From the NCBI GenBank assembly GCA_024405675.1, contig JAKSOH010000002.1, positions 1-64,000 on the forward strand: a stretch of 64,000 bases of DNA. Reading direction: 5' to 3'. The translations under genes were made by a program, and so were the position numbers. The first letter of the stretch is position 1; every line of letters starts with the position of its first letter. The notes under the pieces are model-generated. The model did no database searches, was not told the origin of the DNA, and saw only the letters and a program-made list of their open reading frames with translations. The DNA is from Victivallaceae bacterium. GTDB taxonomy: Bacteria > Verrucomicrobiota > Lentisphaeria > Victivallales > Victivallaceae. Of the stretch, positions 1 to 64,000 are shown in pieces.

Positions 1-458
1 TCCGGCATTGCGGTCCTGGCGAAATTGAAGAGATCCGCCCCACTTGCGAACGGGACGGCCGCCACGGCCATCTTCATCGATCCGTCGGCGGAATCCAGAA
101 CCACGATGTTGTCGTTTGGATTGTCCGTCACCTTGCCGAACACCTTGACTTTTATGAGGTCCAGGGGCATGTGCGCCTCCATCAGGACCGACGGCGAATC
201 ATGGTTCCCCGCGGTAATGACGACCTGGGCGCACGCCCCCGAGCGGTTCACCTCCCCCAGGAAGTTGTAGTATATTGACTGCACTCCGGAACCCGGCTGT
301 CTCGTGTCGAAAACGTCCCCGGACACAATCAGCGCGTCCGGGCGTTCCTTTTCGATGATGCCGAGCAGTTCGTCGAGGAAACGCTGGCCGTCGCCGCTCC
401 TGTCCTGGTCCAGCAGCCTGGCGCCGAGATGCCAATCCGATGTGTGTATTATTTTCAT
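1..458 (-). CDS. sbcD: Exonuclease subunit SbcD, N-terminal part (runs off window)
   Basis: This is the Mre11-like nuclease subunit of the SbcCD complex, which opens hairpins and processes double-strand breaks with the SbcC ATPase. The protein begins MKIIHTSDWHLGARL, followed by SGDVFDTRQP and ITAGNHDS; these are the metal-binding motifs of the calcineurin-like phosphoesterase fold (D8, H10, then GDVFD and GNHD). The start is fixed by an AAAGGAG site about 8 bases upstream of the ATG. Only about 152 codons are present; the C-terminus and any sbcC partner lie outside the window. A short phosphoesterase of another kind is possible, but the N-terminal motif is typical of SbcD. Confidence 0.85.
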   Translation of the reverse strand, partial: MKIIHTSDWHLGARLLDQDRSGDGQRFLDELLGIIEKERPDALIVSGDVFDTRQPGSGVQSIYYNFLGEVNRSGACAQVVITAGNHDSPSVLMEAHMPLDLIKVKVFGKVTDNPNDNIVVLDSADGSMKMAVAAVPFASGADLFNFARTAMP

Positions 459-608
459 GATCCGCTCCTTTCCCTGATGATGTCCGACTTTGTAACTTCC
501 GCCCGTTTTCACTACTAAGATAGTATTTCAAAACGTCAAATCATGTCGTTTTGGTTTTTCAACTAAAAAAGTCCGTGAATTTTCGAATTTTCCGCCGAAG
601 TCGGGCGA

Positions 609-637
609 TTGATTCAACCGCCATGCAAATGTATGGT
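609..637 (+). promoter_or_regulatory. Possible sigma70 promoter for the DUF362 gene
   Basis: TTGATT at 609-614 and TATGGT at 632-637 are separated by 17 bases, in the AT-richer gap between two divergent genes. Each hexamer matches the consensus at 4 of 6 positions. The start of transcription would fall only some 13 bases before the first ATG. The rest of the gap (459-608) shows no gene. Confidence 0.3.
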
Positions 638-656
638 AGCGATGTCAGGGACATAG

Positions 657-1811
657 ATGGAGCATTGGATTATGACTGATTCGAAATTGCACAAGGTGTT
701 TTTCGCGAAATGCCGGAGCTACGCCGACGCCGAACTGGATGCGGCGGTATCCGAAATACTCGCGGATTTCGATTTCTCCGGCAAGAAGGTGATGATAAAG
801 CCCAACTGGCTGTCATACAGATTCGACGGAGACCCGTCGAGCGTCAACCCCAGGCTGCTATGCGCAATTGCAAGGTATGCGCGCGCGCACGGCGCGTCGC
901 GGATATCGGTCAGGGAAAATCCCGGAACGCAGCAGATCGACACGATATGCAATGCGATGGGAATATCGAACGAACTGGATGAACTCGGCGTGGACGTGGC
1001 GCCGTTCCGCCGTTACGAGGTGCGGGAATCGGCCACCGACAGCAATTTCCGGCGCATCGAACTCGCCTCGGAACACCGGGACTACGACGTGGTGCTGAAT
1101 CTCGCCAGGGCGAAGACGCACTGCATGATGACGATCACGCTGGCGGTGAAGAACCTCTTCGGGATGGTGCGTAGCGTAGAGCGCATAGCCTGGCACATGG
1201 CCATCGGACGCGACTACCGGCGTTTCGCCGACATGCTGCTGGACATCTATCTTTCCGTAAGGCCGCAAATAAACATCGTGGACGCGGTGGTGTGCATGGA
1301 AGGCAACGGCCCGGGAAACGGAACCCAGAAGGAAGGCGGTTTTATCGTCGCCGGTGACGATGCGCTGGCGGTGGACTCGGTGCTGTGCGACCGGATATTC
1401 CGGATCCCGGAGGAACTGTCTCCGGTCATGCAGCAGGCCAGGCGGAGGAACCTGGTGCCGCGAACGGAATGCGTCGGCGAACTCCCTGATGCCGTCGATC
1501 TCGAACTGCCGCCGGTAAGCGAGGACGAAACGCCGTTCGACCGGCATCTGCCGCGGTTCGTGCAGGATTTCCTCCGTCGCAGATTGCTAAACTATCCGGT
1601 TATGGACAAGTCGAAATGCCTCGGATGCGGATTATGCGCGCGGATGTGTCCTCCGAAATCACTGAAGATGAAGGATGGACGTCCGAAGTTCGATCTGGAC
1701 ACCTGCATCAGATGCTACTGCTGCCAGGAGCACTGCCCGGCCGGGGCCATAACCGCGAAAAGGCCACTCTTGCTGAAGATCGGAGCGGTCCTTGAGAAGC
1801 TGTTCCACTAG
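657..1811 (+). CDS. DUF362 protein with C-terminal 2x[4Fe-4S] ferredoxin domain
   Basis: A 384-residue protein with an N-terminal DUF362 domain (VMIKPNWLSY, then NLARAKTHCMMTITLAVKN) and a ferredoxin domain near residues 315-365 with two four-cysteine clusters, CLGCGLCARMCP and CIRCYCCQEHCP. DUF362-ferredoxin proteins are common in anaerobes; their reaction is unknown, and a redox role is inferred from the clusters. Two starts are possible: the first ATG at 657 has AGGGA at 647-651, and a second ATG at 672 has GGAG at 659-662. It stands alone, convergent with the next gene and ending 10 bases from it. Confidence 0.85.
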   Translation: MEHWIMTDSKLHKVFFAKCRSYADAELDAAVSEILADFDFSGKKVMIKPNWLSYRFDGDPSSVNPRLLCAIARYARAHGASRISVRENPGTQQIDTICNAMGISNELDELGVDVAPFRRYEVRESATDSNFRRIELASEHRDYDVVLNLARAKTHCMMTITLAVKNLFGMVRSVERIAWHMAIGRDYRRFADMLLDIYLSVRPQINIVDAVVCMEGNGPGNGTQKEGGFIVAGDDALAVDSVLCDRIFRIPEELSPVMQQARRRNLVPRTECVGELPDAVDLELPPVSEDETPFDRHLPRFVQDFLRRRLLNYPVMDKSKCLGCGLCARMCPPKSLKMKDGRPKFDLDTCIRCYCCQEHCPAGAITAKRPLLLKIGAVLEKLFH

Positions 1812-1821
1812 CCGGGGAAAC

Positions 1822-4590
1822 CTACTTTTTCTCCAGCAGGTAGATGCTGTCCCCCTTGACATTGGAAAGCACGTTGCCGACGACGCCCTTGATTTTCCAA
1901 CCTTCGGGCAATTTGACTTCGACCCTGTCGGCCGGATTCCAGAAGAACAGCGCCCCGCCCTTCTCGCCGATCCACGTCGTCCCGAACGAAGTCTCCCTCA
2001 CATACGGCATTCCCGTGTTGTCCAGCGCCGCGTTGAACTTCGGAACGAATCCGGCGTAGCGGCGGCCGCGCTCGACTTCCCCCGGCACCCGGTCGAAGCC
2101 GATTGCGCTGCTGCAGTACTCGAATATCGGGAAGCAGTTGTACATCCCCATGCGGAAGCTGTCCTGGTTGAGACAGCCGGGGACGTCGCCGTAGATGTTC
2201 TGACCGACCATGCTGAACTCGTTGCCGACGAAACTCGTGTACTTGTCGGCGCGGAGCCAGTATTCGTCGATCACAAGGGGGTTCATCCCCTCGATACTGA
2301 CTTTGCATCCCAGGTCCTGGATGTAGCGGTAGAACTTGATCTGGCTCTTCACGCCGTCGGGACTTTCCTTGAGTCCGTAGTTGACCTGCATGGCGGCCGC
2401 GCCGTCCATGTCGCGGTAGAGCTGCGTCACGCCGTTCTTGACCGCATCGGAGACCACCTTCTTATACCACTCGAAGAATCCGGGATTGTTGACGTCGATG
2501 ACGCAGTAGTTCCCGGGATATGTGTGGATGCCGCCCTTCTCGTTCCGGCACATCCATTCCGGATGGTTCCTGACGATCCAGTTGTTCTCGCCCTGCGTAT
2601 AGCTGCCGGCGCTCCAGCAGAGCACGCCGAGTCCCTTGTCGCGTATGTGTTTGTACAGTTCGAGCCGCTTCGGTGAATTGATGGATTCTATCGGACTCTC
2701 GAAAAACGGAGGATAGATGCTGCGGAACCCGGCCTTCGCCGTGGCGTCGATGATGAACTCCTTCTCCGCGGCGGTCATCTGCCAGTTGTAGACGACGGCC
2801 GGATACCCGGTCCATTCCTCGAGTCCCGCCTGGCGGCGCAGGCTCGAACGCACGTACTGGTACATCGCCAGGTAGTCGTTGTGGCCGCGTTCCGGACCGG
2901 TGGAATACCAATGCCAGTAGAACGGCGTGGAGACCGGCGCATGGACCCGGCCGAGGTTGTGGTTGCGCATGTTGAAAATCGGCGTCTTCGCGTCGTTCCG
3001 CTTCAACCGGACGAAAGTGCTCATCGGCTCCGTGACGTTTCCGAGGTAGACTCCGTTCCCGCAGACCAGCATCTCGAACGGCTGGCCGCTGCCGAAGTAC
3101 TTCCAGGTCCAGGTGTCGGACTTGGTCTTCCCCGTCATGTCGAAGTCGCTGTAACCGCGCGGCGGGGAATAGCAGGAGTTGCGGCGGGCGAAAAGCGGTT
3201 TTGGAGGCGTGAGGCATCCCTCGACCTCGATGGCGCTCAAAAGCAGGCCCGACTTGAAAAGTTCGACCCGTTCCGCGATGCCGCGGAACTCGCGGCCGTC
3301 CAGGTTGAACGTTCCGGCCTTGAAGTGCCATTTCATCTCGTTTCCGTCCGAAACATAGGTGATCACGGCCTCGTTTCCGGATGCGGACAGTCCGCGGACG
3401 CTCCACTTTATGTCCGCCTTCTGGCTGAAGTCGCGGTCGCCGGTGTATTCGTTGCTATTGGGATCGATCTCCGGCTGGCGGTTGGAGAATTTCAATATCG
3501 GCACCTTGAGATTGCTGACATACGGTTTGTCCAGCCCGGGCACGAAGAGATCGACCGATCCCGTCTTCCGATCCAGACGCATCCGGCATCCGTTGCCGAA
3601 TTCGACGACGTCGCCCGAGATCCCGGACACCGCGGCATCGGTGACGGAAAACTCCGGCGGAAACACTTCGACCGTCGCCTCCTTTACCGGAACGCGTTCG
3701 GGCACCGGCTCCAGGGCGAGGAGATTGGCGCCCGTCCTGACTGCCGGAGAATCGTAGCAGTCGCCGCAGACCGCGGCGATGAACGCCTTGGAATACGCCC
3801 AGTTGGAGAAGCACTTGATGCGGTTCGCCGGAACCACGTCGATGTTCCAGTAGGTCACGCTGCCCTTTCCGATTCTCCTGCTGACGATGTACGGCGCCAG
3901 ACGCGTCTTCGACACGCATATCCAGCTCTTGATCTTCGCATCGGCGACCGGACTGCAGATGCGGAACTTCTCGTATACGGGCAGCGACTTGGGAAAATCC
4001 GAAAAAAGCCTGCCTTCCGGCCTGGTCGCGAAATAATCGTCGTCGGGATTTTCCGGCTCCTCGTCCTCGAACGTCACCGGCAGCAGGGCGTCGAGCCTGG
4101 TTCCGGCCGGAACGCAAGCGGTAAAAAGCAGGTTGCCTCCTGATTCGACGTATGTCCTAAGCTGTTCGACCGCGCCCGGCGCGTTGAACACACTGGCGAG
4201 ACCGTCCGACTTGATGTTGTTGAAGAGCACAAGGTCCGCCACTCCGGGCCCCTTCTTCGCCATCGTGGCGAAGGCCGGGGTGAATCCGTCGTACGGCTTG
4301 GGCTCCTTCGCGTCGGACATGTGCTGCTTGATCGAGGCGCCGCTGAATCCGGCCAGGTATTCGCCGGAGAAAATCGCGACCTGGATGCCGTTGTTGGACA
4401 GCGGCCACGCCATGTCGCGCGCCGCCCACGGACGGTCCCCGTTGAAAACCATGACCTTGTCCCGGACTTTTCCATTGCCGAACTTCGGCATCTTCTTCTT
4501 CAATCCGCCGATGCCCGGCGCCGCGGACACATCGATGGCCAGGAGCATCGCTCCGGCCAGACAGGACAACAGGAAACTTCGGCATGTCAT
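1822..4590 (-). CDS. Secreted TIM-barrel glycosidase-like protein
   Basis: About 922 residues. The start is the ATG behind GGAGGAACG, giving a signal peptide (MTCRSFLLSCLAGAMLLAI, cut near VSAAPG); the longer open frame upstream has no ribosome site. Residues about 35-230 look like a class I amidotransferase-like flavodoxin fold of the sort found in multidomain glycosidases (ADLVLFNN, YVESGGNLLFTA). A beta-rich middle follows, then from about residue 590 a TIM-barrel resembling alpha-galactosidase-type families: WTGYPAVVYNW, GVLCWSAGSY, and YRDMDG near residue 722 as a candidate acid-base region. Exact family and substrate are not determinable by eye. It lies divergent from a sodium:solute symporter, which suggests carbohydrate breakdown and uptake. 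Confidence 0.7.
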   Translation of the reverse strand: MTCRSFLLSCLAGAMLLAIDVSAAPGIGGLKKKMPKFGNGKVRDKVMVFNGDRPWAARDMAWPLSNNGIQVAIFSGEYLAGFSGASIKQHMSDAKEPKPYDGFTPAFATMAKKGPGVADLVLFNNIKSDGLASVFNAPGAVEQLRTYVESGGNLLFTACVPAGTRLDALLPVTFEDEEPENPDDDYFATRPEGRLFSDFPKSLPVYEKFRICSPVADAKIKSWICVSKTRLAPYIVSRRIGKGSVTYWNIDVVPANRIKCFSNWAYSKAFIAAVCGDCYDSPAVRTGANLLALEPVPERVPVKEATVEVFPPEFSVTDAAVSGISGDVVEFGNGCRMRLDRKTGSVDLFVPGLDKPYVSNLKVPILKFSNRQPEIDPNSNEYTGDRDFSQKADIKWSVRGLSASGNEAVITYVSDGNEMKWHFKAGTFNLDGREFRGIAERVELFKSGLLLSAIEVEGCLTPPKPLFARRNSCYSPPRGYSDFDMTGKTKSDTWTWKYFGSGQPFEMLVCGNGVYLGNVTEPMSTFVRLKRNDAKTPIFNMRNHNLGRVHAPVSTPFYWHWYSTGPERGHNDYLAMYQYVRSSLRRQAGLEEWTGYPAVVYNWQMTAAEKEFIIDATAKAGFRSIYPPFFESPIESINSPKRLELYKHIRDKGLGVLCWSAGSYTQGENNWIVRNHPEWMCRNEKGGIHTYPGNYCVIDVNNPGFFEWYKKVVSDAVKNGVTQLYRDMDGAAAMQVNYGLKESPDGVKSQIKFYRYIQDLGCKVSIEGMNPLVIDEYWLRADKYTSFVGNEFSMVGQNIYGDVPGCLNQDSFRMGMYNCFPIFEYCSSAIGFDRVPGEVERGRRYAGFVPKFNAALDNTGMPYVRETSFGTTWIGEKGGALFFWNPADRVEVKLPEGWKIKGVVGNVLSNVKGDSIYLLEKK

Positions 4591-4694
4591 GATACGTTCC
4601 TCCATATTGCAAAACGATTTCCATTGTACGCAACACCATTTCGCAAACAAGATAACATTTCCGCCGATTTTTGCAATTCCCCGATTCACTTTCC

Positions 4695-4722
4695 TTGACA
4701 ACACTGCCGTTTCCGGTATCTT
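4695..4722 (+). promoter_or_regulatory. Sigma70-like promoter for the symporter gene
   Basis: A perfect TTGACA at 4695-4700 is followed after 16 bases by TATCTT at 4717-4722 (4 of 6 matches). It lies in the gap between the divergent glycosidase and symporter genes, leaving a leader of about 40 bases before the ATG at 4769. Confidence 0.5.
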
Positions 4723-4768
4723 AATTTCCGTGGGTGTTTTGTTCTTCAAAAAACGAAAGGGTTCCGAC

Positions 4769-6799
4769 ATGTCCGGCATTTCCTCGTTCTTCTCGACTCT
4801 GCAGTCTTGTTCACTTGGTACCCTTGCGTTCTGGGATTGGGTGATTGTCGCGGCGGTAGTTCTGTTGGGAATATGGTTGACCTGGTTCTCGACGAGATAC
4901 TGCAAGGGCGTCTCCGGATTCCTCGCGGCCAGCCGGCTGGCCGGTCCGTACATGCTGGCGATTGCGCCCGGCGTGGCCAGCGTGATAGGAATCGTCGCGC
5001 TGTTCGAACAGAACTACAACAACGGCGTGTCATCCGGATGGTGGCAGCAGCTAGTCATGCCGGTCAGTATGATGCTGACGCTCTTCGGATTCGTGCGCTA
5101 CCGGCTACGCCAGACCAGGGCACTCACGCTGTCGCAATTCCTGGAGCAGCGCTACAGCAGGTCGTTCCGCGTATTCGCGGGAATCCTGTGCTGGATAAGC
5201 GGAGTGCTGAACTACGGCATATTCCCGATGATCTGCGTAAGATTTCTCGTTGTATTCTTCGGGTTTCCGGACTACTTCCAGATCCAGGGGCACACGTTCG
5301 AAACCTATCCGGTCATGCTGGCGATATATCTTCTGATTTCCTGCTACATGGCCTGCGCCGGTGGCCAGGTCTCGATTCTCATCACCGGCTTCTTCCAGAA
5401 CCTCATCAGCTTCGTGGCGGTCACGGTATTCCTGTACTTCATGATGAACTTGTTCGGTTTCGACTGGCATTTCATCAAGATGGGATGGGCGGCCGCGCCG
5501 GACCAGGCGACTAATTCGCTGTTCAATCCGTTCAAGGTGGCGAACGCCGACGGATTCAACATCTGGTACATATTCATCACGCTGCTCTTCAACTGCTACA
5601 CCAGGTGCTGCTGGCAGGGAGGAAGCGGATTTGCCGCAGCGCCGAAAACCCCGCATGCCGGCATGATGAGCGACGTTATTGCCCGGTGGCGCAGCTACGC
5701 CTTCTATCTGCTCGTCATGACGATGGGCATGGGCTGCTACGCCTTTTTCCACCTCGATTGCTTCCACGAGCAGGCGGCCCCGATTCTCGACAAGCTCGCG
5801 GCCATGGATCCGAAGCTGATTTCGCAAGCCCGGTTGCCGCTCTTCCTCTCGACCGTGTTGCCGGTCGGACTGCTCGGACTCTTCGCCGTGATGGCGCTGG
5901 CCGGAAGTTTCTGCGGAGACGCGTCAAGCATGCACAGCTGGGGAACCATCTTCATCCAGGACATCGTCATGCCGCTCCGGAAGAAACCGTTCGGCGAAAA
6001 ATGGCACCTCCTGCTTCTCAAGCTCTCGATTGTCGCGGTCGCGTTGTTCGCCGGATTGTTCAGCTACTACTTCCCGTTGCGCGACTTCGTGCAGATGTAC
6101 TTCATGATAACGGGCGCGGTCTACATGGGCGGAGCGGGAGCCGTGCTCATCGGCGGACTCTACTGGAAACGCGGTTCCACCCCGGCCGCCTGGACGGCCA
6201 TGATCCTCGGCACGATTATCTGCCTCGGCGGCGTCATCATGCAGAGCTTCTGGCCGCAGATTGCACCGCATATGCAACAGCTGTTCCCCGGCTGCGAGTT
6301 CTTCAAGGCCGCGAAATTCCCGATTTCCGCCCCGATGATGACGCTGGCGACCATGGTCGTGGCAATCGGCAGCTACGTTCTGGTTTCGCTTCTCGGACCG
6401 CGTCACGAGGAGGACATGGACAAGCTGCTCTACCGCGGCAAATACCGCGTGGAGGGCGAGGAAATCCGCCACGAGAAGTTCTCTATGGTCAAACTGGTCG
6501 GAGTCACCAAGGAACACACCCGCATCGAACGCGTTTTGATGTGGGCCACGTTCGGTTTCATGCTGACCGAGTTCACGATTTTCGCCGTCATCACCATTCT
6601 GCAGCTTACCACCGACCTCATGACCAGCGATGTGTGGATGTGGGTGCAATACCTGAAGGTCGTGCCGATCTACCTGTTCTTCGGCACCGTGGCCACGGTG
6701 TGGATCACCATCGGCAGTTTGTGCGACGCGGTCCAGCTGGTAAAGGACTTGAAGAACTTCAAGGCGGACAACAAGGACGACGGTTACGTCCAGAAATAA
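4769..6799 (+). CDS. Sodium:solute symporter family protein
   Basis: A 676-residue inner-membrane protein with roughly 13 hydrophobic segments, belonging by pattern to the sodium:solute symporter (SSS) family: an N-terminal helix (WDWVIVAAVVLLGIWLTWF), GFLAASRLAGPYMLAIAPG as the usual early SSS motif, and GSFCGDASSMHSWGTIFIQDIV corresponding to the conserved sodium-site helix. The start is the ATG after AAAGGG; the open frame extends far upstream across the divergent gene but without a ribosome site. A long hydrophilic insertion (residues about 545-600) precedes the last helices. It is co-directional with a small exported protein and divergent from a secreted glycosidase, so a sugar or sugar-derived substrate is inferred. 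Confidence 0.85.
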   Translation: MSGISSFFSTLQSCSLGTLAFWDWVIVAAVVLLGIWLTWFSTRYCKGVSGFLAASRLAGPYMLAIAPGVASVIGIVALFEQNYNNGVSSGWWQQLVMPVSMMLTLFGFVRYRLRQTRALTLSQFLEQRYSRSFRVFAGILCWISGVLNYGIFPMICVRFLVVFFGFPDYFQIQGHTFETYPVMLAIYLLISCYMACAGGQVSILITGFFQNLISFVAVTVFLYFMMNLFGFDWHFIKMGWAAAPDQATNSLFNPFKVANADGFNIWYIFITLLFNCYTRCCWQGGSGFAAAPKTPHAGMMSDVIARWRSYAFYLLVMTMGMGCYAFFHLDCFHEQAAPILDKLAAMDPKLISQARLPLFLSTVLPVGLLGLFAVMALAGSFCGDASSMHSWGTIFIQDIVMPLRKKPFGEKWHLLLLKLSIVAVALFAGLFSYYFPLRDFVQMYFMITGAVYMGGAGAVLIGGLYWKRGSTPAAWTAMILGTIICLGGVIMQSFWPQIAPHMQQLFPGCEFFKAAKFPISAPMMTLATMVVAIGSYVLVSLLGPRHEEDMDKLLYRGKYRVEGEEIRHEKFSMVKLVGVTKEHTRIERVLMWATFGFMLTEFTIFAVITILQLTTDLMTSDVWMWVQYLKVVPIYLFFGTVATVWITIGSLCDAVQLVKDLKNFKADNKDDGYVQK

Positions 6800-6829
6800 C
6801 ATGTGAACAAACAAAAAAGGAGTCTAGAC

Positions 6830-7387
6830 ATGAAACTGAAACTTGCCGTGATTCTGCCGTTGCTGGCGATTGGCATACTGGCGCCGGCGACCGAGTTCCG
6901 CATCGAGCCGGAGAACTTCCAGGATCGTCCGGAGACGGGGGATCCCAAGGACGGATGGAGACTCTGGCGCGACGGCGCATTGCTGGGCAAGGCCGGCATG
7001 TTGTCCGTGGGCGGAGCCAAATTGGCGAGCGGCGAACCGAATGAGATACTTGGAGAATTCACCGTCAAGAAGGGAACGTACTACATCTGGGCGCGCGTAG
7101 TGAACTTCGGCGAGAAATGGCGTACGATGGATCTTTCGATCAACGGGACCAAGGTCGGAACAGTCGGAGACCGCAATCTCAAGAAGGACGAGAAGAAGGG
7201 CAGCCTCGGCTGGCAGAAGATCCGCAAGCCGGTCGAGCTCGACGGCGCGACGAAGTTCGTCCTGACGGCAGGCCCCAAGGGAATGCCGCGCATCGACAGC
7301 ATCATCATCAGCGACGACAAGGACTTCAATCCGTCGAAGAAGACGTTCGAGGAACTTGCCGAGATAGAGGAAATCGAGGCGGACTGA
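6830..7387 (+). CDS. Exported protein with carbohydrate-binding-like domain
   Basis: A 185-residue protein that starts at an ATG with AAAGGAG eight bases upstream and has a cleavable signal peptide (MKLKLAVILPLLAIGILAPA). The mature part is a single beta-sandwich-like domain: FRIEPENFQ at the start, KKGTYYIWARVVNFG, a DLSINGTKVGTVGD hairpin, and a closing SIIISDDKDFNP strand. This layout resembles CBM6/35-type or galactose-binding-like modules. The C-terminus is acidic. It follows the symporter by 30 bases and ends just before a terminator, so it probably belongs to the same transcript and helps capture substrate. Function is inferred. Confidence 0.6.
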   Translation: MKLKLAVILPLLAIGILAPATEFRIEPENFQDRPETGDPKDGWRLWRDGALLGKAGMLSVGGAKLASGEPNEILGEFTVKKGTYYIWARVVNFGEKWRTMDLSINGTKVGTVGDRNLKKDEKKGSLGWQKIRKPVELDGATKFVLTAGPKGMPRIDSIIISDDKDFNPSKKTFEELAEIEEIEAD

Positions 7388-7407
7388 AATACCGCGATGT
7401 CCTTCAT

Positions 7408-7435
7408 GCCGCCGGCCCGGTCCGGCGGCTTTTTT
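7408..7435 (+). terminator. Rho-independent terminator after the symporter operon
   Basis: GCCGCCGG at 7408-7415 pairs with CCGGCGGC at 7422-7429 around a six-base loop, followed by a run of T at 7430-7435. No T-run follows on the other strand, so it terminates the plus-strand transcript; the convergent aroA gene ends inside it. Confidence 0.85.
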
Positions 7436-8582
7436 ATTTTCGGAGCATGTCGAGTCCGGAGAAGTCGTTGAAAAACCCCGGATACGACTTGGCCGCGCAA
7501 CCGGCGTCGTCGATTACGACCGGCGCGTCGGCGGCAGTGGCGGCGACCGCCGCGGCCATGGCCACCCGGTGGTCCCCGAAGCTGCGGACGACATCCATGA
7601 CATGGTAGCCCCCGGCGCCGCGGACCTCGAGCGATGTCGGAGTTTCCACGCAAGCAGTCCCAAGCGAACGCAGCAAGGCGGCCATCGCCGCGATGCGGTC
7701 CGACTCCTTGAGACGCAACCGTCCGGCGTTGACGAACCTGGTGGTTCCGCGGAACGCCCCCGCCACCGCCACCAGGACGGGGAAGAGATCCGGACTTTGG
7801 GAGATGTCGATCTCCCCTCCGATCCTTCCCCGCAGCAGTTCCACCGCGCGATCCGGCTGCGCCGAACCGGCGTCCAGCCCGTCGACTTCCACTTCCGAAC
7901 CGAGGGCGTTCATGCCGAACCAGAAGGCGGCGCACGACCAGCATCCCTCCGGACGGCAATCGCACTTCGCGTATTTCTGATTTCCCGGGACATGATATCC
8001 GCAGGGCGAGGTCTCGACGAGTATGCCGGCTTTCGAAACCACCTGCATGGTGAGATCCACGTAGCCGCGCGACTCCAATGGCGACGATAGCGTGATGTCG
8101 CTGTCGCCGTCCAGCAGTGGCAACGCGAACAGCAATCCCGATATCAGCTGCGACGAGACGTTTCCGGAAGCGGAGTATTCCCCAGGTTCCAGCTTTCCGT
8201 CCAGTTCGAGCCGGTTGTCCTTCCACCCGCAGAATCGGACGCCGTGCGCCGCCAGCAGGTCGAGGAACTGCGTGACCGGACGTTCCGGAAGCCTGCCGCG
8301 TCCCGTGAACACCGTCCTTCCGCCAAGCGCCCCGACCACCGGCATCAGGAAACGCAGCGTGGAACCGCTTTCGCCGCAGTCCAGGCATCCCTTTCCATCG
8401 GCGAGCGCCTCAAGGCATCTCGCGGTCGCGTGGACATCGTCCGATTCCCCGGAATCCACGTTCCGGTATATCGTTCCGCCACCAAGGTAATCCGCGATGA
8501 GCAGCCGGTGGTAATGCGACTTGGATCGGGGAACGGACACCCGGCCGCGGCGCAGTCCGGGGGTTATGGTCACCGGTGTCAA
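7434..8582 (-). CDS. aroA: 3-phosphoshikimate 1-carboxyvinyltransferase (EPSP synthase)
   Basis: Catalyses transfer of enolpyruvyl from PEP to shikimate-3-phosphate, sixth step of the shikimate pathway. Motifs in order: SVPRSKSHYHRLLIA (catalytic Lys), GESGSTLRFL, GRLPERPV, GNVSSQLISGLL, LRLKESDR and FGDHRVAM. The 382-residue form is shorter than the usual 420-450. The preferred start is a TTG at 8582 that overlaps the aroB stop and has GAGG seven bases upstream; a GTG at 8573 is the alternative, and the longer open frame upstream is only aroB read out of frame. It is the last gene of the four-ORF aromatic operon. Confidence 0.9.
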   Translation of the reverse strand: MTPVTITPGLRRGRVSVPRSKSHYHRLLIADYLGGGTIYRNVDSGESDDVHATARCLEALADGKGCLDCGESGSTLRFLMPVVGALGGRTVFTGRGRLPERPVTQFLDLLAAHGVRFCGWKDNRLELDGKLEPGEYSASGNVSSQLISGLLFALPLLDGDSDITLSSPLESRGYVDLTMQVVSKAGILVETSPCGYHVPGNQKYAKCDCRPEGCWSCAAFWFGMNALGSEVEVDGLDAGSAQPDRAVELLRGRIGGEIDISQSPDLFPVLVAVAGAFRGTTRFVNAGRLRLKESDRIAAMAALLRSLGTACVETPTSLEVRGAGGYHVMDVVRSFGDHRVAMAAAVAATAADAPVVIDDAGCAAKSYPGFFNDFSGLDMLRK

Positions 8583-9946
8583 AGATCCACCTCGACCGTA
8601 CGGACGTCGCCGAATCCGCACGGCAACGCGAATACGACGCGTCCGCCGCGGCGTTTCTTGTCGCCGCGCATCACCGGAACCATGTCGTCCCACCCGATGC
8701 CGTCCGGCAGGGAAGTGCCGAGTCCGGACCGTGAAAACATTTCCGCAAGTTCATTCGGCCATGACTCCGGCGCGAGATCCAGCCGTACGGCAAGCCGCGC
8801 CTCCTCGACGCAGCCGATCGCCACCGCCTCGCCGTGGGAAACCGCGTAACCGGTCAATTTCTCCACGGCATGTCCGGCCGTGTGTCCGCAGTTGAGCAGC
8901 ATGCGCAATCCGTTCCGTTCATACGGATCCTTCGACACGATGTCCGTCTTCACACGGAGATTGGCCAGGAGTTCGGATGCCGTCGGCAGACCGCCGGAAG
9001 CGGGGAGGTCCGCCTTGGAAATCACGCAGTGCTTGATCATCTCGGCCATTCCCGAGCGCAATTCGCGGCCGGGAAGCGTCGCCAGGAAATCCGTGTCCAT
9101 CACCACCAGGACGGGGGAATGGAATGCCCCCGCCAGGTTCTTGCCCTCTTCGAGATCGCATCCGGTCTTGCCGCCGGTCGAGGCGTCGACCATCGCGAGC
9201 AGCGTGGTCGGAATGTTCACCCAGTCGATGCCGCGCATCCAGGTCGCGGCGGCGAATCCGACCAGGTCGCCGGTCACGCCGCCGCCGCAGGACGCCACCC
9301 GGTCGAGCCTGCCGATGCCGGCGCGGGCGAACGCGTGCCACATGGACTCAACCGCCTGTATGTTCTTGTTGCGTTCGCCGGGAACCAGTTCCATCAGCAT
9401 GGAAGCGGAGATATCCGGATATGCCGCCGCCACGTTGCCGTCGAAGACGGTGCGTCCGGGAATCGTGAAAAGTCCGGCGATCCCGCTTCCCGCCACGACC
9501 AGCGAATCCCCGAGATCGATGGAACCCGAGACGCGGTGTTCGAACGACGCATAGTGGGCGGCCCGTTCGCGCGAACGGTCGCCGAGCGGACGGCCGCCGG
9601 GATTGAGTTCGAGCCGCCGCTTCAGTTCCGCGGCATCGGGGGAGTCCAGGCAGATCACGGCGCCGTTGTCTTCGCAAAAGGCGCGGTTCGACCCGTCGAG
9701 CAACGTCCCGCCGCCAAGGGCCACCACGTCGGCCGATCCGGCCGCCTTGCGCAGCGCCTCGCTTTCCCTCTTACGAAAATCCGGCTCGCCGAATTTTGCG
9801 AAGATATCGGGAATCGTCATTCCGGACGAACGTTCCACCAAGGCGTCGGTGTCCTCGAAGCTGGCGCCGATGGCCGCCGCCAGGCGCCGTCCGAGCGTGG
9901 ACTTGCCGCTTCCTGGCGGTCCGTAGAGAAAGATCGTCCCCTTCAC
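8579..9946 (-). CDS. aroKB: Shikimate kinase / 3-dehydroquinate synthase fusion
   Basis: A 455-residue bifunctional protein. Residues 1 to about 145 are shikimate kinase, with the P-loop GPPGSGKST, DTDALVER, ALGGGTLL and the substrate-lid region GRPLGDR. The rest is dehydroquinate synthase: FDGNVAAAYPDI, VASCGGGVTGDLVGFAAA, WVNIPTTLLAMVDAS, GGKTGCDL, GMAEMIKHCV, and the metal ligands in NCGHTAGHAVE and SHGEAVAIG. The synthase part lacks most of the usual N-terminal beta segment. The start is a GTG overlapping the upstream stop (GTGA), with AGGAGG five bases before it. The two steps are not consecutive in the pathway, so the benefit is probably co-expression rather than channelling. Confidence 0.92.
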   Translation of the reverse strand: MKGTIFLYGPPGSGKSTLGRRLAAAIGASFEDTDALVERSSGMTIPDIFAKFGEPDFRKRESEALRKAAGSADVVALGGGTLLDGSNRAFCEDNGAVICLDSPDAAELKRRLELNPGGRPLGDRSRERAAHYASFEHRVSGSIDLGDSLVVAGSGIAGLFTIPGRTVFDGNVAAAYPDISASMLMELVPGERNKNIQAVESMWHAFARAGIGRLDRVASCGGGVTGDLVGFAAATWMRGIDWVNIPTTLLAMVDASTGGKTGCDLEEGKNLAGAFHSPVLVVMDTDFLATLPGRELRSGMAEMIKHCVISKADLPASGGLPTASELLANLRVKTDIVSKDPYERNGLRMLLNCGHTAGHAVEKLTGYAVSHGEAVAIGCVEEARLAVRLDLAPESWPNELAEMFSRSGLGTSLPDGIGWDDMVPVMRGDKKRRGGRVVFALPCGFGDVRTVEVDL

Positions 9947-12900
9947 AACGGCCTCCTTTCGTTTTCGGCATAGATGCGGCGCTGTTCCTCGGCCTGCGCC
10001 ACGAGCATCGGCATGCCGTTGCAAACCGGACATCCGGCCGCGGCGGCCCGGCGCATGACCGGCGTAACTTCAGGGACATACACGAGGTCGAACAAATGCT
10101 CCGTCCCGGTGAACCTGTGGAACGGAATCGGGTCGTCGGCCGGATCGTCGGAACCCAGGCCGACCGAAGTGGCCTGCACGATGACATCGGAATATTCGGA
10201 AAACTCCCGGTCCGATTGGGGTCCGAGCACCGCGTGGGAGAATCCGTATTTCCCTGCCAACGCGGCCGCCTTCTCCGGCGATCTCCCGAAGACGCGGACG
10301 TCCGCGCCGGCGACGGAAAGGGCATACGCCACCGCCCTGGCGGCGCCGCCGGTTCCGACCAGGGCGACGTGGCGGCCCCGGATGTCCTCGGATTGCAGGA
10401 AATCGAGCAATGCCACGATGAATCCGCGGGCGTCGGTATTGTATCCGCGCCAGCCGCCGGGCGTCCGGACCACGGTGTTGACCGCGCCGATGGCGGCGGC
10501 CGTTTCGTCAAGCGATGACAACAATGGAATGATCCGCTCCTTGTGCGGAACGGTGACCGCCATGCCGAGGACGTCCAGCGATTCCGCGCAGGACAGCGAT
10601 TCCTCCGGCGTCTCGGCGGGAATCGGAACCATCACGGCATCGAGGGCCGCGGCCTGGAACGCCGAATTGTTGAGTTCCGGACTCGACGTATGCTCCAGCG
10701 GCCAGCCGGTCACGGCATATATTCTCGTCGAAGCGGTGAGCGTCCTGAAACCATACGTCGACACCAGTTCGTCCGGCGTGACGTGGCCGAGGCCGGCCAT
10801 GCGCGGCATCGCGCCTTCGGGCGAAACGAAAGTCAGCATCGATCCGGTCCGGCACGCCAGTATGCGCGACGCCTTGCCGGCGAGCCCCATCGCGCAGATA
10901 ATGGGGGGGGAGCTGGGAAATCCCGGGGTCTCGGTGAACAAGTGCGCGAGATCTCCGGCGCCGCGGCAGGCGAAGGCGATCTTCGGAATGTCATGCGACG
11001 CGCCGCGGAGTTTCGCGCAAACGGAAACCGCATCGCCCACCGGGCCGGAGAAGTCATGCAGACTGCGTATCACCGCGATTCCGCGACTGTAGGTCAGACG
11101 TTCGAGTTCCGGGACATGGAAATCGCTTTCGAAGTCGACGAACGCGAACCGCCCAGAGGACAGGAGGCATTTGAAGAGTTCCGTCCGGGATTCCTCGCTT
11201 TCCTCCCATCGTCCGCCGTCGGACTTCCGCCTTATCGTGAGAATCGTCCTGAGACCGACGCGTCCGGGGAAATCCGCGGCGAAGCGGCGTTCATTTCCAT
11301 CCAGGCAGTCGACGCGCAGCTCGACCATGTCGATATGCTCGCGGCATTTCGCGACGCAGTCGAAATCGGCGGCCAGCGTGCTTTCGGAAAGCACCAGGCA
11401 TATCCTTGGCACGGCCGATTCGGTCCGCATGATGGCGTCGGAAATCACGTACGCCGCGACCGCCTCGGCGGCCGGGGCGGCCCGGAAGGCGACGCACGGG
11501 TCGTGGCGGCCCTTCGTCCTGCTCTCGGCCGGAACGCGTTTTGCCAGATCGACGCTGCGCTGCGTCTTGAAGACCGACGGCGTCGGCTTGACCGCAAGCC
11601 TTATGACCAGCGGCATCCCTGTCGACATTCCGCCGAGTATCCCGCCATGCCGGTTGGTCGCGGTGACCACCCTTCCGTCGCGGATTTCGAAGGCGTCGTT
11701 GTTCTCCGAGCCGCGCAGGGCCGCGGCGGCGAACCCGTTGCCGAACTCCACGCCTTTGACCGCGGGTATGCCGAAGAGCCCCTCGGAAAGATCCGACTCG
11801 AGCCCGCCGAACATCGCACCGCCGAGTCCGGGCGGGAGATTGTCGATCGTCAGCTCGATTATCCCTCCGACGGAATCCCCGTCGGCCCGGGCCGCGGCGA
11901 CGGTTTCGGCGAATCCGTCCTTCCTGCCGCCGATCTCCACGATTTTGGACGCCACCTTTATTCCGCGGTCCGCCAGCCACTGCAGGCAGATCCCGCCGGC
12001 GATGCACATCGGGGCGGTCATGCGGCCGGAGTTGGATCCGCCGCCGCTGGGTATCTTCCCGAACTTGACCCATTGGGTGAAATCGGCGTGCCCCGGACGC
12101 GGGACGTTTCCGCGGCCGGCATAGTCCTTCTTCCTCACATCCGTGTTGCGTATCAGCGCCTCGATGCGTTCGCCGGTGGTGAAGCCGTCGGAGTCGATGC
12201 CCGACACGAACTCCGGAATGTCCGGCTCGCGGCGCGCGGTCGACATGGCGTCGCGCCCGGGGGCGCGGCGTTCCATGAAACGTCCGAGTTCCGCGAGGTC
12301 CACATGGAACCCGCCTGGGAAATTGTCCATGCGCATTCCGATTCCGGGAGCGTGCGACGCGCCGTAGACGGTCAGCCGGAGCCGGTCGCCGATGGTGCTA
12401 GAGGAATCCGGATTCACGATGTTCTTAGTCCTCCGGAATCCGTCCGACGCGCGGGAATCGGCCGCCGCGGCGATGAAACCGCGCATTCCCTCGCGATCGC
12501 CTCTGGAAAGCATGTCGCGGAAATGCGAAATCCTGCAGATGAAGTCGTCGACCGACGCCAGCAGGCTTTCCCTGTTCTCGTTGAAGAGCGACTCCCACAC
12601 CATTGGATTCATCGAGGCGATGCGGGTCATGTCCCCGTAGCTGCCGGCGGCATATCCCGAGACGTCCCCCGCGGACGGATCCTGCACGTAGGCGGCGGCG
12701 ATGGCATGCGGGAGATGGCTGGTGAAGGCGATCATGTGGTCGTGGTGTTCCGGTGTCGTGACCACGACTTTGGAAAATCCCAGCGACCCGAAGAATTTCT
12801 CCAGCATCGGGACCACCCCGTCCGGAACGTTTCCGTCCGGCGTGAGTATCATCGAGCGGCCGTCGAACATGGATGCGTGCGAAAATGCGGATCCGGAACG

Positions 12901-13221
12901 TTCGGAACCGGCCATGGGATGTCCGCCGACATAAGTCCATCCGGTCTTCGCGATGGCGGAAATCCGGCGGCACAGCTCGGTCTTCACCCCGCAGGTGTCG
13001 ACGACCACCGCCCCCCGCTTGAATTCGGCGGCATGCGCCTCGAACCAGTCCGCCACGACATCGGGCGGCAGGGCCACCAGCACCAGGTCGGACGCCGACA
13101 GGTCGAGCCGGTCGCCGACGTCGAACCCGCCGGTCTCGTATCCGGCGCGTCGCGACGCGCCGTACAGCGAGCCGCCGATCAGGCCCATGCCGACGACGGA
13201 GACGATGCGCGGCAGATCCAT
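9943..13221 (-). CDS. tyrA-aroC-aroDE: TyrA-AroC-AroD-AroE four-enzyme fusion
   Basis: A single uninterrupted frame of 1,092 codons. Residues 1 to about 268: prephenate/arogenate dehydrogenase (VVGMGLIGGSLYG, GGHPMAGSERSG, TSHLPHAIAAAY). About 269-597: chorismate synthase (GASHAPGIGM, RRAPGRDAMSTARREPD, RPGHADFT, AFRAAPAAEAVAAY). About 598-820: type I dehydroquinase (ELRVDC, SLHDFSG, PKIAF Schiff-base Lys, MGLAGKASR). About 825-1092: shikimate dehydrogenase (TGWPLEHTSSPELNN, VTVPHKER, GAVNTVV, YNTDARGF, GTGGAARAVAYAL). No stop separates the parts. In-frame GTG 12417 (GGAGG 12 bases upstream) and ATG 11430 could also start separate AroC and AroD chains. The chosen start, ATG 13221, lies two bases past the aroF stop and has a weak ribosome site, suggesting coupling. 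Chorismate synthase motifs are more divergent than the others. Confidence 0.88.
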   Translation of the reverse strand: MDLPRIVSVVGMGLIGGSLYGASRRAGYETGGFDVGDRLDLSASDLVLVALPPDVVADWFEAHAAEFKRGAVVVDTCGVKTELCRRISAIAKTGWTYVGGHPMAGSERSGSAFSHASMFDGRSMILTPDGNVPDGVVPMLEKFFGSLGFSKVVVTTPEHHDHMIAFTSHLPHAIAAAYVQDPSAGDVSGYAAGSYGDMTRIASMNPMVWESLFNENRESLLASVDDFICRISHFRDMLSRGDREGMRGFIAAAADSRASDGFRRTKNIVNPDSSSTIGDRLRLTVYGASHAPGIGMRMDNFPGGFHVDLAELGRFMERRAPGRDAMSTARREPDIPEFVSGIDSDGFTTGERIEALIRNTDVRKKDYAGRGNVPRPGHADFTQWVKFGKIPSGGGSNSGRMTAPMCIAGGICLQWLADRGIKVASKIVEIGGRKDGFAETVAAARADGDSVGGIIELTIDNLPPGLGGAMFGGLESDLSEGLFGIPAVKGVEFGNGFAAAALRGSENNDAFEIRDGRVVTATNRHGGILGGMSTGMPLVIRLAVKPTPSVFKTQRSVDLAKRVPAESRTKGRHDPCVAFRAAPAAEAVAAYVISDAIMRTESAVPRICLVLSESTLAADFDCVAKCREHIDMVELRVDCLDGNERRFAADFPGRVGLRTILTIRRKSDGGRWEESEESRTELFKCLLSSGRFAFVDFESDFHVPELERLTYSRGIAVIRSLHDFSGPVGDAVSVCAKLRGASHDIPKIAFACRGAGDLAHLFTETPGFPSSPPIICAMGLAGKASRILACRTGSMLTFVSPEGAMPRMAGLGHVTPDELVSTYGFRTLTASTRIYAVTGWPLEHTSSPELNNSAFQAAALDAVMVPIPAETPEESLSCAESLDVLGMAVTVPHKERIIPLLSSLDETAAAIGAVNTVVRTPGGWRGYNTDARGFIVALLDFLQSEDIRGRHVALVGTGGAARAVAYALSVAGADVRVFGRSPEKAAALAGKYGFSHAVLGPQSDREFSEYSDVIVQATSVGLGSDDPADDPIPFHRFTGTEHLFDLVYVPEVTPVMRRAAAAGCPVCNGMPMLVAQAEEQRRIYAENERRPL

Positions 13222-13223
13222 GG

Positions 13224-14234
13224 CTACCGGAGAACCGCGCACTTGCGCACGGCGTCGATCCGTTTCATCATGGCGGAGAAGTCCGCCGGGGTCAGGCTCT
13301 GCTTTCCATCGCATCTCGCGTGCTGCGGATCGTTGTGCACCTCGATGATGAGTCCGTCCGCGCCGATCGCCGCGGCCGCCACCGCGGAGTCGGGGACCAG
13401 TTCCGCCGAGCCGGTGGCGTGCGACGGGTCGACGATGACCGGAAGATGGCTGAGCTTGTGGAGGACCGTGACCACCCCGAGGTCGAGCGTGTTGCGCATC
13501 GCCGTCTCGAAGGTGCGGATTCCGCGTTCGCACAATATGACGTTGGGGTTTCCGCTCGACATGATGTATTCGGCGCTCATCAGCAGTTCCTGGAGCGTGG
13601 ACGACATGCCGCGCTTGAGCAGGATCGGCTTCTTGGTATACGAGCCCACCTCGCGGAGCAGGTTGAAGTTCTGCATGTTCCTCGCGCCGATCTGTATGAC
13701 GTCGACGTCGTTGAAAAGCTCGATGTCGCGGAACTCCATGAGTTCGGTCACCACCGGAAGTCCGGTTTCCCTCTTGGCCAGGAGCAGCAGCCGCACACCC
13801 TCGGCGCCGAGTCCCTGGAAGGAATACGGGCTGGTGCGCGGCTTGAACGCCCCGCCGCGGAGCATCGAGGCCCCGGAGGATTTCACCGCCCTGGCGACTT
13901 CGACAATCTGCTCTTCCGTCTCCACGCTGCAGGGGCCGGCGATGACTGAGAAATGGCCCCCGCCGATTCTGGCTCCGGAACAATCGACAATCGTCGGATC
14001 CGGATGGAACTTGCGGTTCGCCGCCTTGTATGGCTCCTGAATGCGCTGCACGCGCTCGACGATTCCGATCGATTCGATTTCCGTGACGTCCAAATGCGAC
14101 ACGTCTCCGATGCAGCCGATGATGGTCTGCCGCTCTCCGACGGACTCGTGCGGACGTATATTCCTCTCGGCCAGCAACGACTTGAGCCGCTCGACTTCCC
14201 GATTCGGCGCATCCTTCCTGATGATGATAATCAT
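13224..14234 (-). CDS. aroF: 3-deoxy-7-phosphoheptulonate synthase (DAHP synthase, type I-beta)
   Basis: Condenses PEP with erythrose-4-phosphate, the first step of the shikimate pathway. The 336-residue protein has an N-terminal ferredoxin-like regulatory domain (residues 1 to about 65, MIIIIRKDAP, VERVQRIQEPYK), as in the Thermotoga-type enzyme, and a catalytic TIM barrel: SVIAGPCSVE, RGGAFKPRTSPYSFQG, GARNMQNFNLL, LLKRGMSST, IVDPSHATG, IIEVHNDP. The ATG has GGAG seven bases upstream. First gene of the operon; the small N-terminal domain suggests feedback control by aromatic amino acids (known for the subfamily, not shown here). Confidence 0.95.
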   Translation of the reverse strand: MIIIIRKDAPNREVERLKSLLAERNIRPHESVGERQTIIGCIGDVSHLDVTEIESIGIVERVQRIQEPYKAANRKFHPDPTIVDCSGARIGGGHFSVIAGPCSVETEEQIVEVARAVKSSGASMLRGGAFKPRTSPYSFQGLGAEGVRLLLLAKRETGLPVVTELMEFRDIELFNDVDVIQIGARNMQNFNLLREVGSYTKKPILLKRGMSSTLQELLMSAEYIMSSGNPNVILCERGIRTFETAMRNTLDLGVVTVLHKLSHLPVIVDPSHATGSAELVPDSAVAAAAIGADGLIIEVHNDPQHARCDGKQSLTPADFSAMMKRIDAVRKCAVLR

Positions 14235-14400
14235 GGTGAAACTCCAATATGTTGTGCGGAGACGTTCCCCGACTTAGTTGCATGCGTTTAAACTATTGTT
14301 TCCCGCAGTGAATTTCAATCGTGCATGTGCGCCCGTACGTACGCAAGACATGGAAATCGCCTCCGGGCAAAGCTACATTACAGGGACGAAATGGAAACAC

Positions 14401-15093
14401 ATGCGAACGAAAATGGACATAGAGAAGCCGACAATCGGAGTCCCGAAGATTTCCAGAGATCCGGAGATTCACCAAAACTACATCGCGGCCGTCGAACTGG
14501 CAGGCGGAATCCCGATGGAATTGTCCGACGGGGAAGACATCGGGAACTGGATTGCCCAATGCGACGGATTCCTGTTCGTCGGCGGTCCGGATTTCATAGG
14601 TCACGACAACACCGGGCACTTTTCCCTGACTAAAGGAATGGACCGCTTCTATCGCGAGATCGGACGCATGGTCATCTTCGAAACGATGAAACCATTTCTC
14701 GGTATCTGCCTCGGCTGCCAGCTCATCAACCTGACTTGCGGCGGATCGTTGTACGGAGACATAGCGATGGAAATTCCCGGCGCGCTCGATCATGAAAAGC
14801 ATGGAAAAGCCGACGGTTCCCATTATGTCAACGCAACAGGACATTTGACCGAATTGCTCGGCTCCGGAAGGTTCCAGGTAAACAGCGCGCATCATCAGTC
14901 GATAAAGGAGCTTGGTAAAAACGTCGTCGTGGAAGCGCAATCGGACGACGGAGTAATCGAATCGATAAGATTGGATATCCAGGGAAGATTTGCCATCGGA
15001 GTCCAGTGGCATCCTGAACGCTGTATGATACCGGACGTCGACCATTCGAAACTGTTCAGGGAACTGGTTGAATCAGCGGGAACTGTAAGATGA
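14401..15093 (+). CDS. Class I glutamine amidotransferase / peptidase C26-like hydrolase
   Basis: About 230 residues with the C26-type triad: Cys103 in GICLGCQLIN, His204 and Glu206 in GVQWHPER, plus FLFVGGPDF for the oxyanion region. Family members such as PuuD hydrolyse gamma-glutamyl bonds; others supply ammonia from glutamine. The start is uncertain: in-frame ATGs at 14401 and 14413 fit the fold, while an open frame back to 14278 is not supported by a ribosome site. It overlaps the following racemase gene by four bases (ATGA) and is the first gene of a three-gene cassette with an ATP-grasp ligase, so cleavage or editing of a gamma-glutamyl or D-amino-acid product is plausible but inferred. 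Confidence 0.75.
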   Translation: MRTKMDIEKPTIGVPKISRDPEIHQNYIAAVELAGGIPMELSDGEDIGNWIAQCDGFLFVGGPDFIGHDNTGHFSLTKGMDRFYREIGRMVIFETMKPFLGICLGCQLINLTCGGSLYGDIAMEIPGALDHEKHGKADGSHYVNATGHLTELLGSGRFQVNSAHHQSIKELGKNVVVEAQSDDGVIESIRLDIQGRFAIGVQWHPERCMIPDVDHSKLFRELVESAGTVR

Positions 15094-15962
15094 ACCTGGT
15101 AGTGTGCGATTCCGGACTCGGCGGGCTAGACATCGCCGCAGAATTCTTCGGCAACGGGAAATCATCCGATTCGAAGTACAACGTCATATATGTCAACGCT
15201 TGGCCGGACGACAGGTTCGGCTACAACCAGATGCTTGGTGACGAGGAATCGCAGCTGCGCGTGTTGCGCAACGTGATGGAAGGCATCGCAAAATTCAACC
15301 CGGTCAACTGCGTCATCGCCTGCAACACACTTTGCATCCTGTGGAACAAGCTCGCCACGTCCTACGACCCGGGATTCCACATTACCGGGCTCGTGGAGAT
15401 TGCCTCGGTCCTAATGGAAAAGGCGCTAGCCAGACATGCCGGCTCGCGACTCCTGATCCTCGGTACCGCGACGACCGTGGCGTCGGGAGCCTACGAGAAC
15501 GAAATGTTACGTCGCGGATTCGCACGTGAAAGAATCCATGCGATACCATGCCCCGGTTTGGCCACGCTCATCGAGCGAGGCCCGGACACGCCGGAGGTAA
15601 AATCCTACATCGGACGCATCGCCGAACAGGCAGAGAACAAGCTCGGTGACACCGGTGGGAAACTGCTAGTGGCGCTTTGCTGCACCCACTTTCCATATGC
15701 GGTGTCCGCATGGAACGACGCATTCCGGAAAAAATTCAGCAATGTGGAAATACTGAATCCCAACCGCGAGATGAGAATCCCCGGATCTGCAGTCGGATTC
15801 GAGTACCGGAGCAGAATAACGATGCCAGACGCGACGAGAAACGCCATGCGAAGATTGTTTTCAAAGAGGGCTCCAGCCATAACGGCGGCGATTGAGAAAT
15901 ACGCTCCGGAACCGAATTTGTTCAGTGTTCCGGCAGACATAACGGAAAGGTACGGGAAATGA
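15090..15962 (+). CDS. Aspartate/glutamate racemase family protein
   Basis: A 290-residue relative of glutamate racemase (MurI), a cofactor-independent two-cysteine enzyme. The N-terminus reads VVCDSGLGGLDIA as in MurI; the catalytic cysteines would be Cys78 in IACNT and Cys198 in LCCTHFP (usually GCTHYP). Length and the extra C-terminal 40 residues differ somewhat from housekeeping MurI, so the substrate may not be glutamate. It overlaps both neighbours by four bases, so the three genes are probably translated together. It could be the cell's MurI, but placement with an ATP-grasp ligase favours a dedicated role in making a D-amino-acid substrate. Confidence 0.8.
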   Translation: MNLVVCDSGLGGLDIAAEFFGNGKSSDSKYNVIYVNAWPDDRFGYNQMLGDEESQLRVLRNVMEGIAKFNPVNCVIACNTLCILWNKLATSYDPGFHITGLVEIASVLMEKALARHAGSRLLILGTATTVASGAYENEMLRRGFARERIHAIPCPGLATLIERGPDTPEVKSYIGRIAEQAENKLGDTGGKLLVALCCTHFPYAVSAWNDAFRKKFSNVEILNPNREMRIPGSAVGFEYRSRITMPDATRNAMRRLFSKRAPAITAAIEKYAPEPNLFSVPADITERYGK

Positions 15963-16924
15963 TAGAAAAAATGCGCGAAATCGTGTTGGTAACAGGTTCG
16001 GGAGGAGATGCGCAGGGCTGGGGGGACATGCATGTGACGGAGGCGCTGCGCGACGCAGTGCTCGCCAACGGCCGCGCATGCTCCATATTGACGGCTGAAA
16101 CCCCGAAAGAACTCAGACGGGGCCTAGCCAACCGGAATTGCGTGGTGTGGAGCGCGCTTTACTTCTTTTCTACGCATGCCGACATCATAGGTTCGGCTGC
16201 CGATGCGACATGGGTACCTGACCTGCTCGACGAGTGGGGTATACCATACATCGGTTCATCGGCGCGGACGATGAAGAACATGATTGGGAAATTCTCGACC
16301 CACGAGCTGCTGGAACGCGCCGGCGTGAACGTTCCGCGTCACGTGTTGTGTCCGCCAGGCAAAGCATGCGAGATCGGGTTTCTGCCAGCTTTCGTAAAGC
16401 CGAACGGCGAATCTAGATCAAAGGGCATCAGTGAAAAAAGCGTTGCGGAAAACATGGACGAGCTGAAAGAGCAGATCGATTTCATCAACAAGGAGTTCGA
16501 CCAGGAGGCGCTGGTTGAGGAATTCCTTCCCGGTAGAGAATATACCGTCCTTGTCGTCGGCGATGGAGACACAAGGCAGATATTGCCAGGCATGGTCGAC
16601 GCGCCGGAGGAAAGCTATGGCAAGCACCATATACTGCGTAGCGACATGCGCGGTGTCGGACTGACCAAGATAAGCATTCCACAAGATCACTTCGACGACT
16701 GCGTGGTGCTGGCGGCCAGGGCTGCCGATGCGCTGGAATGCCGCGACCACATCCGCATCGACATGCGCGAGGACGCAACCGGCAAACTGCGGATCATGGA
16801 GGTCAATGGCATTCCCGGACTGAAGCCGGGACGAAGCTGGAGCCCGCAGATATACGCACTATACCATGACTCGGCGAATCCCTATGCCGCACTGATTGGG
16901 GCCATCATCGGCTCGCATAAATAG
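15959..16924 (+). CDS. ATP-grasp ligase of the D-Ala-D-Ala ligase type
   Basis: A 321-residue ATP-grasp enzyme. Recognisable parts are GSSARTMKNMIGK (substrate and lid region), PAFVKPNGESRSKGIS (glycine-rich ATP loop), LVEEFLPGREYTVLVV (adenine-binding strand), and IRIDMRED with MEVNGIPGLKP (magnesium ligands). These match the Ddl family, but the SxxPS substrate part is altered (GRSWSPQIY). It probably joins two amino acids or a small peptide through an acyl-phosphate. Gene order and four-base overlaps tie it to the racemase and amidotransferase genes upstream. It may be a true cell-wall Ddl; no mur genes surround it, so a separate small-peptide pathway is the alternative. Confidence 0.75.
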   Translation: MIEKMREIVLVTGSGGDAQGWGDMHVTEALRDAVLANGRACSILTAETPKELRRGLANRNCVVWSALYFFSTHADIIGSAADATWVPDLLDEWGIPYIGSSARTMKNMIGKFSTHELLERAGVNVPRHVLCPPGKACEIGFLPAFVKPNGESRSKGISEKSVAENMDELKEQIDFINKEFDQEALVEEFLPGREYTVLVVGDGDTRQILPGMVDAPEESYGKHHILRSDMRGVGLTKISIPQDHFDDCVVLAARAADALECRDHIRIDMREDATGKLRIMEVNGIPGLKPGRSWSPQIYALYHDSANPYAALIGAIIGSHK

Positions 16925-16927
16925 GAT

Positions 16928-17653
16928 TTATCGCGACTCGCGCAGCAAGCGCAGTCTCTCCGACTCCGGATAGCGTTCGATCGCATAACGCAGCATCGTA
17001 CGCGGCATCTTGCCGCCGTGCGATTCCAGGAACCCGGTCAGCGCGTTGAGATTCCGCTTGCCGGCCTCGCGCAACATCCAGCCACAGGCCTTGTGCATGA
17101 GATCGTGTCCGTCGTCCATGAATTCCTTGACGAGGGAGAACGTCATATCAAGCTGCCCCTCCCTGATGAGCGCCAATGTGGAAACCACGGCAATGCGGTG
17201 TTCCCACATCGAATTACCATCAGCGAAGCGGCGAATGATCCCGGAATTGTAATCGAACTCGTACCTTCCGATTATATCCGGAGCGCTTGGATCGACTAGA
17301 TCCCAGTTGTCTATTTTTCCAATGGAACTAGCATCGGCATATAGGGAAACAATGCGATCCCGCTTGGCGCGATCGGACGTTCGATATTCGTCTATCATGA
17401 ACAATAACGCGCAGAACCTGGCCTCGTGCAACGGAGAAAAGAGCAACTTGCGAATCTCAGCGATGGCAAGCGGACCGCATTCCGAGACGATTTTCCGGCA
17501 ACCCCCGCTGGATGCGCCACAAAGCACGTCGCGTTCCCTGTCCGGACCGGTCAATCGCAGGTAGGGACGTTTCCATTCGGCCAAATTTGGATTCGAGATG
17601 GCCGATAACCGGTCCAATACGTATTTGTGATTGCGAAGTCCTCCGGCCATCAT
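16928..17653 (-). CDS. DNA alkylation repair enzyme (AlkD-like)
   Basis: A 241-residue helical-repeat protein. Features fitting the AlkD/AlkC-type DNA alkylation repair family are HEARFCALLFMIDEY, IDNWDLVDPSAPDIIG, the helix WEHRIAVVSTLALIREGQ and the terminal MPRTMLRYAIERYPESER. AlkD excises N3- and N7-alkylpurines from DNA by backbone contacts. The start is the first of two ATGs, overlapping the stop of the preceding gene (ATGA); the longer frame upstream is that gene read out of frame. It is the last gene of the long minus-strand cluster and converges on the ATP-grasp gene three bases away. Confidence 0.8.
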   Translation of the reverse strand: MMAGGLRNHKYVLDRLSAISNPNLAEWKRPYLRLTGPDRERDVLCGASSGGCRKIVSECGPLAIAEIRKLLFSPLHEARFCALLFMIDEYRTSDRAKRDRIVSLYADASSIGKIDNWDLVDPSAPDIIGRYEFDYNSGIIRRFADGNSMWEHRIAVVSTLALIREGQLDMTFSLVKEFMDDGHDLMHKACGWMLREAGKRNLNALTGFLESHGGKMPRTMLRYAIERYPESERLRLLRESR

Positions 17654-18345
17654 TCCATGCCCGCCACCGACCACCGGTTTCCCGGCCGGTATTTTGTACC
17701 GGGGACATATTTGAGCGGCACATTTTCGACATAAGGACGCCAGACCTTGAGATTGGAATAGGCCACGCAGGACTCGAAAATGCCAAAGCCGATAAATCCG
17801 GGCTCGGACGGATCCGGTGTCTGCGGATCGGTAAAAAAAGTGACGAGACGACCATCGATCACGATGAATTGGCGCGCGCCACAACCGCCGGAGACAATGT
17901 GGTAGCTACGTCCTGGTTCCACCGGACAGGACGGAGCGATTACCGACGGTCGGTAACCAGGAAGTCGTTCTATGCCCGCCAGGTCGCCGTACCAGCCGCC
18001 GAGACAGCCAAGGTATCCCTCACCCCATATCTCCGGATGCTTCCTCTGTTCCTCGCCAAAGTATAGCCTGGTGTTCCAGAACCACACCATGTCATGGTAG
18101 CTCGGTGCAAGAATCTCGGCGTCGAATTCAAGCACCACGTCGCCTTGAATCGGGGTCTTGTAGAATATCTCGCCATATGTATCCTCGTCTGCTGAACCGC
18201 CGACAAGGCGGTTGTCCTCGACGCGCCAGCCCGGGGTCCTCCAGACGTGCGGCCAGTCGGCGAGGTCGAACCCATTGAATTCCATGAGCAGTTCCGACTT
18301 GTCGAACCGAATTCTCCTATCGATGATGACAATGTCTTGTGGCAT
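17650..18345 (-). CDS. DUF1961-like lectin-fold protein
   Basis: A 231-residue beta-sandwich protein resembling DUF1961, a concanavalin/LamG-like family often found beside polysaccharide lyases. The matching pieces are WRVEDNRLVGG, GDVVLEFDAEI, HDMVWFWNTRLYFG, YLGCLGGWYGDLAGIERLPG and GRSYHIVSGG. The start ATG follows AAGGAA. No signal peptide is evident, so it may be cytoplasmic. It sits between the HPr-kinase-like gene (26-base gap) and alkD (four-base overlap). A sugar-binding or hydrolase role is only inferred from the fold. Confidence 0.65.
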   Translation of the reverse strand: MPQDIVIIDRRIRFDKSELLMEFNGFDLADWPHVWRTPGWRVEDNRLVGGSADEDTYGEIFYKTPIQGDVVLEFDAEILAPSYHDMVWFWNTRLYFGEEQRKHPEIWGEGYLGCLGGWYGDLAGIERLPGYRPSVIAPSCPVEPGRSYHIVSGGCGARQFIVIDGRLVTFFTDPQTPDPSEPGFIGFGIFESCVAYSNLKVWRPYVENVPLKYVPGTKYRPGNRWSVAGME

Positions 18346-18371
18346 AGTAAATTCCTTTTTGTTAGAACATA

Positions 18372-19244
18372 TCAACAGATGCGGTTGGATTCCATAAAAT
18401 CGCAAATCGTCTGACGGACGTCGAACGCCAGGTTGGCGTAGAATATATACGGGCGAAAGTCGCAACATATGCGCTGGCCGAAATTCACGAAATGATCGAA
18501 AAGACGATCACTCCAGCAGGAAGGCAAAAACGGGGAAAGCCACGACTGCTGCACGGAAAGCGCCTGCATCATCCTGATTCGAAACATGGTTCCGTCAGCT
18601 GGCTCGACATGTTCGCATTCCTCGTCGCGCAGTAGCAAAAACATCGCAAGCACCCGTCTCTTTCTGGGAAACGGATAGCATTCGGCAGCCGTTCCGGATT
18701 GCACGGCGCTCCAGGTTGGAAGAGGATGGGCGTACAACACCCCCGATTTCATCGTCAGAAGCAACATGTCGTCCGCGACTCCGCTTCCACCGGAAGACAC
18801 GTAGCGTCGCAAGGTGGTGCTCTTGCCTATGCCGCTCACGCCAAACATGATGATGCAGCCGTCCTTGTAGTCCAACATTACTCCGTGGATGAGATTGGAA
18901 TCGCCCGATCGTCCGTCGATGACGGCGCGCGTCTGCCCCAGAATCACAAGTCTCTGGCAGTCGATTCCGAAATCCACATCGCCCCATTTCCTGGCGCGAT
19001 AAACATAGAATCGATTCATGTCGGAATAGTAACTGACAAATTTGGGATTGCAACGGCAGAGCAAGCGTGACGACGCATATGGTTCGTTACGAGTCAGTAC
19101 GGCGTCTGCATGTCCTTCGATTGGTCCAGTCTTCAGTCCCAGCAAATCGGCGAGACGGCCGATTGTGGAATCGCCCTCGGCTTCTGCCGAACGCAAGCGA
19201 CACGAGTCGCCGTTTCCATAATCCAGAAGCAAATCGCTGGACAT
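18372..19244 (-). CDS. HPr-kinase-like P-loop protein of the peptide cluster
   Basis: A 290-residue protein. The centre carries a P-loop in MFGVSGIGKSTTLRRYVSS and, 15-20 residues later, GVADDMLLL, matching the Walker A and ADD pattern of HPr kinase/phosphorylase-like proteins. Relatives occur in ribosomal-peptide clusters; an HPr-kinase homologue phosphorylates a lasso peptide precursor (known for paeninodin). The N-terminal 120 residues are not recognisable. The gene begins one base after the stop of the radical SAM gene, so it is co-translated. Phosphorylation of a peptide or carrier is inferred; a purely regulatory ATPase is possible. Confidence 0.7.
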   Translation of the reverse strand: MSSDLLLDYGNGDSCRLRSAEAEGDSTIGRLADLLGLKTGPIEGHADAVLTRNEPYASSRLLCRCNPKFVSYYSDMNRFYVYRARKWGDVDFGIDCQRLVILGQTRAVIDGRSGDSNLIHGVMLDYKDGCIIMFGVSGIGKSTTLRRYVSSGGSGVADDMLLLTMKSGVLYAHPLPTWSAVQSGTAAECYPFPRKRRVLAMFLLLRDEECEHVEPADGTMFRIRMMQALSVQQSWLSPFLPSCWSDRLFDHFVNFGQRICCDFRPYIFYANLAFDVRQTICDFMESNRIC

Positions 19245-19245
19245 C

Positions 19246-20277
19246 TTACCTGATCACGCCGCGCTGGCGCAATCCCTTCTCTATCACCAGCCGGCAAAAC
19301 CGGCTGTGGTTCCAAAGCGGGCAGTAACGCATGCATAGTTCGCGGTAGCGGCAATCGCCGCATTCGTCTGGTTCAAGAGCCAGACGCTCGCACAAACTGC
19401 TGCGGAACCGCGCCAACCTGGCGGATTTCCAAATATCGGAAACCCTGTCGCACCCCATCCACCCCAGCAACGCATCATCGGTTTCATCGCAGCTGAAGAA
19501 ACCGCCATCCGGGCGGACGGCTAGCGTGGTCCACGGCGTGCGGCAATGTTCGGCGGCATGCAGCGGTCCTTCGCCCATGATTTCCAGAAGAAGCTGCTTC
19601 TGCAATGAAGTCCGATGCATCTTGCCCAGCTCCGACATCACGGGAGCCAGTTCGGCAATCGAATCAACCAGCTGCTCCGAAGTCATGATCATGTCATCCG
19701 GCAGATCGACGTCCGCGTCCCGCACGGAGACAATACGATACGTCGACGCCGGAGTCGCCTCCAGCATGCGGCAAATGGCGATGAAATCGCGGTAGTTGTT
19801 TCTGGTCATAACCGTGTTGACGTACGTCTTCACGCCAGCTTTGTGAAGTGACTCGATCGCATTCATCGTACGCCGAAACGCACCGGGACCGCGAACCGAA
19901 TCGTGATACTGCTCGAGTCCGTCGATTGACGTCTGGACATGGTTGCAACGTCCGGTGGCGGCAAGTCGCCGCGCTATTTCGTCATCGATCAACGTCGCAT
20001 TGGTAAGAATCGAAAATCTCATTCTTGACGCGACCGCGCGGTCTATCAAGTCGAAGAACCTCGGATGGGAGAACGGCTCCCCGCCGCTAAAGGTGATTTC
20101 GAAGACGCCCAACTCGGCCAGTTCATCCAGCAGTTTCAGGAAGTCTTCGATTGGTCGGGCGGCTGTCAACCCGCGCAGGTCCTTTTGATAACAGAACGGA
20201 CACTTGAGATTGCATCCCCAGGTGAAGTATATCTTGAATCTCAACGGCGCATTGATTGGAACCGGTCTACCTGACAT
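19246..20277 (-). CDS. Radical SAM/SPASM-type peptide-modifying enzyme
   Basis: A 343-residue radical SAM protein with the cluster motif CNLKCPFC near residue 22, SGGEPFSHPRFFDL for SAM binding, and NVNTVMTRNNY-type barrel strands (here YVNTVMTRNNYRDF). The C-terminal region is cysteine-rich in a SPASM/twitch pattern (CRTPWTTLAVRPDG, FSCDE, DECGDCRYRELCMRYCP, RFC), expected to hold auxiliary iron-sulfur clusters. Such enzymes, for example PqqE, install cross-links or oxidise side chains in ribosomal peptides and normally need a PqqD-type recognition protein, which is encoded two genes upstream. AGGAT lies just before the ATG, inside the end of the peptidase gene. Confidence 0.88.
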   Translation of the reverse strand: MSGRPVPINAPLRFKIYFTWGCNLKCPFCYQKDLRGLTAARPIEDFLKLLDELAELGVFEITFSGGEPFSHPRFFDLIDRAVASRMRFSILTNATLIDDEIARRLAATGRCNHVQTSIDGLEQYHDSVRGPGAFRRTMNAIESLHKAGVKTYVNTVMTRNNYRDFIAICRMLEATPASTYRIVSVRDADVDLPDDMIMTSEQLVDSIAELAPVMSELGKMHRTSLQKQLLLEIMGEGPLHAAEHCRTPWTTLAVRPDGGFFSCDETDDALLGWMGCDRVSDIWKSARLARFRSSLCERLALEPDECGDCRYRELCMRYCPLWNHSRFCRLVIEKGLRQRGVIR

Positions 20278-20278
20278 T

Positions 20279-20842
20279 TCAAATCCTGTATTTCAATCTA
20301 TCGAAGTCGTTTATGAAACGAACCTCTCCATTCGCTGAACCTATCGCCACCAACCGACCATCCACTACATATTGCATCATGCCTCCGACCGCCACCGGAG
20401 CGGGCAGTTTCCGTCGCCAGAACATCATGCCGATCAGCATATTCGCCGGAGCGGAGAAAAACAATCTGAACCGACGTCGAAACGAATGCCAGACGAACGA
20501 CATACGCCCCCTGTTTCCTCCGCGGACCAATCTTTTCCTGCCATTCGCATCCACCGCGGCGACCACCAGTCCAACCATCTCGTCAAGGGGTGTCGTCCAC
20601 AAATCAGGAGTGCGATTGTTGTCTCCCTGCGTCGAAACACCATCCGGAGAAACAGCGATGACACGATGCACTATATTGGAGCCGGCGCGACCGCGGCCGG
20701 CCATCGCCACCACGTCTCCGCGTCGCAAGCTGGATGCGGGAACGCCTTTCCATTCCAGCAAGTCGCCATCCCTGAACACGCGGCGCATGCTGTCGCCATG
20801 GTAGAACAATCTGCCTGAATCGGAATCGGCGAACGTTCCCAT
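20279..20842 (-). CDS. S26-type (signal-peptidase-like) peptidase with Ser/His signature
   Basis: About 187 residues. YHGDSMRRVFRDGDLL contains the probable nucleophile Ser near residue 18; RRGDVVAM, IVHRVIAV and STQGDNNRTPD follow in the order seen in signal peptidase I relatives. The general base position has His (VHR) rather than Lys, as in the ER/SipW branch. A hydrophobic stretch near residues 130-150 could anchor it to the membrane. The start is ATG 20842, sharing bases with the pqqD stop (TGATG); a GTG one codon earlier is possible. In a modification cluster it may remove a leader peptide or mature an exported substrate. Confidence 0.7.
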   Translation of the reverse strand: MGTFADSDSGRLFYHGDSMRRVFRDGDLLEWKGVPASSLRRGDVVAMAGRGRAGSNIVHRVIAVSPDGVSTQGDNNRTPDLWTTPLDEMVGLVVAAVDANGRKRLVRGGNRGRMSFVWHSFRRRFRLFFSAPANMLIGMMFWRRKLPAPVAVGGMMQYVVDGRLVAIGSANGEVRFINDFDRLKYRI

Positions 20843-21108
20843 CACTCGACGACGAAACTGTGTTTCTTCATGCTCTCAACGAAAGCATCCACATCTGTGG
20901 CAACGCTCGGAGGAACGTTGCCGCCACAAGCATTGCGCAAAGCCTCGACCAGAGCTTCCCTGGTCTCGGCTCCCTCCGTCATCTTCTCCCAAAGGAACGC
21001 TCCGGTACGGTTCAGCCCCATGACCTCCCCGTTGGTCGGATTGAACAACACCGCGGTGTCGTCGAAATCCTTCCTGAAGACAATCAGCTTGTTCTGTTTC
21101 ATGGCCAT
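20842..21108 (-). CDS. PqqD-like peptide recognition protein
   Basis: 88 residues, the usual size for a stand-alone PqqD/RRE (RiPP recognition element). It has the typical pattern: IVFRKDFDDTAVLFNPTNG, VMGLNRTGAFLWEKM, then two helices ending in FVVE. PqqD-type proteins bind the leader of a precursor peptide and present it to the radical SAM enzyme. It lies between the HlyD adaptor (eight-base gap) and the S26 peptidase (overlapping), which links the secretion genes and the modification genes into one transcript. Confidence 0.85.
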   Translation of the reverse strand: MAMKQNKLIVFRKDFDDTAVLFNPTNGEVMGLNRTGAFLWEKMTEGAETREALVEALRNACGGNVPPSVATDVDAFVESMKKHSFVVE

Positions 21109-21116
21109 TGCGAAAA

Positions 21117-22469
21117 CTACGGCTCCCTCGCCGCCTCGTCAATGGCCTTCAAGAACGGATACAAGGCATATTCAATCAGACGGCGACGTCCGGTCTTGAT
21201 TTCACCCTGGGCCTGCATTCCAGGTACCATATGGAACTTCGTCGGGTCGATGTTGAGCTTGCCGGAGACGGTTATCCTCGCGCGGTAGTAACTTGACTGC
21301 GGGCGACCGGACTCGTCGACCGCCATTTCGCTACGATCGGCGTTTATAGTGTCGGCCGAAATATTTCTCACGCGTCCGTCGAGCGTGCCGAACTTCTGGA
21401 ACGGATAGGCGTCAAGTTTAATCCTGACTTCATCTCCGACCTTGACCCTGCCGATGTCCTGCGGGAGCAGGCGGGCCTCGAACTCCAGGTTCTCGTCGAT
21501 GGGAATCAAGGTCAGCAACGCCTCCGCCTCGCGCACCGCCGACCCTGGTGAAAACGCGGCCAGTTCGTGCACGACGGCACGGCACGGCGAACGCAAATAG
21601 ACGTATTCGATCAGCTGTTCCGCCTTCTCAGACTCCTTGCTTGCCGTAGTCAGATTGCGCTCAACCGCGACCATTTCCTCGGAAAGGCTCTTGCGCCATT
21701 CCTGGATGAACGAATTTTTCTCGGCGATGACGCTTCCCTTGCGGTGGTTGAGCTCGAGCAGATTGTTCTTAAGCTGGTCCACTGTGGACTCCATCTCCAT
21801 ACGAGTTATACGCATTTCGATAAGTTCCTTGAGCGACGCCACCTTCTTTCCGTGAAGTTTGTCGTACATTTCCTCGAGTTTGCCGATCTCCGTCAATCGC
21901 TCGGACTGCTTCTGGTACGAATCGGAGGTGCTCTTGTACGAAGCGTCGATTTGCGACAAAGATTCGTCGAAGTAGCTCAAACGCTCCTTGTAGTATCCTT
22001 GGCGCTGCTTGTAGATCGCCAGCTGCCAGCGCTCGAACTGGGTGTCGCCGTCCGGATTGTATGGCTCGTAGTTGAACTCGCAGGACAGGCGATCGAACTG
22101 CGCGTTCAGCGCGGCGAGCTCATTCTTGAGCCGCTCGCTGTCGGCGCGGTTGGACGTCGGGTCGAACGTTATGAGCACCTGGTTGGCGTCCACGATGTCG
22201 CCGATCTTCACCTCAACGGTCTTGACGATGGTACGTTCCAGCGGTTTCATGACAATCGTCTGGGTGTTGGTGACAATCTTGCCACTGACGGGGACGATGA
22301 CGTCCACCTTGGAGCATGACGCCCAAATAATGGCGATAAGTATCGCCGCGACCGGAGCCCACATGCAAAGCCGTATGCCGAGCGGCAAACGCTCGTTCTT
22401 CAACTCTATCGCGTCCGGCTGAAACTCAATAATCTCGGCCGGAACGAGTTCCTTGTCCTTGTTTCCCAT
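21117..22469 (-). CDS. HlyD-family periplasmic adaptor of a type I secretion system
   Basis: A 450-residue membrane-fusion protein. It has a cytoplasmic N-terminus, one membrane helix (CMWAPVAAILIAIIWAS, residues about 34-51), VSGKIVTNTQTIVMKPLE and VKIGDIVDANQVLITFDPT as the first half of the lipoyl domain, a long coiled-coil hairpin (about residues 110-290), and LRSPCRAVVHELAAFSPGS as the second half, followed by a beta-barrel (FEARLLPQDIGRVKVGDEV). It links the inner-membrane ABC transporter to an outer-membrane TolC-type channel, which is not in the window. It begins three bases after the ABC transporter gene. Confidence 0.92.
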   Translation of the reverse strand: MGNKDKELVPAEIIEFQPDAIELKNERLPLGIRLCMWAPVAAILIAIIWASCSKVDVIVPVSGKIVTNTQTIVMKPLERTIVKTVEVKIGDIVDANQVLITFDPTSNRADSERLKNELAALNAQFDRLSCEFNYEPYNPDGDTQFERWQLAIYKQRQGYYKERLSYFDESLSQIDASYKSTSDSYQKQSERLTEIGKLEEMYDKLHGKKVASLKELIEMRITRMEMESTVDQLKNNLLELNHRKGSVIAEKNSFIQEWRKSLSEEMVAVERNLTTASKESEKAEQLIEYVYLRSPCRAVVHELAAFSPGSAVREAEALLTLIPIDENLEFEARLLPQDIGRVKVGDEVRIKLDAYPFQKFGTLDGRVRNISADTINADRSEMAVDESGRPQSSYYRARITVSGKLNIDPTKFHMVPGMQAQGEIKTGRRRLIEYALYPFLKAIDEAAREP

Positions 22470-22472
22470 GAT

Positions 22473-25034
22473 CTACTTGTCCCCTCTCATCTGCTGCGTC
22501 CAGAATTCGTTGTAGATACCCGGCCGCGACAACAGTTCCTTATGCGTTCCGCTGTCGCTTATTTCGCCGGCGTTGATGACTATGATGTGATCCGAATGGC
22601 TGACAATGCTGAGTCGGTGCGAAACGATTATCACCGTTCGGCCGCGGGCTATGGCCTTCAGGTTCTGCTGGATCACGCTCTCGCTCTCCGGGTCAAGCGC
22701 GCTTGTGGCCTCGTCGAAAATCAGAATCGGCGGGTTGGTCAGCAGCGCCCTGGCAATCGCCAGACGCTGACGCTGGCCGCCGGAAAGGTTGGAGGCGTTT
22801 TCCTCGAGAACGGTATCATATCCGCGCGGCATCTTCGCCACGAACTCGTCTGCTCCGGCCAGCTTTGATGCGTATATGATTTCCTCGAGGGTCGCGTTCT
22901 GCTTCGTCAGGCAGATATTCTGGCGAACCGTACCGCTGAAGAAATAGTTATCCTGCAGGACGACGCCAATGCTGCGCCGCAAATGCGCCTTGTCGATCTC
23001 GCGCATGTCAATGCCGTCGATCTTGATGATGCCCTGGGTGACCGGATAAAGTCCCTGGAGCAACTTGGTGATGGTGGTCTTTCCGGATCCGGACCGTCCG
23101 ACCAATCCGATTGTCTCTCCCTCCTTGATGCTGAGACTCAGACTCTTCAGCGCCATCGGCAGATCCGGACGATACTGGAAGCTGACGTTCTCGTAGTCGA
23201 TGCGACCGCGAAGTTGGTTGCGCACGCCGCCGCCGGCCGGTTCGACCGGATTGTTCATAACGACGCCGAGCATGCGTACGGAAAGCGCGATCTGCTGGTA
23301 CTCGTGGATAAGTCCGACCATCTTGACGAGCGGACCGGTCACGCGGTTGGCCAGCATCTGGAAGGCGATGAGTACACCGATACTTATGACATGGTCGAAG
23401 ACAAGATGCGCGCCGATCCAGATGACGAATATCGACATCATCATCTCGAGAATCTGGCTTATGCTGCGAGCGGTCATGGATATTTTGCCGACACGAAAAT
23501 ATGACTTGATGGCATAGGCTGTGGAGTTGTCCCACTCGCGACACTCGACCGGTTCCAGGGCCAGAGCCTTGACAGTCCGGACACCGTGTATGGCCTCGAC
23601 CAGCATGCTTTGCCGTTTTCCCTCCGCCCTGTACAGCTCGTCGAGACGACGCTGGAACGGCTTGATGAGCGACGCGATGACGCATGCCATGAGCGCCGAG
23701 AACCCGAGCACGACCAGCGTAAGGTGCACGCTATAGAAAAGAAGGAACGGAATGAACACGACGAGACTGAGCATGTCGAGTATGGTAAAGAAGAGGTTTC
23801 CGGAGAGAAATCCCCGGATTTTCTCCGTCTGTTGCATATGTTTCAAAAGCACGCCCGACGGAATACGCTCGAAGAAATCAATCGGCAGGCGCATCAGGTG
23901 CGTGAACGTCTTGGTCGCCGTCGATATATCGATCTTGTTGGTAGCGAAGAGCAGCAGGTAGCTGCGCACATACTCGAGTATTCCGTTGAAAAGTATGGCG
24001 ATTATCACCACCACGCCGAGAACGTTCAAGGTGTTGTAGGACTGGTTCACGAGCACCTTGTCCACCACTATCTGAAAGAATAGCGGCGTCACCAGCGACA
24101 ACAGCGTCAGCATGACAACCATCAAGGTGATCTGCGCGAACACTCCCTTGAGCTTGATGAACTCGGGAACGAACCAGAGCAAGGAGAACGGCTGTTCCTC
24201 GTCCGAGAGCTTGTAGGTTTTCTTGAGCAGTATGAACTCTCCGGTGTAGCTCTCGTTGAAGCGCGGCGCGTCGAGGAACATGAAATGCTCGCCGCCTGCG
24301 CTTTCCTTCTCCGGGTCGACCAACACGGCCTGAATCTCCCCGGTCTGCGTCCGGCGGAATCCGCAAAGGACGGCGTACTTGCCGTCGTTACGAATGGCAA
24401 TGCACGGAAACACCGTCTGGCTGCGCAGCAGCTTGTCCCAGATCATCCGGACCTTGCGGATCTTGAACTGGTAGTCGCCGGCGATCTTGAAAAGGAGATT
24501 CTCCTTGACCTCCTCGTCATCGATGGCGTATTCGTGCATGACCGCGCGGAGATCCATCGGGACGTTGTGATGCCTGGCTATGCTGGAAAGGCAGAACAGC
24601 CTGGTATGACGCGAGGCGTCGACCTGCGCCAAATTGCGGAATATGATCAATTTTCCGCCGAAGCGCTCCTTGACCTGGGCACTGGGAACCGAAACCGACT
24701 TCTGCGGCCCCTGGATGGAGGGATCGAAGATACCGGCGGCCGCCGCGTTCTTGAGCTGGACGGAGTTGAGTACGACCACCCACGAGCCGCCGGTGACCAT
24801 GTAGAGCACCGGGCCATTGTACGACCCGAGCGAATCCAAGCTGTCGCAAAGCTCCGGACGGAGCTCCTGCTGCGCGGACAGTTTCATAAGCGTTTCGGCC
24901 GGATTCGCCTCGAACTCCGCGCGAACCTCCGGGGTAATCAGAGCGGCGAAGTTCACGCTTCGCCGGAACTGCCCGAAAAGGGCCTGCAGACATGCAAGTC
25001 CGGTTGTGTTGACATTGTTTTGTTGTATATCCAT
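22473..25034 (-). CDS. Type I secretion ABC transporter with tandem degenerate C39-like domains
   Basis: About 853 residues. Residues 1-140 and about 145-285 each resemble a C39 peptidase fold, but the first has TTGLACL and the second lacks a DCG-type cysteine and has KYAVLCGF where the catalytic His would be, so both look inactive, like the C39-like domain of HlyB. The transmembrane part (LFFQIVVDKVLVNQSYNTL, LPIDFFERIPSGVLLKHM) is HlyB/RtxB-type. The ATPase has GLVGRSGSGKTT, LSGGQRQRLAIARALL, ILIFDEATSALD and VSHRL. Start: ATG 25034 with AAAGG six bases upstream; an ATG 39 bases earlier is possible. It exports a substrate that is not identified here. Confidence 0.9.
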   Translation of the reverse strand: MDIQQNNVNTTGLACLQALFGQFRRSVNFAALITPEVRAEFEANPAETLMKLSAQQELRPELCDSLDSLGSYNGPVLYMVTGGSWVVVLNSVQLKNAAAAGIFDPSIQGPQKSVSVPSAQVKERFGGKLIIFRNLAQVDASRHTRLFCLSSIARHHNVPMDLRAVMHEYAIDDEEVKENLLFKIAGDYQFKIRKVRMIWDKLLRSQTVFPCIAIRNDGKYAVLCGFRRTQTGEIQAVLVDPEKESAGGEHFMFLDAPRFNESYTGEFILLKKTYKLSDEEQPFSLLWFVPEFIKLKGVFAQITLMVVMLTLLSLVTPLFFQIVVDKVLVNQSYNTLNVLGVVVIIAILFNGILEYVRSYLLLFATNKIDISTATKTFTHLMRLPIDFFERIPSGVLLKHMQQTEKIRGFLSGNLFFTILDMLSLVVFIPFLLFYSVHLTLVVLGFSALMACVIASLIKPFQRRLDELYRAEGKRQSMLVEAIHGVRTVKALALEPVECREWDNSTAYAIKSYFRVGKISMTARSISQILEMMMSIFVIWIGAHLVFDHVISIGVLIAFQMLANRVTGPLVKMVGLIHEYQQIALSVRMLGVVMNNPVEPAGGGVRNQLRGRIDYENVSFQYRPDLPMALKSLSLSIKEGETIGLVGRSGSGKTTITKLLQGLYPVTQGIIKIDGIDMREIDKAHLRRSIGVVLQDNYFFSGTVRQNICLTKQNATLEEIIYASKLAGADEFVAKMPRGYDTVLEENASNLSGGQRQRLAIARALLTNPPILIFDEATSALDPESESVIQQNLKAIARGRTVIIVSHRLSIVSHSDHIIVINAGEISDSGTHKELLSRPGIYNEFWTQQMRGDK

Positions 25035-25076
25035 CTTGTACCTTTCAGGATCCGACGCCGTTTTATCCGACATCAG

Positions 25077-26249
25077 CTAAAGTTCCACCTTCACCGCATC
25101 GCGCATGCGGAAAACCTTGGCCTTGGCCTCATCCACAGAGGCGGCCCGTGCCAGACACACACCTAGTCGACGATGGCCCTTCAGGAACGGTTTGCCAAAC
25201 AACCTGACGTCGGTGCAAGGTTCAGACAAGGCCCCGGAGACGTCGAACTTAACGTTTTCCGAAGTTCCGTTGACGACAATCGCCTTGCTGGCGGACGGTC
25301 CCCGGAAGACGATTTCTGGAATTGGCAATCCCAGTATTGCGCGGGCATGCAAATCGAATTCGGAGAGATCCTGCGATATCATCGTAACCATGCCGGTGTC
25401 GTGCGGCCGCGGGCTGACTTCGCTGAAGATGACTTCGTCTCCCTTGATGAACAACTCGACACCGAAGATACCGCGGCCGCCGAGAGCTCCAGTGACCGCC
25501 CCGGCGATTTCCCTGGCGCGCGCCTTGGCCTTCTCCGTCATCGGCTGCGGCTGCCAGGATTCCTGGTAGTCGCCGTCAACCTGATGGTGTCCGATGGGTT
25601 CGCAGAAGCTGGTGCCGCCGGCATGCCTGACGGTCAGCTGGGTGATTTCGTAGTCGAAATCGACGAATGCCTCGACGATGACCTTGCCGGCTCCGGCGCG
25701 TCCGCCTTCCTGAGCAATCCTCCAGGAGTTGTCGATGTCCCCGGCACTGCGAATGACGCTCTGTCCATGTCCGGACGAACTCATGATCGGTTTTACGACG
25801 CAGGGTATTCCGATCTCGGCCACCGCCGCATCGAACTCTCCGCGCGTGGCGGCAAAACGATAACGGCTGGTCGGAAGTCCAAGCGTTTCGGCCGCGAGCC
25901 GGCGGATTCCCTCGCGGTTCATCGTGAGGAAAGCGGCGTTTGCAGTCGGAATAACGGTGTACCCCTCCTTCTCCAACTGGACCAGCGTCGGGGTGGCTAT
26001 CGCCTCGACCTCGGGAACGATGAAATCTGGCTTCTCGGACTCAATTACCTTGCGCAAGGCATCGCCGTCGAGCATATTGATGCAATAGGAGCGATGGGCA
26101 ACCTGCATTCCCGGCGCGTTCTCATAGCGGTCGACCGCTATAACCTCGACGCCAAGACGCTGCATGGCGATGACCACTTCCTTCCCAAGTTCTCCGGCCC
26201 CGCAGAACAAGACCTTCGTAGCTCCCCGGGTTAACGCGGTACCAATCAT
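25077..26249 (-). CDS. purT: Formate-dependent phosphoribosylglycinamide formyltransferase
   Basis: PurT makes formyl-GAR from GAR, formate and ATP in purine synthesis. The protein is 390 residues (E. coli 392) and begins [25 protein letters not shown] in two recognisable parts. ATP-grasp landmarks are [37 protein letters not shown] and [14 protein letters not shown]. The ATG has AGGAG eight bases upstream. It is the first gene before the ABC transporter, 42 bases ahead of its start, and may share the transcript by chance. A folate-free formyl donor fits an anaerobe with formate. Confidence 0.95.
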
Positions 26250-26297
26250 TTTCTCTTCTCCTGTTTTCATTAGCACAATGTTTCAACAAAAATACTT

Positions 26298-26306
26298 AGT
26301 ATAACA
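26298..26306 (-). promoter_or_regulatory. Possible extended -10 promoter for purT and the cluster behind it
   Basis: Read on the minus strand, TG-T-TATACT is an extended -10 element. No good -35 lies 16-18 bases upstream. It leaves a leader of about 45 bases before the purT ATG. It falls in the AT-rich gap (26250-26414) between divergent purT and the dGTPase gene; nothing else is seen there. Confidence 0.4.
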
Positions 26307-26414
26307 TAAGACCCGTCGCGCTTTTTTTCCAATTTAGTCTATCGCAGGAGTATTGAAACGCCATTTTCCAGTGTTACTTTAACGAAAAACACGACATATG
26401 CAACGGAGGACAAC

Positions 26415-27653
26415 ATGACGGAAGCGGAGATACAAAAGCGTCTAGAGGAAACCAAGGCGCAGCTACGCCATTCCAAGTTCGCGTTCAACAAAAAGCCGGA
26501 ACGCAAGCGCGTCGAACCGGACTCCAGCCGCGCCGCGCTACGCAACGAATTCGTACGAGACGCGGATCGCATACTTTACTCGCACGCCTTCGCCCGCTAC
26601 ATGGACAAGACGCAGGTGTTCATCATGGTGAAGCAGGATCACATCTCGAAACGCGCGCTCCATGTGCAGATGGTATCCAGGATTGCGCGCACCATCGGCA
26701 GGAGCCTTGGACTGGACGAGGACTTGATCGAGGCCACGGCGCTCGGGCATGACATCGGACACACACCGTTCGGACACCTCGGCGAGCATGCGCTGTCGGA
26801 TCTGCTCCAGGAACGCGGCTGCGGCTGCTTCACGCACAACGCGCAGTCGGTTCGAATGCTACAGCGCATAGAAGCCGGCGGACGCGGTCTGAACCTGACG
26901 TTGCCCGTCCTGGACGGCATTTTGTCGCATAACGGGGAGATCGAACTTTCCACTTACCGCCCCAGCCCGGAGAATCTCGACTGGGAAACCATGGAAAGGA
27001 ACACAAGCAGATGTCTTGCTGAACCCGGATACGACGCCAAGATTTTCCCCGCCACGCTGGAGGGGTGCGTCGTACGCGTCTCGGACATGATATCCTACGT
27101 CGGCAAGGACGTGGAGGACGCGCTGGCGCTACGGGTAATAAAGCGCGAAGATATGCCGGACAACGTCAAGAAGACGCTGGGAGACAACAACAGCGACATC
27201 GTAAGGGCGCTATGCCGCGACATCATACTGAACAGTTACGACAAAGATCATCTGGCGTTCTCAAATGAAATATTCTCGGCATTCAGTGAACTCAAGCAAT
27301 TCAACATGGAACGCATATACCTATGCCAGATGATGCTCACGCAGAAGGAGAAGTTCCAGAGATCGCTCGGCGCCCTGTTCGAGCTCTACCTCGACGATTT
27401 CAAAAAAAACAACAAAAGGTCAAGCGTTTTCATGGCGTTCCTAAACAACATGGACGCCGAATACGTAGAATCCACGCCCCCAGAAAGAATTGTCGCCGAC
27501 TTCATCTCGGGCATGACGGACCAGTTCTACCTGAAGCAATTCGAGAGGCAGTTCATGCCGACTAGCTACGACTACGACGAGACGGAGATAATCCACGAGA
27601 TAAGACGGGAACTCCCCGACATCGATTCGAGGTGGGAATCTAGAAATTGGTGA
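26415..27653 (+). CDS. dgt: dGTPase-like HD-domain phosphohydrolase
   Basis: 412 residues, in the deoxyguanosinetriphosphate triphosphohydrolase family, which removes triphosphate from dGTP or other dNTPs and so limits the nucleotide pool. The metal-binding HD residues appear in ALHVQMVSRIART, ATALGHDIGHTPFGHLGE and RVSDMISYVGKD. CFTHNAQSVRML and GILSHNGE are the usual substrate-region motifs. The N-terminus (KRVEPDSSRAALRNEFVRD) is the standard lead-in. The ATG has GGAGG close upstream. The 3' end overlaps the convergent pseudopilin gene by 14 bases. Confidence 0.88.
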   Translation: MTEAEIQKRLEETKAQLRHSKFAFNKKPERKRVEPDSSRAALRNEFVRDADRILYSHAFARYMDKTQVFIMVKQDHISKRALHVQMVSRIARTIGRSLGLDEDLIEATALGHDIGHTPFGHLGEHALSDLLQERGCGCFTHNAQSVRMLQRIEAGGRGLNLTLPVLDGILSHNGEIELSTYRPSPENLDWETMERNTSRCLAEPGYDAKIFPATLEGCVVRVSDMISYVGKDVEDALALRVIKREDMPDNVKKTLGDNNSDIVRALCRDIILNSYDKDHLAFSNEIFSAFSELKQFNMERIYLCQMMLTQKEKFQRSLGALFELYLDDFKKNNKRSSVFMAFLNNMDAEYVESTPPERIVADFISGMTDQFYLKQFERQFMPTSYDYDETEIIHEIRRELPDIDSRWESRNW

Positions 27654-28200
27654 TGTCGTCGGAAATGGCGAGTCCCTTGTCGTCAAGCCAGATTCCGTCT
27701 TTTGGCGAATCCAGACCGGTTCCAACCGGCAGGTTTTTGCCGAACTTGCCGTCGTCTCCGGCGGAAACGATTCTCACGAAATTCCCGTCGGAATTGACAT
27801 AGATGTCGCCGTTCCAGGCATCCTTGACGTCCGCCCAGTCGGTGGTTCCGAGGTTCTCCCTGTGCCGCCACACGAATTCGCGGTCAAGCGCCGCATTGAA
27901 TTCGTCGCCATAAAACTCGCAATTCCCCGCCCTGAGGTAACAAGGGGGAAGCAATGGTTCGGCAATGGTTCTTGTTTGAAGCCTGCGCCATTCACCATCG
28001 GTAGACGGGGGGCCAGACGGATATCCTGACTTGAAGGCGGTATCCAGCACGGCGACAAGCACCATGGTGTCGCTTCCCTTGGCCCGCGACTTCACATAGC
28101 TGTAGGCCCCGGAAACAATCGCCGCTAGCACGCCAAGGATGGCGACCACGCACATCAGTTCGATGAGATTGAACCTGTTCCTGTACCCATGCAAGTCCAT
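27640..28200 (-). CDS. Type II secretion/type IV pseudopilin-like protein
   Basis: About 186 residues with a prepilin N-terminus: a short basic leader (MDLHGYRNR) then FNLIELMCVVAILGVLAAI, the hydrophobic helix with Glu at +5. The residue before the cleaved Phe is Arg instead of the usual Gly, and +2 is Asn; Lys/Arg before Phe is, to my knowledge, common in Lentisphaerota pilins. The C-terminal domain resembles a GspG-like pseudopilin end (DAWNGDIYVNSDGNFVRIVSAGDDGKFG). No other secretion genes are adjacent. ATG 28200 was chosen; an upstream GTG at 28209 is possible. Its last 14 bases overlap the dGTPase gene tail to tail. Confidence 0.75.
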   Translation of the reverse strand: MDLHGYRNRFNLIELMCVVAILGVLAAIVSGAYSYVKSRAKGSDTMVLVAVLDTAFKSGYPSGPPSTDGEWRRLQTRTIAEPLLPPCYLRAGNCEFYGDEFNAALDREFVWRHRENLGTTDWADVKDAWNGDIYVNSDGNFVRIVSAGDDGKFGKNLPVGTGLDSPKDGIWLDDKGLAISDDITNF

Positions 28201-28283
28201 AGATAACACACCCCGCGCTTTGATTTCCCTCCACCATGTAAATATAGTATTCAGCGGAAATCATTGCAATTGGCGGAGGGCGC

Positions 28284-29015
28284 ATGGTACTGAAAGAGAA
28301 ACGGGTGCTGATTACCGGCGCGGCCAAACGGATCGGAGCCGTCATCGCCAGGCGGTTTCATGAAACCGGAGCAAAGGTTGTAATACACTGCGACAGAAGT
28401 ATCGACGAAGCCCGCGCATTGTCGGCACAACTACCGGGCAGCCGGGTGGTTGCGGCCGACCTATCCGATGCGGCGGCGGTTCAACGGCTAATAGAGGAAA
28501 CCTATCCGATCGACCTGCTTGTGAACAACGCATCGCTCTTCAGATACTTCTGCAACGACGAAGAACCACTGCCCTACATGGCGGTGAACCTCGAAGCCCC
28601 GGTTGCGCTCATCCGGGCGATGGCGGCCAATCCTCGACCGGAAATGGCGGTAGTGAACGTACTCGACCAGTATGCAGCGGACGAAGAAGCCGTCGGCAAC
28701 TACGCAGACAGCAGAAGACGACTTGCCGCGGCGACAATCACCCTGGCGGCGAAGTTCGCCGGAATCGGACTGCGGATCAACGCCGTCTCCCCCGGACCAA
28801 TGCTGCCTCCGGTCGAGTTGCCCGAATCAAAAATGAAGAATGTCACATCCGGACTGCCGCTGAAAAAAGCAATATCCCCGGACAATCTCGCCGACATGAT
28901 TATCGAGTTGTGCCGGAACGATTCCATAACCGGCGCAATCGTTCCTGTCGACGGAGGTCTGCATCTCGTCCAGGGGCATCGTCGTCAGAACGAGAATGCG
29001 GCCTTTTCCAGATAA
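28284..29015 (+). CDS. Short-chain dehydrogenase/reductase (pteridine-reductase-like)
   Basis: 243 residues with the Rossmann motif VLITGAAKRIGAVIARRF and LLVNNASLF; the AAKRIG form is typical of FolM/PTR1-type dihydropteridine reductases. The catalytic Tyr is in NYADSRRRLAA, where the usual YxxxK has Arg in place of Lys. INAVSPGPMLPP and GAIVPVDGGLHL are the normal C-terminal motifs. GGAGG lies eight bases before the ATG. It is a single gene; a reduced-pterin role is inferred from the family, and loss of the Lys could mean altered or weak activity. Confidence 0.75.
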   Translation: MVLKEKRVLITGAAKRIGAVIARRFHETGAKVVIHCDRSIDEARALSAQLPGSRVVAADLSDAAAVQRLIEETYPIDLLVNNASLFRYFCNDEEPLPYMAVNLEAPVALIRAMAANPRPEMAVVNVLDQYAADEEAVGNYADSRRRLAAATITLAAKFAGIGLRINAVSPGPMLPPVELPESKMKNVTSGLPLKKAISPDNLADMIIELCRNDSITGAIVPVDGGLHLVQGHRRQNENAAFSR

Positions 29016-29325
29016 CCTGTCGCGCCGACTTCTTCCCACGCAATTTTCTCTACCTGAAGATATCATGTGTTTCATAGGCACGTAAGTCCTTGACAATCAA
29101 CGGCATTATTTTGCCTTTCAAAGCAGCGCAGAAAAATTTCATCACAAAATCCCCACGAACGACGAAGAATCCCTCGGCATGACATTCTCCTTGAAACTGT
29201 GGCAAATACATTTGAAATCTCCATAAAAAACTCGCCCCCCCTTCTGCGTAGATTTTGAAAAAAACGCCGTTCATACTATGTTAAGTCGTTGGTAACACGT
29301 GTAGACAAACAGGCAGCGTGACGAC
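29016..29325. other. 310-base gap with no convincing gene
   Basis: The stretch is richer in A+T than its surroundings. A 74-codon minus-strand frame (29050-29274) lacks a ribosome site and has no recognisable features. Near its right end TTGAAA (29255-29260) and TATGTT (29277-29282) with 16 bases between them could be a weak promoter for the following gene. A run of C lies at 29234-29240. No hairpin terminator was found. Confidence 0.5.
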
Positions 29326-31185
29326 ATGTACGATTTCTCAAAGATATTCAATTTGCTGACCTGCATCGCCGGCGGAACCACCATCGCCTTTTTCCTATCG
29401 CTCTGCGGAACCAGAATCGCCATTTCCCTGTTGCCGAAACTTGGTTTCATAGATTGTCCGGGAGGGAGGCACATCCATGCGACGCCGACTCCCCGGGGGG
29501 GCGGTGTGGCCGTCGTGCTATCCTTTCTCGCGACATTCACCATATGGGAGTTCCTGTTCGGAGATTTTGGAAAGGGATACTGGCAGTTCACCTTGCCGGT
29601 GCTGCTGCTGGCGGCGGAAGGATTCATCGATGACAAATTCGATCTCCCTGCGCTCGTCAAGCTAGCAGTCCAGGTCGTGGTCGGCGCGACCTTTGCATTT
29701 CTAAGCGGGCAGAAACTGATGCTCGGAGGACATCTCGCGCCGATGTGGCTGGCGTATACGACAACGGTTATCTGGACCATCATCATCATCAACGCGTTCA
29801 ATCTCATCGATGGCGTGGACGGTCTCGCATGCGGCATCGCGATCATATCGGCGGCCAGCCTCGGGACCTGGCATCTGGCAACACATGATGTTGCGAAAGC
29901 GGCCATAATGTTCATGCTCATAGGGTGCTGTCTTGGATTCCTACGCTACAATTTGCACCCTGCTCGGATATTCCTGGGCGACGTTGGCAGCAACTTCATC
30001 GGATTCATGTTCGCGTCGACAAGCCTTACCAATGTCGACCGCACGGTGACCTGGACCAGCTTGTTGATATCGCTTCTAGCCTGCGGAATGCCGATCATGG
30101 ATGTGCTGCTGGCTATATGGAGAAGGACTGTGCGCAAGCTTCTCGAGCCGAGGAATGCAAGCGGAATCATGAGCGGTGACCAGGATCACATCCATCACCG
30201 CCTCTTGCGCAGGATGCATGACATATCGCACGCAACGTGGCTGCTCTATGCCATCGGTTGCGTATTCGCCGGGCTATCGCTGATGTTGGTGTTCTGGCAC
30301 AGTGCGGCCCCCGGACTGCTGGCGGCCATAGTCATATCCTGTCTTGCGGTCATGCTGCGCGGACTTGCCGTCACCGAGGTGCTGGATTCATCGCGGCTCA
30401 TACAGGCCGGACTGAAACGTCCGGCATGGAGAATGTTGTTCAACGCCGCGCATCCCTGCTTCGACGTATTCGCCGTAGTGGTCGCGGCATATGCGTCGGC
30501 ATTTCTATTCGGAGTCAGGGCGAATATCAGCCTGATAGCGTGCATGGTGGTTCCCGTGGTCGTCGCATTGTTCGTTTCAGGAACCTACAAGGTGATGTGG
30601 TTGCGTAGCGGAATGGGAAACATACTCAATCTGCGGACTGCGATGATCGCCGGCGCGGTACTGTCGGGCATCTCGGTGTGGACATTCGTTCCAGAGGTGG
30701 CGCCGCAGCGACTGTTGTTCTTCGCGGCCTGGATGCTCATGTTCTTCATGTTGTCCAGTTTCGTCATAGTGAACGAACGATTGATGGTGAAGTACGCGGA
30801 GAGCTACTGGATATGCCACGAGGAATCCGTTGCCGCGTCGGACGCGCACAAAATCGTTGTCTACGGAGCCGGAATGCTGTCAAAGCTGTTCATCGACTAC
30901 CACTACAGTGCAAGGATGGGGCACGTGAACAGAGGCACGATCATCGGAATCGTCGACGACGACGCCACGCTGACGGGAATGAAAGTCAACGGATTCGATG
31001 TGCTGGGAACCGGATCGGATCTTCCGGCAATACACGAGCAGATCGGATTCAGCCAGCTGATCGTGGCGTTTCCCCATGCTCAGAAACTTGACCTGATACG
31101 CGACTTCTGCGTGACGAACGGCGTTGTGATGACAGTGTTCGAAATCGGCATCCACGATGACGAAACGACCACGCGAAACCACTAG
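29326..31185 (+). CDS. Undecaprenyl-phosphate sugar-1-phosphate transferase (WecA/MraY type) with extra C-terminal domain
   Basis: 619 residues. The first 330 or so are a polytopic transferase that puts a sugar-1-phosphate on undecaprenyl phosphate to start O-antigen or other surface glycans: HIHATPTPRGGGVAVV, GFIDDKFDLP, NAFNLIDGVDGLA, FLGDVGSNFIGF and QDHIHHRLLRR. After further membrane helices the C-terminal 120 residues form a nucleotide-binding-like domain (KIVVYGAGMLSKLFIDY, IVDDDATLTGMKVNGFDVLG) similar to the N-terminal domain of WbpM/CapD sugar dehydratases, without their catalytic part. The ribosome site is weak. The next gene, a sugar epimerase, may supply the substrate. Confidence 0.88.
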   Translation: MYDFSKIFNLLTCIAGGTTIAFFLSLCGTRIAISLLPKLGFIDCPGGRHIHATPTPRGGGVAVVLSFLATFTIWEFLFGDFGKGYWQFTLPVLLLAAEGFIDDKFDLPALVKLAVQVVVGATFAFLSGQKLMLGGHLAPMWLAYTTTVIWTIIIINAFNLIDGVDGLACGIAIISAASLGTWHLATHDVAKAAIMFMLIGCCLGFLRYNLHPARIFLGDVGSNFIGFMFASTSLTNVDRTVTWTSLLISLLACGMPIMDVLLAIWRRTVRKLLEPRNASGIMSGDQDHIHHRLLRRMHDISHATWLLYAIGCVFAGLSLMLVFWHSAAPGLLAAIVISCLAVMLRGLAVTEVLDSSRLIQAGLKRPAWRMLFNAAHPCFDVFAVVVAAYASAFLFGVRANISLIACMVVPVVVALFVSGTYKVMWLRSGMGNILNLRTAMIAGAVLSGISVWTFVPEVAPQRLLFFAAWMLMFFMLSSFVIVNERLMVKYAESYWICHEESVAASDAHKIVVYGAGMLSKLFIDYHYSARMGHVNRGTIIGIVDDDATLTGMKVNGFDVLGTGSDLPAIHEQIGFSQLIVAFPHAQKLDLIRDFCVTNGVVMTVFEIGIHDDETTTRNH

Positions 31186-31210
31186 ACGTCGACTTCATCC
31201 ACCATTCGCC

Positions 31211-31239
31211 TTGCCAACGCCATTTCCGCGGTGTATATT
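31211..31239 (+). promoter_or_regulatory. Sigma70-like promoter for the epimerase gene
   Basis: TTGCCA at 31211-31216 (5 of 6) and TATATT at 31234-31239 (5 of 6) are separated by 17 bases. Transcription would begin near 31246, about 35 bases before the ATG. The last bases of the -10 element overlap a perfect palindrome. Confidence 0.6.
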
Positions 31240-31255
31240 TTAGTAAAACTAAAAT
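31237..31255. promoter_or_regulatory. Perfect 19-base palindrome at the promoter, candidate operator
   Basis: ATTTTAGT at 31237-31244 and ACTAAAAT at 31248-31255 are exact inverted copies around three A. The site covers the end of the -10 element and the expected transcription start, where a repressor would block the polymerase. As RNA it could only form a weak AU-rich hairpin, so a DNA-binding dimer site is the better reading. Confidence 0.5.
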
Positions 31256-31280
31256 TTCTAGAAAAACGGGAGGGTATGTG

Positions 31281-32201
31281 ATGCGTGTTCTCGTCACCGG
31301 CGGAGCCGGTTTCATAGGAAGCCATCTGGTAGAGCATTTCCAGGGCAAGGCGGACGTCAGGGTGCTGGACAGTCTGCGCAGCGGATACAAAAAGAACATC
31401 GAGAAGTTCGACGTCGAGTTCATTGAGGCGGACATTCGCGACGAGGACGCTGTCGACAAGGCGATGCGGGACGTCGACTACGTCTTCCATCTGGCGGCGA
31501 TGATCAGCGTCCCGGAATCCATGACCAAGATCAAGGAGTGCATCGACATCAATGGGACGGGTATGATAAACGTGCTCGAGGCAGCGGCTCGCAACCATGT
31601 GCGCAAGCTCTGCTTCTCCACGTCGGCCGCCATATACGGAGACAATCCGATCGTTCCCAAGGTCGAAACCATGTTTCCAGAACCGAAGAGTCCTTACGCC
31701 GTCACGAAGCTAGACGGCGAATACTACTGCAAGATGTTTACGGCCGAACGCGGCCTGCCCTGTGCCTGTCTGCGCTACTTCAACGTGTTCGGTCCCAGAC
31801 AGGATCCGAAGAGTGCCTACGCCGCGGCCGTGCCGATTTTCATAAGCAAGGCGCTCGCCAACGAGCCACTGACGATCTTCGGTGACGGCGAGCAGACCAG
31901 GGACTTCGTATTCGTGAAAGACGTGGTCGGTGCAAACGCCTATTTCGCGATGAACGACGCCACTGGGGTCCACAATGTGGCCTGCGGCGGCAAGATAACC
32001 ATAAACGACCTCGCGAAGGAAATCATCCGGCTCACCGAATCCAAGTCGGAAATCGTCCATTTGCCGGAACGCGCCGGCGACGTCAAGCATTCGATGGCCT
32101 GCGTCGACAAGCTGGACAAAGCGGGATACAAGCGTCAATTCACCTTCTCGGAAGGCCTTGACATCACGATAAAAGCCTACAAGGAAGCCATCGGGCACTA
32201 G
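31281..32201 (+). CDS. NAD-dependent UDP-sugar 4-epimerase
   Basis: 306 residues of the extended short-chain dehydrogenase family. RVLVTGGAGFIGSHLVEHF binds NAD; the catalytic residues are in CFSTSAAIYGD and SPYAVTKLDGEYY (YxxxK). RYFNVFGPRQDPKSAYAAAVP and FGDGEQTRDFVFVKDVV match the GalE/WbpP group acting on UDP-glucose or UDP-N-acetylglucosamine. ATG 31281 was preferred to the GTG one codon earlier because GGGAGGG stands six bases before it. It directly follows the sugar-1-phosphate transferase, which suggests surface glycan synthesis. Confidence 0.85.
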   Translation: MRVLVTGGAGFIGSHLVEHFQGKADVRVLDSLRSGYKKNIEKFDVEFIEADIRDEDAVDKAMRDVDYVFHLAAMISVPESMTKIKECIDINGTGMINVLEAAARNHVRKLCFSTSAAIYGDNPIVPKVETMFPEPKSPYAVTKLDGEYYCKMFTAERGLPCACLRYFNVFGPRQDPKSAYAAAVPIFISKALANEPLTIFGDGEQTRDFVFVKDVVGANAYFAMNDATGVHNVACGGKITINDLAKEIIRLTESKSEIVHLPERAGDVKHSMACVDKLDKAGYKRQFTFSEGLDITIKAYKEAIGH

Positions 32202-32236
32202 TGCCCGTACGACTGAAAACAAAAGGAAATTCTAAA

Positions 32237-33511
32237 ATGAACTGCAACTGGAAACCCGGAACGCTGGCGGTACAGGCCGGGTACGAACCTGGGAACGGAG
32301 ATCCGAGAGTGGTGCCGATCGCCCAAAGCACGACATATAAGTATGACGACGTACAAACGGTCGCAGACCTCTTCGACCTGAAGCGCGACGGATATTTCTA
32401 CACCCGGCTCGCCAACCCGACGGTGGCGGCGTTCGAACGCAAGATAGCCGCGTTGGAAAAAGGCGTTGCCGCGGTAGCGACGTGCGCCGGACAGACGGCC
32501 AACGCGATGGCCATAATGAACATCGCGAAAGCCGGCGACCACATAGTCGCGGCAGCGGCGCTCTACGGCGGAACGGTTACGCTCTTCACCCATACGCTCA
32601 AGAAAATCGGAATCGAAATCACGCTCATCGACACGGAGTCCGACGAAGCGGCCATTCGCGCGGCGATCAAGCCGAACACCAAGGCGATTTTCCTTGAGGC
32701 GCTGGCGAATCCGGCGCTCATCATTCCGGACTTCGAACTATACGTAAAGGTGGCGCATGAAAACGGCATTCCGGTCATCGTCGACAACACATTCCCGACT
32801 CCGATACTTTGCACGCCGTTCGACTTCGGCGTCGACATCGTGACGCATTCCACCACCAAGTACATCGACGGACATGCGACCAGCATTGGAGGAATCGTCG
32901 TGGAAAAGGGTGGATTCGACTGGAGCAGCGGCCGCTTTCCGGAATTCACCGAGCCGGACGACAGCTACCACGGTCTCGTCTACACCAGGGATTTCGCCGC
33001 CTGTCCGTTCTCCGTCAAGTTGCGCGTGCAGCTGGTGCGCGACTACGGCGTTCCCCAGATGCCGTTCAACGCCTTCATGTCGATGGTCGGTTGCGAAACG
33101 TTGCACGTCAGGATGCAAAGGCATACGGAGAATGCGCTCAAGCTCGCCGAATACCTGCGCAACCACCCGAAAGTGGCTTGGGTAAGGTATCCAGGATTGG
33201 ACGGCGATCCATCGAACGCCATGATGAAGAAGTACATGCGCGGCGCCTCCGGTGTCATCGTCTGCGGGGTAAAAGGCGGCCGGGCCGCCGGCGAAAAGGT
33301 GATGAACTCCCTCAAGCTTGCGGCGATTGTCGTCCACGTGGCCGATGTCCGCACCGGCGTACTGCATCCGGCCAGCATGACCCACCGCCAGTTGTCAGAT
33401 GACGAACTCAAGGCCGCCGGGATATCTCCGGATCTCATTCGCATCAGCGTCGGCATCGAGGACATAGAGGACATCATCGCCGACTGGGAACAGGCGCTGG
33501 CGAAGATATAA
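32237..33511 (+). CDS. metY: O-acetylhomoserine sulfhydrylase (Cys/Met metabolism PLP enzyme)
   Basis: 424 residues. The PLP-binding Lys is in HSTTKYIDGHATSIGG; other Cys/Met-family landmarks are YFYTRLANPTVAAFE, ATCAGQTANAMAI, VDNTFPTPILCTPFDFG and HPASMTHRQLSDDE. The length and the long middle insertion (PDDSYHGLVYTRDF) fit the O-acetylhomoserine (thiol)-lyase subgroup, which makes homocysteine from O-acetylhomoserine and sulfide; cystathionine synthase is less likely. An AAAAGGAAAT site precedes the ATG. It lies 16 bases before plsC and probably shares the transcript. Confidence 0.88.
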   Translation: MNCNWKPGTLAVQAGYEPGNGDPRVVPIAQSTTYKYDDVQTVADLFDLKRDGYFYTRLANPTVAAFERKIAALEKGVAAVATCAGQTANAMAIMNIAKAGDHIVAAAALYGGTVTLFTHTLKKIGIEITLIDTESDEAAIRAAIKPNTKAIFLEALANPALIIPDFELYVKVAHENGIPVIVDNTFPTPILCTPFDFGVDIVTHSTTKYIDGHATSIGGIVVEKGGFDWSSGRFPEFTEPDDSYHGLVYTRDFAACPFSVKLRVQLVRDYGVPQMPFNAFMSMVGCETLHVRMQRHTENALKLAEYLRNHPKVAWVRYPGLDGDPSNAMMKKYMRGASGVIVCGVKGGRAAGEKVMNSLKLAAIVVHVADVRTGVLHPASMTHRQLSDDELKAAGISPDLIRISVGIEDIEDIIADWEQALAKI

Positions 33512-33527
33512 ACAAGGAAACATAGTC

Positions 33528-34340
33528 ATGTCCGAGGCTTATCTGTTCAACGGGATGGATTCCTACGACACCCCGGCCGACGTCGAGACGACGTTCTGGT
33601 CGCGGCTATTCGGAGGAACCAGGCTGTACTTCTATTCCGGATGCTTCCGGACCTTCGTGCTCGCAGGAAAGGACGCGCAGAAAGGCAAGCTGAGCAAGGA
33701 ACAGCAGATAAGACACTCCAGCGAAAACATCAAGCTCATAGAGCGCATCGGCGGAAAGCTGCATTTGCGCGGTCTGGACAAGTTGCGCGCCAACGCCGGA
33801 AAACCGATGGTAATAGCGGGCAACCACATGAGCTTGCTCGAGACCGCCCTGGTGCACGCCATATTGCGCGAGTACGTGGATTTTTCGTTCGTCATCAAGG
33901 CCTCGTTGCTCAAGACGCCTTATATGAAAGATATTCTCTCCAGTTTCGAATCCATCCCTGTCACTAGACAAAACCCTAGAGAAGATCTGAAAACGGTATT
34001 GGGCAGGGGCAAGGAGATTCTCCGAAGTGGCAGGGCGCTCATCATATTCCCCCAGTCGACTCGCAGCGAGACGTTCGACCCGGAATCCTGCGGCACGCTC
34101 GCCGTCAAGCTGGCGAAGTCCGCAGGCGTTCCCATGATGCCGATGGCGCTAAAAACCGATCTCATTTCCAACGGTCGCGGCAAGCTCAAGGATCTTGGGC
34201 CGATTCATCCGGAGAAAGAGGTCTGGTTTGAATTCGGTGATCCCATGGATATAACCGGCAACGGACGTGAACAGCACCAGGCGTTCTGCGATTTCGTGTC
34301 GACGAGACTTGTCGAATGGCGGCGGATGGAGACCAAATGA
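33528..34340 (+). CDS. plsC: 1-acyl-sn-glycerol-3-phosphate acyltransferase family protein
   Basis: 270 residues with a PlsC domain. The catalytic histidine is in AGNHMSLLETALVH, a variant of the NHxSxxD motif with Glu in the acidic position; the second block is LIIFPQSTRSETFDP (usually FPEGTRS) and the third GVPMMPMAL. It transfers an acyl chain to lysophosphatidate or a related acceptor at the inner membrane. The variant motifs leave open a lipid A or other acceptor. It overlaps lptD by four bases (ATGA), linking it to outer-membrane assembly. Confidence 0.8.
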   Translation: MSEAYLFNGMDSYDTPADVETTFWSRLFGGTRLYFYSGCFRTFVLAGKDAQKGKLSKEQQIRHSSENIKLIERIGGKLHLRGLDKLRANAGKPMVIAGNHMSLLETALVHAILREYVDFSFVIKASLLKTPYMKDILSSFESIPVTRQNPREDLKTVLGRGKEILRSGRALIIFPQSTRSETFDPESCGTLAVKLAKSAGVPMMPMALKTDLISNGRGKLKDLGPIHPEKEVWFEFGDPMDITGNGREQHQAFCDFVSTRLVEWRRMETK

Positions 34341-37033
34341 AGGGCCTGCTCAAAAAGCTGCTGATAGTCGCGACAGTGGTGGCCGCATCCGTAGCAGCGC
34401 AGGCTTTCCCCAGCATGGGATTGGAACAGCTGCGCCGATTCAAGGCGGAACGCTGGACAGTGATCGGTAAGAACATCTTCGTCAAGGGCGGCATCCACCT
34501 TCCGTACGGTGAATACGAATTGTACGCCGACCAGGCGGTAATCAACACGGAAAGCGGCGATCTGGAGGCGGTGGGCAACATCAGGTTCTACCGCTGGCAG
34601 AAGACCACCGCCAAGTTGGATTTGAACAAGCTGGCCGAGCTCGGAGGAAGAAACGACCTCTTGCTCGAAATGGATTCCAGCAGCACCAACGAATGGGGAC
34701 AGAAGATATTCAACGTCAAGGGGCGTTACCTGACCGACACCATATCGGCGCAGCGGGTAGCTGGAAACATCACCACCGGCTACTTCCGGATGGACGACTT
34801 CACGATGCGTTCCAATACCGTCGTCTGCCGCGCCAAGTCGGCGGAACGGCTCCCGAGCGGAAAGATCATACTCAAGGACGGCGAGATAAGCAGCTGCAAC
34901 TACCTGGCCGATGACAACGCCCACTACTCCGTGGCCGGTGCGACCATAACGCTCACGCCGCACAAGAGCGACCTGCCTGGAGTCAGCGGAATCGACGACG
35001 AACGTGGCGACTACGCGGTGTTCATGGCCAACGGCTGCGTGAAGATTTACGGCGTGCCGCTGCTGTGGCTACCGCTGTTCTACAAACCGCGCGACGAGAA
35101 CCCGGGACTCGTAAGCGTGATGGTAGGGAAACGCAACAGCTGGGAGTATTTCGTGTCGCTGTCGCGTCTCTTCAAGTTCGAAGGATACCCCGGCGTACGG
35201 TTGAAGCTCAGGGGCGATTACTACAACATGAGAGGTTTCGGATACGGCGGCCATGGTAGCATCGCCTTGGAAAACAGCCGGACGGACTTCTTCGCTTACG
35301 CGATATCGGACATGAGACCCAATCTGGGAATCGACTATCGGCAATACCGGTTCCGCATTCCGCATGACCGCTACGATTTCAGAATCAGCAACATCACCCA
35401 CCTGACGCCGCGGCTAGACTTCCGCGCGGCATTCGAGTACGCCAGCGATCCCTATGTCACCCATGACTTCTTCAACTACCGCTATTCGAACAACCGCGAG
35501 CCGGCGACGTTCATAGCGCTCGAACAGCAGTTCGACCACTTCAGCGCATCGATTTACTACCGGCCGCGCGTCAACAACTTCTACAATACGGTCGAGAAGG
35601 TTCCGGAGGTCAGGCTGGACATCCACCGGCAGGAGCTCTTCCACACCAACATCTACTATCAGGGCACAACCACGGCCGCCTACAACCAGATGCGCTGGCT
35701 CAAATTCGACCTGACGCACAAGGAGTACTACCATCGCAAGCACAAGCCATACGACCCGATACTCGACTCGAAGGATCTCGAACTGAGCAACTACCAGGCC
35801 TTCAAGATGGACACCACGCATTTCCTGTATTATCCGATACGCACCAAGTGGTTCACCTTGACGCCGAGGGCTGGACTCAAGTTTCTCGTCTACAGCCATA
35901 GCAGCAAGAACGACGTCAGCAACTCGGACGTAAACGCGATATTGGCGGCGTCGCAATACACGAACACCGAACCGATACTGCTGAACCAGTATGACAACCA
36001 GGGCGGAGCGCAGCTCAGGCTGATCGGAGAACTCGGATTCGAACTCTCGACCAAGATACACAACACCTGGCAGGGAGTGCGCAACAAGTTCATGGGAATC
36101 GACGGTCTGAGACACATAATCAAACCGTACATCAACTACACGTATCTGGACGTGCTTACCGGCTGCGGCATCGACAATTTATACTACTTCGACGACGTCG
36201 ACCGCATCGAACGACAGCACTTCATTCGGTTCGGCTTGGAGAACCGCCTGCAGACCAGGGACGGCGGCAGCATCCGCGAGATACTGAGCATGGAGAACTT
36301 CATCGACGTGCACTTCGAACGAGGTCCCGGTGTACAGGCCGGCAAGGGAACGGACGGATATCTCATAGACATCGACCGGATGTCCAGGCTCGGCGACTTC
36401 TGCACATTGCTCACGGTGAGACCGCTGAAGAACCTTTCTATCTCAACGGCGTTCTCCATCAACTTCACCAACCAGAACGGTTCGGTTCCGGACACAATAC
36501 GCAACGGACGCAACGTCGGCAAGAAGGGTCTGCAGGCGTCATGGCTAAACAAGTGGTCTATTTCGATTGCCTACGAGCCAATTGACGACGTAAAGATAAA
36601 CTTCGCCTACACCTATCACCGTCCGTATGCCGCACGTACCGCATATTCAATGGGGTCGACGCTTACGAACCTCGAAGCCGGCAGCTTCTTCAACAAGGTG
36701 TACACCGATTACACAGAGACGTTGTCTTTCAGCGTCAACACATTCCTGACGCCCGACCGCCGCACCTTCGGATCGGTGGGAATGACCTATGACATCCAGA
36801 AGGGAAACATCGACGACATCACGATCGCGGTGACGCGGCAGTTCCACTGTCTGGAAGTGGCGGCGATGCTCGAGTTCTCAAGAGAAAACGACCGGGACGG
36901 CGCATACTGGGACACCTCGTTCTCCATACAAGCGCAGCTCCTCGGACTCGAGAACCCGTTTGGAAGGCAATACAACGACATGCTGGACTATGCCAACGAG
37001 ACGCTCAGGGCGCCCAACCACAGGCTATTCTAG
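34337..37033 (+). CDS. lptD: LPS assembly outer-membrane protein LptD-like
   Basis: 898 residues with a signal peptide (MKGLLKKLLIVATVVAASVA, then AQAF). The N-terminal part is an OstA-like beta-jellyroll (ELYADQAVINTESGDLEAVG), followed by the typical LptD segments ISSCNYLADDNAHYSV and VKIYGVPLLWLPLFYKP. The remaining 600 residues are rich in Tyr, Arg and Asp in alternating strands, as expected for a large beta-barrel that inserts LPS into the outer leaflet. Its presence argues for a true LPS-bearing outer membrane. The gene overlaps plsC by four bases and is followed after 21 bases by hldD. Confidence 0.88.
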   Translation: MKGLLKKLLIVATVVAASVAAQAFPSMGLEQLRRFKAERWTVIGKNIFVKGGIHLPYGEYELYADQAVINTESGDLEAVGNIRFYRWQKTTAKLDLNKLAELGGRNDLLLEMDSSSTNEWGQKIFNVKGRYLTDTISAQRVAGNITTGYFRMDDFTMRSNTVVCRAKSAERLPSGKIILKDGEISSCNYLADDNAHYSVAGATITLTPHKSDLPGVSGIDDERGDYAVFMANGCVKIYGVPLLWLPLFYKPRDENPGLVSVMVGKRNSWEYFVSLSRLFKFEGYPGVRLKLRGDYYNMRGFGYGGHGSIALENSRTDFFAYAISDMRPNLGIDYRQYRFRIPHDRYDFRISNITHLTPRLDFRAAFEYASDPYVTHDFFNYRYSNNREPATFIALEQQFDHFSASIYYRPRVNNFYNTVEKVPEVRLDIHRQELFHTNIYYQGTTTAAYNQMRWLKFDLTHKEYYHRKHKPYDPILDSKDLELSNYQAFKMDTTHFLYYPIRTKWFTLTPRAGLKFLVYSHSSKNDVSNSDVNAILAASQYTNTEPILLNQYDNQGGAQLRLIGELGFELSTKIHNTWQGVRNKFMGIDGLRHIIKPYINYTYLDVLTGCGIDNLYYFDDVDRIERQHFIRFGLENRLQTRDGGSIREILSMENFIDVHFERGPGVQAGKGTDGYLIDIDRMSRLGDFCTLLTVRPLKNLSISTAFSINFTNQNGSVPDTIRNGRNVGKKGLQASWLNKWSISIAYEPIDDVKINFAYTYHRPYAARTAYSMGSTLTNLEAGSFFNKVYTDYTETLSFSVNTFLTPDRRTFGSVGMTYDIQKGNIDDITIAVTRQFHCLEVAAMLEFSRENDRDGAYWDTSFSIQAQLLGLENPFGRQYNDMLDYANETLRAPNHRLF

Positions 37034-37054
37034 CGTCGAAACGGAGGATATGAA

Positions 37055-38029
37055 ATGTATATCGTAACCGGAGCGGCTGGACTCATCGGAAGCGCGGTGG
37101 TTTGGTTGCTCAACAAGCGCGGCGTCACCGACATAATCGCGGTCGACCATCTTGGAAACGGAGACAAGTGGAAGAACCTGGTCCCGCTGGCTTTTGACTC
37201 CTACTTCGAAAAGGATGTATTCCGGCAGGAGCTTCGAAAAGGTTTCTTCGACAAATTCGAGATTGCCGGGGTGTTCCACCTCGGCGCCTGCAGCGCCACG
37301 ACGGAAACAGACGCCGGATATCTCATGGCCAACAACTACATGTATACCCGGGCACTTGCCGAGTGGTGCGTCGAACGCGGTGTGAAGATGATGTACGCTT
37401 CCAGTTGCGCCACCTACGGAGACGGAACCAACGGATATTCCGACGACGAGTCGTCTTTGGAGAAGTTGCGTCCGCTCAACATGTACGGATATAGCAAGCA
37501 GTTGTTCGACCTGCATGCGAAACGCCATGGTCTTTTGGATTCGATATTCGGATGCAAGTTCTCCAACATCTACGGACCGAACGAGTGGCACAAGGGTAAC
37601 ATGCGCTCGGTGGCGTTGCGCGCCTACGAGCAGATAAGTTCAACCGGAAAGCTGGAACTCTTCAAATCCTACAAGGATGAGTACAAGAACGGCGAACAAA
37701 AGCGCGACTTCCTGTACGTCAAGGATGCCGCCGCGATGATCATGCATCTTTTCGATTCGAACGCGCACGGCATCTACAACATTGGAAGCGGCAAAGCGGA
37801 AACCTGGAATTCGCTAGCCCGGGCGATGTTCAAGGCATTAGGGAAACCGGTCAAAATAAAGTACGTGGACATGCCGGAGCCGTTGCGCGAGCGCTACCAG
37901 TACTACACCTGCGCCGACATGGCGAAATTCAGATCCACCGGATACGACAGGCCGGTCATGTCGCTCGATGACGCCGTGGCGGACTACTGCCACAACCACC
38001 TGCTCGGACAAAGGCATCTCGGCGACTGA
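37055..38029 (+). CDS. hldD: ADP-L-glycero-D-manno-heptose 6-epimerase
   Basis: 324 residues. YIVTGAAGLIGSAVVWLLN is the NADP-binding motif; VFHLGACSATTETDAGYLMANN is characteristic of HldD/RfaD. The catalytic residues are in YASSCATYGDG and MYGYSKQLFDLHAK, and KFSNIYGPNEWHKGNMRSVA is the substrate region. It converts ADP-D-glycero- to ADP-L-glycero-manno-heptose for the LPS inner core. GGAGG lies just upstream of the ATG. It fits with lptD immediately upstream; its stop shares a base with the rsmB start. Confidence 0.92.
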   Translation: MYIVTGAAGLIGSAVVWLLNKRGVTDIIAVDHLGNGDKWKNLVPLAFDSYFEKDVFRQELRKGFFDKFEIAGVFHLGACSATTETDAGYLMANNYMYTRALAEWCVERGVKMMYASSCATYGDGTNGYSDDESSLEKLRPLNMYGYSKQLFDLHAKRHGLLDSIFGCKFSNIYGPNEWHKGNMRSVALRAYEQISSTGKLELFKSYKDEYKNGEQKRDFLYVKDAAAMIMHLFDSNAHGIYNIGSGKAETWNSLARAMFKALGKPVKIKYVDMPEPLRERYQYYTCADMAKFRSTGYDRPVMSLDDAVADYCHNHLLGQRHLGD

Positions 38030-39231
38030 TGTCCCGCGGCTCGATTTCCGGACTCAGCCTGGAATCCGCGGTACGCGGAGCGCTGGAAGTGGAGTCGAGA
38101 CGTTGCACGCTCGACGAATACCTTGATGGCGTCGACGAATCGTACCGGCGCATTGTCACGCACTTGCTGCTTTCGTATTTCAGAAGAAAGAAACTTGTAG
38201 ATGCAACAATCGCGGACTTGCTGACAAAACGCACGCCACCTGAGGTCGTGGCATTGTTGCGCATCGCGCTCGCCAGGGTATTGTTCCAGGACAAAATCGC
38301 ACCGGAATCTTCGGTCAACATCGCCGTGGAGGTTGCGAAGAAACAACATTGCGACCGGCTGGTCAACGCAGTGCTGCGAAACGCCATGCGACGGGATCTC
38401 GCAGTTTCCGACAAGCCGAAGGACGTGTTGCCGGACATGGTGCTCAAATGCTGGAAGAGAAGATTCGACGAAAAGACGCTTGCCGATATCTGCGAGTGCT
38501 TCCTTTCCGGGGCCGGACTGACATTCCGATTCGAACACAGCGGCGAGCCTCCGTCCGAACTCGAAGCCACGCCCGTCGATGCATACGGAGGATTCCGATT
38601 CTTCGAAACAAAGAAGGCGGCGAACTGTATCGGCTCGCACGACGTCTATATCCAGGATCCGGCAGCAAGCCTGGCCGTGTCGCTGATTGATTTCGGCGAT
38701 GTCTGTTCCGCGCTTGATCTCTGCGCCGCTCCGGGAGGAAAATCACTGATGATTTCCGAACGGCTGAATCCTTGTGCCACGCTGGTTGCGGCCGACGTCT
38801 CTGACAAACGCCAGAAGCTGACCAGGGAGAACTTCGAAAAACGCCATCTTCCGCACAAGGTGATAACGGCTGAAGCCGGAGAAATCTCCGGTTGTTTTGA
38901 CCTCGTGCTGGCCGATGTGCCATGTAGCAACACCGGAGTGTTCAGAAGGCGTCCGGACGCATTGTGGAGATTCAGCGAAAGATCGCTCGCCGACGTGATG
39001 AAAATCCAGCGCAAGATATTGGATGATGCGTCCAGACTGGTCGCTCCGGGCGGGCAATTGGTATATTCGACTTGTAGCATAGAACCGGATGAAAACACGA
39101 CGATGGTGGAACGATTTCTGGAAACACACCCGGATTTCGAACTCGCCAGACAGGAACTGCTGATTCCTGCTATGGATCACGATGGCGCCGGAGCGGCGCT
39201 CTTGAAAAGGAATGGAGGAAAGCGAAAGTGA
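38029..39231 (+). CDS. rsmB: 16S rRNA (cytosine-C5) methyltransferase, RsmB/NOP type
   Basis: 400 residues. The N-terminal 130 residues form a NusB-like RNA-binding domain (RRIVTHLLLSYFRRKKL, LLRIALARVLF, ESSVNIAVEVAKK, LVNAVLRNAMRR). The methyltransferase domain has ALDLCAAPGGKS for SAM, LADVPCSNTGVFRRRPD and LVYSTCSIEPDEN, the two cysteines being the release and catalytic ones. It methylates C967 of 16S rRNA in E. coli. The ATG overlaps the hldD stop by one base, and the stop overlaps the next gene (GTGA). Confidence 0.92.
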   Translation: MSRGSISGLSLESAVRGALEVESRRCTLDEYLDGVDESYRRIVTHLLLSYFRRKKLVDATIADLLTKRTPPEVVALLRIALARVLFQDKIAPESSVNIAVEVAKKQHCDRLVNAVLRNAMRRDLAVSDKPKDVLPDMVLKCWKRRFDEKTLADICECFLSGAGLTFRFEHSGEPPSELEATPVDAYGGFRFFETKKAANCIGSHDVYIQDPAASLAVSLIDFGDVCSALDLCAAPGGKSLMISERLNPCATLVAADVSDKRQKLTRENFEKRHLPHKVITAEAGEISGCFDLVLADVPCSNTGVFRRRPDALWRFSERSLADVMKIQRKILDDASRLVAPGGQLVYSTCSIEPDENTTMVERFLETHPDFELARQELLIPAMDHDGAGAALLKRNGGKRK

Positions 39232-40628
39232 AACATTTCCACTTCATCGGCATCGGAGGAATTGGAATGAGCGGTCTCGCCGCCATGTGCCGGGAACAAG
39301 GACACCGGGTCACCGGAAGCGACCGCGACTACATGAAACCTGCAAACGCCAGAATTCTCGATCCGCTGCGAAAATCCGGAGTAGAAATTTTTCCACAGGA
39401 TGGTTCGTTCATAAAATCGGGGGAACCGGACTACCTGGTGTTCTCGAGCGCTGTTGAAGAAGGGAATCCGGACCTTGTCGCCGGAATCGGCATAAAAAAG
39501 CTCCATCGTTCGGAACTCCTTGGAATGATGCTGGACGCCTTCAGTGGGACGTCCATCGCCGTCACCGGCAGCTGTGGCAAAAGCACGGTAAGCGCCTATG
39601 TTGCGGAAGCGTTGGCAAACCTTGGAGAAGATCCAGGAGTGCTGGTAGGAGCGGTGATGAAACGATTCGCCGACGCTGGCCATGTCGGCAACTACCATGG
39701 CGGCAACGGACGGATTCTGGTTTTCGAGGCTGATGAAAGCGACAAGAGCCTCCTCAACTACGGCGCCGACTATGCGGTGGTGCTCAATCTTGGCCATGAC
39801 CACTATGATACGGAAGAATTGATCAGAGTGTTTTCCCAATTCGCCAATTCAGCCAGAAAGGGTGCGATACTGGCGAAGGAAGTCCACGAGATGCTGAAAG
39901 GCAAACTGAAACCGGAACTACCTGTGACAGTGTTCGGAACGGATTCAGGGCCGCTCGCCACGCCACGCAGAACCATTTCCAACGGCAAGATAACTGCGAA
40001 CTTCAATGGACGAAACGCAGTGCTCCCGCAAAGCGGAAAGCACACCGCGCTCAACGCCCTGGCCGTAGTTGCATGCATGACAACGTTGGGATTTCCAATG
40101 GAAGACGCCGTGAAATCGATAGAAAGATACGACGGATTGTGGAGACGTTCGGATTTCGCAGGATTCACTCAAGACGGCGCAGCGGTATACGATGACTATG
40201 CGCACAATCCGGAAAAAATTCGCGCCTGTCTGGAATCGATGCGCGAAGTGTGTTCCGGACGATTGCTAGCCGTGTTCCAGCCGCATGGCTATGGTCCATT
40301 CGGGTTCATGAAGGACGCGTTGTTCGATTATCTCGAACGCGATTTAAGGCACGACGACCGGCTGATGCTGATGGAACCATATTACGCCGGGGGGACCAGT
40401 TCGCACCGGCCGACGGCGAAAGAAATCTTCAACGAATGGACGGCGAAATCCACCGATCCAGGGCGGTTCGAACTGCCGGACAACAGGGATTCTCTCATGG
40501 GACGGTTGCTCTCAGAAGCGAAAAAGGGCGACGTCATCGTCATCATGGGAGCGAGGGACAACTCGCTCAGCGACTTTGCGAAAAGTCTGGTCGGTTTGAC
40601 AAAGCCACAGTACGATGGTAAGTTATAA
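39228..40628 (+). CDS. murC: Mur ligase family protein (MurC/Mpl-like)
   Basis: 466 residues. HFHFIGIGGIGMSGLAAMCRE and GHRVTGSDRD are the MurC N-terminal motif. The ATP loop reads VTGSCGKSTVSAYV, where MurC normally has GTHGKTTT; EADESDKSLL, DDYAHNPEKIRACL and VFQPHGYGPFGFMKDAL correspond to the central and C-terminal motifs. It probably adds L-alanine to UDP-N-acetylmuramate or a tripeptide to it (Mpl), but the altered ATP loop and lack of other mur genes nearby leave the substrate open. The GTG start overlaps the rsmB stop and has GGAGG nine bases upstream. Confidence 0.72.
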   Translation: MKHFHFIGIGGIGMSGLAAMCREQGHRVTGSDRDYMKPANARILDPLRKSGVEIFPQDGSFIKSGEPDYLVFSSAVEEGNPDLVAGIGIKKLHRSELLGMMLDAFSGTSIAVTGSCGKSTVSAYVAEALANLGEDPGVLVGAVMKRFADAGHVGNYHGGNGRILVFEADESDKSLLNYGADYAVVLNLGHDHYDTEELIRVFSQFANSARKGAILAKEVHEMLKGKLKPELPVTVFGTDSGPLATPRRTISNGKITANFNGRNAVLPQSGKHTALNALAVVACMTTLGFPMEDAVKSIERYDGLWRRSDFAGFTQDGAAVYDDYAHNPEKIRACLESMREVCSGRLLAVFQPHGYGPFGFMKDALFDYLERDLRHDDRLMLMEPYYAGGTSSHRPTAKEIFNEWTAKSTDPGRFELPDNRDSLMGRLLSEAKKGDVIVIMGARDNSLSDFAKSLVGLTKPQYDGKL

Positions 40629-40643
40629 GACGTAACATGACGT

Positions 40644-40718
40644 TGCGGGGTGGAGCAGTGGTAGCTCATCAGGCTCATAACCTGAAGGCCGGTGGTTCGA
40701 TTCCACCCCCCGCTACCA
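40644..40718 (+). tRNA. Initiator tRNA-Met (CAT)
   Basis: A 75-base cloverleaf with encoded CCA. The acceptor stem is TGCGGGG/CCCCGCT with positions 1 and 72 unpaired (T-T), an initiator feature; the D-stem GAGC/GCTC has the A11-T24 pair also typical of initiators; the anticodon loop CTCATAA gives CAT at 40676-40678; the anticodon stem is TCAGG/CCTGA; the T-arm is GGTGG-TTCGATT-CCACC. The 29-41 pair is A-T where most initiators have G-C. Confidence 0.93.
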
Positions 40719-40725
40719 GACTTCC

Positions 40726-40757
40726 AGAGATTTGCGGATTCGCAAATCTCTTTTTTT
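40726..40757 (+). terminator. Strong rho-independent terminator after the initiator tRNA
   Basis: AGAGATTTGCG at 40726-40736 pairs with CGCAAATCTCT at 40741-40751 around a four-base loop (11 perfect pairs), followed by a run of T to 40757. It ends the tRNA transcript and probably that of the preceding genes. Confidence 0.93.
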
Positions 40758-40771
40758 ATACTTTGAATCGA

Positions 40772-41305
40772 TCAACCGAGAACTGACAAGATCATCTTCA
40801 CAATCCGGTCGACATCGGCCAGACGACCGACTCCCGATGCACCGCATGCGACGTCGCCATTCTCTGGTCCGCAGAAATTCACACCGCGCGACTTAAGAGT
40901 GGCAACGTTGGCCACGCACGCCGGATGGGACCACATGGCTGGATTCATCGCGGGGGCGATCACCGTCGGCCCTGAAAAGGTGGCTGCGAACGTAGTCAAC
41001 GCATCATCCGCGATTCCCGAAGCGTATTTCGCAATGAAGTCAGCCGTGGCCGGAGCCACCAGGAATGCATCCGCCTCGTCGGCGACGGCGACATGTTCAG
41101 GACGCCAATCGCCGTTCTCCGTCCACAAGCTGTCGATGACCGGCCGGCGCGACAACGTCGCGAAAGTGAGCGTCGTGACAAAACGTTTTGCGTTTTCCGT
41201 CATCATCACCTGGACTCCGACATCGGACTTTACAAGCAGACGGCAGATTTCGGCCGCCTTGTAAGCGGCGATGCCGCCGGTTATTCCAAGCACCACAAGT
41301 TTCAT
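40772..41305 (-). CDS. coaC: Phosphopantothenoylcysteine decarboxylase (flavoprotein)
   Basis: 177 residues corresponding only to the decarboxylase half of bacterial CoaBC. LGITGGIAAYKAAEICRLL binds FMN; the catalytic His is in PEHVAVADEADAFLVAPAT; IAPAMNPAMWSHPA is the PAMN substrate motif, and DVACGASGVGRLAD holds the active-site Cys of the flap. It makes 4'-phosphopantetheine for coenzyme A. The CoaB synthetase half is missing here and may be separate elsewhere. The ATG overlaps the gmk stop (ATGA). Confidence 0.9.
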   Translation of the reverse strand: MKLVVLGITGGIAAYKAAEICRLLVKSDVGVQVMMTENAKRFVTTLTFATLSRRPVIDSLWTENGDWRPEHVAVADEADAFLVAPATADFIAKYASGIADDALTTFAATFSGPTVIAPAMNPAMWSHPACVANVATLKSRGVNFCGPENGDVACGASGVGRLADVDRIVKMILSVLG

Positions 41306-41916
41306 AGCAAATCCCCCGTGACCAGAGCGGAACGCAATGCGAACGAACGGAACAACGCCGCGAGATCGGCGGTGGCGCGGTCGATGTCGTCGTTGACCAC
41401 CAGATAATCGTATTCCCGGAAACCGGAGAGCTCCCTGCGGGCCGCGCCGATGCGCAATGCCAGTTGTTCGGCGGTCTCGGTGTTCCTTCCCCGCAGCCTT
41501 TGTTCCAGCGATTCGAACGACGGCGGGACACTCATCACGAACACCGAACTTGCGGCAAGCTCGGGATCGGCCGCGGCCGACTTCCTTATTTGCCGGGCTC
41601 CCTGGATGTCTATGTCTAGAATGACGCTCCGGCCGGAACGCAGCCGGTCGACGACCTCCCGCTTCGGGGTTCCGTAGCGATTGGCGAAGATGACCGCCTC
41701 TTCGAGAAATCCACCGGAACGGCTGAGTCCGTCGAATTCATCGAAAGAGAGAAATGTGTAGTCGCGACCGTTCACTTCGCCATTGCGAGGAGCGCGTGTG
41801 GTACATGACACGGAGAACTCAAAATCGGGAAACTCCGGCATCACCCGGTGAAGCAACGTGGATTTTCCCACTCCGCTTGGTCCGGACAGAACCACGAGAC
41901 TGCCTTTGCTTTTCAT
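41302..41916 (-). CDS. gmk: Guanylate kinase
   Basis: 204 residues. LVVLSGPSGVGKSTLLHRV is the P-loop; FSVSCTTRAPRNGEVNGRDY is the GMP-binding segment with the conserved TTRxPRxGExxGxDY pattern; FLEEAVIFANRYGTPK and ILDIDIQGARQIRK follow as usual. It converts GMP to GDP. The start was taken at the ATG overlapping the preceding stop by four bases; the longer frame has no better ribosome site. It is coupled to coaC downstream, a common bacterial pairing. Confidence 0.94.
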   Translation of the reverse strand: MKSKGSLVVLSGPSGVGKSTLLHRVMPEFPDFEFSVSCTTRAPRNGEVNGRDYTFLSFDEFDGLSRSGGFLEEAVIFANRYGTPKREVVDRLRSGRSVILDIDIQGARQIRKSAAADPELAASSVFVMSVPPSFESLEQRLRGRNTETAEQLALRIGAARRELSGFREYDYLVVNDDIDRATADLAALFRSFALRSALVTGDLL

Positions 41917-42233
41917 TTTCCCATGCACTCCTTGCGCCATCCGGGATAATTCCATTTCTCAGGAAAGTTCCTACATTGCTCCGGTTTCACCGGATCGATG
42001 GCGCAAGACGCCACGCCTCCATCGAATTCCAGAAATATGCACGGAGCGTCTTCGTCGCCATCGAGCACCAGCTGCCGCCGATCGGAAGAAAGCCTGGCCA
42101 TGGTGTTTGCGAACCGTTCGGCGCCGATTCCGAGAAAAGAACCGATGCGCTCAACATCCTCTGCGGTCAATGCGACCTCTCCGCTTCGCTTGCAGCAGTT
42201 GCCGCAACGGTTGCAGGAAAACCCCGCGTCCAT
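41913..42233 (-). CDS. YkgJ-family cysteine cluster protein
   Basis: 106 residues. FSCNRCGNCCKRSGEVALT, CIFLEFDGGVASCAI and KPEQCRNFP give the eight-cysteine pattern of the YkgJ (UPF0153) family, thought to bind zinc or an iron-sulfur cluster. The molecular role is unknown. It overlaps gmk by four bases and begins eight bases after the gene for an exported protein. No clear ribosome site is present. Confidence 0.82.
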   Translation of the reverse strand: MDAGFSCNRCGNCCKRSGEVALTAEDVERIGSFLGIGAERFANTMARLSSDRRQLVLDGDEDAPCIFLEFDGGVASCAIDPVKPEQCRNFPEKWNYPGWRKECMGK

Positions 42234-42241
42234 GCCGAAAA

Positions 42242-42832
42242 CTATCTAATAAAGTCGTCGAAAATCAGGTCGTCACCGCAGATGTCGATGAACAAGAATC
42301 CAAGCGCGAGATCCACCCATTCCACCGGATGGATATAGAGGTTTCCGTCAACAACGAGTCCGAGCGACCCGCCGATGGCCCAATAGTCGCGCTTGCCCTC
42401 GAAGAAGTCGTAGGTCCTGGAACGAAAATCCGGAACACCGAGCCTATCCTCCTGATATTTCTTGATGAGCGGAGTGCCCCAGTTCATCGAGTAGCTTTCC
42501 TCGCCGACGAAGATGAAGCTCCAGTACCAGTACTCCTCGAAACCGAGACCATACTGGCGCTTGAAATCCTTGGCGGCCTTGGCGCTCATGCCGATGCCGA
42601 CGCCGACGTCGCAGGCTCTGGTGCACATAAGCCTGGCCTCGACCACTGGCCCGACGCCGAGCGTCACGCTGAAGATATCGAGAAGGTCGAGTATGCGGTT
42701 GGGAATGTAGAGAGCCAGGGCGTCTACGATATTCGACGTATTGACGCTGCCTTCCTCCTCCGGGGAATCAGCCGCGACAGCTCCGGTGAAGGCCATGCAT
42801 GCCACGAGAATAGCAAGTAACGTCTTTTTCAT
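42242..42832 (-). CDS. Exported protein of unknown function
   Basis: 196 residues with a signal peptide (MKKTLLAILVACMAFTGAVA, cut before ADSP). The mature protein carries IVDALALYIPNRILDLLDIF, GVGPVVEARLMCTRACDVG and YIHPVEWVDLALGF; the pattern suggests a small beta-rich periplasmic or outer-membrane-associated protein. I do not recognise a named family. A single internal Cys in CTRACD has a partner two residues away from the Arg-Ala, so a disulfide or metal site is possible. It lies between gltA (18-base gap) and the YkgJ gene. Confidence 0.7.
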   Translation of the reverse strand: MKKTLLAILVACMAFTGAVAADSPEEEGSVNTSNIVDALALYIPNRILDLLDIFSVTLGVGPVVEARLMCTRACDVGVGIGMSAKAAKDFKRQYGLGFEEYWYWSFIFVGEESYSMNWGTPLIKKYQEDRLGVPDFRSRTYDFFEGKRDYWAIGGSLGLVVDGNLYIHPVEWVDLALGFLFIDICGDDLIFDDFIR

Positions 42833-42850
42833 GTTGTCTTTGCCTTGTTG

Positions 42851-44161
42851 TTAAATGGTGAATATTGCCTTTGGAAGCTTGATTTCGCTCTTATTCTCCG
42901 GCTTTCCGACATATACCTGACGGGGACGGACGATCTTGGTATCGCGTCCTATCATCTCCTTCCAATGGGCAATCCATCCGGGGAGCCTGGCCAGCGCGAA
43001 CATCGCGGTGAACATGTTTTCCGGTATGCCCATAGCCCGGTACAGGATTCCGGAATAGAAATCCACGTTGGGATACAAATGGCGCTCGATGAAATAACTG
43101 TCGCCGAGAGCAATCTCCTCCAGACGTTTGGCCACATCCAGAAGCGGATCGTCGATTTTCCTGAAAGCCAGATACTTCTCGCATTCGCGGCGGATGATGA
43201 CCGCCCGGGGATCGTAGGTCTTGTAGGCGCGATGTCCGAATCCCATCAAACGGAAATTGTTATCCTTGGACTTGGCCATCCTGACGAACTTCTCAATGTC
43301 GCCGTCCTCGTGAATCGCCCGGAGCATCTCGATGACCGCCTGGTTCGCCCCACCGTGCAGTGGTCCGGACAAGGCCGAGATTCCAGCGGAAATGGTGGAG
43401 TACAGATTGACCTGGGCGCTACCAATCACCCTGACCGCCGTCGTCGAGCAGTTCTGCTCATGGTCAGCGTGCAGAATGAAAAGGATGTTGAGCAACCTCA
43501 CCGTCTCCGGGCAGATTTCGTAGGGCCGGACCGGGGAATTGAACATCATGTTCAGGAAATTTGCGCAGTACGAAAGGTCCTGACGCGGATAGACCAGCGG
43601 TTCGCCGATCGATTTCTTGTAGACGAATGCAACCATCGTGCGGATGCAGGATATGATCCTGGTGGCCGCCGAATCGATATCCTCTACTACCGAGACCAGG
43701 TCGACGTTCGGGTAGAACGAGGCCATGGCGTTGATCATCGTTGAGAGAATGTTCATCGGATGGGCGTTGCGAGGGAACAAATCGAAGAAATGCCGCATGT
43801 CCTCGTGCATGAGCGAATTGAAGTTAAGCAGCTGCGAGAAATTGCGGCGCTCGTCATAGGTCGGCAGTTCGCCGTGGATCAACAAATAGGCGACGTCGAT
43901 GAACCTGGCCTTTGCCACAAGCTTCTCAATCGGGATGCCGCGGTAGCGCAATATGCCCTTCTCGCCGTCAATGTATGTTATCTTGCTAAAGCATGACGCC
44001 GTGTTACCGAGACTGGGGTCAATGGTGACCAATCCGGTGCTAGCCCTGAGCTTTCCAATGTCTATGGCCTGCTCACCCTCGGTGCCACACACCAGGGGCA
44101 GGTCGACGGACTTGCGCCCGATGGTCAATCGAGCCGTCTTGTCAACTACCTTTGTCGCCAT
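42851..44161 (-). CDS. gltA: Citrate synthase (type II)
   Basis: 436 residues, as in the hexameric bacterial enzyme. ITYIDGEKGILRYRGIPIEKL is split over the small domain start; catalytic residues fall in ILHADHEQNCSTT, GPLHGGANQAVIEML and FRLMGFGHRAYKTYDPRA; the C-terminal region has ERHLYPNVDFYSGILYRAMG and RPRQVYVG. It condenses oxaloacetate with acetyl-CoA. The second of two ATGs (44161) has GGAG at nine bases and is the better start. Transcribed with the small genes that follow or alone; no clear promoter was found in the 97-base gap upstream. Confidence 0.95.
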   Translation of the reverse strand: MATKVVDKTARLTIGRKSVDLPLVCGTEGEQAIDIGKLRASTGLVTIDPSLGNTASCFSKITYIDGEKGILRYRGIPIEKLVAKARFIDVAYLLIHGELPTYDERRNFSQLLNFNSLMHEDMRHFFDLFPRNAHPMNILSTMINAMASFYPNVDLVSVVEDIDSAATRIISCIRTMVAFVYKKSIGEPLVYPRQDLSYCANFLNMMFNSPVRPYEICPETVRLLNILFILHADHEQNCSTTAVRVIGSAQVNLYSTISAGISALSGPLHGGANQAVIEMLRAIHEDGDIEKFVRMAKSKDNNFRLMGFGHRAYKTYDPRAVIIRRECEKYLAFRKIDDPLLDVAKRLEEIALGDSYFIERHLYPNVDFYSGILYRAMGIPENMFTAMFALARLPGWIAHWKEMIGRDTKIVRPRQVYVGKPENKSEIKLPKAIFTI

Positions 44162-44258
44162 ATTCATAAACTCCGTATCGATTTTCAGAATCAGTATCCG
44201 GTTAACGCGGACCGACAACAATATTACCTTGATAACTTACCGCAAACGACCGTTGTTT

Positions 44259-46286
44259 TCAATCAGTGCGTTTGCCAAGCAATTCAAGGTACGCATTCTC
44301 CAATATATCCGACATGATCCGCCAATCGAAAACACGCGGAGTCTGACGGCGGCCGTTGTCAGCGAAACGCATTCTCCTGGCATCGTCATCGAACAGCCCG
44401 CGCGTCCGCTCCACGACGCCATTGACATCTCCGACATCGAGGACATATCCGGATTCTCCGTCGGACACGATCTCAGGTGCCCCATCGACCCGCCATGAAA
44501 TCACCGGAAGGCCGGCGAAAAGAGCCTGCACGACGGCACGCGGCAGGCCCTCGCGCAACGAAAGATGCCAAAGCAAATCCCCCTGGACAAGATAGGCCGG
44601 AACGTCGCGCGGACTGACAAGTCCGGCAAGATGGATGCGGTTCGAAAATCCCCCTCTTTCCGCCGTCTCAAGGATTTTCTCGCGAAGTTCGCCATCGCCG
44701 ACAATCAGGCAATGCACGTCGTCGCTCGTTGATGCTATACGTGAAAAAGCCTCCAGAACATATTCATACCCCTTGAGCGGTTGCAATCTCGCCACGCAAA
44801 CGACAACCTTCGCTTCGTCCGGAATGCCTAGTTTCCGCCGCAAGCCGGTGTCGCGTCTTGCGGCTGCCAGCGACTCGATGTCCATGCCGCTGTACACGAC
44901 GCGGTAAAGACCGATATTCGCTATCCTGTTATCGATGCACTGATCCACCATGGCCTGAGCCACCGCGAATATGCGATCGCTGCACATCGCCGCAATCTTC
45001 TCGGCAAACACATAGAGCGAATTGCGCCAGGCGCTGCAGTATGGGGAAAACGGCTGCCCGTGCACGGTGTGTACCACCACCGGGACTCCGGCCAGCCTGG
45101 CGGCCAGACGGCCCAGGATGCCGGCCTTTGAACTATGGGTATGGACGACATCGAAGTTTCCGGAACAGAACAACCGGTACAATTGAAAGAAGGCGACGAC
45201 GTCGTTAACCGGCGAAAGCTCGCGAACCAGGGACGGAATCGTCCTGACTTCGCACATATCTTGTTCCGAACTTCCGAGGAGTTGCCCCTCCCTGCCGGCA
45301 CAGGGACCGGTGACGAGAAGGCAGCGATGCCCCTTCTCCCGATGCCCCCTTATCGTCAGAAGCGTATTCTCCTGGGCCCCGCCGACAATCATGCGTGTTA
45401 TCACATGACAGATGTTAAGCGACGGCGGCAGTGGTTTGGCTCCGGAATTCGTGAATTCGACAGCCCCCACCGGCTCGCCATCATAGTAGAGCCGCCCGCC
45501 GGCCATGGAGTAGCGACCGTGGCAGAAAGCGTCCGCAACCTGCGGAAAGACGACATGGTCGCCGGATATCTTCAAAAATTCGACATTGTCCTTCGCCAGA
45601 CGGCGTAAGGCATCATCGCACTTGGAACCGACGCGCGACGAGAAGATGCCGGACAACTCAGGCACGGAATGGCCGGACAGCTCTACCGGAACCTCGCCCG
45701 ATATGCCGAGCACCGGACCGCCGTCCACATCGTCCTTGCCGTCGCCATGGTACGGCTGGACCAGAATGACGCTGCTACGCAGACTGGCGCAGCCGGACAC
45801 GATGGCGCGTTCAACCGGTCCCAGATGAAGGCCGGCGAATACACGACGGCCGGTTCCATCGACCTTGGTTAGGTCCCCTGGATGGACGTTGAGACACGGA
45901 ATGCTCTCGGCGATATTGGTCAGAGGCACGAATCCGGCAAGCATGGCGACCCTGGCGCCACGGCGTCTGAGCTCAGCCAGCAAAAGCTTGCTCCATTTGT
46001 CGCGCAAATACCGGCGATGTTCGGTGTCCAGCCGAATTGAATCCTCGCCGTGTTCCTGATAAAAACGGCGAATGTCGAGCAAAACGCACTCGACTTCATA
46101 TTTCGAAGCGATTTCCTCGGCATTAGATTCCGGGCGGTCGGTTATTATCACCACGGCATGGTACGAGCAGTCGGCATGCGAGCGCTCGTACTCAAGAAGA
46201 GCGCGTGCATTGCTGCCCGTACCGCTCAGCAGCACGGCGACCGGAACCGGATCGCCATTGGATTTAAACAAGGGACGAGGTTTCAT
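44259..46286 (-). CDS. PurN-like formyltransferase fused to a GT4 glycosyltransferase
   Basis: One frame of 675 codons. Residues about 12-285 resemble the PurN formyltransferase fold: VAVLLSGTGSNARALLE, AMLAGFVPL, NVHPGDL with Asn133 and His135, and VDGGPVL with Asp188, so the three PurN catalytic positions are kept. From about residue 293 a retaining glycosyltransferase begins: HVITRMIVGGAQENTLL, VVHTHSSKAGILGRLAAR, VVCVARLQPLKGYEYVLEAF, LIVGDGELR and SLREGLPRAVVQALFAG. The first domain may transfer a formyl group to an amino sugar or to another amine, the second a sugar; this is inference. AAAGGAT stands six bases before the ATG. Confidence 0.8.
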   Translation of the reverse strand: MKPRPLFKSNGDPVPVAVLLSGTGSNARALLEYERSHADCSYHAVVIITDRPESNAEEIASKYEVECVLLDIRRFYQEHGEDSIRLDTEHRRYLRDKWSKLLLAELRRRGARVAMLAGFVPLTNIAESIPCLNVHPGDLTKVDGTGRRVFAGLHLGPVERAIVSGCASLRSSVILVQPYHGDGKDDVDGGPVLGISGEVPVELSGHSVPELSGIFSSRVGSKCDDALRRLAKDNVEFLKISGDHVVFPQVADAFCHGRYSMAGGRLYYDGEPVGAVEFTNSGAKPLPPSLNICHVITRMIVGGAQENTLLTIRGHREKGHRCLLVTGPCAGREGQLLGSSEQDMCEVRTIPSLVRELSPVNDVVAFFQLYRLFCSGNFDVVHTHSSKAGILGRLAARLAGVPVVVHTVHGQPFSPYCSAWRNSLYVFAEKIAAMCSDRIFAVAQAMVDQCIDNRIANIGLYRVVYSGMDIESLAAARRDTGLRRKLGIPDEAKVVVCVARLQPLKGYEYVLEAFSRIASTSDDVHCLIVGDGELREKILETAERGGFSNRIHLAGLVSPRDVPAYLVQGDLLWHLSLREGLPRAVVQALFAGLPVISWRVDGAPEIVSDGESGYVLDVGDVNGVVERTRGLFDDDARRMRFADNGRRQTPRVFDWRIMSDILENAYLELLGKRTD

Positions 46287-46328
46287 TTATCCTTTTTCTC
46301 CCGAAGTTCGAACTTGTCACAATCTCCA

Positions 46329-46574
46329 TCACTGCCGGCAAGGCAGCAAATACACAAAACACATTGGGGACGAAATACCGCGAAACCGGCAAAAGAGTCT
46401 CTCATCCTCGTACAGGAGTCCGGAACTCTTCTTGTTATCCTCAAGACGGTGTCTATATGATGCACAGTCCGCCCCGTACACCTTCTTACAGAACGGTATG
46501 TTGAAACTGGAATGCGATACAACTAGCGTGCGTTCCTTGCAATGCGGACAGACGTCGAACTCATCCGGCTTCAT
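46329..46574 (-). CDS. Small zinc-ribbon-like protein
   Basis: 81 residues, with VCPHCKERTLVVSH at the start and IPFCKKVYGADC further on, which together could bind one metal ion. A GGAGG site lies eight bases before the ATG, and the gene overlaps the end of the metallophosphoesterase gene by 14 bases, which supports translation. The C-terminal half is not recognisable. It lies 42 bases before the PurN-like fusion gene. Function unknown. Confidence 0.55.
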   Translation of the reverse strand: MKPDEFDVCPHCKERTLVVSHSSFNIPFCKKVYGADCASYRHRLEDNKKSSGLLYEDERLFCRFRGISSPMCFVYLLPCRQ

Positions 46575-47421
46575 CGTATTTTCCTCCTGTTACCTCCAGC
46601 AATGTTATTTCAGGCGGACAGAACATCCTTAGATCGAGACGATGACCGCCGATTCCCCTGGTGACATATATGTCATGCTTTCCGATGGATGCGAATCCTC
46701 CATAACCCCATGATGCGATACCTGGGGCCATTATACGCCGACTCCACGGAATCCTGACCTGTCCACCGTGGGTATGTCCGCAGACAGTCAACCCGATATT
46801 TCCGGTGCAAAGGCATTTGTATACGGCCTCGCCGCGATGCGTAAGGAATATGATGGGAAGAGTCCTGTCCACGTTGGAGAAAGCCCGGGCGACATCGATT
46901 TCCCCAAGTTCGCATTCCGGCACGCCGACTATCTGAACGTCTTGATCGTGGATGCGAATCAGGCGACTGGTGTTGTCCAACGACACGGCCCCTGCGGATT
47001 CCGCCGCATCGGCAAGGTAACGCCATCCGTACGTCAGGTCATGATTGCCGGAAACGATAAAAACGCCGCATCTCGACTTCAACTTGGAGACGAAAGTCCC
47101 GAACTCGCCGGCCGCCTGCGGAGAACTGAACGAATCGATTCCGACGCGGACATAGTCGCCCGCAAGCAATATAATATCCGGTTCAAGGGAATTGGTCGTT
47201 TGGACAATGCGGTCACCCCACCTGGCGTCGCCATTCATTGGGAAGAGATGCAAATCGCTTAGTACGACAATCCGCAGGTTTTCCGGCGAACGCCACATGG
47301 GCATGTCATATCTGACGCGCTCGACGACGAGACGGCGCGGTTCAACGAAGAATCCGTACACGGCCGCCACTAGGACAATCAGTGCGACAATCGCAACGAC
47401 AAGGACCAAGGCGCGCCGCAT
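46561..47421 (-). CDS. Membrane-anchored metallophosphoesterase (YaeI-like)
   Basis: About 286 residues. An N-terminal membrane helix (ALVLVVAIVALIVLVAAVYG) is followed by a calcineurin-like domain: VVLSDLHLFPMN, ILLAGDYVRV, IVSGNHDLTYG, IIFLTHRGE and VCGHTHGGQVRIP, all the metal ligands being present. Relatives include YaeI/YkuE-type phosphodiesterases acting on lipids or UDP-diacylglucosamine-like substrates. The substrate here is unknown. The ATG shares bases with the stop of the Clp gene (TGATG); a GTG one codon earlier is possible. Confidence 0.85.
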   Translation of the reverse strand: MRRALVLVVAIVALIVLVAAVYGFFVEPRRLVVERVRYDMPMWRSPENLRIVVLSDLHLFPMNGDARWGDRIVQTTNSLEPDIILLAGDYVRVGIDSFSSPQAAGEFGTFVSKLKSRCGVFIVSGNHDLTYGWRYLADAAESAGAVSLDNTSRLIRIHDQDVQIVGVPECELGEIDVARAFSNVDRTLPIIFLTHRGEAVYKCLCTGNIGLTVCGHTHGGQVRIPWSRRIMAPGIASWGYGGFASIGKHDIYVTRGIGGHRLDLRMFCPPEITLLEVTGGKYDEAG

Positions 47422-47840
47422 CACTGCTTGCGCTGGGCAGCGCGCCGGGCGGTGGCGAGTTGCGGAACAAAAGTCACGCGTCCGTCGGAAAGCACCGCGC
47501 GCACCGACGGAACACCGTCAAACGCACCGCGTAGCAGTTCCTCGGACAACGGATCCTCGAGATTGCGCTCGATGGATCTGCGAAGCGGACGCGCCCCCAG
47601 TTCCAGATCATCGCCATTGCCGATAATGAAATCGACCACCTCGTCATCAAGTTCGAGTTCCATTCCACGAGCGGTCAGACGGTCGAAGAGCTGCGCCAGC
47701 TCGACTCCGACGATCTTTTTCAGGTCGGAACGGGTCAAAGAGTTGAAGACGACCACCTCGTCGACGCGGTTGAGGAACTCGGCCTTGAGCGCCTTCCTGA
47801 CCGACGACAAGAGCTGCTCGCGACGTTTCTCGGCATCCAT
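47421..47840 (-). CDS. Clp ATPase, C-terminal fragment after a frameshift
   Basis: 139 residues beginning [19 protein letters not shown], then [20 protein letters not shown] and [14 protein letters not shown]-like text (here [15 protein letters not shown]), which is the end of the second AAA+ module and the D2-small domain of ClpA/ClpC/ClpB proteins, including the sensor-2 GARPLRR motif. It is in a different frame from the large upstream part, and the ATG has no ribosome site, so it is probably not made as a separate chain unless a frameshift or re-initiation occurs. Confidence 0.75.
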
Positions 47841-49938
47841 GGCGGCTGTTACTGGTCATGATGACGATGGTGTTGCGGAAATCAACCTTGCGGCCGAGCG
47901 TATCCGTGACATGCCCCTCCTCCAGTATCTGAAGAAGCATATGCATGACGTCCGGATGGGCCTTTTCAATCTCGTCGAACAGCACAACGGAATAGGGACG
48001 ACGACGGACCTTTTCTGTGAGTTCGCCGCCCTCGCCGTAGCCGACGTATCCTGGTGGCGAGCCGACCAGGCGGGTGACATTGAATTTCTCCATGTACTCC
48101 GACATGTCTATCTGAATGAGAGCATCGCGGTCATTGAACATGAACGATGCGAGCTCCTTGGCGAGAAGGGTCTTGCCGACTCCGGTCGGCCCGAGAAATA
48201 TGAACGAACCGATGGGCCGGTTGGGATTCTTTATGGCGGCGCGGCCACGGCGCAACGCCCGGCTGACGGCGGAGATGGCGTCCGACTGGCCGATTACCCT
48301 GGAAGAAAGTTCCTTTTCCATGTCGAGCAACCGCTTGCTTTCGGCGTTGCCGATGCGCTGCAGCGGGATACCGGTCAACTTGGAGACCACGGCGGCCATG
48401 GTGTTGTCGTCAACCACAGGGCGGTGCGTCTCGTTCTCCTGACGCCAGGCCTTGCGCTTCTCCTCGAGTCGTTTCTTGAGTTCAGCCTCGCGATCGCGCC
48501 AGACGGCGGAAGTCTCGAATTCCTGTTGGGAGGCGGTCCGCTCCTTCTCCTGCCTGGCGTTGCGAATAGCATCCTCCAGTTCGGAGAAATCCGGCGGCAC
48601 GACCATGTTGTCGATGCGCACCCTGGCACCGGCCTCGTCCATGACGTCGATAGCCTTGTCGGGCAGGAAACGGCCGGTTATGTAGCGGTCGGACAACCGC
48701 ACCGCGGTCTCGAGCGCCGAATCGGTGTAGCTCACGTGGTGATGCTTCTCGTAGGTCTCTCGCAACCCCATGAGTATCTTCACGGAATCTTCGACGCTGG
48801 GAGGATTGACCATCACGGACTGGAAACGCCGTTCGAGGGCGGCATCCTTCTCTATGCTCTTCCTGTACTCGTTGAGCGTGGTGGCACCGATGCACTGGAT
48901 CTCGCCGCGGGAAAGAGCCGGCTTGATGATGTTGGCGGCATCCATGGCCCCTTCGCCATCGCCGGCACCGACAATCATGTGAAGTTCGTCAATGAAGAGT
49001 ATGACCTGCCCGGAGTTGCGGGCCTCGTCGAGAACAGCCTTGATGCGTTCCTCGAACTGGCCGCGATACTTGGTGCCGGCCACCATGAGAGCAAGGTCTA
49101 TGGCGAATATGCGCTTGTCGGCGAGAATCTCGGGAACATTGTGCGAAGCGATGGCAAGGGCCAATCCCTCAAGGACGGCGGTCTTACCAACGCCGGCCTC
49201 GCCAATGAGCACCGGATTGTTCTTGGTCCGACGGCAGAGAATCTGGATAACCCTATCGATTTCGTCGCTCCGTCCAATGACAGGGTCGAGCTTTCCCTCC
49301 GCCGCGAGCGCTGTGAGATCGCGTCCAAACGAGGAAAGCGCGTTCAAGGCGGAACGCCCGGGCTCGGCGCCGGATTCGGGGGGGCGGAAGAAGTCATCGT
49401 TGAAATCCGGGATATCGAATCCGTCATAGGGGCTGTCAGTCTCTGATGAATCGGAGGAGTCCTGGGGATTTTCGTTACCTGGCACGTAGTCTGGATCGAG
49501 ATCACGAACAATGTCCTCACGGAGCGAATCGGCATCAATGCCGAGATTGCTGAGTATCCGCGACGCGTTTCCGCCGCAGCGCAATATGGCGAGCAGGAGA
49601 TGTTCGGTTCCAACGAACCGGTAATTCATGCCATTGGCCTCCTGACGAGCCTGCTCAATGATTTTAGCCGAAGTAACGGACAGCGGTCGGCGTCCCTTGA
49701 TGCCGGTACCGCCGTTGTCGCCCATGCTTTTCTCAACTTCCAAACGCAACCGGGCGAAATTGAGTCCGCGCGACTTGAGCTTTGCGACGGCGACGCCGTC
49801 GTTGAGAGCGAGCAATCCGAGAAGAAGATGCGGAGCGTCAATCTCGTCATGATTCAAACGCTCGGCCTCGCGGTCGGCAAGAAAGAGGACGCGGCGCGCA
49901 TTTGGCGTCCAGTCATCCATGGACATATGTTCGGACAT
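47647..49938 (-). CDS. clpC: ClpC-type AAA+ chaperone, N-terminal part (frameshifted)
   Basis: Residues 1-697 follow the Clp/Hsp100 plan: a double Clp N-domain ([21 protein letters not shown] in two pieces, [13 protein letters not shown]), first AAA+ module ([55 protein letters not shown] in two pieces), a middle coiled coil, and second module ([47 protein letters not shown]). After TIVIMTSN (47848) the frame is lost and 66 unrelated residues follow; the proper C-terminus continues in another frame. About 20 residues normally found here are also missing. Unfolding of proteins for ClpP is the normal role. Start ATG has GGAGGAG upstream. Confidence 0.85.
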
Positions 49939-49954
49939 ATTTCAAACTCCTCCA

Positions 49955-49990
49955 AGAAACGCGCCGCCAGGAGACACCATGGCGGCGCGC
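49955..49990 (-). terminator. Rho-independent terminator after the giant gene
   Basis: Nine perfect GC-rich pairs (49960-49968 with 49981-49989) around a 12-base loop, followed on the minus strand by TTTCTT. It lies between the stop of the giant gene (50019) and the clpC ribosome site, so it separates the two transcripts. Confidence 0.75.
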
Positions 49991-50018
49991 CAACTATAAA
50001 TCCACACTATCGGCGATT

Positions 50019-53000
50019 CTATGGTCTATAGAGTTTCACTGTGTATGCGCCGGCCATGCCGACGTCGCGGGAATGTTCCAAATGCAGATAGTAATCGCCG
50101 TCGGCATCCGCGACAAGCCCGGTTGTATTTTTCGATCCATCCGCGTGCAACAAGCTTATCGCCAATGTGCTGGAGGTATCGCAATCCCACGACACAACAA
50201 ACGAAGTACCCTGTTTTACGTCTTTGGCCAAATACCAGTCATTCTGGTCATTCATGACGCGTCCGGACTCGCTATACAACCAACCTTCCGCATAATCACC
50301 GAGAACTTGAGCCGTCTCCATGGTGTCATCCTTGTTTTCCTCGGCCCATGTATTGAACTGCGAGAATATAAATTCTTTACCTCCGACGTTGTAGATGTCT
50401 ATCCCCTCCGTCGGATCGCCGTCGCTATTCCACCCCATCTTCGAGTAGGAAACCCTGGACACGGACAAGTAGGCATCCTTGGAAAGATTCACGATGCCGG
50501 TACCGGTAAACTTGTCAAGTCCCAAGATTGTATCGAAGCACGTAAATTCCGGAAGCGCTTTCACATTGATGTAATTATCATCGGGATCCGGAATCAGCTT
50601 GCCGAGACGGATGACCATTTCCGATCCGTATATTTCCGCCGATTCATCGGAGAGCTTGTAGACAATCTTCGACGGACTTGATATCTTGGACGTGTAAACG
50701 ATGGCTCCGTCCGTCCCATCGCCTCCGCCGCCAGTCTCGGAAACAAACGTCAGCTTAGGTCCTCCATCCAAACTGATGTAGACATCGCCCTGACTCGAGC
50801 TACTATCAAGGTAATACTTACCGGTGTTGCCATCCACATCATCGCGATGATCGTAAGCCAGCGCGATTACATCGTCTTTGTCATTCGTTCCGAAGTTTAT
50901 CGTGCCGGTTCCGTCAGCAGTGCCGAGCCAGACGTGTGAACGAGCTCCCACGGTAATCTTGTCTGCTCCAGTCGTTCCAGCATACTTGCGCACAATTCCA
51001 TATCCGGAAATATTGACCTTGTTGGTATGGCTTATGCTATCGACGACATTGGACACGCCCCGACCGCCGAACTTACAATCATCACCTTTTATGACGAATC
51101 CTTTCGTGATGTTCACAGTGGAATCGTCACTATAATAGGTGCCTATCCCATCAAGAACATACGTGTTGTCGATTTCCGCCACTTTGTTGCAACAGATAAC
51201 GTTCACCACCTTGTATCCGGATATTTTTCCCTGGATGGAACAATAGTAATGAGACGATTCTCCGGTCATCGGTCCGAAGTCGGCGGAACGGAGAGTCAGC
51301 GTACCGTAATTTGTGAATGCTACATCTTTTGCGACAACCTTGCCATGGTCGGTCGGCATGGTGATTTTACCGCCCTGTATTTTGCTTGTCGTATCCGCCA
51401 TCAAACTCGCACACAAATCCATGTCCTGGACCCACTCGATTGACCCTCCGACATCGATTCCTGTAGCCTTGAGCGAACCATACGACGACAAGGTGTCGAC
51501 TCCCGATATGCCATTTTTCTCATCCAGCGTTCTTTGTCCGGCAACGATGTCGCCGTCAATATAGGTCCGCTGATAACCAGATCCGGGATCCAACACCAAT
51601 CCTTCAATCTCCATCGAACCATATCCGAAGATTCCGCCTTCCACCTCGTTGACATCCAGCAACTTGAGCTTTCCGGTGGCCTTAGATACAATTGAGGCGA
51701 CAACTTCGGCATTTTGTGCGCCTTTGGACCGTTTGGTCGTGGTCTTTGCCATTTCCGTGGAATTAGTTTCAATACGGCCTATGGTACCGCCGTGTGCATT
51801 GATGGACACATTCTCATATCCGTAGATGTCTCCAACGACTCCATTGACCAAATTTAATACCCCGCCCTTTGAATAGGAGATACTTTCCGATACTGTTATC
51901 GTTCCATTTGACTCGGATGACGTTTCCGTGGACTTGGCGCTGTCCATCCATTCCCCTTCTACCAGCACCCTGCGATCTATGTCACCGACGGTGGCGTTAC
52001 TGATATTGACCGTATTGTATCCATGAAACTCGACTTCCATGATTTGGGAATTTTCAATTTTCAATGAGCCGCTCGCCGTGGTTGAACTGGACTTGGAATA
52101 TTTGTCGGTCACCGTGCTCGGATTTTGAGCTCCTTTTCTCTTTGTTTCCGTTCTATTTTCGGATATGGAAACCGAAGAGTCGCCGGCATACATCAAGCCA
52201 TGGACAGAACCGCTGTTCCAAACATTGCAAAACGTCACTGCATCGTATCCGCAAGCCGTCATTCCGGCCAAGTCGTTCTCCGATCCATCGACAACCAGTT
52301 TCCCTGCGACTTTGGAATTGGAGTTAAACTTGTACACGCGCGAAATCGTCTCCACGTCATCCTTGATGTTGGACTTGACATCAAGCTGCTCGTTGGAAGT
52401 CGCAGCGTAACCATCGAACACAACACCGTAATTGTGATCGTTTTTCACTACCACGGACTCCAAATACACCGTCGAGAAACCGGACACTCGAGTTCCATCC
52501 GTAAAAGTACCATCATTCACCCGAAGGGCGCCTGCAAGTTTCGTAGAAGTCGTGACACCAATCTTCGCGGTGTAGCTGCTGTTCTTGTCATCCTTGTAAA
52601 CATACGATGTCAATGCTGAGTTTCCTGGAACAAATTCCGTCCCTCCGACAATATCGGCTATGCGCATTCCTGCAATCCTATCGGCCTGCTCCTTCGAAGC
52701 AGCCGTTACTGTTTTGGAGCTGACTGAGGCATTGATTATGCCTCCTGCATGTTCAGGAGCGTCATCTCCTATTAACGCATGACGCAACGTCACGTCGGAA
52801 TAGCCGTTTATCTCCCTTATCTCATAGTGCGCGCCTTCGCCGCTTCCATACACATCCTCACTACCAAGCTCCAACTTCCCGGTGTTGTTCTGCGAAGTCT
52901 TCAAGGTATAGCTTCCGCTTTCCGCCACAGGAACAAAACTGCCTCTTATTGTCGTCGTTGAATTGGTATAGGTCTCGGTTGTAGAAACAATATCGGACGA

Positions 53001-56000
53001 TATTGTTCCGAACCAGTAGTCGCCGACTCCGGAAACGGACAGTTTGGACATGCCTCGAACGTTGATGTTCGACTCATCTGTCGGATCCCTGTATATCTCG
53101 CAATCGATGATGTCAAGGGTGCCGGCGGCCGACTTCACCTCCGACAACTTGTACGTCTCGGATGAAACCGTCCGGCCCCGGACTGAAGTATCCACAACGT
53201 GGGTAAACGTCTCCTTGACCGTCGACTTAACACTATCAAACGAGGCATCGCGCCCGATACTGCCATCAACGAGCATGATTTTTGAATATCCGGAAACGGC
53301 CCCTCGCATATCCGAGTAGTTGGCAGTCAGGCTCCCAGAAACTTTGTTTGAACGATCATGGGTCAGCGTGGTAGAAGTCACTCCAGTTGCAGAAACAGAC
53401 GTGGCTATTTTGCCGAATGTTCCGTCGTCCACGCGGTATATGTCATAGAGACGTTCTTCGGCGGGAGCCGCCATAAGCTCCAACGCCAAAGTCTCGTTCT
53501 GAGCCACTACCTTGCTCGTTGTATTAATGTTGCCTACGTTTTCCACAGTGGATCCATCAAGTTTAACGGTCGCGTAGCCGTTTAGATTCTTCACATAGAA
53601 TCCGCTGCCGTCAATCGTTCCGACGCCGGACGACTTGATCACATTGTTCAACGTGCATTTGTTGGTCACAGCATGGGTATCAGAGTTGGTAGAGGCAATC
53701 ACAGAGACAGACGACGTTTCGTTTGTCGCATCCACCACGTTGGCGCGCAATCCCATGACTTCGGACGATATGTCAAGTTTGGAGAAACCGGTTATGGAAA
53801 ATGATTTTTCAGCGTCCGAACAGCCGAAACCGCTATTTTCCCGGAGAACGAAGAGGCCCTTGGACTCCCTTGAACTCTTCTTCGTGACCGTCGAAGCGGA
53901 TGAAACAGCCGACTCGACGACGGTATTTGTCTCGGTATCGGAAACGTTCCGCCCATCGACAGCCTGACCTCCGATTGTAGATTCGAACAAAGAGACTGTC
54001 GCAAATCCAACGACGTCACCGATCACCATGCTGCCCTGAAGATCCAGCAATTTTCCGCCGGCTTTCTGGGACACGGTCGAGGAATTCGTAATTTTGCTGG
54101 AAACATCGTTTTTGCGCACGCTGGAAGAACTCGTCGTCTCAACGATATCGATGGCGGAGATTGCTCCGACTGTCGCATCGTACAAGTTCACTGCCTTGAA
54201 TCCGGAAAGCGTCCCGACATTGGCGCCTCCCTCAAGGACTGCAGTTCCGCCAACAACGGACTTTCTGGTAACGGAATTGGACACCTTATGATTTTCCTGG
54301 GAAAGCGGCTGCCCGGTTACAAATTCCTCAATGTACGTACCCCGGAGAACGGCCTCCGCCTCGGAGGACGCAGCCGTGGTTTCAGCGAGATCGACCTGAT
54401 AATCCGCCTTGAACGAAACGGTCTTGCTGCTGTTCCCTCCGCCTATTGCGCTGAATGAACCTCCCTCGACCACTACGTTGGCATATTCGCAAGCCGAACC
54501 GACGGTGGAATTGCTGGCGATCAGGCTTGACGCGCCGGAAGACATCGATTCGGTGTAGCTGAGCGTAGTCGAATTATAACCTTGCTTCAATTTGGAGCTG
54601 AAGTTGCCGGATCCGCCATATATGTCTCCTGGGATCGACGATTCGGTGCCGTCCGTTATCAGCGACTCGTTCAGCGAGATACTGGCGAAAGACGAAACCG
54701 CAGTGGACGTCAGGCCATTTATCGCGACAGCCGATACAGAGGAACCGGCGAAGAGATCGTGAATAGTCGGCCGGTAACTGCCGTTGACCTTGTATTCGTT
54801 CGCCTTGACCGCGGACACCGCGATCGTCGAGCTGTCGAGAACAAGTTCGCCGACCGCCTTTTGCTTGGACGATGCCGTCTCCGTTATCGTGCCGGCGCTT
54901 TCCTCTTTCCTTGTCACTGCGATGGACGAGTTGCCGCCTTGAACTTCGACCTTGCTATCGCTATCAGAGAGACAAACGGTGGCGAAACCGGAAATCTGCA
55001 CGTCTCCGGCCGTCCCTGCGGCGGTGGAATCGCCGTCGTTAGAGAAATATCCTTTGTTGCTCACTGAAAGCCTGCGGACATCGGTCTTGGCGCTATTCTT
55101 TGCAACTGAACTATCTATAGTTCCGTACAAAGGAGCTGAACGGTAGATATTGATGTTCTTTTCATCGACATTCTTCTTGATGTCGATAGAAGCGCCATTG
55201 CCATCAACGAGAATCACCGTGCGATGCGGATCTTCGAACGTCGCATCGCCAATACTATCTACCCGGCCAAAGGCATTGACTCCCCAGACCAGGGGTACAC
55301 CATCGTAGGTCTTGGGAAGTTTGCTTCCAACCCATGACGGATTGACATAAATCTTTTCCGACCGGCCTTCGTCGACGTTAATCTCCGTCCCTCCCTCGGA
55401 GGTCGCGTAATGCGCTTCGTCGAAGGTGGCGAAAGCATTGATTCCATAGTACAACGATGCTCCGGTGGCAACATCATCGTAAAGGTAGTCGCCAACCTGC
55501 ATTCCAACGAAGGACTTGCTATAGAAGGTGTATTCGTGTTTCTGGGCCACGTACCAGTCGTATCCGTCGGTCGCGTTCCCAAGCACCTTGCAGAACAAAT
55601 CAAGATCTCCGACCGTGATGGTTCCCATCTGGTTGTTGAGATTGCCCTGCACGACATAGTGGAATCCATATCCGCCAGGCTCGCCTAACTCGCTAATGAC
55701 GGCCGCGGAGGTCAGGTCGATGGTGCCGTTGTTAGTCACGTTCACGCACGAGCCGAAATCATAGCCGCCGTAAGCAAGGAAACCGGAGTTGTCGATGACG
55801 GCGATGTCCATAAACTCAACCGTCGCCGTCTTGCCTGCAACATTAGTCATCGTACCACTACCGATGATTGCATCAGCCTTCAGCGAGCCGGAGTTGATCA
55901 TCGTGCCGAAATCGCTCACGGAGATGACATCCATGACGGCGGAGTTGTCAATCAAACCGAATGCCGAGACGGAGCCGCAGGCAACAGTTCCCGCATTGGA

Positions 56001-59000
56001 CATGGTACCGGTTCCTGTGATGGCAGCGACGCAGGTCACCAAGCCACTTTCCGCGTTATTGAAATCCGTCGAGGACAAAACAGCGGGAGACATGCTGGAA
56101 TCTATGGTTCCGGCATTGTTCAAAGTTTCAACGGCAATGTCTCCGCTGGAAAACACACTACCTATGCCATTGGTCAAAGTAGCGAAGTTCTCCACGGAAC
56201 CGGTAACGCGAGCCGTCGAAGCATCAACGACCAGCGTCGCATCTTCTCCATAGCCACTGACTTCACCGACGCTCGACACACCGCTAGAACCATCGGCGAA
56301 CACGACCTCACTCGCCTGGATGGATGCGATATCGTTCTGACCGAAGAGGAACACCTTATGCTCGCTGGTGTATCCGGATTTCGCGGAAACAACATGTTCA
56401 AACGCGACGTTTTGCTTGAGCACTGTGGATTCGGAAGCATCGTTTTCTCCGCCCACGATGTAGAGAACGTTACCACTGTAGATATATTCTCCGTTCTCCT
56501 GCGCCTGTTCCAAATCGGCGTAAGCGGCGACTCCGCTTTCGCCAATCAGCATGCCAAATGAACCGCCCTCAATGTCAATGAAAACTTCTTCGCCCGTCGA
56601 CTTCCCCTTCCAGTCGTAGCTAAAGTAACTATCGACCTTCCGGCCCTTGGCATTGGTCTTGTCGAAAGTAACGAAAGAATCCTCGCCGATCTTCCCGGTG
56701 CCTCTTTCATCGGGAATGGAGACGACCGTCCCGTCCGGCAATCCATACCATCCTGCGGAGAAAAACGCAAAATTCTTCTCTAGCATCAGAGTGTGGTTGT
56801 CCTCGGAGAAGGTCACGTCATATGCGCCTCTGGCGGCCGGTGATGTCTCCAAGGAGATTCTGCCGGCCTCGTACATCTCCCTGAGATTCATCCCTTCGAT
56901 AGTAATCACGGAAAATTGTGTATCGCCAGTGTCAAATTTGAAATTTTGGTCCTTGATGGTGATGGAAATATCATCGCCAAGGCTTTCTTTGACGTACACG
57001 TATGTAAAGATGCCGTCGGATTCGTCAACGTAGAACCTGTTAAATCCGGATATTTCGGACACTTGCGACATTCCGCCGGAAAAAGTAAGCGAAGTTGAAG
57101 TCTCGCCGGAAACAGTTTCGACGACAGAGTTGGTGATAGTGATTGAATCCGTCGCATTGAGAGAATCTGCCGAGCCACCGTCAAACAAGATAGTGGCTGC
57201 AGTGACATTGACCACGGTTGATCCTGTCAGCGAGGCCATCTCGGTCGCGTATATGTCCTTGCCCACCGAAGACGAATCCATGCTAACCGACATAGCACTC
57301 ACCGTGCCGGCGACCGACGATGAGACAAGATTGACTTTGCCACTGATCTTGATGTCTTCCATACTGGAATTGGTTGCCCCCAGGGCGGCTGCCGTTAACG
57401 CACCCCCTATCGTCGAATCGGTCATGGCGACGTCGGCGGAAGTGGCGTTGATTGAAGACGCCTTCGAGGATTCGAAACTTGCCGTGTCGCCGGAAACGAC
57501 GACTTCGCCGACCGTCGAAGTCTTGACGATGACGTTCAAGGCCGTAACGTTTCCGGTTGTAGATCCGGTAACATCAATCGCTCCAGCCCCGTCAACCAGT
57601 CCGACTGATGCGCCATTGAGCAAACTTGCAGAACCGGCGAAACTGAGTTCGCCAATCTTGGAATCGCCGTCCACGACGACGTGTCCGGTGGTATTCGTCG
57701 CGGTGATGCCGTCTATGACGTTTCCGCCGAGGACATCAAGATGGTCGGCTTCGAATGTCGTTGTAGCCGTTTCACCGGAAATGGTTGTGTTGTACAACAC
57801 GGCGTTGCTATTAAACGTCTGGGCATCATGCGTTGTACCGCCGGTGACGTAGAGCCTGCCGCCTTCCTGGGTGTAGAGATCGTTAAACTTGTCCATGGAG
57901 TTGACGATGCAACATTCGCCGATTACGCCTTCAAAAGTTCCTCCAGCTGTTTCAACGGTGACCGCCTCGCCCGCAGTCTTGCCATAGACAATCTGCTCGG
58001 CCATATCACCAGTCTCTTCCGGATCCGGCTCAGGTTCTGGATCAGGCGTGATGACGACATGCGGCCCCCAGTCGAAGTTGAAATAGATGTCCCCGGAATG
58101 GACGTTGGCCTTTTCTGCCTTCGCATCGTCATAGGTGGCGAAGGCATTCACTCCGATGGTACCGGTTTCACCGGATGCGAACGTAACCTCGGTCCCGTCA
58201 TCGAGATCCTTCCATGCGTAGTTGAAGAATGCGAAGCTGTCCGCCTTTTCGAAGAATACGTGATTGCCCTCCACGGTCAACACATATCCAGAGTGCGTAT
58301 CGTCCGTCAGCGTGTATCTGCCGTTGAGATGCGCATAGTCCTGGGCGCGCAACACGTCGCGGCTGGTCTCGTCGGATTCGAATGCGAAGCCCTCATTATC
58401 GACGATGAGCGTCTCCGTGCTGCCGATTCCCTCGGTCATCCAAAGCGTCGCTCCATCGCCGACGGTCAGAGTCGTGGTATCGAATCCTGCGAAGGTCTGT
58501 ATGGTGTTGTGCCCGTTCATCGTCAGCGTGACACCGCTTTCCGCCGTCGAAGCGGCGCTGACGCGTCCGAAGATGATGCCGGCCTTGACATCGTTCAACT
58601 CGAGGCTGGCGCTGCCGCCGACCACGGCGCCGGACAACAGCTTGATGCCCCGGGTGCGGGCCGCGGTGCCGTCACAACGCGCCCCGGTCGTGGAACCGGT
58701 CACCACAGCATGGACATCGCCGACGACCGTACCGTACGCCACGACCAGTTCCTCGCCGATTACCATGTTGGCGACATCGACGTCCAGATTTGACGACGTC
58801 TTGGCCTGGTCTATCTCAAGCGCGCATCTCACGGAACCACCGTCCATCTTCACGGAGACGGTTCCGACATTGTTTCCTGCTATGAGCAGAGTGTTTCCCG
58901 GAGTCTGTTCCGGCCACGGGCCGATTGAGCTGTTCTTGAAATCGAACGTCACGTTGCGCTCGCCGGATATGGAGAAATTGGTGGCGACCTGAAGTTGGGA

Positions 59001-62000
59001 AATGTCGGAATTCACTATCGTCATGGTTCCGTTGTCGAACGACATATTTCCGGCGCCATCGAGGGAAAGTTTTTCAATCGTGCTTCCGGTGACACCGACT
59101 ATCAACGAACCGACCGAAACCGTTCCGGTGGCTCCGCCGTAGACCTTTTCGTAGTTCGAATTGACAACGCTGATGTCCAGTGTGTCGGCGGCGAACTGGT
59201 GCCCTTGCTGCATGCCGCCGCCAAACACGGTGTTCCCATCGCTGTTGGAGACGTGCACCGATGCGGTTCCGGAAAGAAAGACGTGGCCGCAACCGCCGGC
59301 GTATATGTTGCTTACGTGAGCGCAGTCGACATCTATGTTAATCGAAGTCCTCCTGGCATCGGCCGTTCCGAACTCGCCGTACGCACCGCCGACGATGGTG
59401 ACAATGGATGTGTTGTGTTCGGACGATTCATCCAGACCGCCTCGCACGGCGATATGGGTGCTGTCCAAATCCGTCATCGTTCCATATATGTGTCCCGCAC
59501 CATACACTTCCCCCAGCGAGCAGTCTTCGAGAACAACGAATTTATGGCCGCAGGCGAAGAAACCTGGATATCCTTGACCCGGGTTGGTGCTGAACACCTT
59601 GACGTTCTGCAGATAGGTATTGGTGGTCATGTATGTGCGCGACGTCGAGACTCCGGTAACGGTACCGCCGACGACTCCGACGGCGTTGCCGCTGTAATCA
59701 CCCTTGACGATGAGCCCGGCCTGGGCTTCGGCCAAAGTCTTGTATGCGACACCATCGCCTATCGTCGCCTTGAAAGTGTTGCCGCCGATGATGATGTCCT
59801 TCTCGCCGCTCTGGTCCTTCCAGTCCAAGCTGCAATAGGTGTCCAGGATGTTCTGGGAATCGGCACCGGAATCCACCATCGCCTGGTACGAGCCAAAGGC
59901 ATCCCTGCCAATGGTTCCAACCTTATCTCCCGGAAGATTTACTTCGGTTCCGACCTCGTATTCACTCCAGCCGATCGAGAAGTAGGCCGACGTCGGCTCG
60001 AATCCGTAGTAGACGTTGTCGCCGATGAAGTAAAAATCATAGCCTTTGCTTGCATCATGGCCGACGACGGTGATATCGTCCTCTTTGATTCCGCTGGCGC
60101 TCAGCACAAGGCGGAACTGCTGCCCCGGATCCAGGGTGAAGTTGGTCACGTCGACGGTGATGCTGTCGGCAACGCCAGTCAAGCTGCCGCCGACAGAAAG
60201 ACAAGCCCCCTCATATGCCTTGACGAGGACATCGATACGGCCTGCCTTGCCCTTTGTTATTGTACCAACCTGGCTCTTGGCATTGCCGGAAGCCACGATT
60301 GAAATGTAGCGGTCGGCGTCTTTGCTACCGCCGTTTATGGTTCCGGCGACACCGCCGGAAAGAGTGATGAGCATGTTTCCTGTCAGCAGCCCGCCGCTGG
60401 CGCCGTCCGCGGTTATCGTTCCGACGTTCGCGCGATCCATGACATTCACGCGCATGTCGCCGACAAGACTCCCGCTGTAGTAACTCGCTTGCACAGAGCT
60501 AACCGACGCATCGTCGCGAACGACGAACGTCACATCGGAATGCGCCCCGGCCCACACGACGCGTCCTTCCGTGGACACGGTGTGTCCGCCACTGCTGGTC
60601 AGCGAACCATTCGCGACGGCGCCGAAGACCTTGACCTTGGCATCGTCCCAGGCCTCCATGGAGAACGTCGCGTCCTTGAAAGTCGTACGGTGTCCTATTA
60701 CGGCCAGGACATCGCTTCCCTTCGCGATGATGACCCGCCCGCCGATTGCAGACTCAAGGGTCTGGCCATTGCCGAACACGGAAATCTCCGGATAATCGAC
60801 ACCCGCCCATGTGGAAGTATATCCATATAGGATGGCGTGCTTTCCGGAAAATTCCTCGACCGTGGTCCGGCCGCCGTAAAGGGAGCCGCCGGTGAAGACA
60901 ATCATGTTGTCATCGTAATCCGTTGTGTTCAGACCGTTCTTGGCCGCATTCTTGGTCTTGCAGTAGACGACGTTGTCGATGACGACATCGCGCGGATCTT
61001 CGCCAGGAATGCTGAGCGTGACGGTCGAACCGGCCGCCGCTCCCTCCCAGGAAATATCGTAGTAGGTGTCGGCACAGGTCTGGACAATGTGCCCGGAGGC
61101 CTTGGCCTCGGCATACGTTCCGAAGGCATTGTATCCAATGGTTCCTGCAGTCGCCCCCTCCGGGGTCTTGACCAGCGTGCCGGCCTCCAGGCCCTTCCAG
61201 CCAATGGAATAATAGGCGGTGGAGATTTCCGCTCCGTAGTAAATCTCGTTTCCGACGACGGACAGCGTCCCCTCTGTAATCGGAGTTCCGGTGACCGTCA
61301 CCGTTACCTTGCTGGTATCTATGTTGGCCGGCCCGGCAAACACCAGCCTCGCGCCTTCGCCCGGGGCCAGCTTGAAACCGGTGACGTCAACGGTTATCGT
61401 TCCTTCGAAATCGAAATCGCTGAGAACCTTCAGCGACGCGCCTTCGCCGGCCTTTATCGTGATGCTCTGGCCGCGGGTCATTCCAGTGATGCCAGAGATG
61501 GACTTGACGGTCGACATGCCGGAACCCGAAACGACGATGTCCGCCTTGACCGAATCCTTGCCGGCCTTTTTTGCGCTGCTTCCATCCAACGTCGTCCCTG
61601 CGAGATTCGCGTTGATGAGGGAAATCTCGATGTCAGCCTTGGTCGCGGATCCTGTGTACGGTCCGCTGAGCCAAATCTTGCCTACCGTGATATCCCCCCC
61701 GTCGCTGCCGTCGACGGTCAGTGTCAGCTTGGTGTTGGTCTCGCCGCTTATCGTATTGGCGCTGCCGATATAGACATTGTTGACCGTGGCCCCGTCCGTA
61801 AGCAGCACCGATATCTTGGAATTGGTGATTGGATTCGCCTCGGAGATGCCGTTTGCACCGAACATCAGGTCGTGCACATACGCGTTGTTGATTTCCACCG
61901 AAGCGGTGCCGCTGATGCTGCTTCCGGTACGTCCGCCGTATCCGACGCAGAAGTACTGCACGTCGGCTCCACCGGTGATCAGACCGCGTGTGTTCTTGGT

Positions 62001-64000
62001 GATGTTGCCGCCGAGGGTTTCAAAAGCTCTGCCAGAACGAATCGTGGCGCCGGAAATGACGTAGTTCACGCCGAGGGCCACGCTGCCTGCAGGACCTTGC
62101 GGCGCGACCCAGGTTCCGCCGCAAATCACCATGCGGTTCTCGCTGCCGCGGTTCTTGAGGGCGTTCGACGCGGAAGTCAAGTCGCTGAAGGCAATCCCGG
62201 AATCCACCGTTGCCTTGTATTCGCCGCCGTAGGGAACGTTTATGGTGACGCTTTCACCAGACTTCCACCCGAAATTGTAATAGGTGTCCGCGGATTCGGC
62301 GGCACCGGATTTTTCCGCAGCCTTCGCCCTGGCCTCTTCGAGCGTGCGAAAGGCATCCGTGCCGATGCGTCCATTGCTTCCGGTTGGGAGCTTGACGGTT
62401 GTCCCATCCTCCAAATCGTGCCAGCCGGCGGAGAAATACACCTTGGGGATATCGCGGACGATGTACAGGGATTTGTCCTTCACTGCAATGCTCTCTCCTT
62501 CGCGAAGAGTGCCGATGACATTGTATTTATTCTTGATGTCGGCATCGGCATAGGGGGTCTTCAGAACGAGACGCTCGGTTTCCTCCTCGCCCCACGTGAT
62601 TCCGGTTCCGACGTCGATGGTTATGCCTGCAGAGCCTTCCCGCAGCTTCTGGTGTCCGTATTCGTTTCCGGCCAGTATAGTCAATCCCGCGCCGTCCTGG
62701 GCGTTTATCGTAATGCTCCATTCGGTTAGCGTGGCATATGCGTTGCCGCCTGCTATATCCACGTTCGACACATAGCTCATCTTGTCGCCGGAGACACAGA
62801 AGTTGATGCTGTGCGTGCCCGCCAACGTTGCGCCGGTACCCTTGCCGTACACGGTTCCAACGGAGGCGTTTTCAAGCGTTATGTTGAAAACCCCATAGAA
62901 GGTACCCGACTGGTTGGAACTGGTATAGATTTTCCCGACGTAGCTGTCCATGCCGCGGACGGTGAGATTGACATCGGACGCCTTGTCGCTGCCACCGCTG
63001 CCGTAGCTCGGCGCAACCAGCAAAGTCGAAACACTTCCGCCGTCAACGGTGATGTTGGTGACGCAGTTGTCGGCACTCGACGAATATCCACCGGCTATGA
63101 GACTGCCCACGCGACCGGAATCGACCACCGATACGTTCAGGTTTCCACCGGTGAGATGAGCCATGCTCTGGTTGGCGCTGTACAGACCGGAGACATACGC
63201 TCCGGTTCCAACAGTGACATTCGTCACTATATCGCTACTCACGCTATTGTTGCCGGCAAACACAAACCCGCTGTCGAACGTGTAGGTCGCATTCGTGATA
63301 TACGTGGCTATGGCATTTAGACCGATTCTTGACGCACCGCCGAAACAACTTCCCCCGAGGATATGTACCACGTTCCCGCTGTAGTCGCCGAGATTCGTCT
63401 GCGCCTTGGCCAGGGTGTTGTAGGCGCCATCGCCGATGTTGGTCGTCCAGGTTCCGCAGGGCGTGGTGACGGTCACTTCTCCGGTGGTGGCGGTCGTCCA
63501 GTCCAGGTTGTAGTAGGTGTCGACGGACTTGGCGATGTCTCCCGCGGTGCTGGCCTCGTCGTAGGTGGCGAACGCGTTGACTCCCATCGTTCCGGTTTCC
63601 GGGCCGTTCGGCGTGTCCACCAGGCCTTCCTTGCCCTCCCATCCGGCCGAGAAGAACATGGCGTCCGTACGCCGAAGGATTATCTTCCCGCCTTCCCTTA
63701 TCAATTCGACATCGTCCGCAAGGGTTCCGTTTATCGTGATGTCAAAGAGGTTGATGTCAACGTTGCCGAGGTTGAGTATCGTCGAGGACTCCGCGGTCGG
63801 CTTGTAGTTGTCCACGTCGATGGTGAAGTGGAAGTAGTTCTGGTTGTCGTAGATTCCGCTTCCAAAGGCCAGCGTGGCGCCGTTCTTGGCGTCGACCGTC
63901 ACGGTGATGTTCTTCGTGTAGGAGTCTATGGTGAACGTGCCGATCCGGTTGCTTCCGGAAAGCGCGTCGATGGTGATGTATTTCTGTCCGCCCTGATTAC
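50019..64000 (-). CDS. Giant repetitive surface protein with C-terminal PPC-like domain (N-terminus outside window)
   Basis: At least 4,660 codons without a stop, still open at the window edge, so no start or signal peptide is visible. The part seen consists of at least seven modules opening with a FFSAGW/YFSIGW-type strand, each followed by GTIGxNAFATYDEA-like and DTYYxxDW-like segments and then by short beta-helix-like repeats rich in Gly, Ser, Thr, Val and Asn; a Pro/Glu linker (PDPEPEPDPEETG) occurs in the fifth. The C-terminal third holds shorter Ser/Thr-rich repeats. The last 100 residues form a PPC-like beta-sandwich (ETAQVLGDYAEGWLY, NDWYLAKDVKQGTSF, YYLHLE, AYTVKLYRP). No autotransporter barrel is seen, so secretion by another route, possibly type I, is likely. 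An adhesin or surface layer role is inferred. Confidence 0.85.
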   Translation of the reverse strand, partial: NQGGQKYITIDALSGSNRIGTFTIDSYTKNITVTVDAKNGATLAFGSGIYDNQNYFHFTIDVDNYKPTAESSTILNLGNVDINLFDITINGTLADDVELIREGGKIILRRTDAMFFSAGWEGKEGLVDTPNGPETGTMGVNAFATYDEASTAGDIAKSVDTYYNLDWTTATTGEVTVTTPCGTWTTNIGDGAYNTLAKAQTNLGDYSGNVVHILGGSCFGGASRIGLNAIATYITNATYTFDSGFVFAGNNSVSSDIVTNVTVGTGAYVSGLYSANQSMAHLTGGNLNVSVVDSGRVGSLIAGGYSSSADNCVTNITVDGGSVSTLLVAPSYGSGGSDKASDVNLTVRGMDSYVGKIYTSSNQSGTFYGVFNITLENASVGTVYGKGTGATLAGTHSINFCVSGDKMSYVSNVDIAGGNAYATLTEWSITINAQDGAGLTILAGNEYGHQKLREGSAGITIDVGTGITWGEEETERLVLKTPYADADIKNKYNVIGTLREGESIAVKDKSLYIVRDIPKVYFSAGWHDLEDGTTVKLPTGSNGRIGTDAFRTLEEARAKAAEKSGAAESADTYYNFGWKSGESVTINVPYGGEYKATVDSGIAFSDLTSASNALKNRGSENRMVICGGTWVAPQGPAGSVALGVNYVISGATIRSGRAFETLGGNITKNTRGLITGGADVQYFCVGYGGRTGSSISGTASVEINNAYVHDLMFGANGISEANPITNSKISVLLTDGATVNNVYIGSANTISGETNTKLTLTVDGSDGGDITVGKIWLSGPYTGSATKADIEISLINANLAGTTLDGSSAKKAGKDSVKADIVVSGSGMSTVKSISGITGMTRGQSITIKAGEGASLKVLSDFDFEGTITVDVTGFKLAPGEGARLVFAGPANIDTSKVTVTVTGTPITEGTLSVVGNEIYYGAEISTAYYSIGWKGLEAGTLVKTPEGATAGTIGYNAFGTYAEAKASGHIVQTCADTYYDISWEGAAAGSTVTLSIPGEDPRDVVIDNVVYCKTKNAAKNGLNTTDYDDNMIVFTGGSLYGGRTTVEEFSGKHAILYGYTSTWAGVDYPEISVFGNGQTLESAIGGRVIIAKGSDVLAVIGHRTTFKDATFSMEAWDDAKVKVFGAVANGSLTSSGGHTVSTEGRVVWAGAHSDVTFVVRDDASVSSVQASYYSGSLVGDMRVNVMDRANVGTITADGASGGLLTGNMLITLSGGVAGTINGGSKDADRYISIVASGNAKSQVGTITKGKAGRIDVLVKAYEGACLSVGGSLTGVADSITVDVTNFTLDPGQQFRLVLSASGIKEDDITVVGHDASKGYDFYFIGDNVYYGFEPTSAYFSIGWSEYEVGTEVNLPGDKVGTIGRDAFGSYQAMVDSGADSQNILDTYCSLDWKDQSGEKDIIIGGNTFKATIGDGVAYKTLAEAQAGLIVKGDYSGNAVGVVGGTVTGVSTSRTYMTTNTYLQNVKVFSTNPGQGYPGFFACGHKFVVLEDCSLGEVYGAGHIYGTMTDLDSTHIAVRGGLDESSEHNTSIVTIVGGAYGEFGTADARRTSINIDVDCAHVSNIYAGGCGHVFLSGTASVHVSNSDGNTVFGGGMQQGHQFAADTLDISVVNSNYEKVYGGATGTVSVGSLIVGVTGSTIEKLSLDGAGNMSFDNGTMTIVNSDISQLQVATNFSISGERNVTFDFKNSSIGPWPEQTPGNTLLIAGNNVGTVSVKMDGGSVRCALEIDQAKTSSNLDVDVANMVIGEELVVAYGTVVGDVHAVVTGSTTGARCDGTAARTRGIKLLSGAVVGGSASLELNDVKAGIIFGRVSAASTAESGVTLTMNGHNTIQTFAGFDTTTLTVGDGATLWMTEGIGSTETLIVDNEGFAFESDETSRDVLRAQDYAHLNGRYTLTDDTHSGYVLTVEGNHVFFEKADSFAFFNYAWKDLDDGTEVTFASGETGTIGVNAFATYDDAKAEKANVHSGDIYFNFDWGPHVVITPDPEPEPDPEETGDMAEQIVYGKTAGEAVTVETAGGTFEGVIGECCIVNSMDKFNDLYTQEGGRLYVTGGTTHDAQTFNSNAVLYNTTISGETATTTFEADHLDVLGGNVIDGITATNTTGHVVVDGDSKIGELSFAGSASLLNGASVGLVDGAGAIDVTGSTTGNVTALNVIVKTSTVGEVVVSGDTASFESSKASSINATSADVAMTDSTIGGALTAAALGATNSSMEDIKISGKVNLVSSSVAGTVSAMSVSMDSSSVGKDIYATEMASLTGSTVVNVTAATILFDGGSADSLNATDSITITNSVVETVSGETSTSLTFSGGMSQVSEISGFNRFYVDESDGIFTYVYVKESLGDDISITIKDQNFKFDTGDTQFSVITIEGMNLREMYEAGRISLETSPAARGAYDVTFSEDNHTLMLEKNFAFFSAGWYGLPDGTVVSIPDERGTGKIGEDSFVTFDKTNAKGRKVDSYFSYDWKGKSTGEEVFIDIEGGSFGMLIGESGVAAYADLEQAQENGEYIYSGNVLYIVGGENDASESTVLKQNVAFEHVVSAKSGYTSEHKVFLFGQNDIASIQASEVVFADGSSGVSSVGEVSGYGEDATLVVDASTARVTGSVENFATLTNGIGSVFSSGDIAVETLNNAGTIDSSMSPAVLSSTDFNNAESGLVTCVAAITGTGTMSNAGTVACGSVSAFGLIDNSAVMDVISVSDFGTMINSGSLKADAIIGSGTMTNVAGKTATVEFMDIAVIDNSGFLAYGGYDFGSCVNVTNNGTIDLTSAAVISELGEPGGYGFHYVVQGNLNNQMGTITVGDLDLFCKVLGNATDGYDWYVAQKHEYTFYSKSFVGMQVGDYLYDDVATGASLYYGINAFATFDEAHYATSEGGTEINVDEGRSEKIYVNPSWVGSKLPKTYDGVPLVWGVNAFGRVDSIGDATFEDPHRTVILVDGNGASIDIKKNVDEKNINIYRSAPLYGTIDSSVAKNSAKTDVRRLSVSNKGYFSNDGDSTAAGTAGDVQISGFATVCLSDSDSKVEVQGGNSSIAVTRKEESAGTITETASSKQKAVGELVLDSSTIAVSAVKANEYKVNGSYRPTIHDLFAGSSVSAVAINGLTSTAVSSFASISLNESLITDGTESSIPGDIYGGSGNFSSKLKQGYNSTTLSYTESMSSGASSLIASNSTVGSACEYANVVVEGGSFSAIGGGNSSKTVSFKADYQVDLAETTAASSEAEAVLRGTYIEEFVTGQPLSQENHKVSNSVTRKSVVGGTAVLEGGANVGTLSGFKAVNLYDATVGAISAIDIVETTSSSSVRKNDVSSKITNSSTVSQKAGGKLLDLQGSMVIGDVVGFATVSLFESTIGGQAVDGRNVSDTETNTVVESAVSSASTVTKKSSRESKGLFVLRENSGFGCSDAEKSFSITGFSKLDISSEVMGLRANVVDATNETSSVSVIASTNSDTHAVTNKCTLNNVIKSSGVGTIDGSGFYVKNLNGYATVKLDGSTVENVGNINTTSKVVAQNETLALELMAAPAEERLYDIYRVDDGTFGKIATSVSATGVTSTTLTHDRSNKVSGSLTANYSDMRGAVSGYSKIMLVDGSIGRDASFDSVKSTVKETFTHVVDTSVRGRTVSSETYKLSEVKSAAGTLDIIDCEIYRDPTDESNINVRGMSKLSVSGVGDYWFGTISSDIVSTTETYTNSTTTIRGSFVPVAESGSYTLKTSQNNTGKLELGSEDVYGSGEGAHYEIREINGYSDVTLRHALIGDDAPEHAGGIINASVSSKTVTAASKEQADRIAGMRIADIVGGTEFVPGNSALTSYVYKDDKNSSYTAKIGVTTSTKLAGALRVNDGTFTDGTRVSGFSTVYLESVVVKNDHNYGVVFDGYAATSNEQLDVKSNIKDDVETISRVYKFNSNSKVAGKLVVDGSENDLAGMTACGYDAVTFCNVWNSGSVHGLMYAGDSSVSISENRTETKRKGAQNPSTVTDKYSKSSSTTASGSLKIENSQIMEVEFHGYNTVNISNATVGDIDRRVLVEGEWMDSAKSTETSSESNGTITVSESISYSKGGVLNLVNGVVGDIYGYENVSINAHGGTIGRIETNSTEMAKTTTKRSKGAQNAEVVASIVSKATGKLKLLDVNEVEGGIFGYGSMEIEGLVLDPGSGYQRTYIDGDIVAGQRTLDEKNGISGVDTLSSYGSLKATGIDVGGSIEWVQDMDLCASLMADTTSKIQGGKITMPTDHGKVVAKDVAFTNYGTLTLRSADFGPMTGESSHYYCSIQGKISGYKVVNVICCNKVAEIDNTYVLDGIGTYYSDDSTVNITKGFVIKGDDCKFGGRGVSNVVDSISHTNKVNISGYGIVRKYAGTTGADKITVGARSHVWLGTADGTGTINFGTNDKDDVIALAYDHRDDVDGNTGKYYLDSSSSQGDVYISLDGGPKLTFVSETGGGGDGTDGAIVYTSKISSPSKIVYKLSDESAEIYGSEMVIRLGKLIPDPDDNYINVKALPEFTCFDTILGLDKFTGTGIVNLSKDAYLSVSRVSYSKMGWNSDGDPTEGIDIYNVGGKEFIFSQFNTWAEENKDDTMETAQVLGDYAEGWLYSESGRVMNDQNDWYLAKDVKQGTSFVVSWDCDTSSTLAISLLHADGSKNTTGLVADADGDYYLHLEHSRDVGMAGAYTVKLYRP
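51450..55130 (-). repeat. Short Ser/Thr-rich coding repeats in the C-terminal third of the giant protein
   Basis: Roughly a dozen imperfect units of about 80-110 residues. Each has a G-x-L-x-L strand pair, a GFxTVxL/GYxxVxI strand (for example SGFSTVYLES, HGYNTVNISN, VGFATVSLFE, NGYATVKLDG), a VGD-like turn, and a polar Thr/Ser/Lys stretch. The pattern suggests a regular beta-solenoid with protruding polar loops. It differs from the larger modules upstream. Confidence 0.6.
55500..63662 (-). repeat. Seven long coding modules of the giant protein
   Basis: Module openings (FSAGW, FSAGWHDLEDG, YSIGWKGLEAG, FSIGWSEYEVG, FNYAWKDLDDG, FSAGWYGLPDG, YSKSFVGMQVG) lie near 63650, 62430, 61205, 59980, 58225, 56757 and 55520. 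The first three steps are each about 1,220 bases (about 408 residues); later ones are 1,755, 1,468 and 1,240. The opening 110 residues of each are clearly similar; the rest varies. Positions were judged by eye to within about 20 bases. Confidence 0.75.

Follow-up and report, generated by a model that had tools for sequence, protein, structure and literature searches.

Does a single gene of a gut-type Victivallaceae bacterium encode prephenate dehydrogenase (TyrA), chorismate synthase (AroC), type I 3-dehydroquinate dehydratase (AroD) and shikimate dehydrogenase (AroE) as one polypeptide, or are these enzymes also made separately? The question is raised by a 64,000-nucleotide stretch of contig JAKSOH010000002.1, hereafter the window. 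Among multi-enzyme fusions in the shikimate pathway, AROM is the textbook case; the known fusions include AROM, the AroD–AroE proteins of plants and chlamydiae, AroK–AroB and TyrA–AroA. AROM carries neither TyrA nor AroC.

Translation of the minus strand from 13221 to 9943 gave an uninterrupted frame in which the sole stop codon is terminal. When the 1,092-residue product was compared with Pfam, all matches scored above the curated cut-offs: PDH_N (residues 41-144), PDH_C (156-247), Chorismate_synt (281-598), DHquinase_I (608-821), Shikimate_dh_N (837-917) and Shikimate_DH (945-1019). The AroE domain ends at residue 1019 according to Pfam and at about 1085 according to the NCBIfam models. The coordinates, domain order and length that had been proposed from the DNA sequence were therefore correct. 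Although the frame is open upstream as far as 14283, ATG 13221 is the sensible start for the fusion, because the Rossmann motif GMGLIGG falls at residues 11-17 and the aroF gene ends 2 bases upstream. For each of TyrA, AroC, AroD and AroE, the fusion is the only copy detected in the genome, the assembly of which is 71% complete. The features of the locus, together with loci in other genomes that are discussed below, are listed in the table.

Table. Features of the fusion gene, its operon and related loci (positions refer to the window unless a locus is named)
Feature	Position	Strand	Description	Evidence
TyrA-AroC-AroD-AroE fusion gene	9943..13221	-	1,092 codons plus stop	Translation, Pfam, homolog L121
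TyrA (prephenate dehydrogenase) domain	12448..13221	-	Residues 1-258; H101, R200 conserved	
TyrA/AroC linker	12403..12447	-	Residues 259-273; low model confidence	
SD-like GGAGGA	12429..12434	-	11 bases before GTG 12417; absent from L121	
GTGA relic	12414..12417	-	Ancestral aroC start GTG 12417-12415 over TGA of another frame; in L121 at 1136	
AroC (chorismate synthase) domain	11410..12402	-	Residues 274-604; GGRSSARET-type motif reads GGGSNSGRMT	
AroD (type I 3-dehydroquinate dehydratase) domain	10738..11409	-	Residues 605-828; K747, H722, E634 conserved	
AroE (shikimate dehydrogenase) domain	9946..10737	-	Residues 829-1092; K894, D930 conserved	
AroF/AroG type DAHP synthase	13224..14234	-	B. 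subtilis-type, ferredoxin-like N-terminal domain; first operon gene	Pfam, NCBIfam
AroK-AroB fusion (shikimate kinase, 3-dehydroquinate synthase)	8579..9946	-		Pfam, NCBIfam
AroA (EPSP synthase)	7434..8582	-	Probable TTG start	Pfam, NCBIfam
AroB-TyrA-AroK fusions	L038:1102-3657, L039:2335-4872, L040:7951-10479, L041:1516-4158	-, +, -, +	Same-genus genomes	
AroC-AroB / AroK-AroA loci of family f39	L058:6082-7971, L060:6496-8472, L060:8403-9980, L119:2842-4893	-, +, +, +		
Treponema AroD-AroE example	L138:5950-7482		Treponema ruminis RU1	

The four-domain order that the original prediction suggested seeking in related genomes is found in a second assembly. A contig of a goat rumen metagenome-assembled genome, Victivallales RGIG3456 (JAFSTJ010000015.1; genome G546, contig C839; hereafter L121), encodes TyrA–AroC–AroD–AroE at 299-3589 on the plus strand as a single frame of ~1,096 amino acids, 57% identical to the window fusion over its length, and the gene is followed by AroK–AroB and AroA. 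This genome (family f10, g47) belongs to the same class as the window genome, and differs from it in family and order. It was recovered by an alignment search of the genome contigs with the AroD domain; the fused protein, used as a single query against the same contigs, found no relatives. A single frame that holds four complete enzyme domains, and whose architecture recurs in another genome at this level of identity, is beyond chance.

At the TyrA/AroC joint of the window, the GTGA at 12417 is the counterpart of the tyrA/aroC overlap seen in relatives, so two genes could have been joined here by a small indel of natural or artificial origin. If the indel were an error of sequencing or assembly, tyrA and aroC-aroD-aroE would truly be two overlapping genes, as in most relatives examined, where tyrA overlaps aroCDE by ATGA. 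Codon usage is neutral on the alternative frame ending at a TAA beside the SD-like GGAGGA, but disfavours a one-base-extra error for all shift points before the last few codons, and a homopolymer is absent from the joint. What decides the matter is that L121 has the same in-frame join, and that residues of the linker are kept in this frame: SRASDGFRR--TKNIV in L121 aligns with SKAKDGFNHNATKQTV in the window, and the pattern S.A.DGF...TK..V (from residue 256) is common to both. The same indel error would not occur in two independent assemblies at 57% identity. The fusion is therefore no artefact of sequencing, and we consider an erroneous join extremely improbable. A stop or frameshift between the domains, named in the original prediction as evidence that would count against it, does occur in relatives without the TyrA fusion, whereas L121 has none.

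An AlphaFold2 model of the fusion was built on an alignment of the homologs gathered in this analysis. The model has a mean pLDDT of 87.0, and values below 50 are confined to residues 259-273, between TyrA and AroC, and to the last three residues. The C-terminal helix of AroC (578-603) is predicted to run directly into the first strand of AroD (606-611). The joints are thus tight in the model, in agreement with the near-absence of linkers suggested beforehand. In Foldseek comparisons of the model, the AroD–AroE part matched Arabidopsis DHQ-SDH over ~500 columns and was aligned to 6hqv, 7u5s and 7tbv, and the AroC and TyrA parts matched solved chorismate synthases and prephenate dehydrogenases.

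A fused frame could still yield more than one product, and overlapping products from internal starts at GTG 12417 and ATG 11430 had been put forward. Under such a scheme, the cell would make free AroC–AroD–AroE from GTG 12417, and perhaps AroD–AroE from ATG 11430, alongside the full-length protein. In alignments, GTG 12417 coincides with the starts of free-standing aroC genes in relatives, this ancestral position is retained in both four-domain genes, and in the window genome GGAGGA precedes it by 11 bases. That spacing is, however, long compared with the 5 bases that separate AAAGGAGG from the aroK-aroB start, and no SD-like sequence was found upstream of the internal GTG of L121. Neither was one found upstream of ATG 11430, which falls within the last AroC helix of the model. 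Moreover, the fusion frame contains no in-frame stop that could release TyrA. Separate products are possible but find little support and are not favoured; taken together, we regard dual production as improbable, and the proposal of overlapping products as a weak one.

Turning from the frame to its products, the TyrA domain matches both PF02153 (Rossmann) and PF20463 (PDH_C dimerisation) above cut-off, and alignment to 2g5c places the catalytic His and Arg at H101 in GGHPMAG and R200 in MTRIA. The AroC domain is a full-length Chorismate_synt match (model positions 1-327 of 327, E 2.8e-97). The AroD–AroE half (629-1084) aligns lengthwise to 2gpt (E 8e-50), continuously across both domains, with the Schiff-base Lys (K747) and catalytic His (H722) of AroD and the Lys and Asp of AroE (K894, D930) aligned. 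The catalytic residues of these enzyme families correspond to H101 and R200 in TyrA, H290 and H378 in AroC, H722 and K747 in AroD, and K894 and D930 in AroE. The idea that TyrA and AroE might form a closed NADPH cycle was rejected: judged by motif, the second strand of TyrA ends in GFD, with the Asp of the NAD type, and AroE has FGRS, of the NADP type.

The domain that gives most reason for caution is AroC, in which the GGRSSARET motif is altered to GGGSNSGRMT; the activity of this domain is assumed from its being the sole copy found. The change might signal a decaying fusion with one catalytically dead domain, for which there is a precedent in the inactive DHQase domain of C. albicans Aro1 (PMC9074039). 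Against decay, L121 shows a corresponding change (GGGANSGRMT), which argues that the altered motif is conserved; AroC retains H290, H378 and R400, as well as RHDPC; and no second AroC was found in the 71% complete genome. A dead domain therefore seems very unlikely. As the catalytic residues align and the change in AroC is common to L121, every domain is probably enzymatically active.

The fusion gene is the second of four genes on one strand, in the order aroF, TyrA–AroC–AroD–AroE, aroK-aroB and aroA. The GTG start of aroK-aroB overlaps the stop of the fusion as GTGA and has a strong SD, AAAGGAGG, 5 bases off; the probable TTG start of aroA overlaps the aroK-aroB stop as TTGA. The four polypeptides of the operon thus cover TyrA and each of the seven steps to chorismate. 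A separate gene on contig C53 encodes chorismate mutase as a small stand-alone protein. Elsewhere in the window, a 4,627-codon open frame (50019-63902, minus strand) had no Pfam match at 1e-5, and a 905-codon open frame (34316-37033, plus strand) had no match in Pfam at 1e-5 or NCBIfam at 0.001. A further frame of 675 codons (44259-46286, minus strand) has a glycosyltransferase in its C-terminal half and, at residues 16-145, matches PurN (formyltransferase) weakly; it is perhaps another fusion.

Among 198 genomes of the class, the four-domain protein occurs in two, the window genome and L121, both of which are metagenome assemblies. One further genome of the 198, G271, from the family of L121, has the three-domain form, and the gene upstream of it is unrelated. 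Same-genus genomes lack the four-domain fusion, and in the 33 others AroC frames do not exceed 488 codons. In a phylum-wide sample, AroC–AroD–AroE without TyrA turned up mostly in another Verrucomicrobiota family, f39, in which it is common; there the gene order tyrA, aroCDE, aroKB, aroA equals that of the window and tyrA often lies directly upstream of aroCDE in another frame. In phylogenetic trees, the TyrA domains of the window and L121 are sisters (98), and the AroCDE parts of the window, L121 and G271 form a clade (97/97) away from same-genus homologs. Because G271 groups with them, the AroCDE tree shows no clade of the window and L121 alone; such a clade is not rejected (p-AU 0.27), a value compatible with either of two histories, in that TyrA may have been lost in G271 or the TyrA–AroC join may have arisen twice.

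A rival reading is that the contig was misbinned, so that the fusion would belong to a different lineage such as family f39 or f10. Over its full length, the AroC domain reaches no more than ~44% identity with same-genus AroC, but up to 64% with f39 AroC, and the GC content is 62% at 8-16 kb, compared with 53-59% across the rest of the window. However, the contig also encodes MurC (39228-40625), which shares 57-58% identity with MurC of the same-genus genomes G009, G006 and G026 and is far less similar to f39 and f10 MurC; L121 MurC is 39% identical to it, compared with 58% for the best same-genus genomes, while the fusion proteins of the two genomes are 57% identical. The other contigs of the genome are similar in GC and tetranucleotides. 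On the MurC comparison the window contig belongs to the genus, and misbinning is a very improbable explanation. The MurC and composition evidence fits transfer of the operon into this genome instead. Same-genus genomes have a different operon, and the one described here was probably gained by horizontal transfer; on the most economical account, the TyrA–AroC join was already present in the operon before it was transferred.

Other combinations of these enzymes were encountered in the same searches. Four same-genus genomes (G025, G004, G012 and G010) encode AroB–TyrA–AroK in a single frame of ~850 amino acids, as seen with Pfam on two and BLAST on all four. In some f39 genomes, AroC–AroB (~630 amino acids) and AroK–AroA fusions replace AroC–AroD–AroE and AroK–AroB; this is the same operon with its genes divided and fused in another way. 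AroD–AroE proteins of ~500 amino acids are encoded in many Treponema genomes (L127-L200), some of them from isolates, and are 38-43% (AroD) and 41-52% (AroE) identical to the window domains.

How does the protein compare with known systems? The fungal and apicomplexan AROM/Aro1 proteins, AroB–AroA–AroK–AroD–AroE, likewise combine several shikimate enzymes in one polypeptide and end in AroD–AroE in the same order, a type I DHQase (residues 608-821 here) followed by a C-terminal shikimate dehydrogenase (837-1085). In contrast to AROM, the 1,092 residues contain no Pfam domains for DHQ synthase, EPSP synthase or shikimate kinase, which are encoded by the two following genes. As AroB, AroA and AroK are missing from the polypeptide, the fusion lies outside the AROM family while being AROM-like in working; it looks like a convergent, independently built protein that is not homologous to AROM as a whole. 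Arabidopsis DHQ-SDH and the Treponema AroD–AroE proteins align with its C-terminal half, but it differs from these bifunctional proteins in having TyrA and AroC in front, and the NCBIfam model of this type, PRK09310, was matched below cut-off (122 of 598 bits). Close in layout are the f39 AroC–AroD–AroE proteins of Kiritimatiellae metagenome assemblies (for example G264, G356 and G456), with the same domain and operon order and 50-55% identity, in which tyrA is a separate gene rather than fused; no paper describing them was found in the open-access literature searched. TyrA–AroA (PRK14806; 137 of 902 bits) also joins TyrA to a shikimate enzyme, although the partner is AroA there and AroC here. 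The operon neighbour of the fusion belongs to the AroK–AroB type (PRK14021, PRK13951). A PDB sequence search found no solved structure with TyrA and AroC, or AroC and AroD, together, no NCBIfam model joining either pair was among the matches listed, and no description of TyrA–AroC–AroD–AroE was found in the open-access papers searched. The suggestion that the four-domain polypeptide was both genuine and undescribed is thus supported.

We conclude that the gene very probably encodes one tetrafunctional TyrA–AroC–AroD–AroE protein, fused stepwise from a compact aro operon and probably conferring AROM-like benefits in stoichiometry and co-folding. The fused frame, its presence in L121, the complete domains with their catalytic residues and the operon are shown here, and we infer the domain activities, the quaternary structure and the benefit. 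TyrA and AroD generally form dimers, and AroC a tetramer. In a first step, an ancestral operon with overlapping stop and start codons would have fused aroC, aroD and aroE, a stage that persists in many f39 members, with tyrA overlapping in another frame by ATGA. In a second step, the 3' end of tyrA would have undergone a net shift of frame that allowed read-through into aroC. The GTGA relic at the TyrA/AroC joint of both genes suggests that TyrA was joined by loss of an overlapping stop and start, and the next two joints of the operon still carry xTGA overlaps.

The benefit of such a protein would lie in 1:1:1:1 stoichiometry, coupled folding and co-localisation. By analogy with AROM, these are probable rather than direct hand-over of intermediates. 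AroD and AroE catalyse consecutive steps, but chorismate mutase separates AroC from TyrA, and AroK and AroA separate both from AroE, so hand-over within the chain could serve only AroD to AroE. For AROM itself, no increase in throughput was observed in vitro by Veraszto 2020 (cited in PMC9074039), so the benefit of the fusion is uncertain. A broader and more speculative reading, which we think rather unlikely, is that parts of the Verrucomicrobiota condense the entire chorismate pathway into a few multi-enzymes, a physical metabolon carried by a horizontally moving operon and in effect a re-run of AROM. Repeated loss of stop/start overlaps might then have produced TyrA–AroC–AroD–AroE with AroK–AroB, AroC–AroB with AroK–AroA, and AroB–TyrA–AroK.

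The purpose of AROM-type fusions is still poorly understood (PMC9074039). The protein described here adds a combination of TyrA and chorismate synthase domains that is absent among the solved structures and NCBIfam matches found. Furthermore, related bacteria display the stages of fusion together, from separate overlapping genes through AroC–AroD and AroC–AroD–AroE to all four domains, so that a stepwise experimental comparison of the enzymes before and after fusion is possible.
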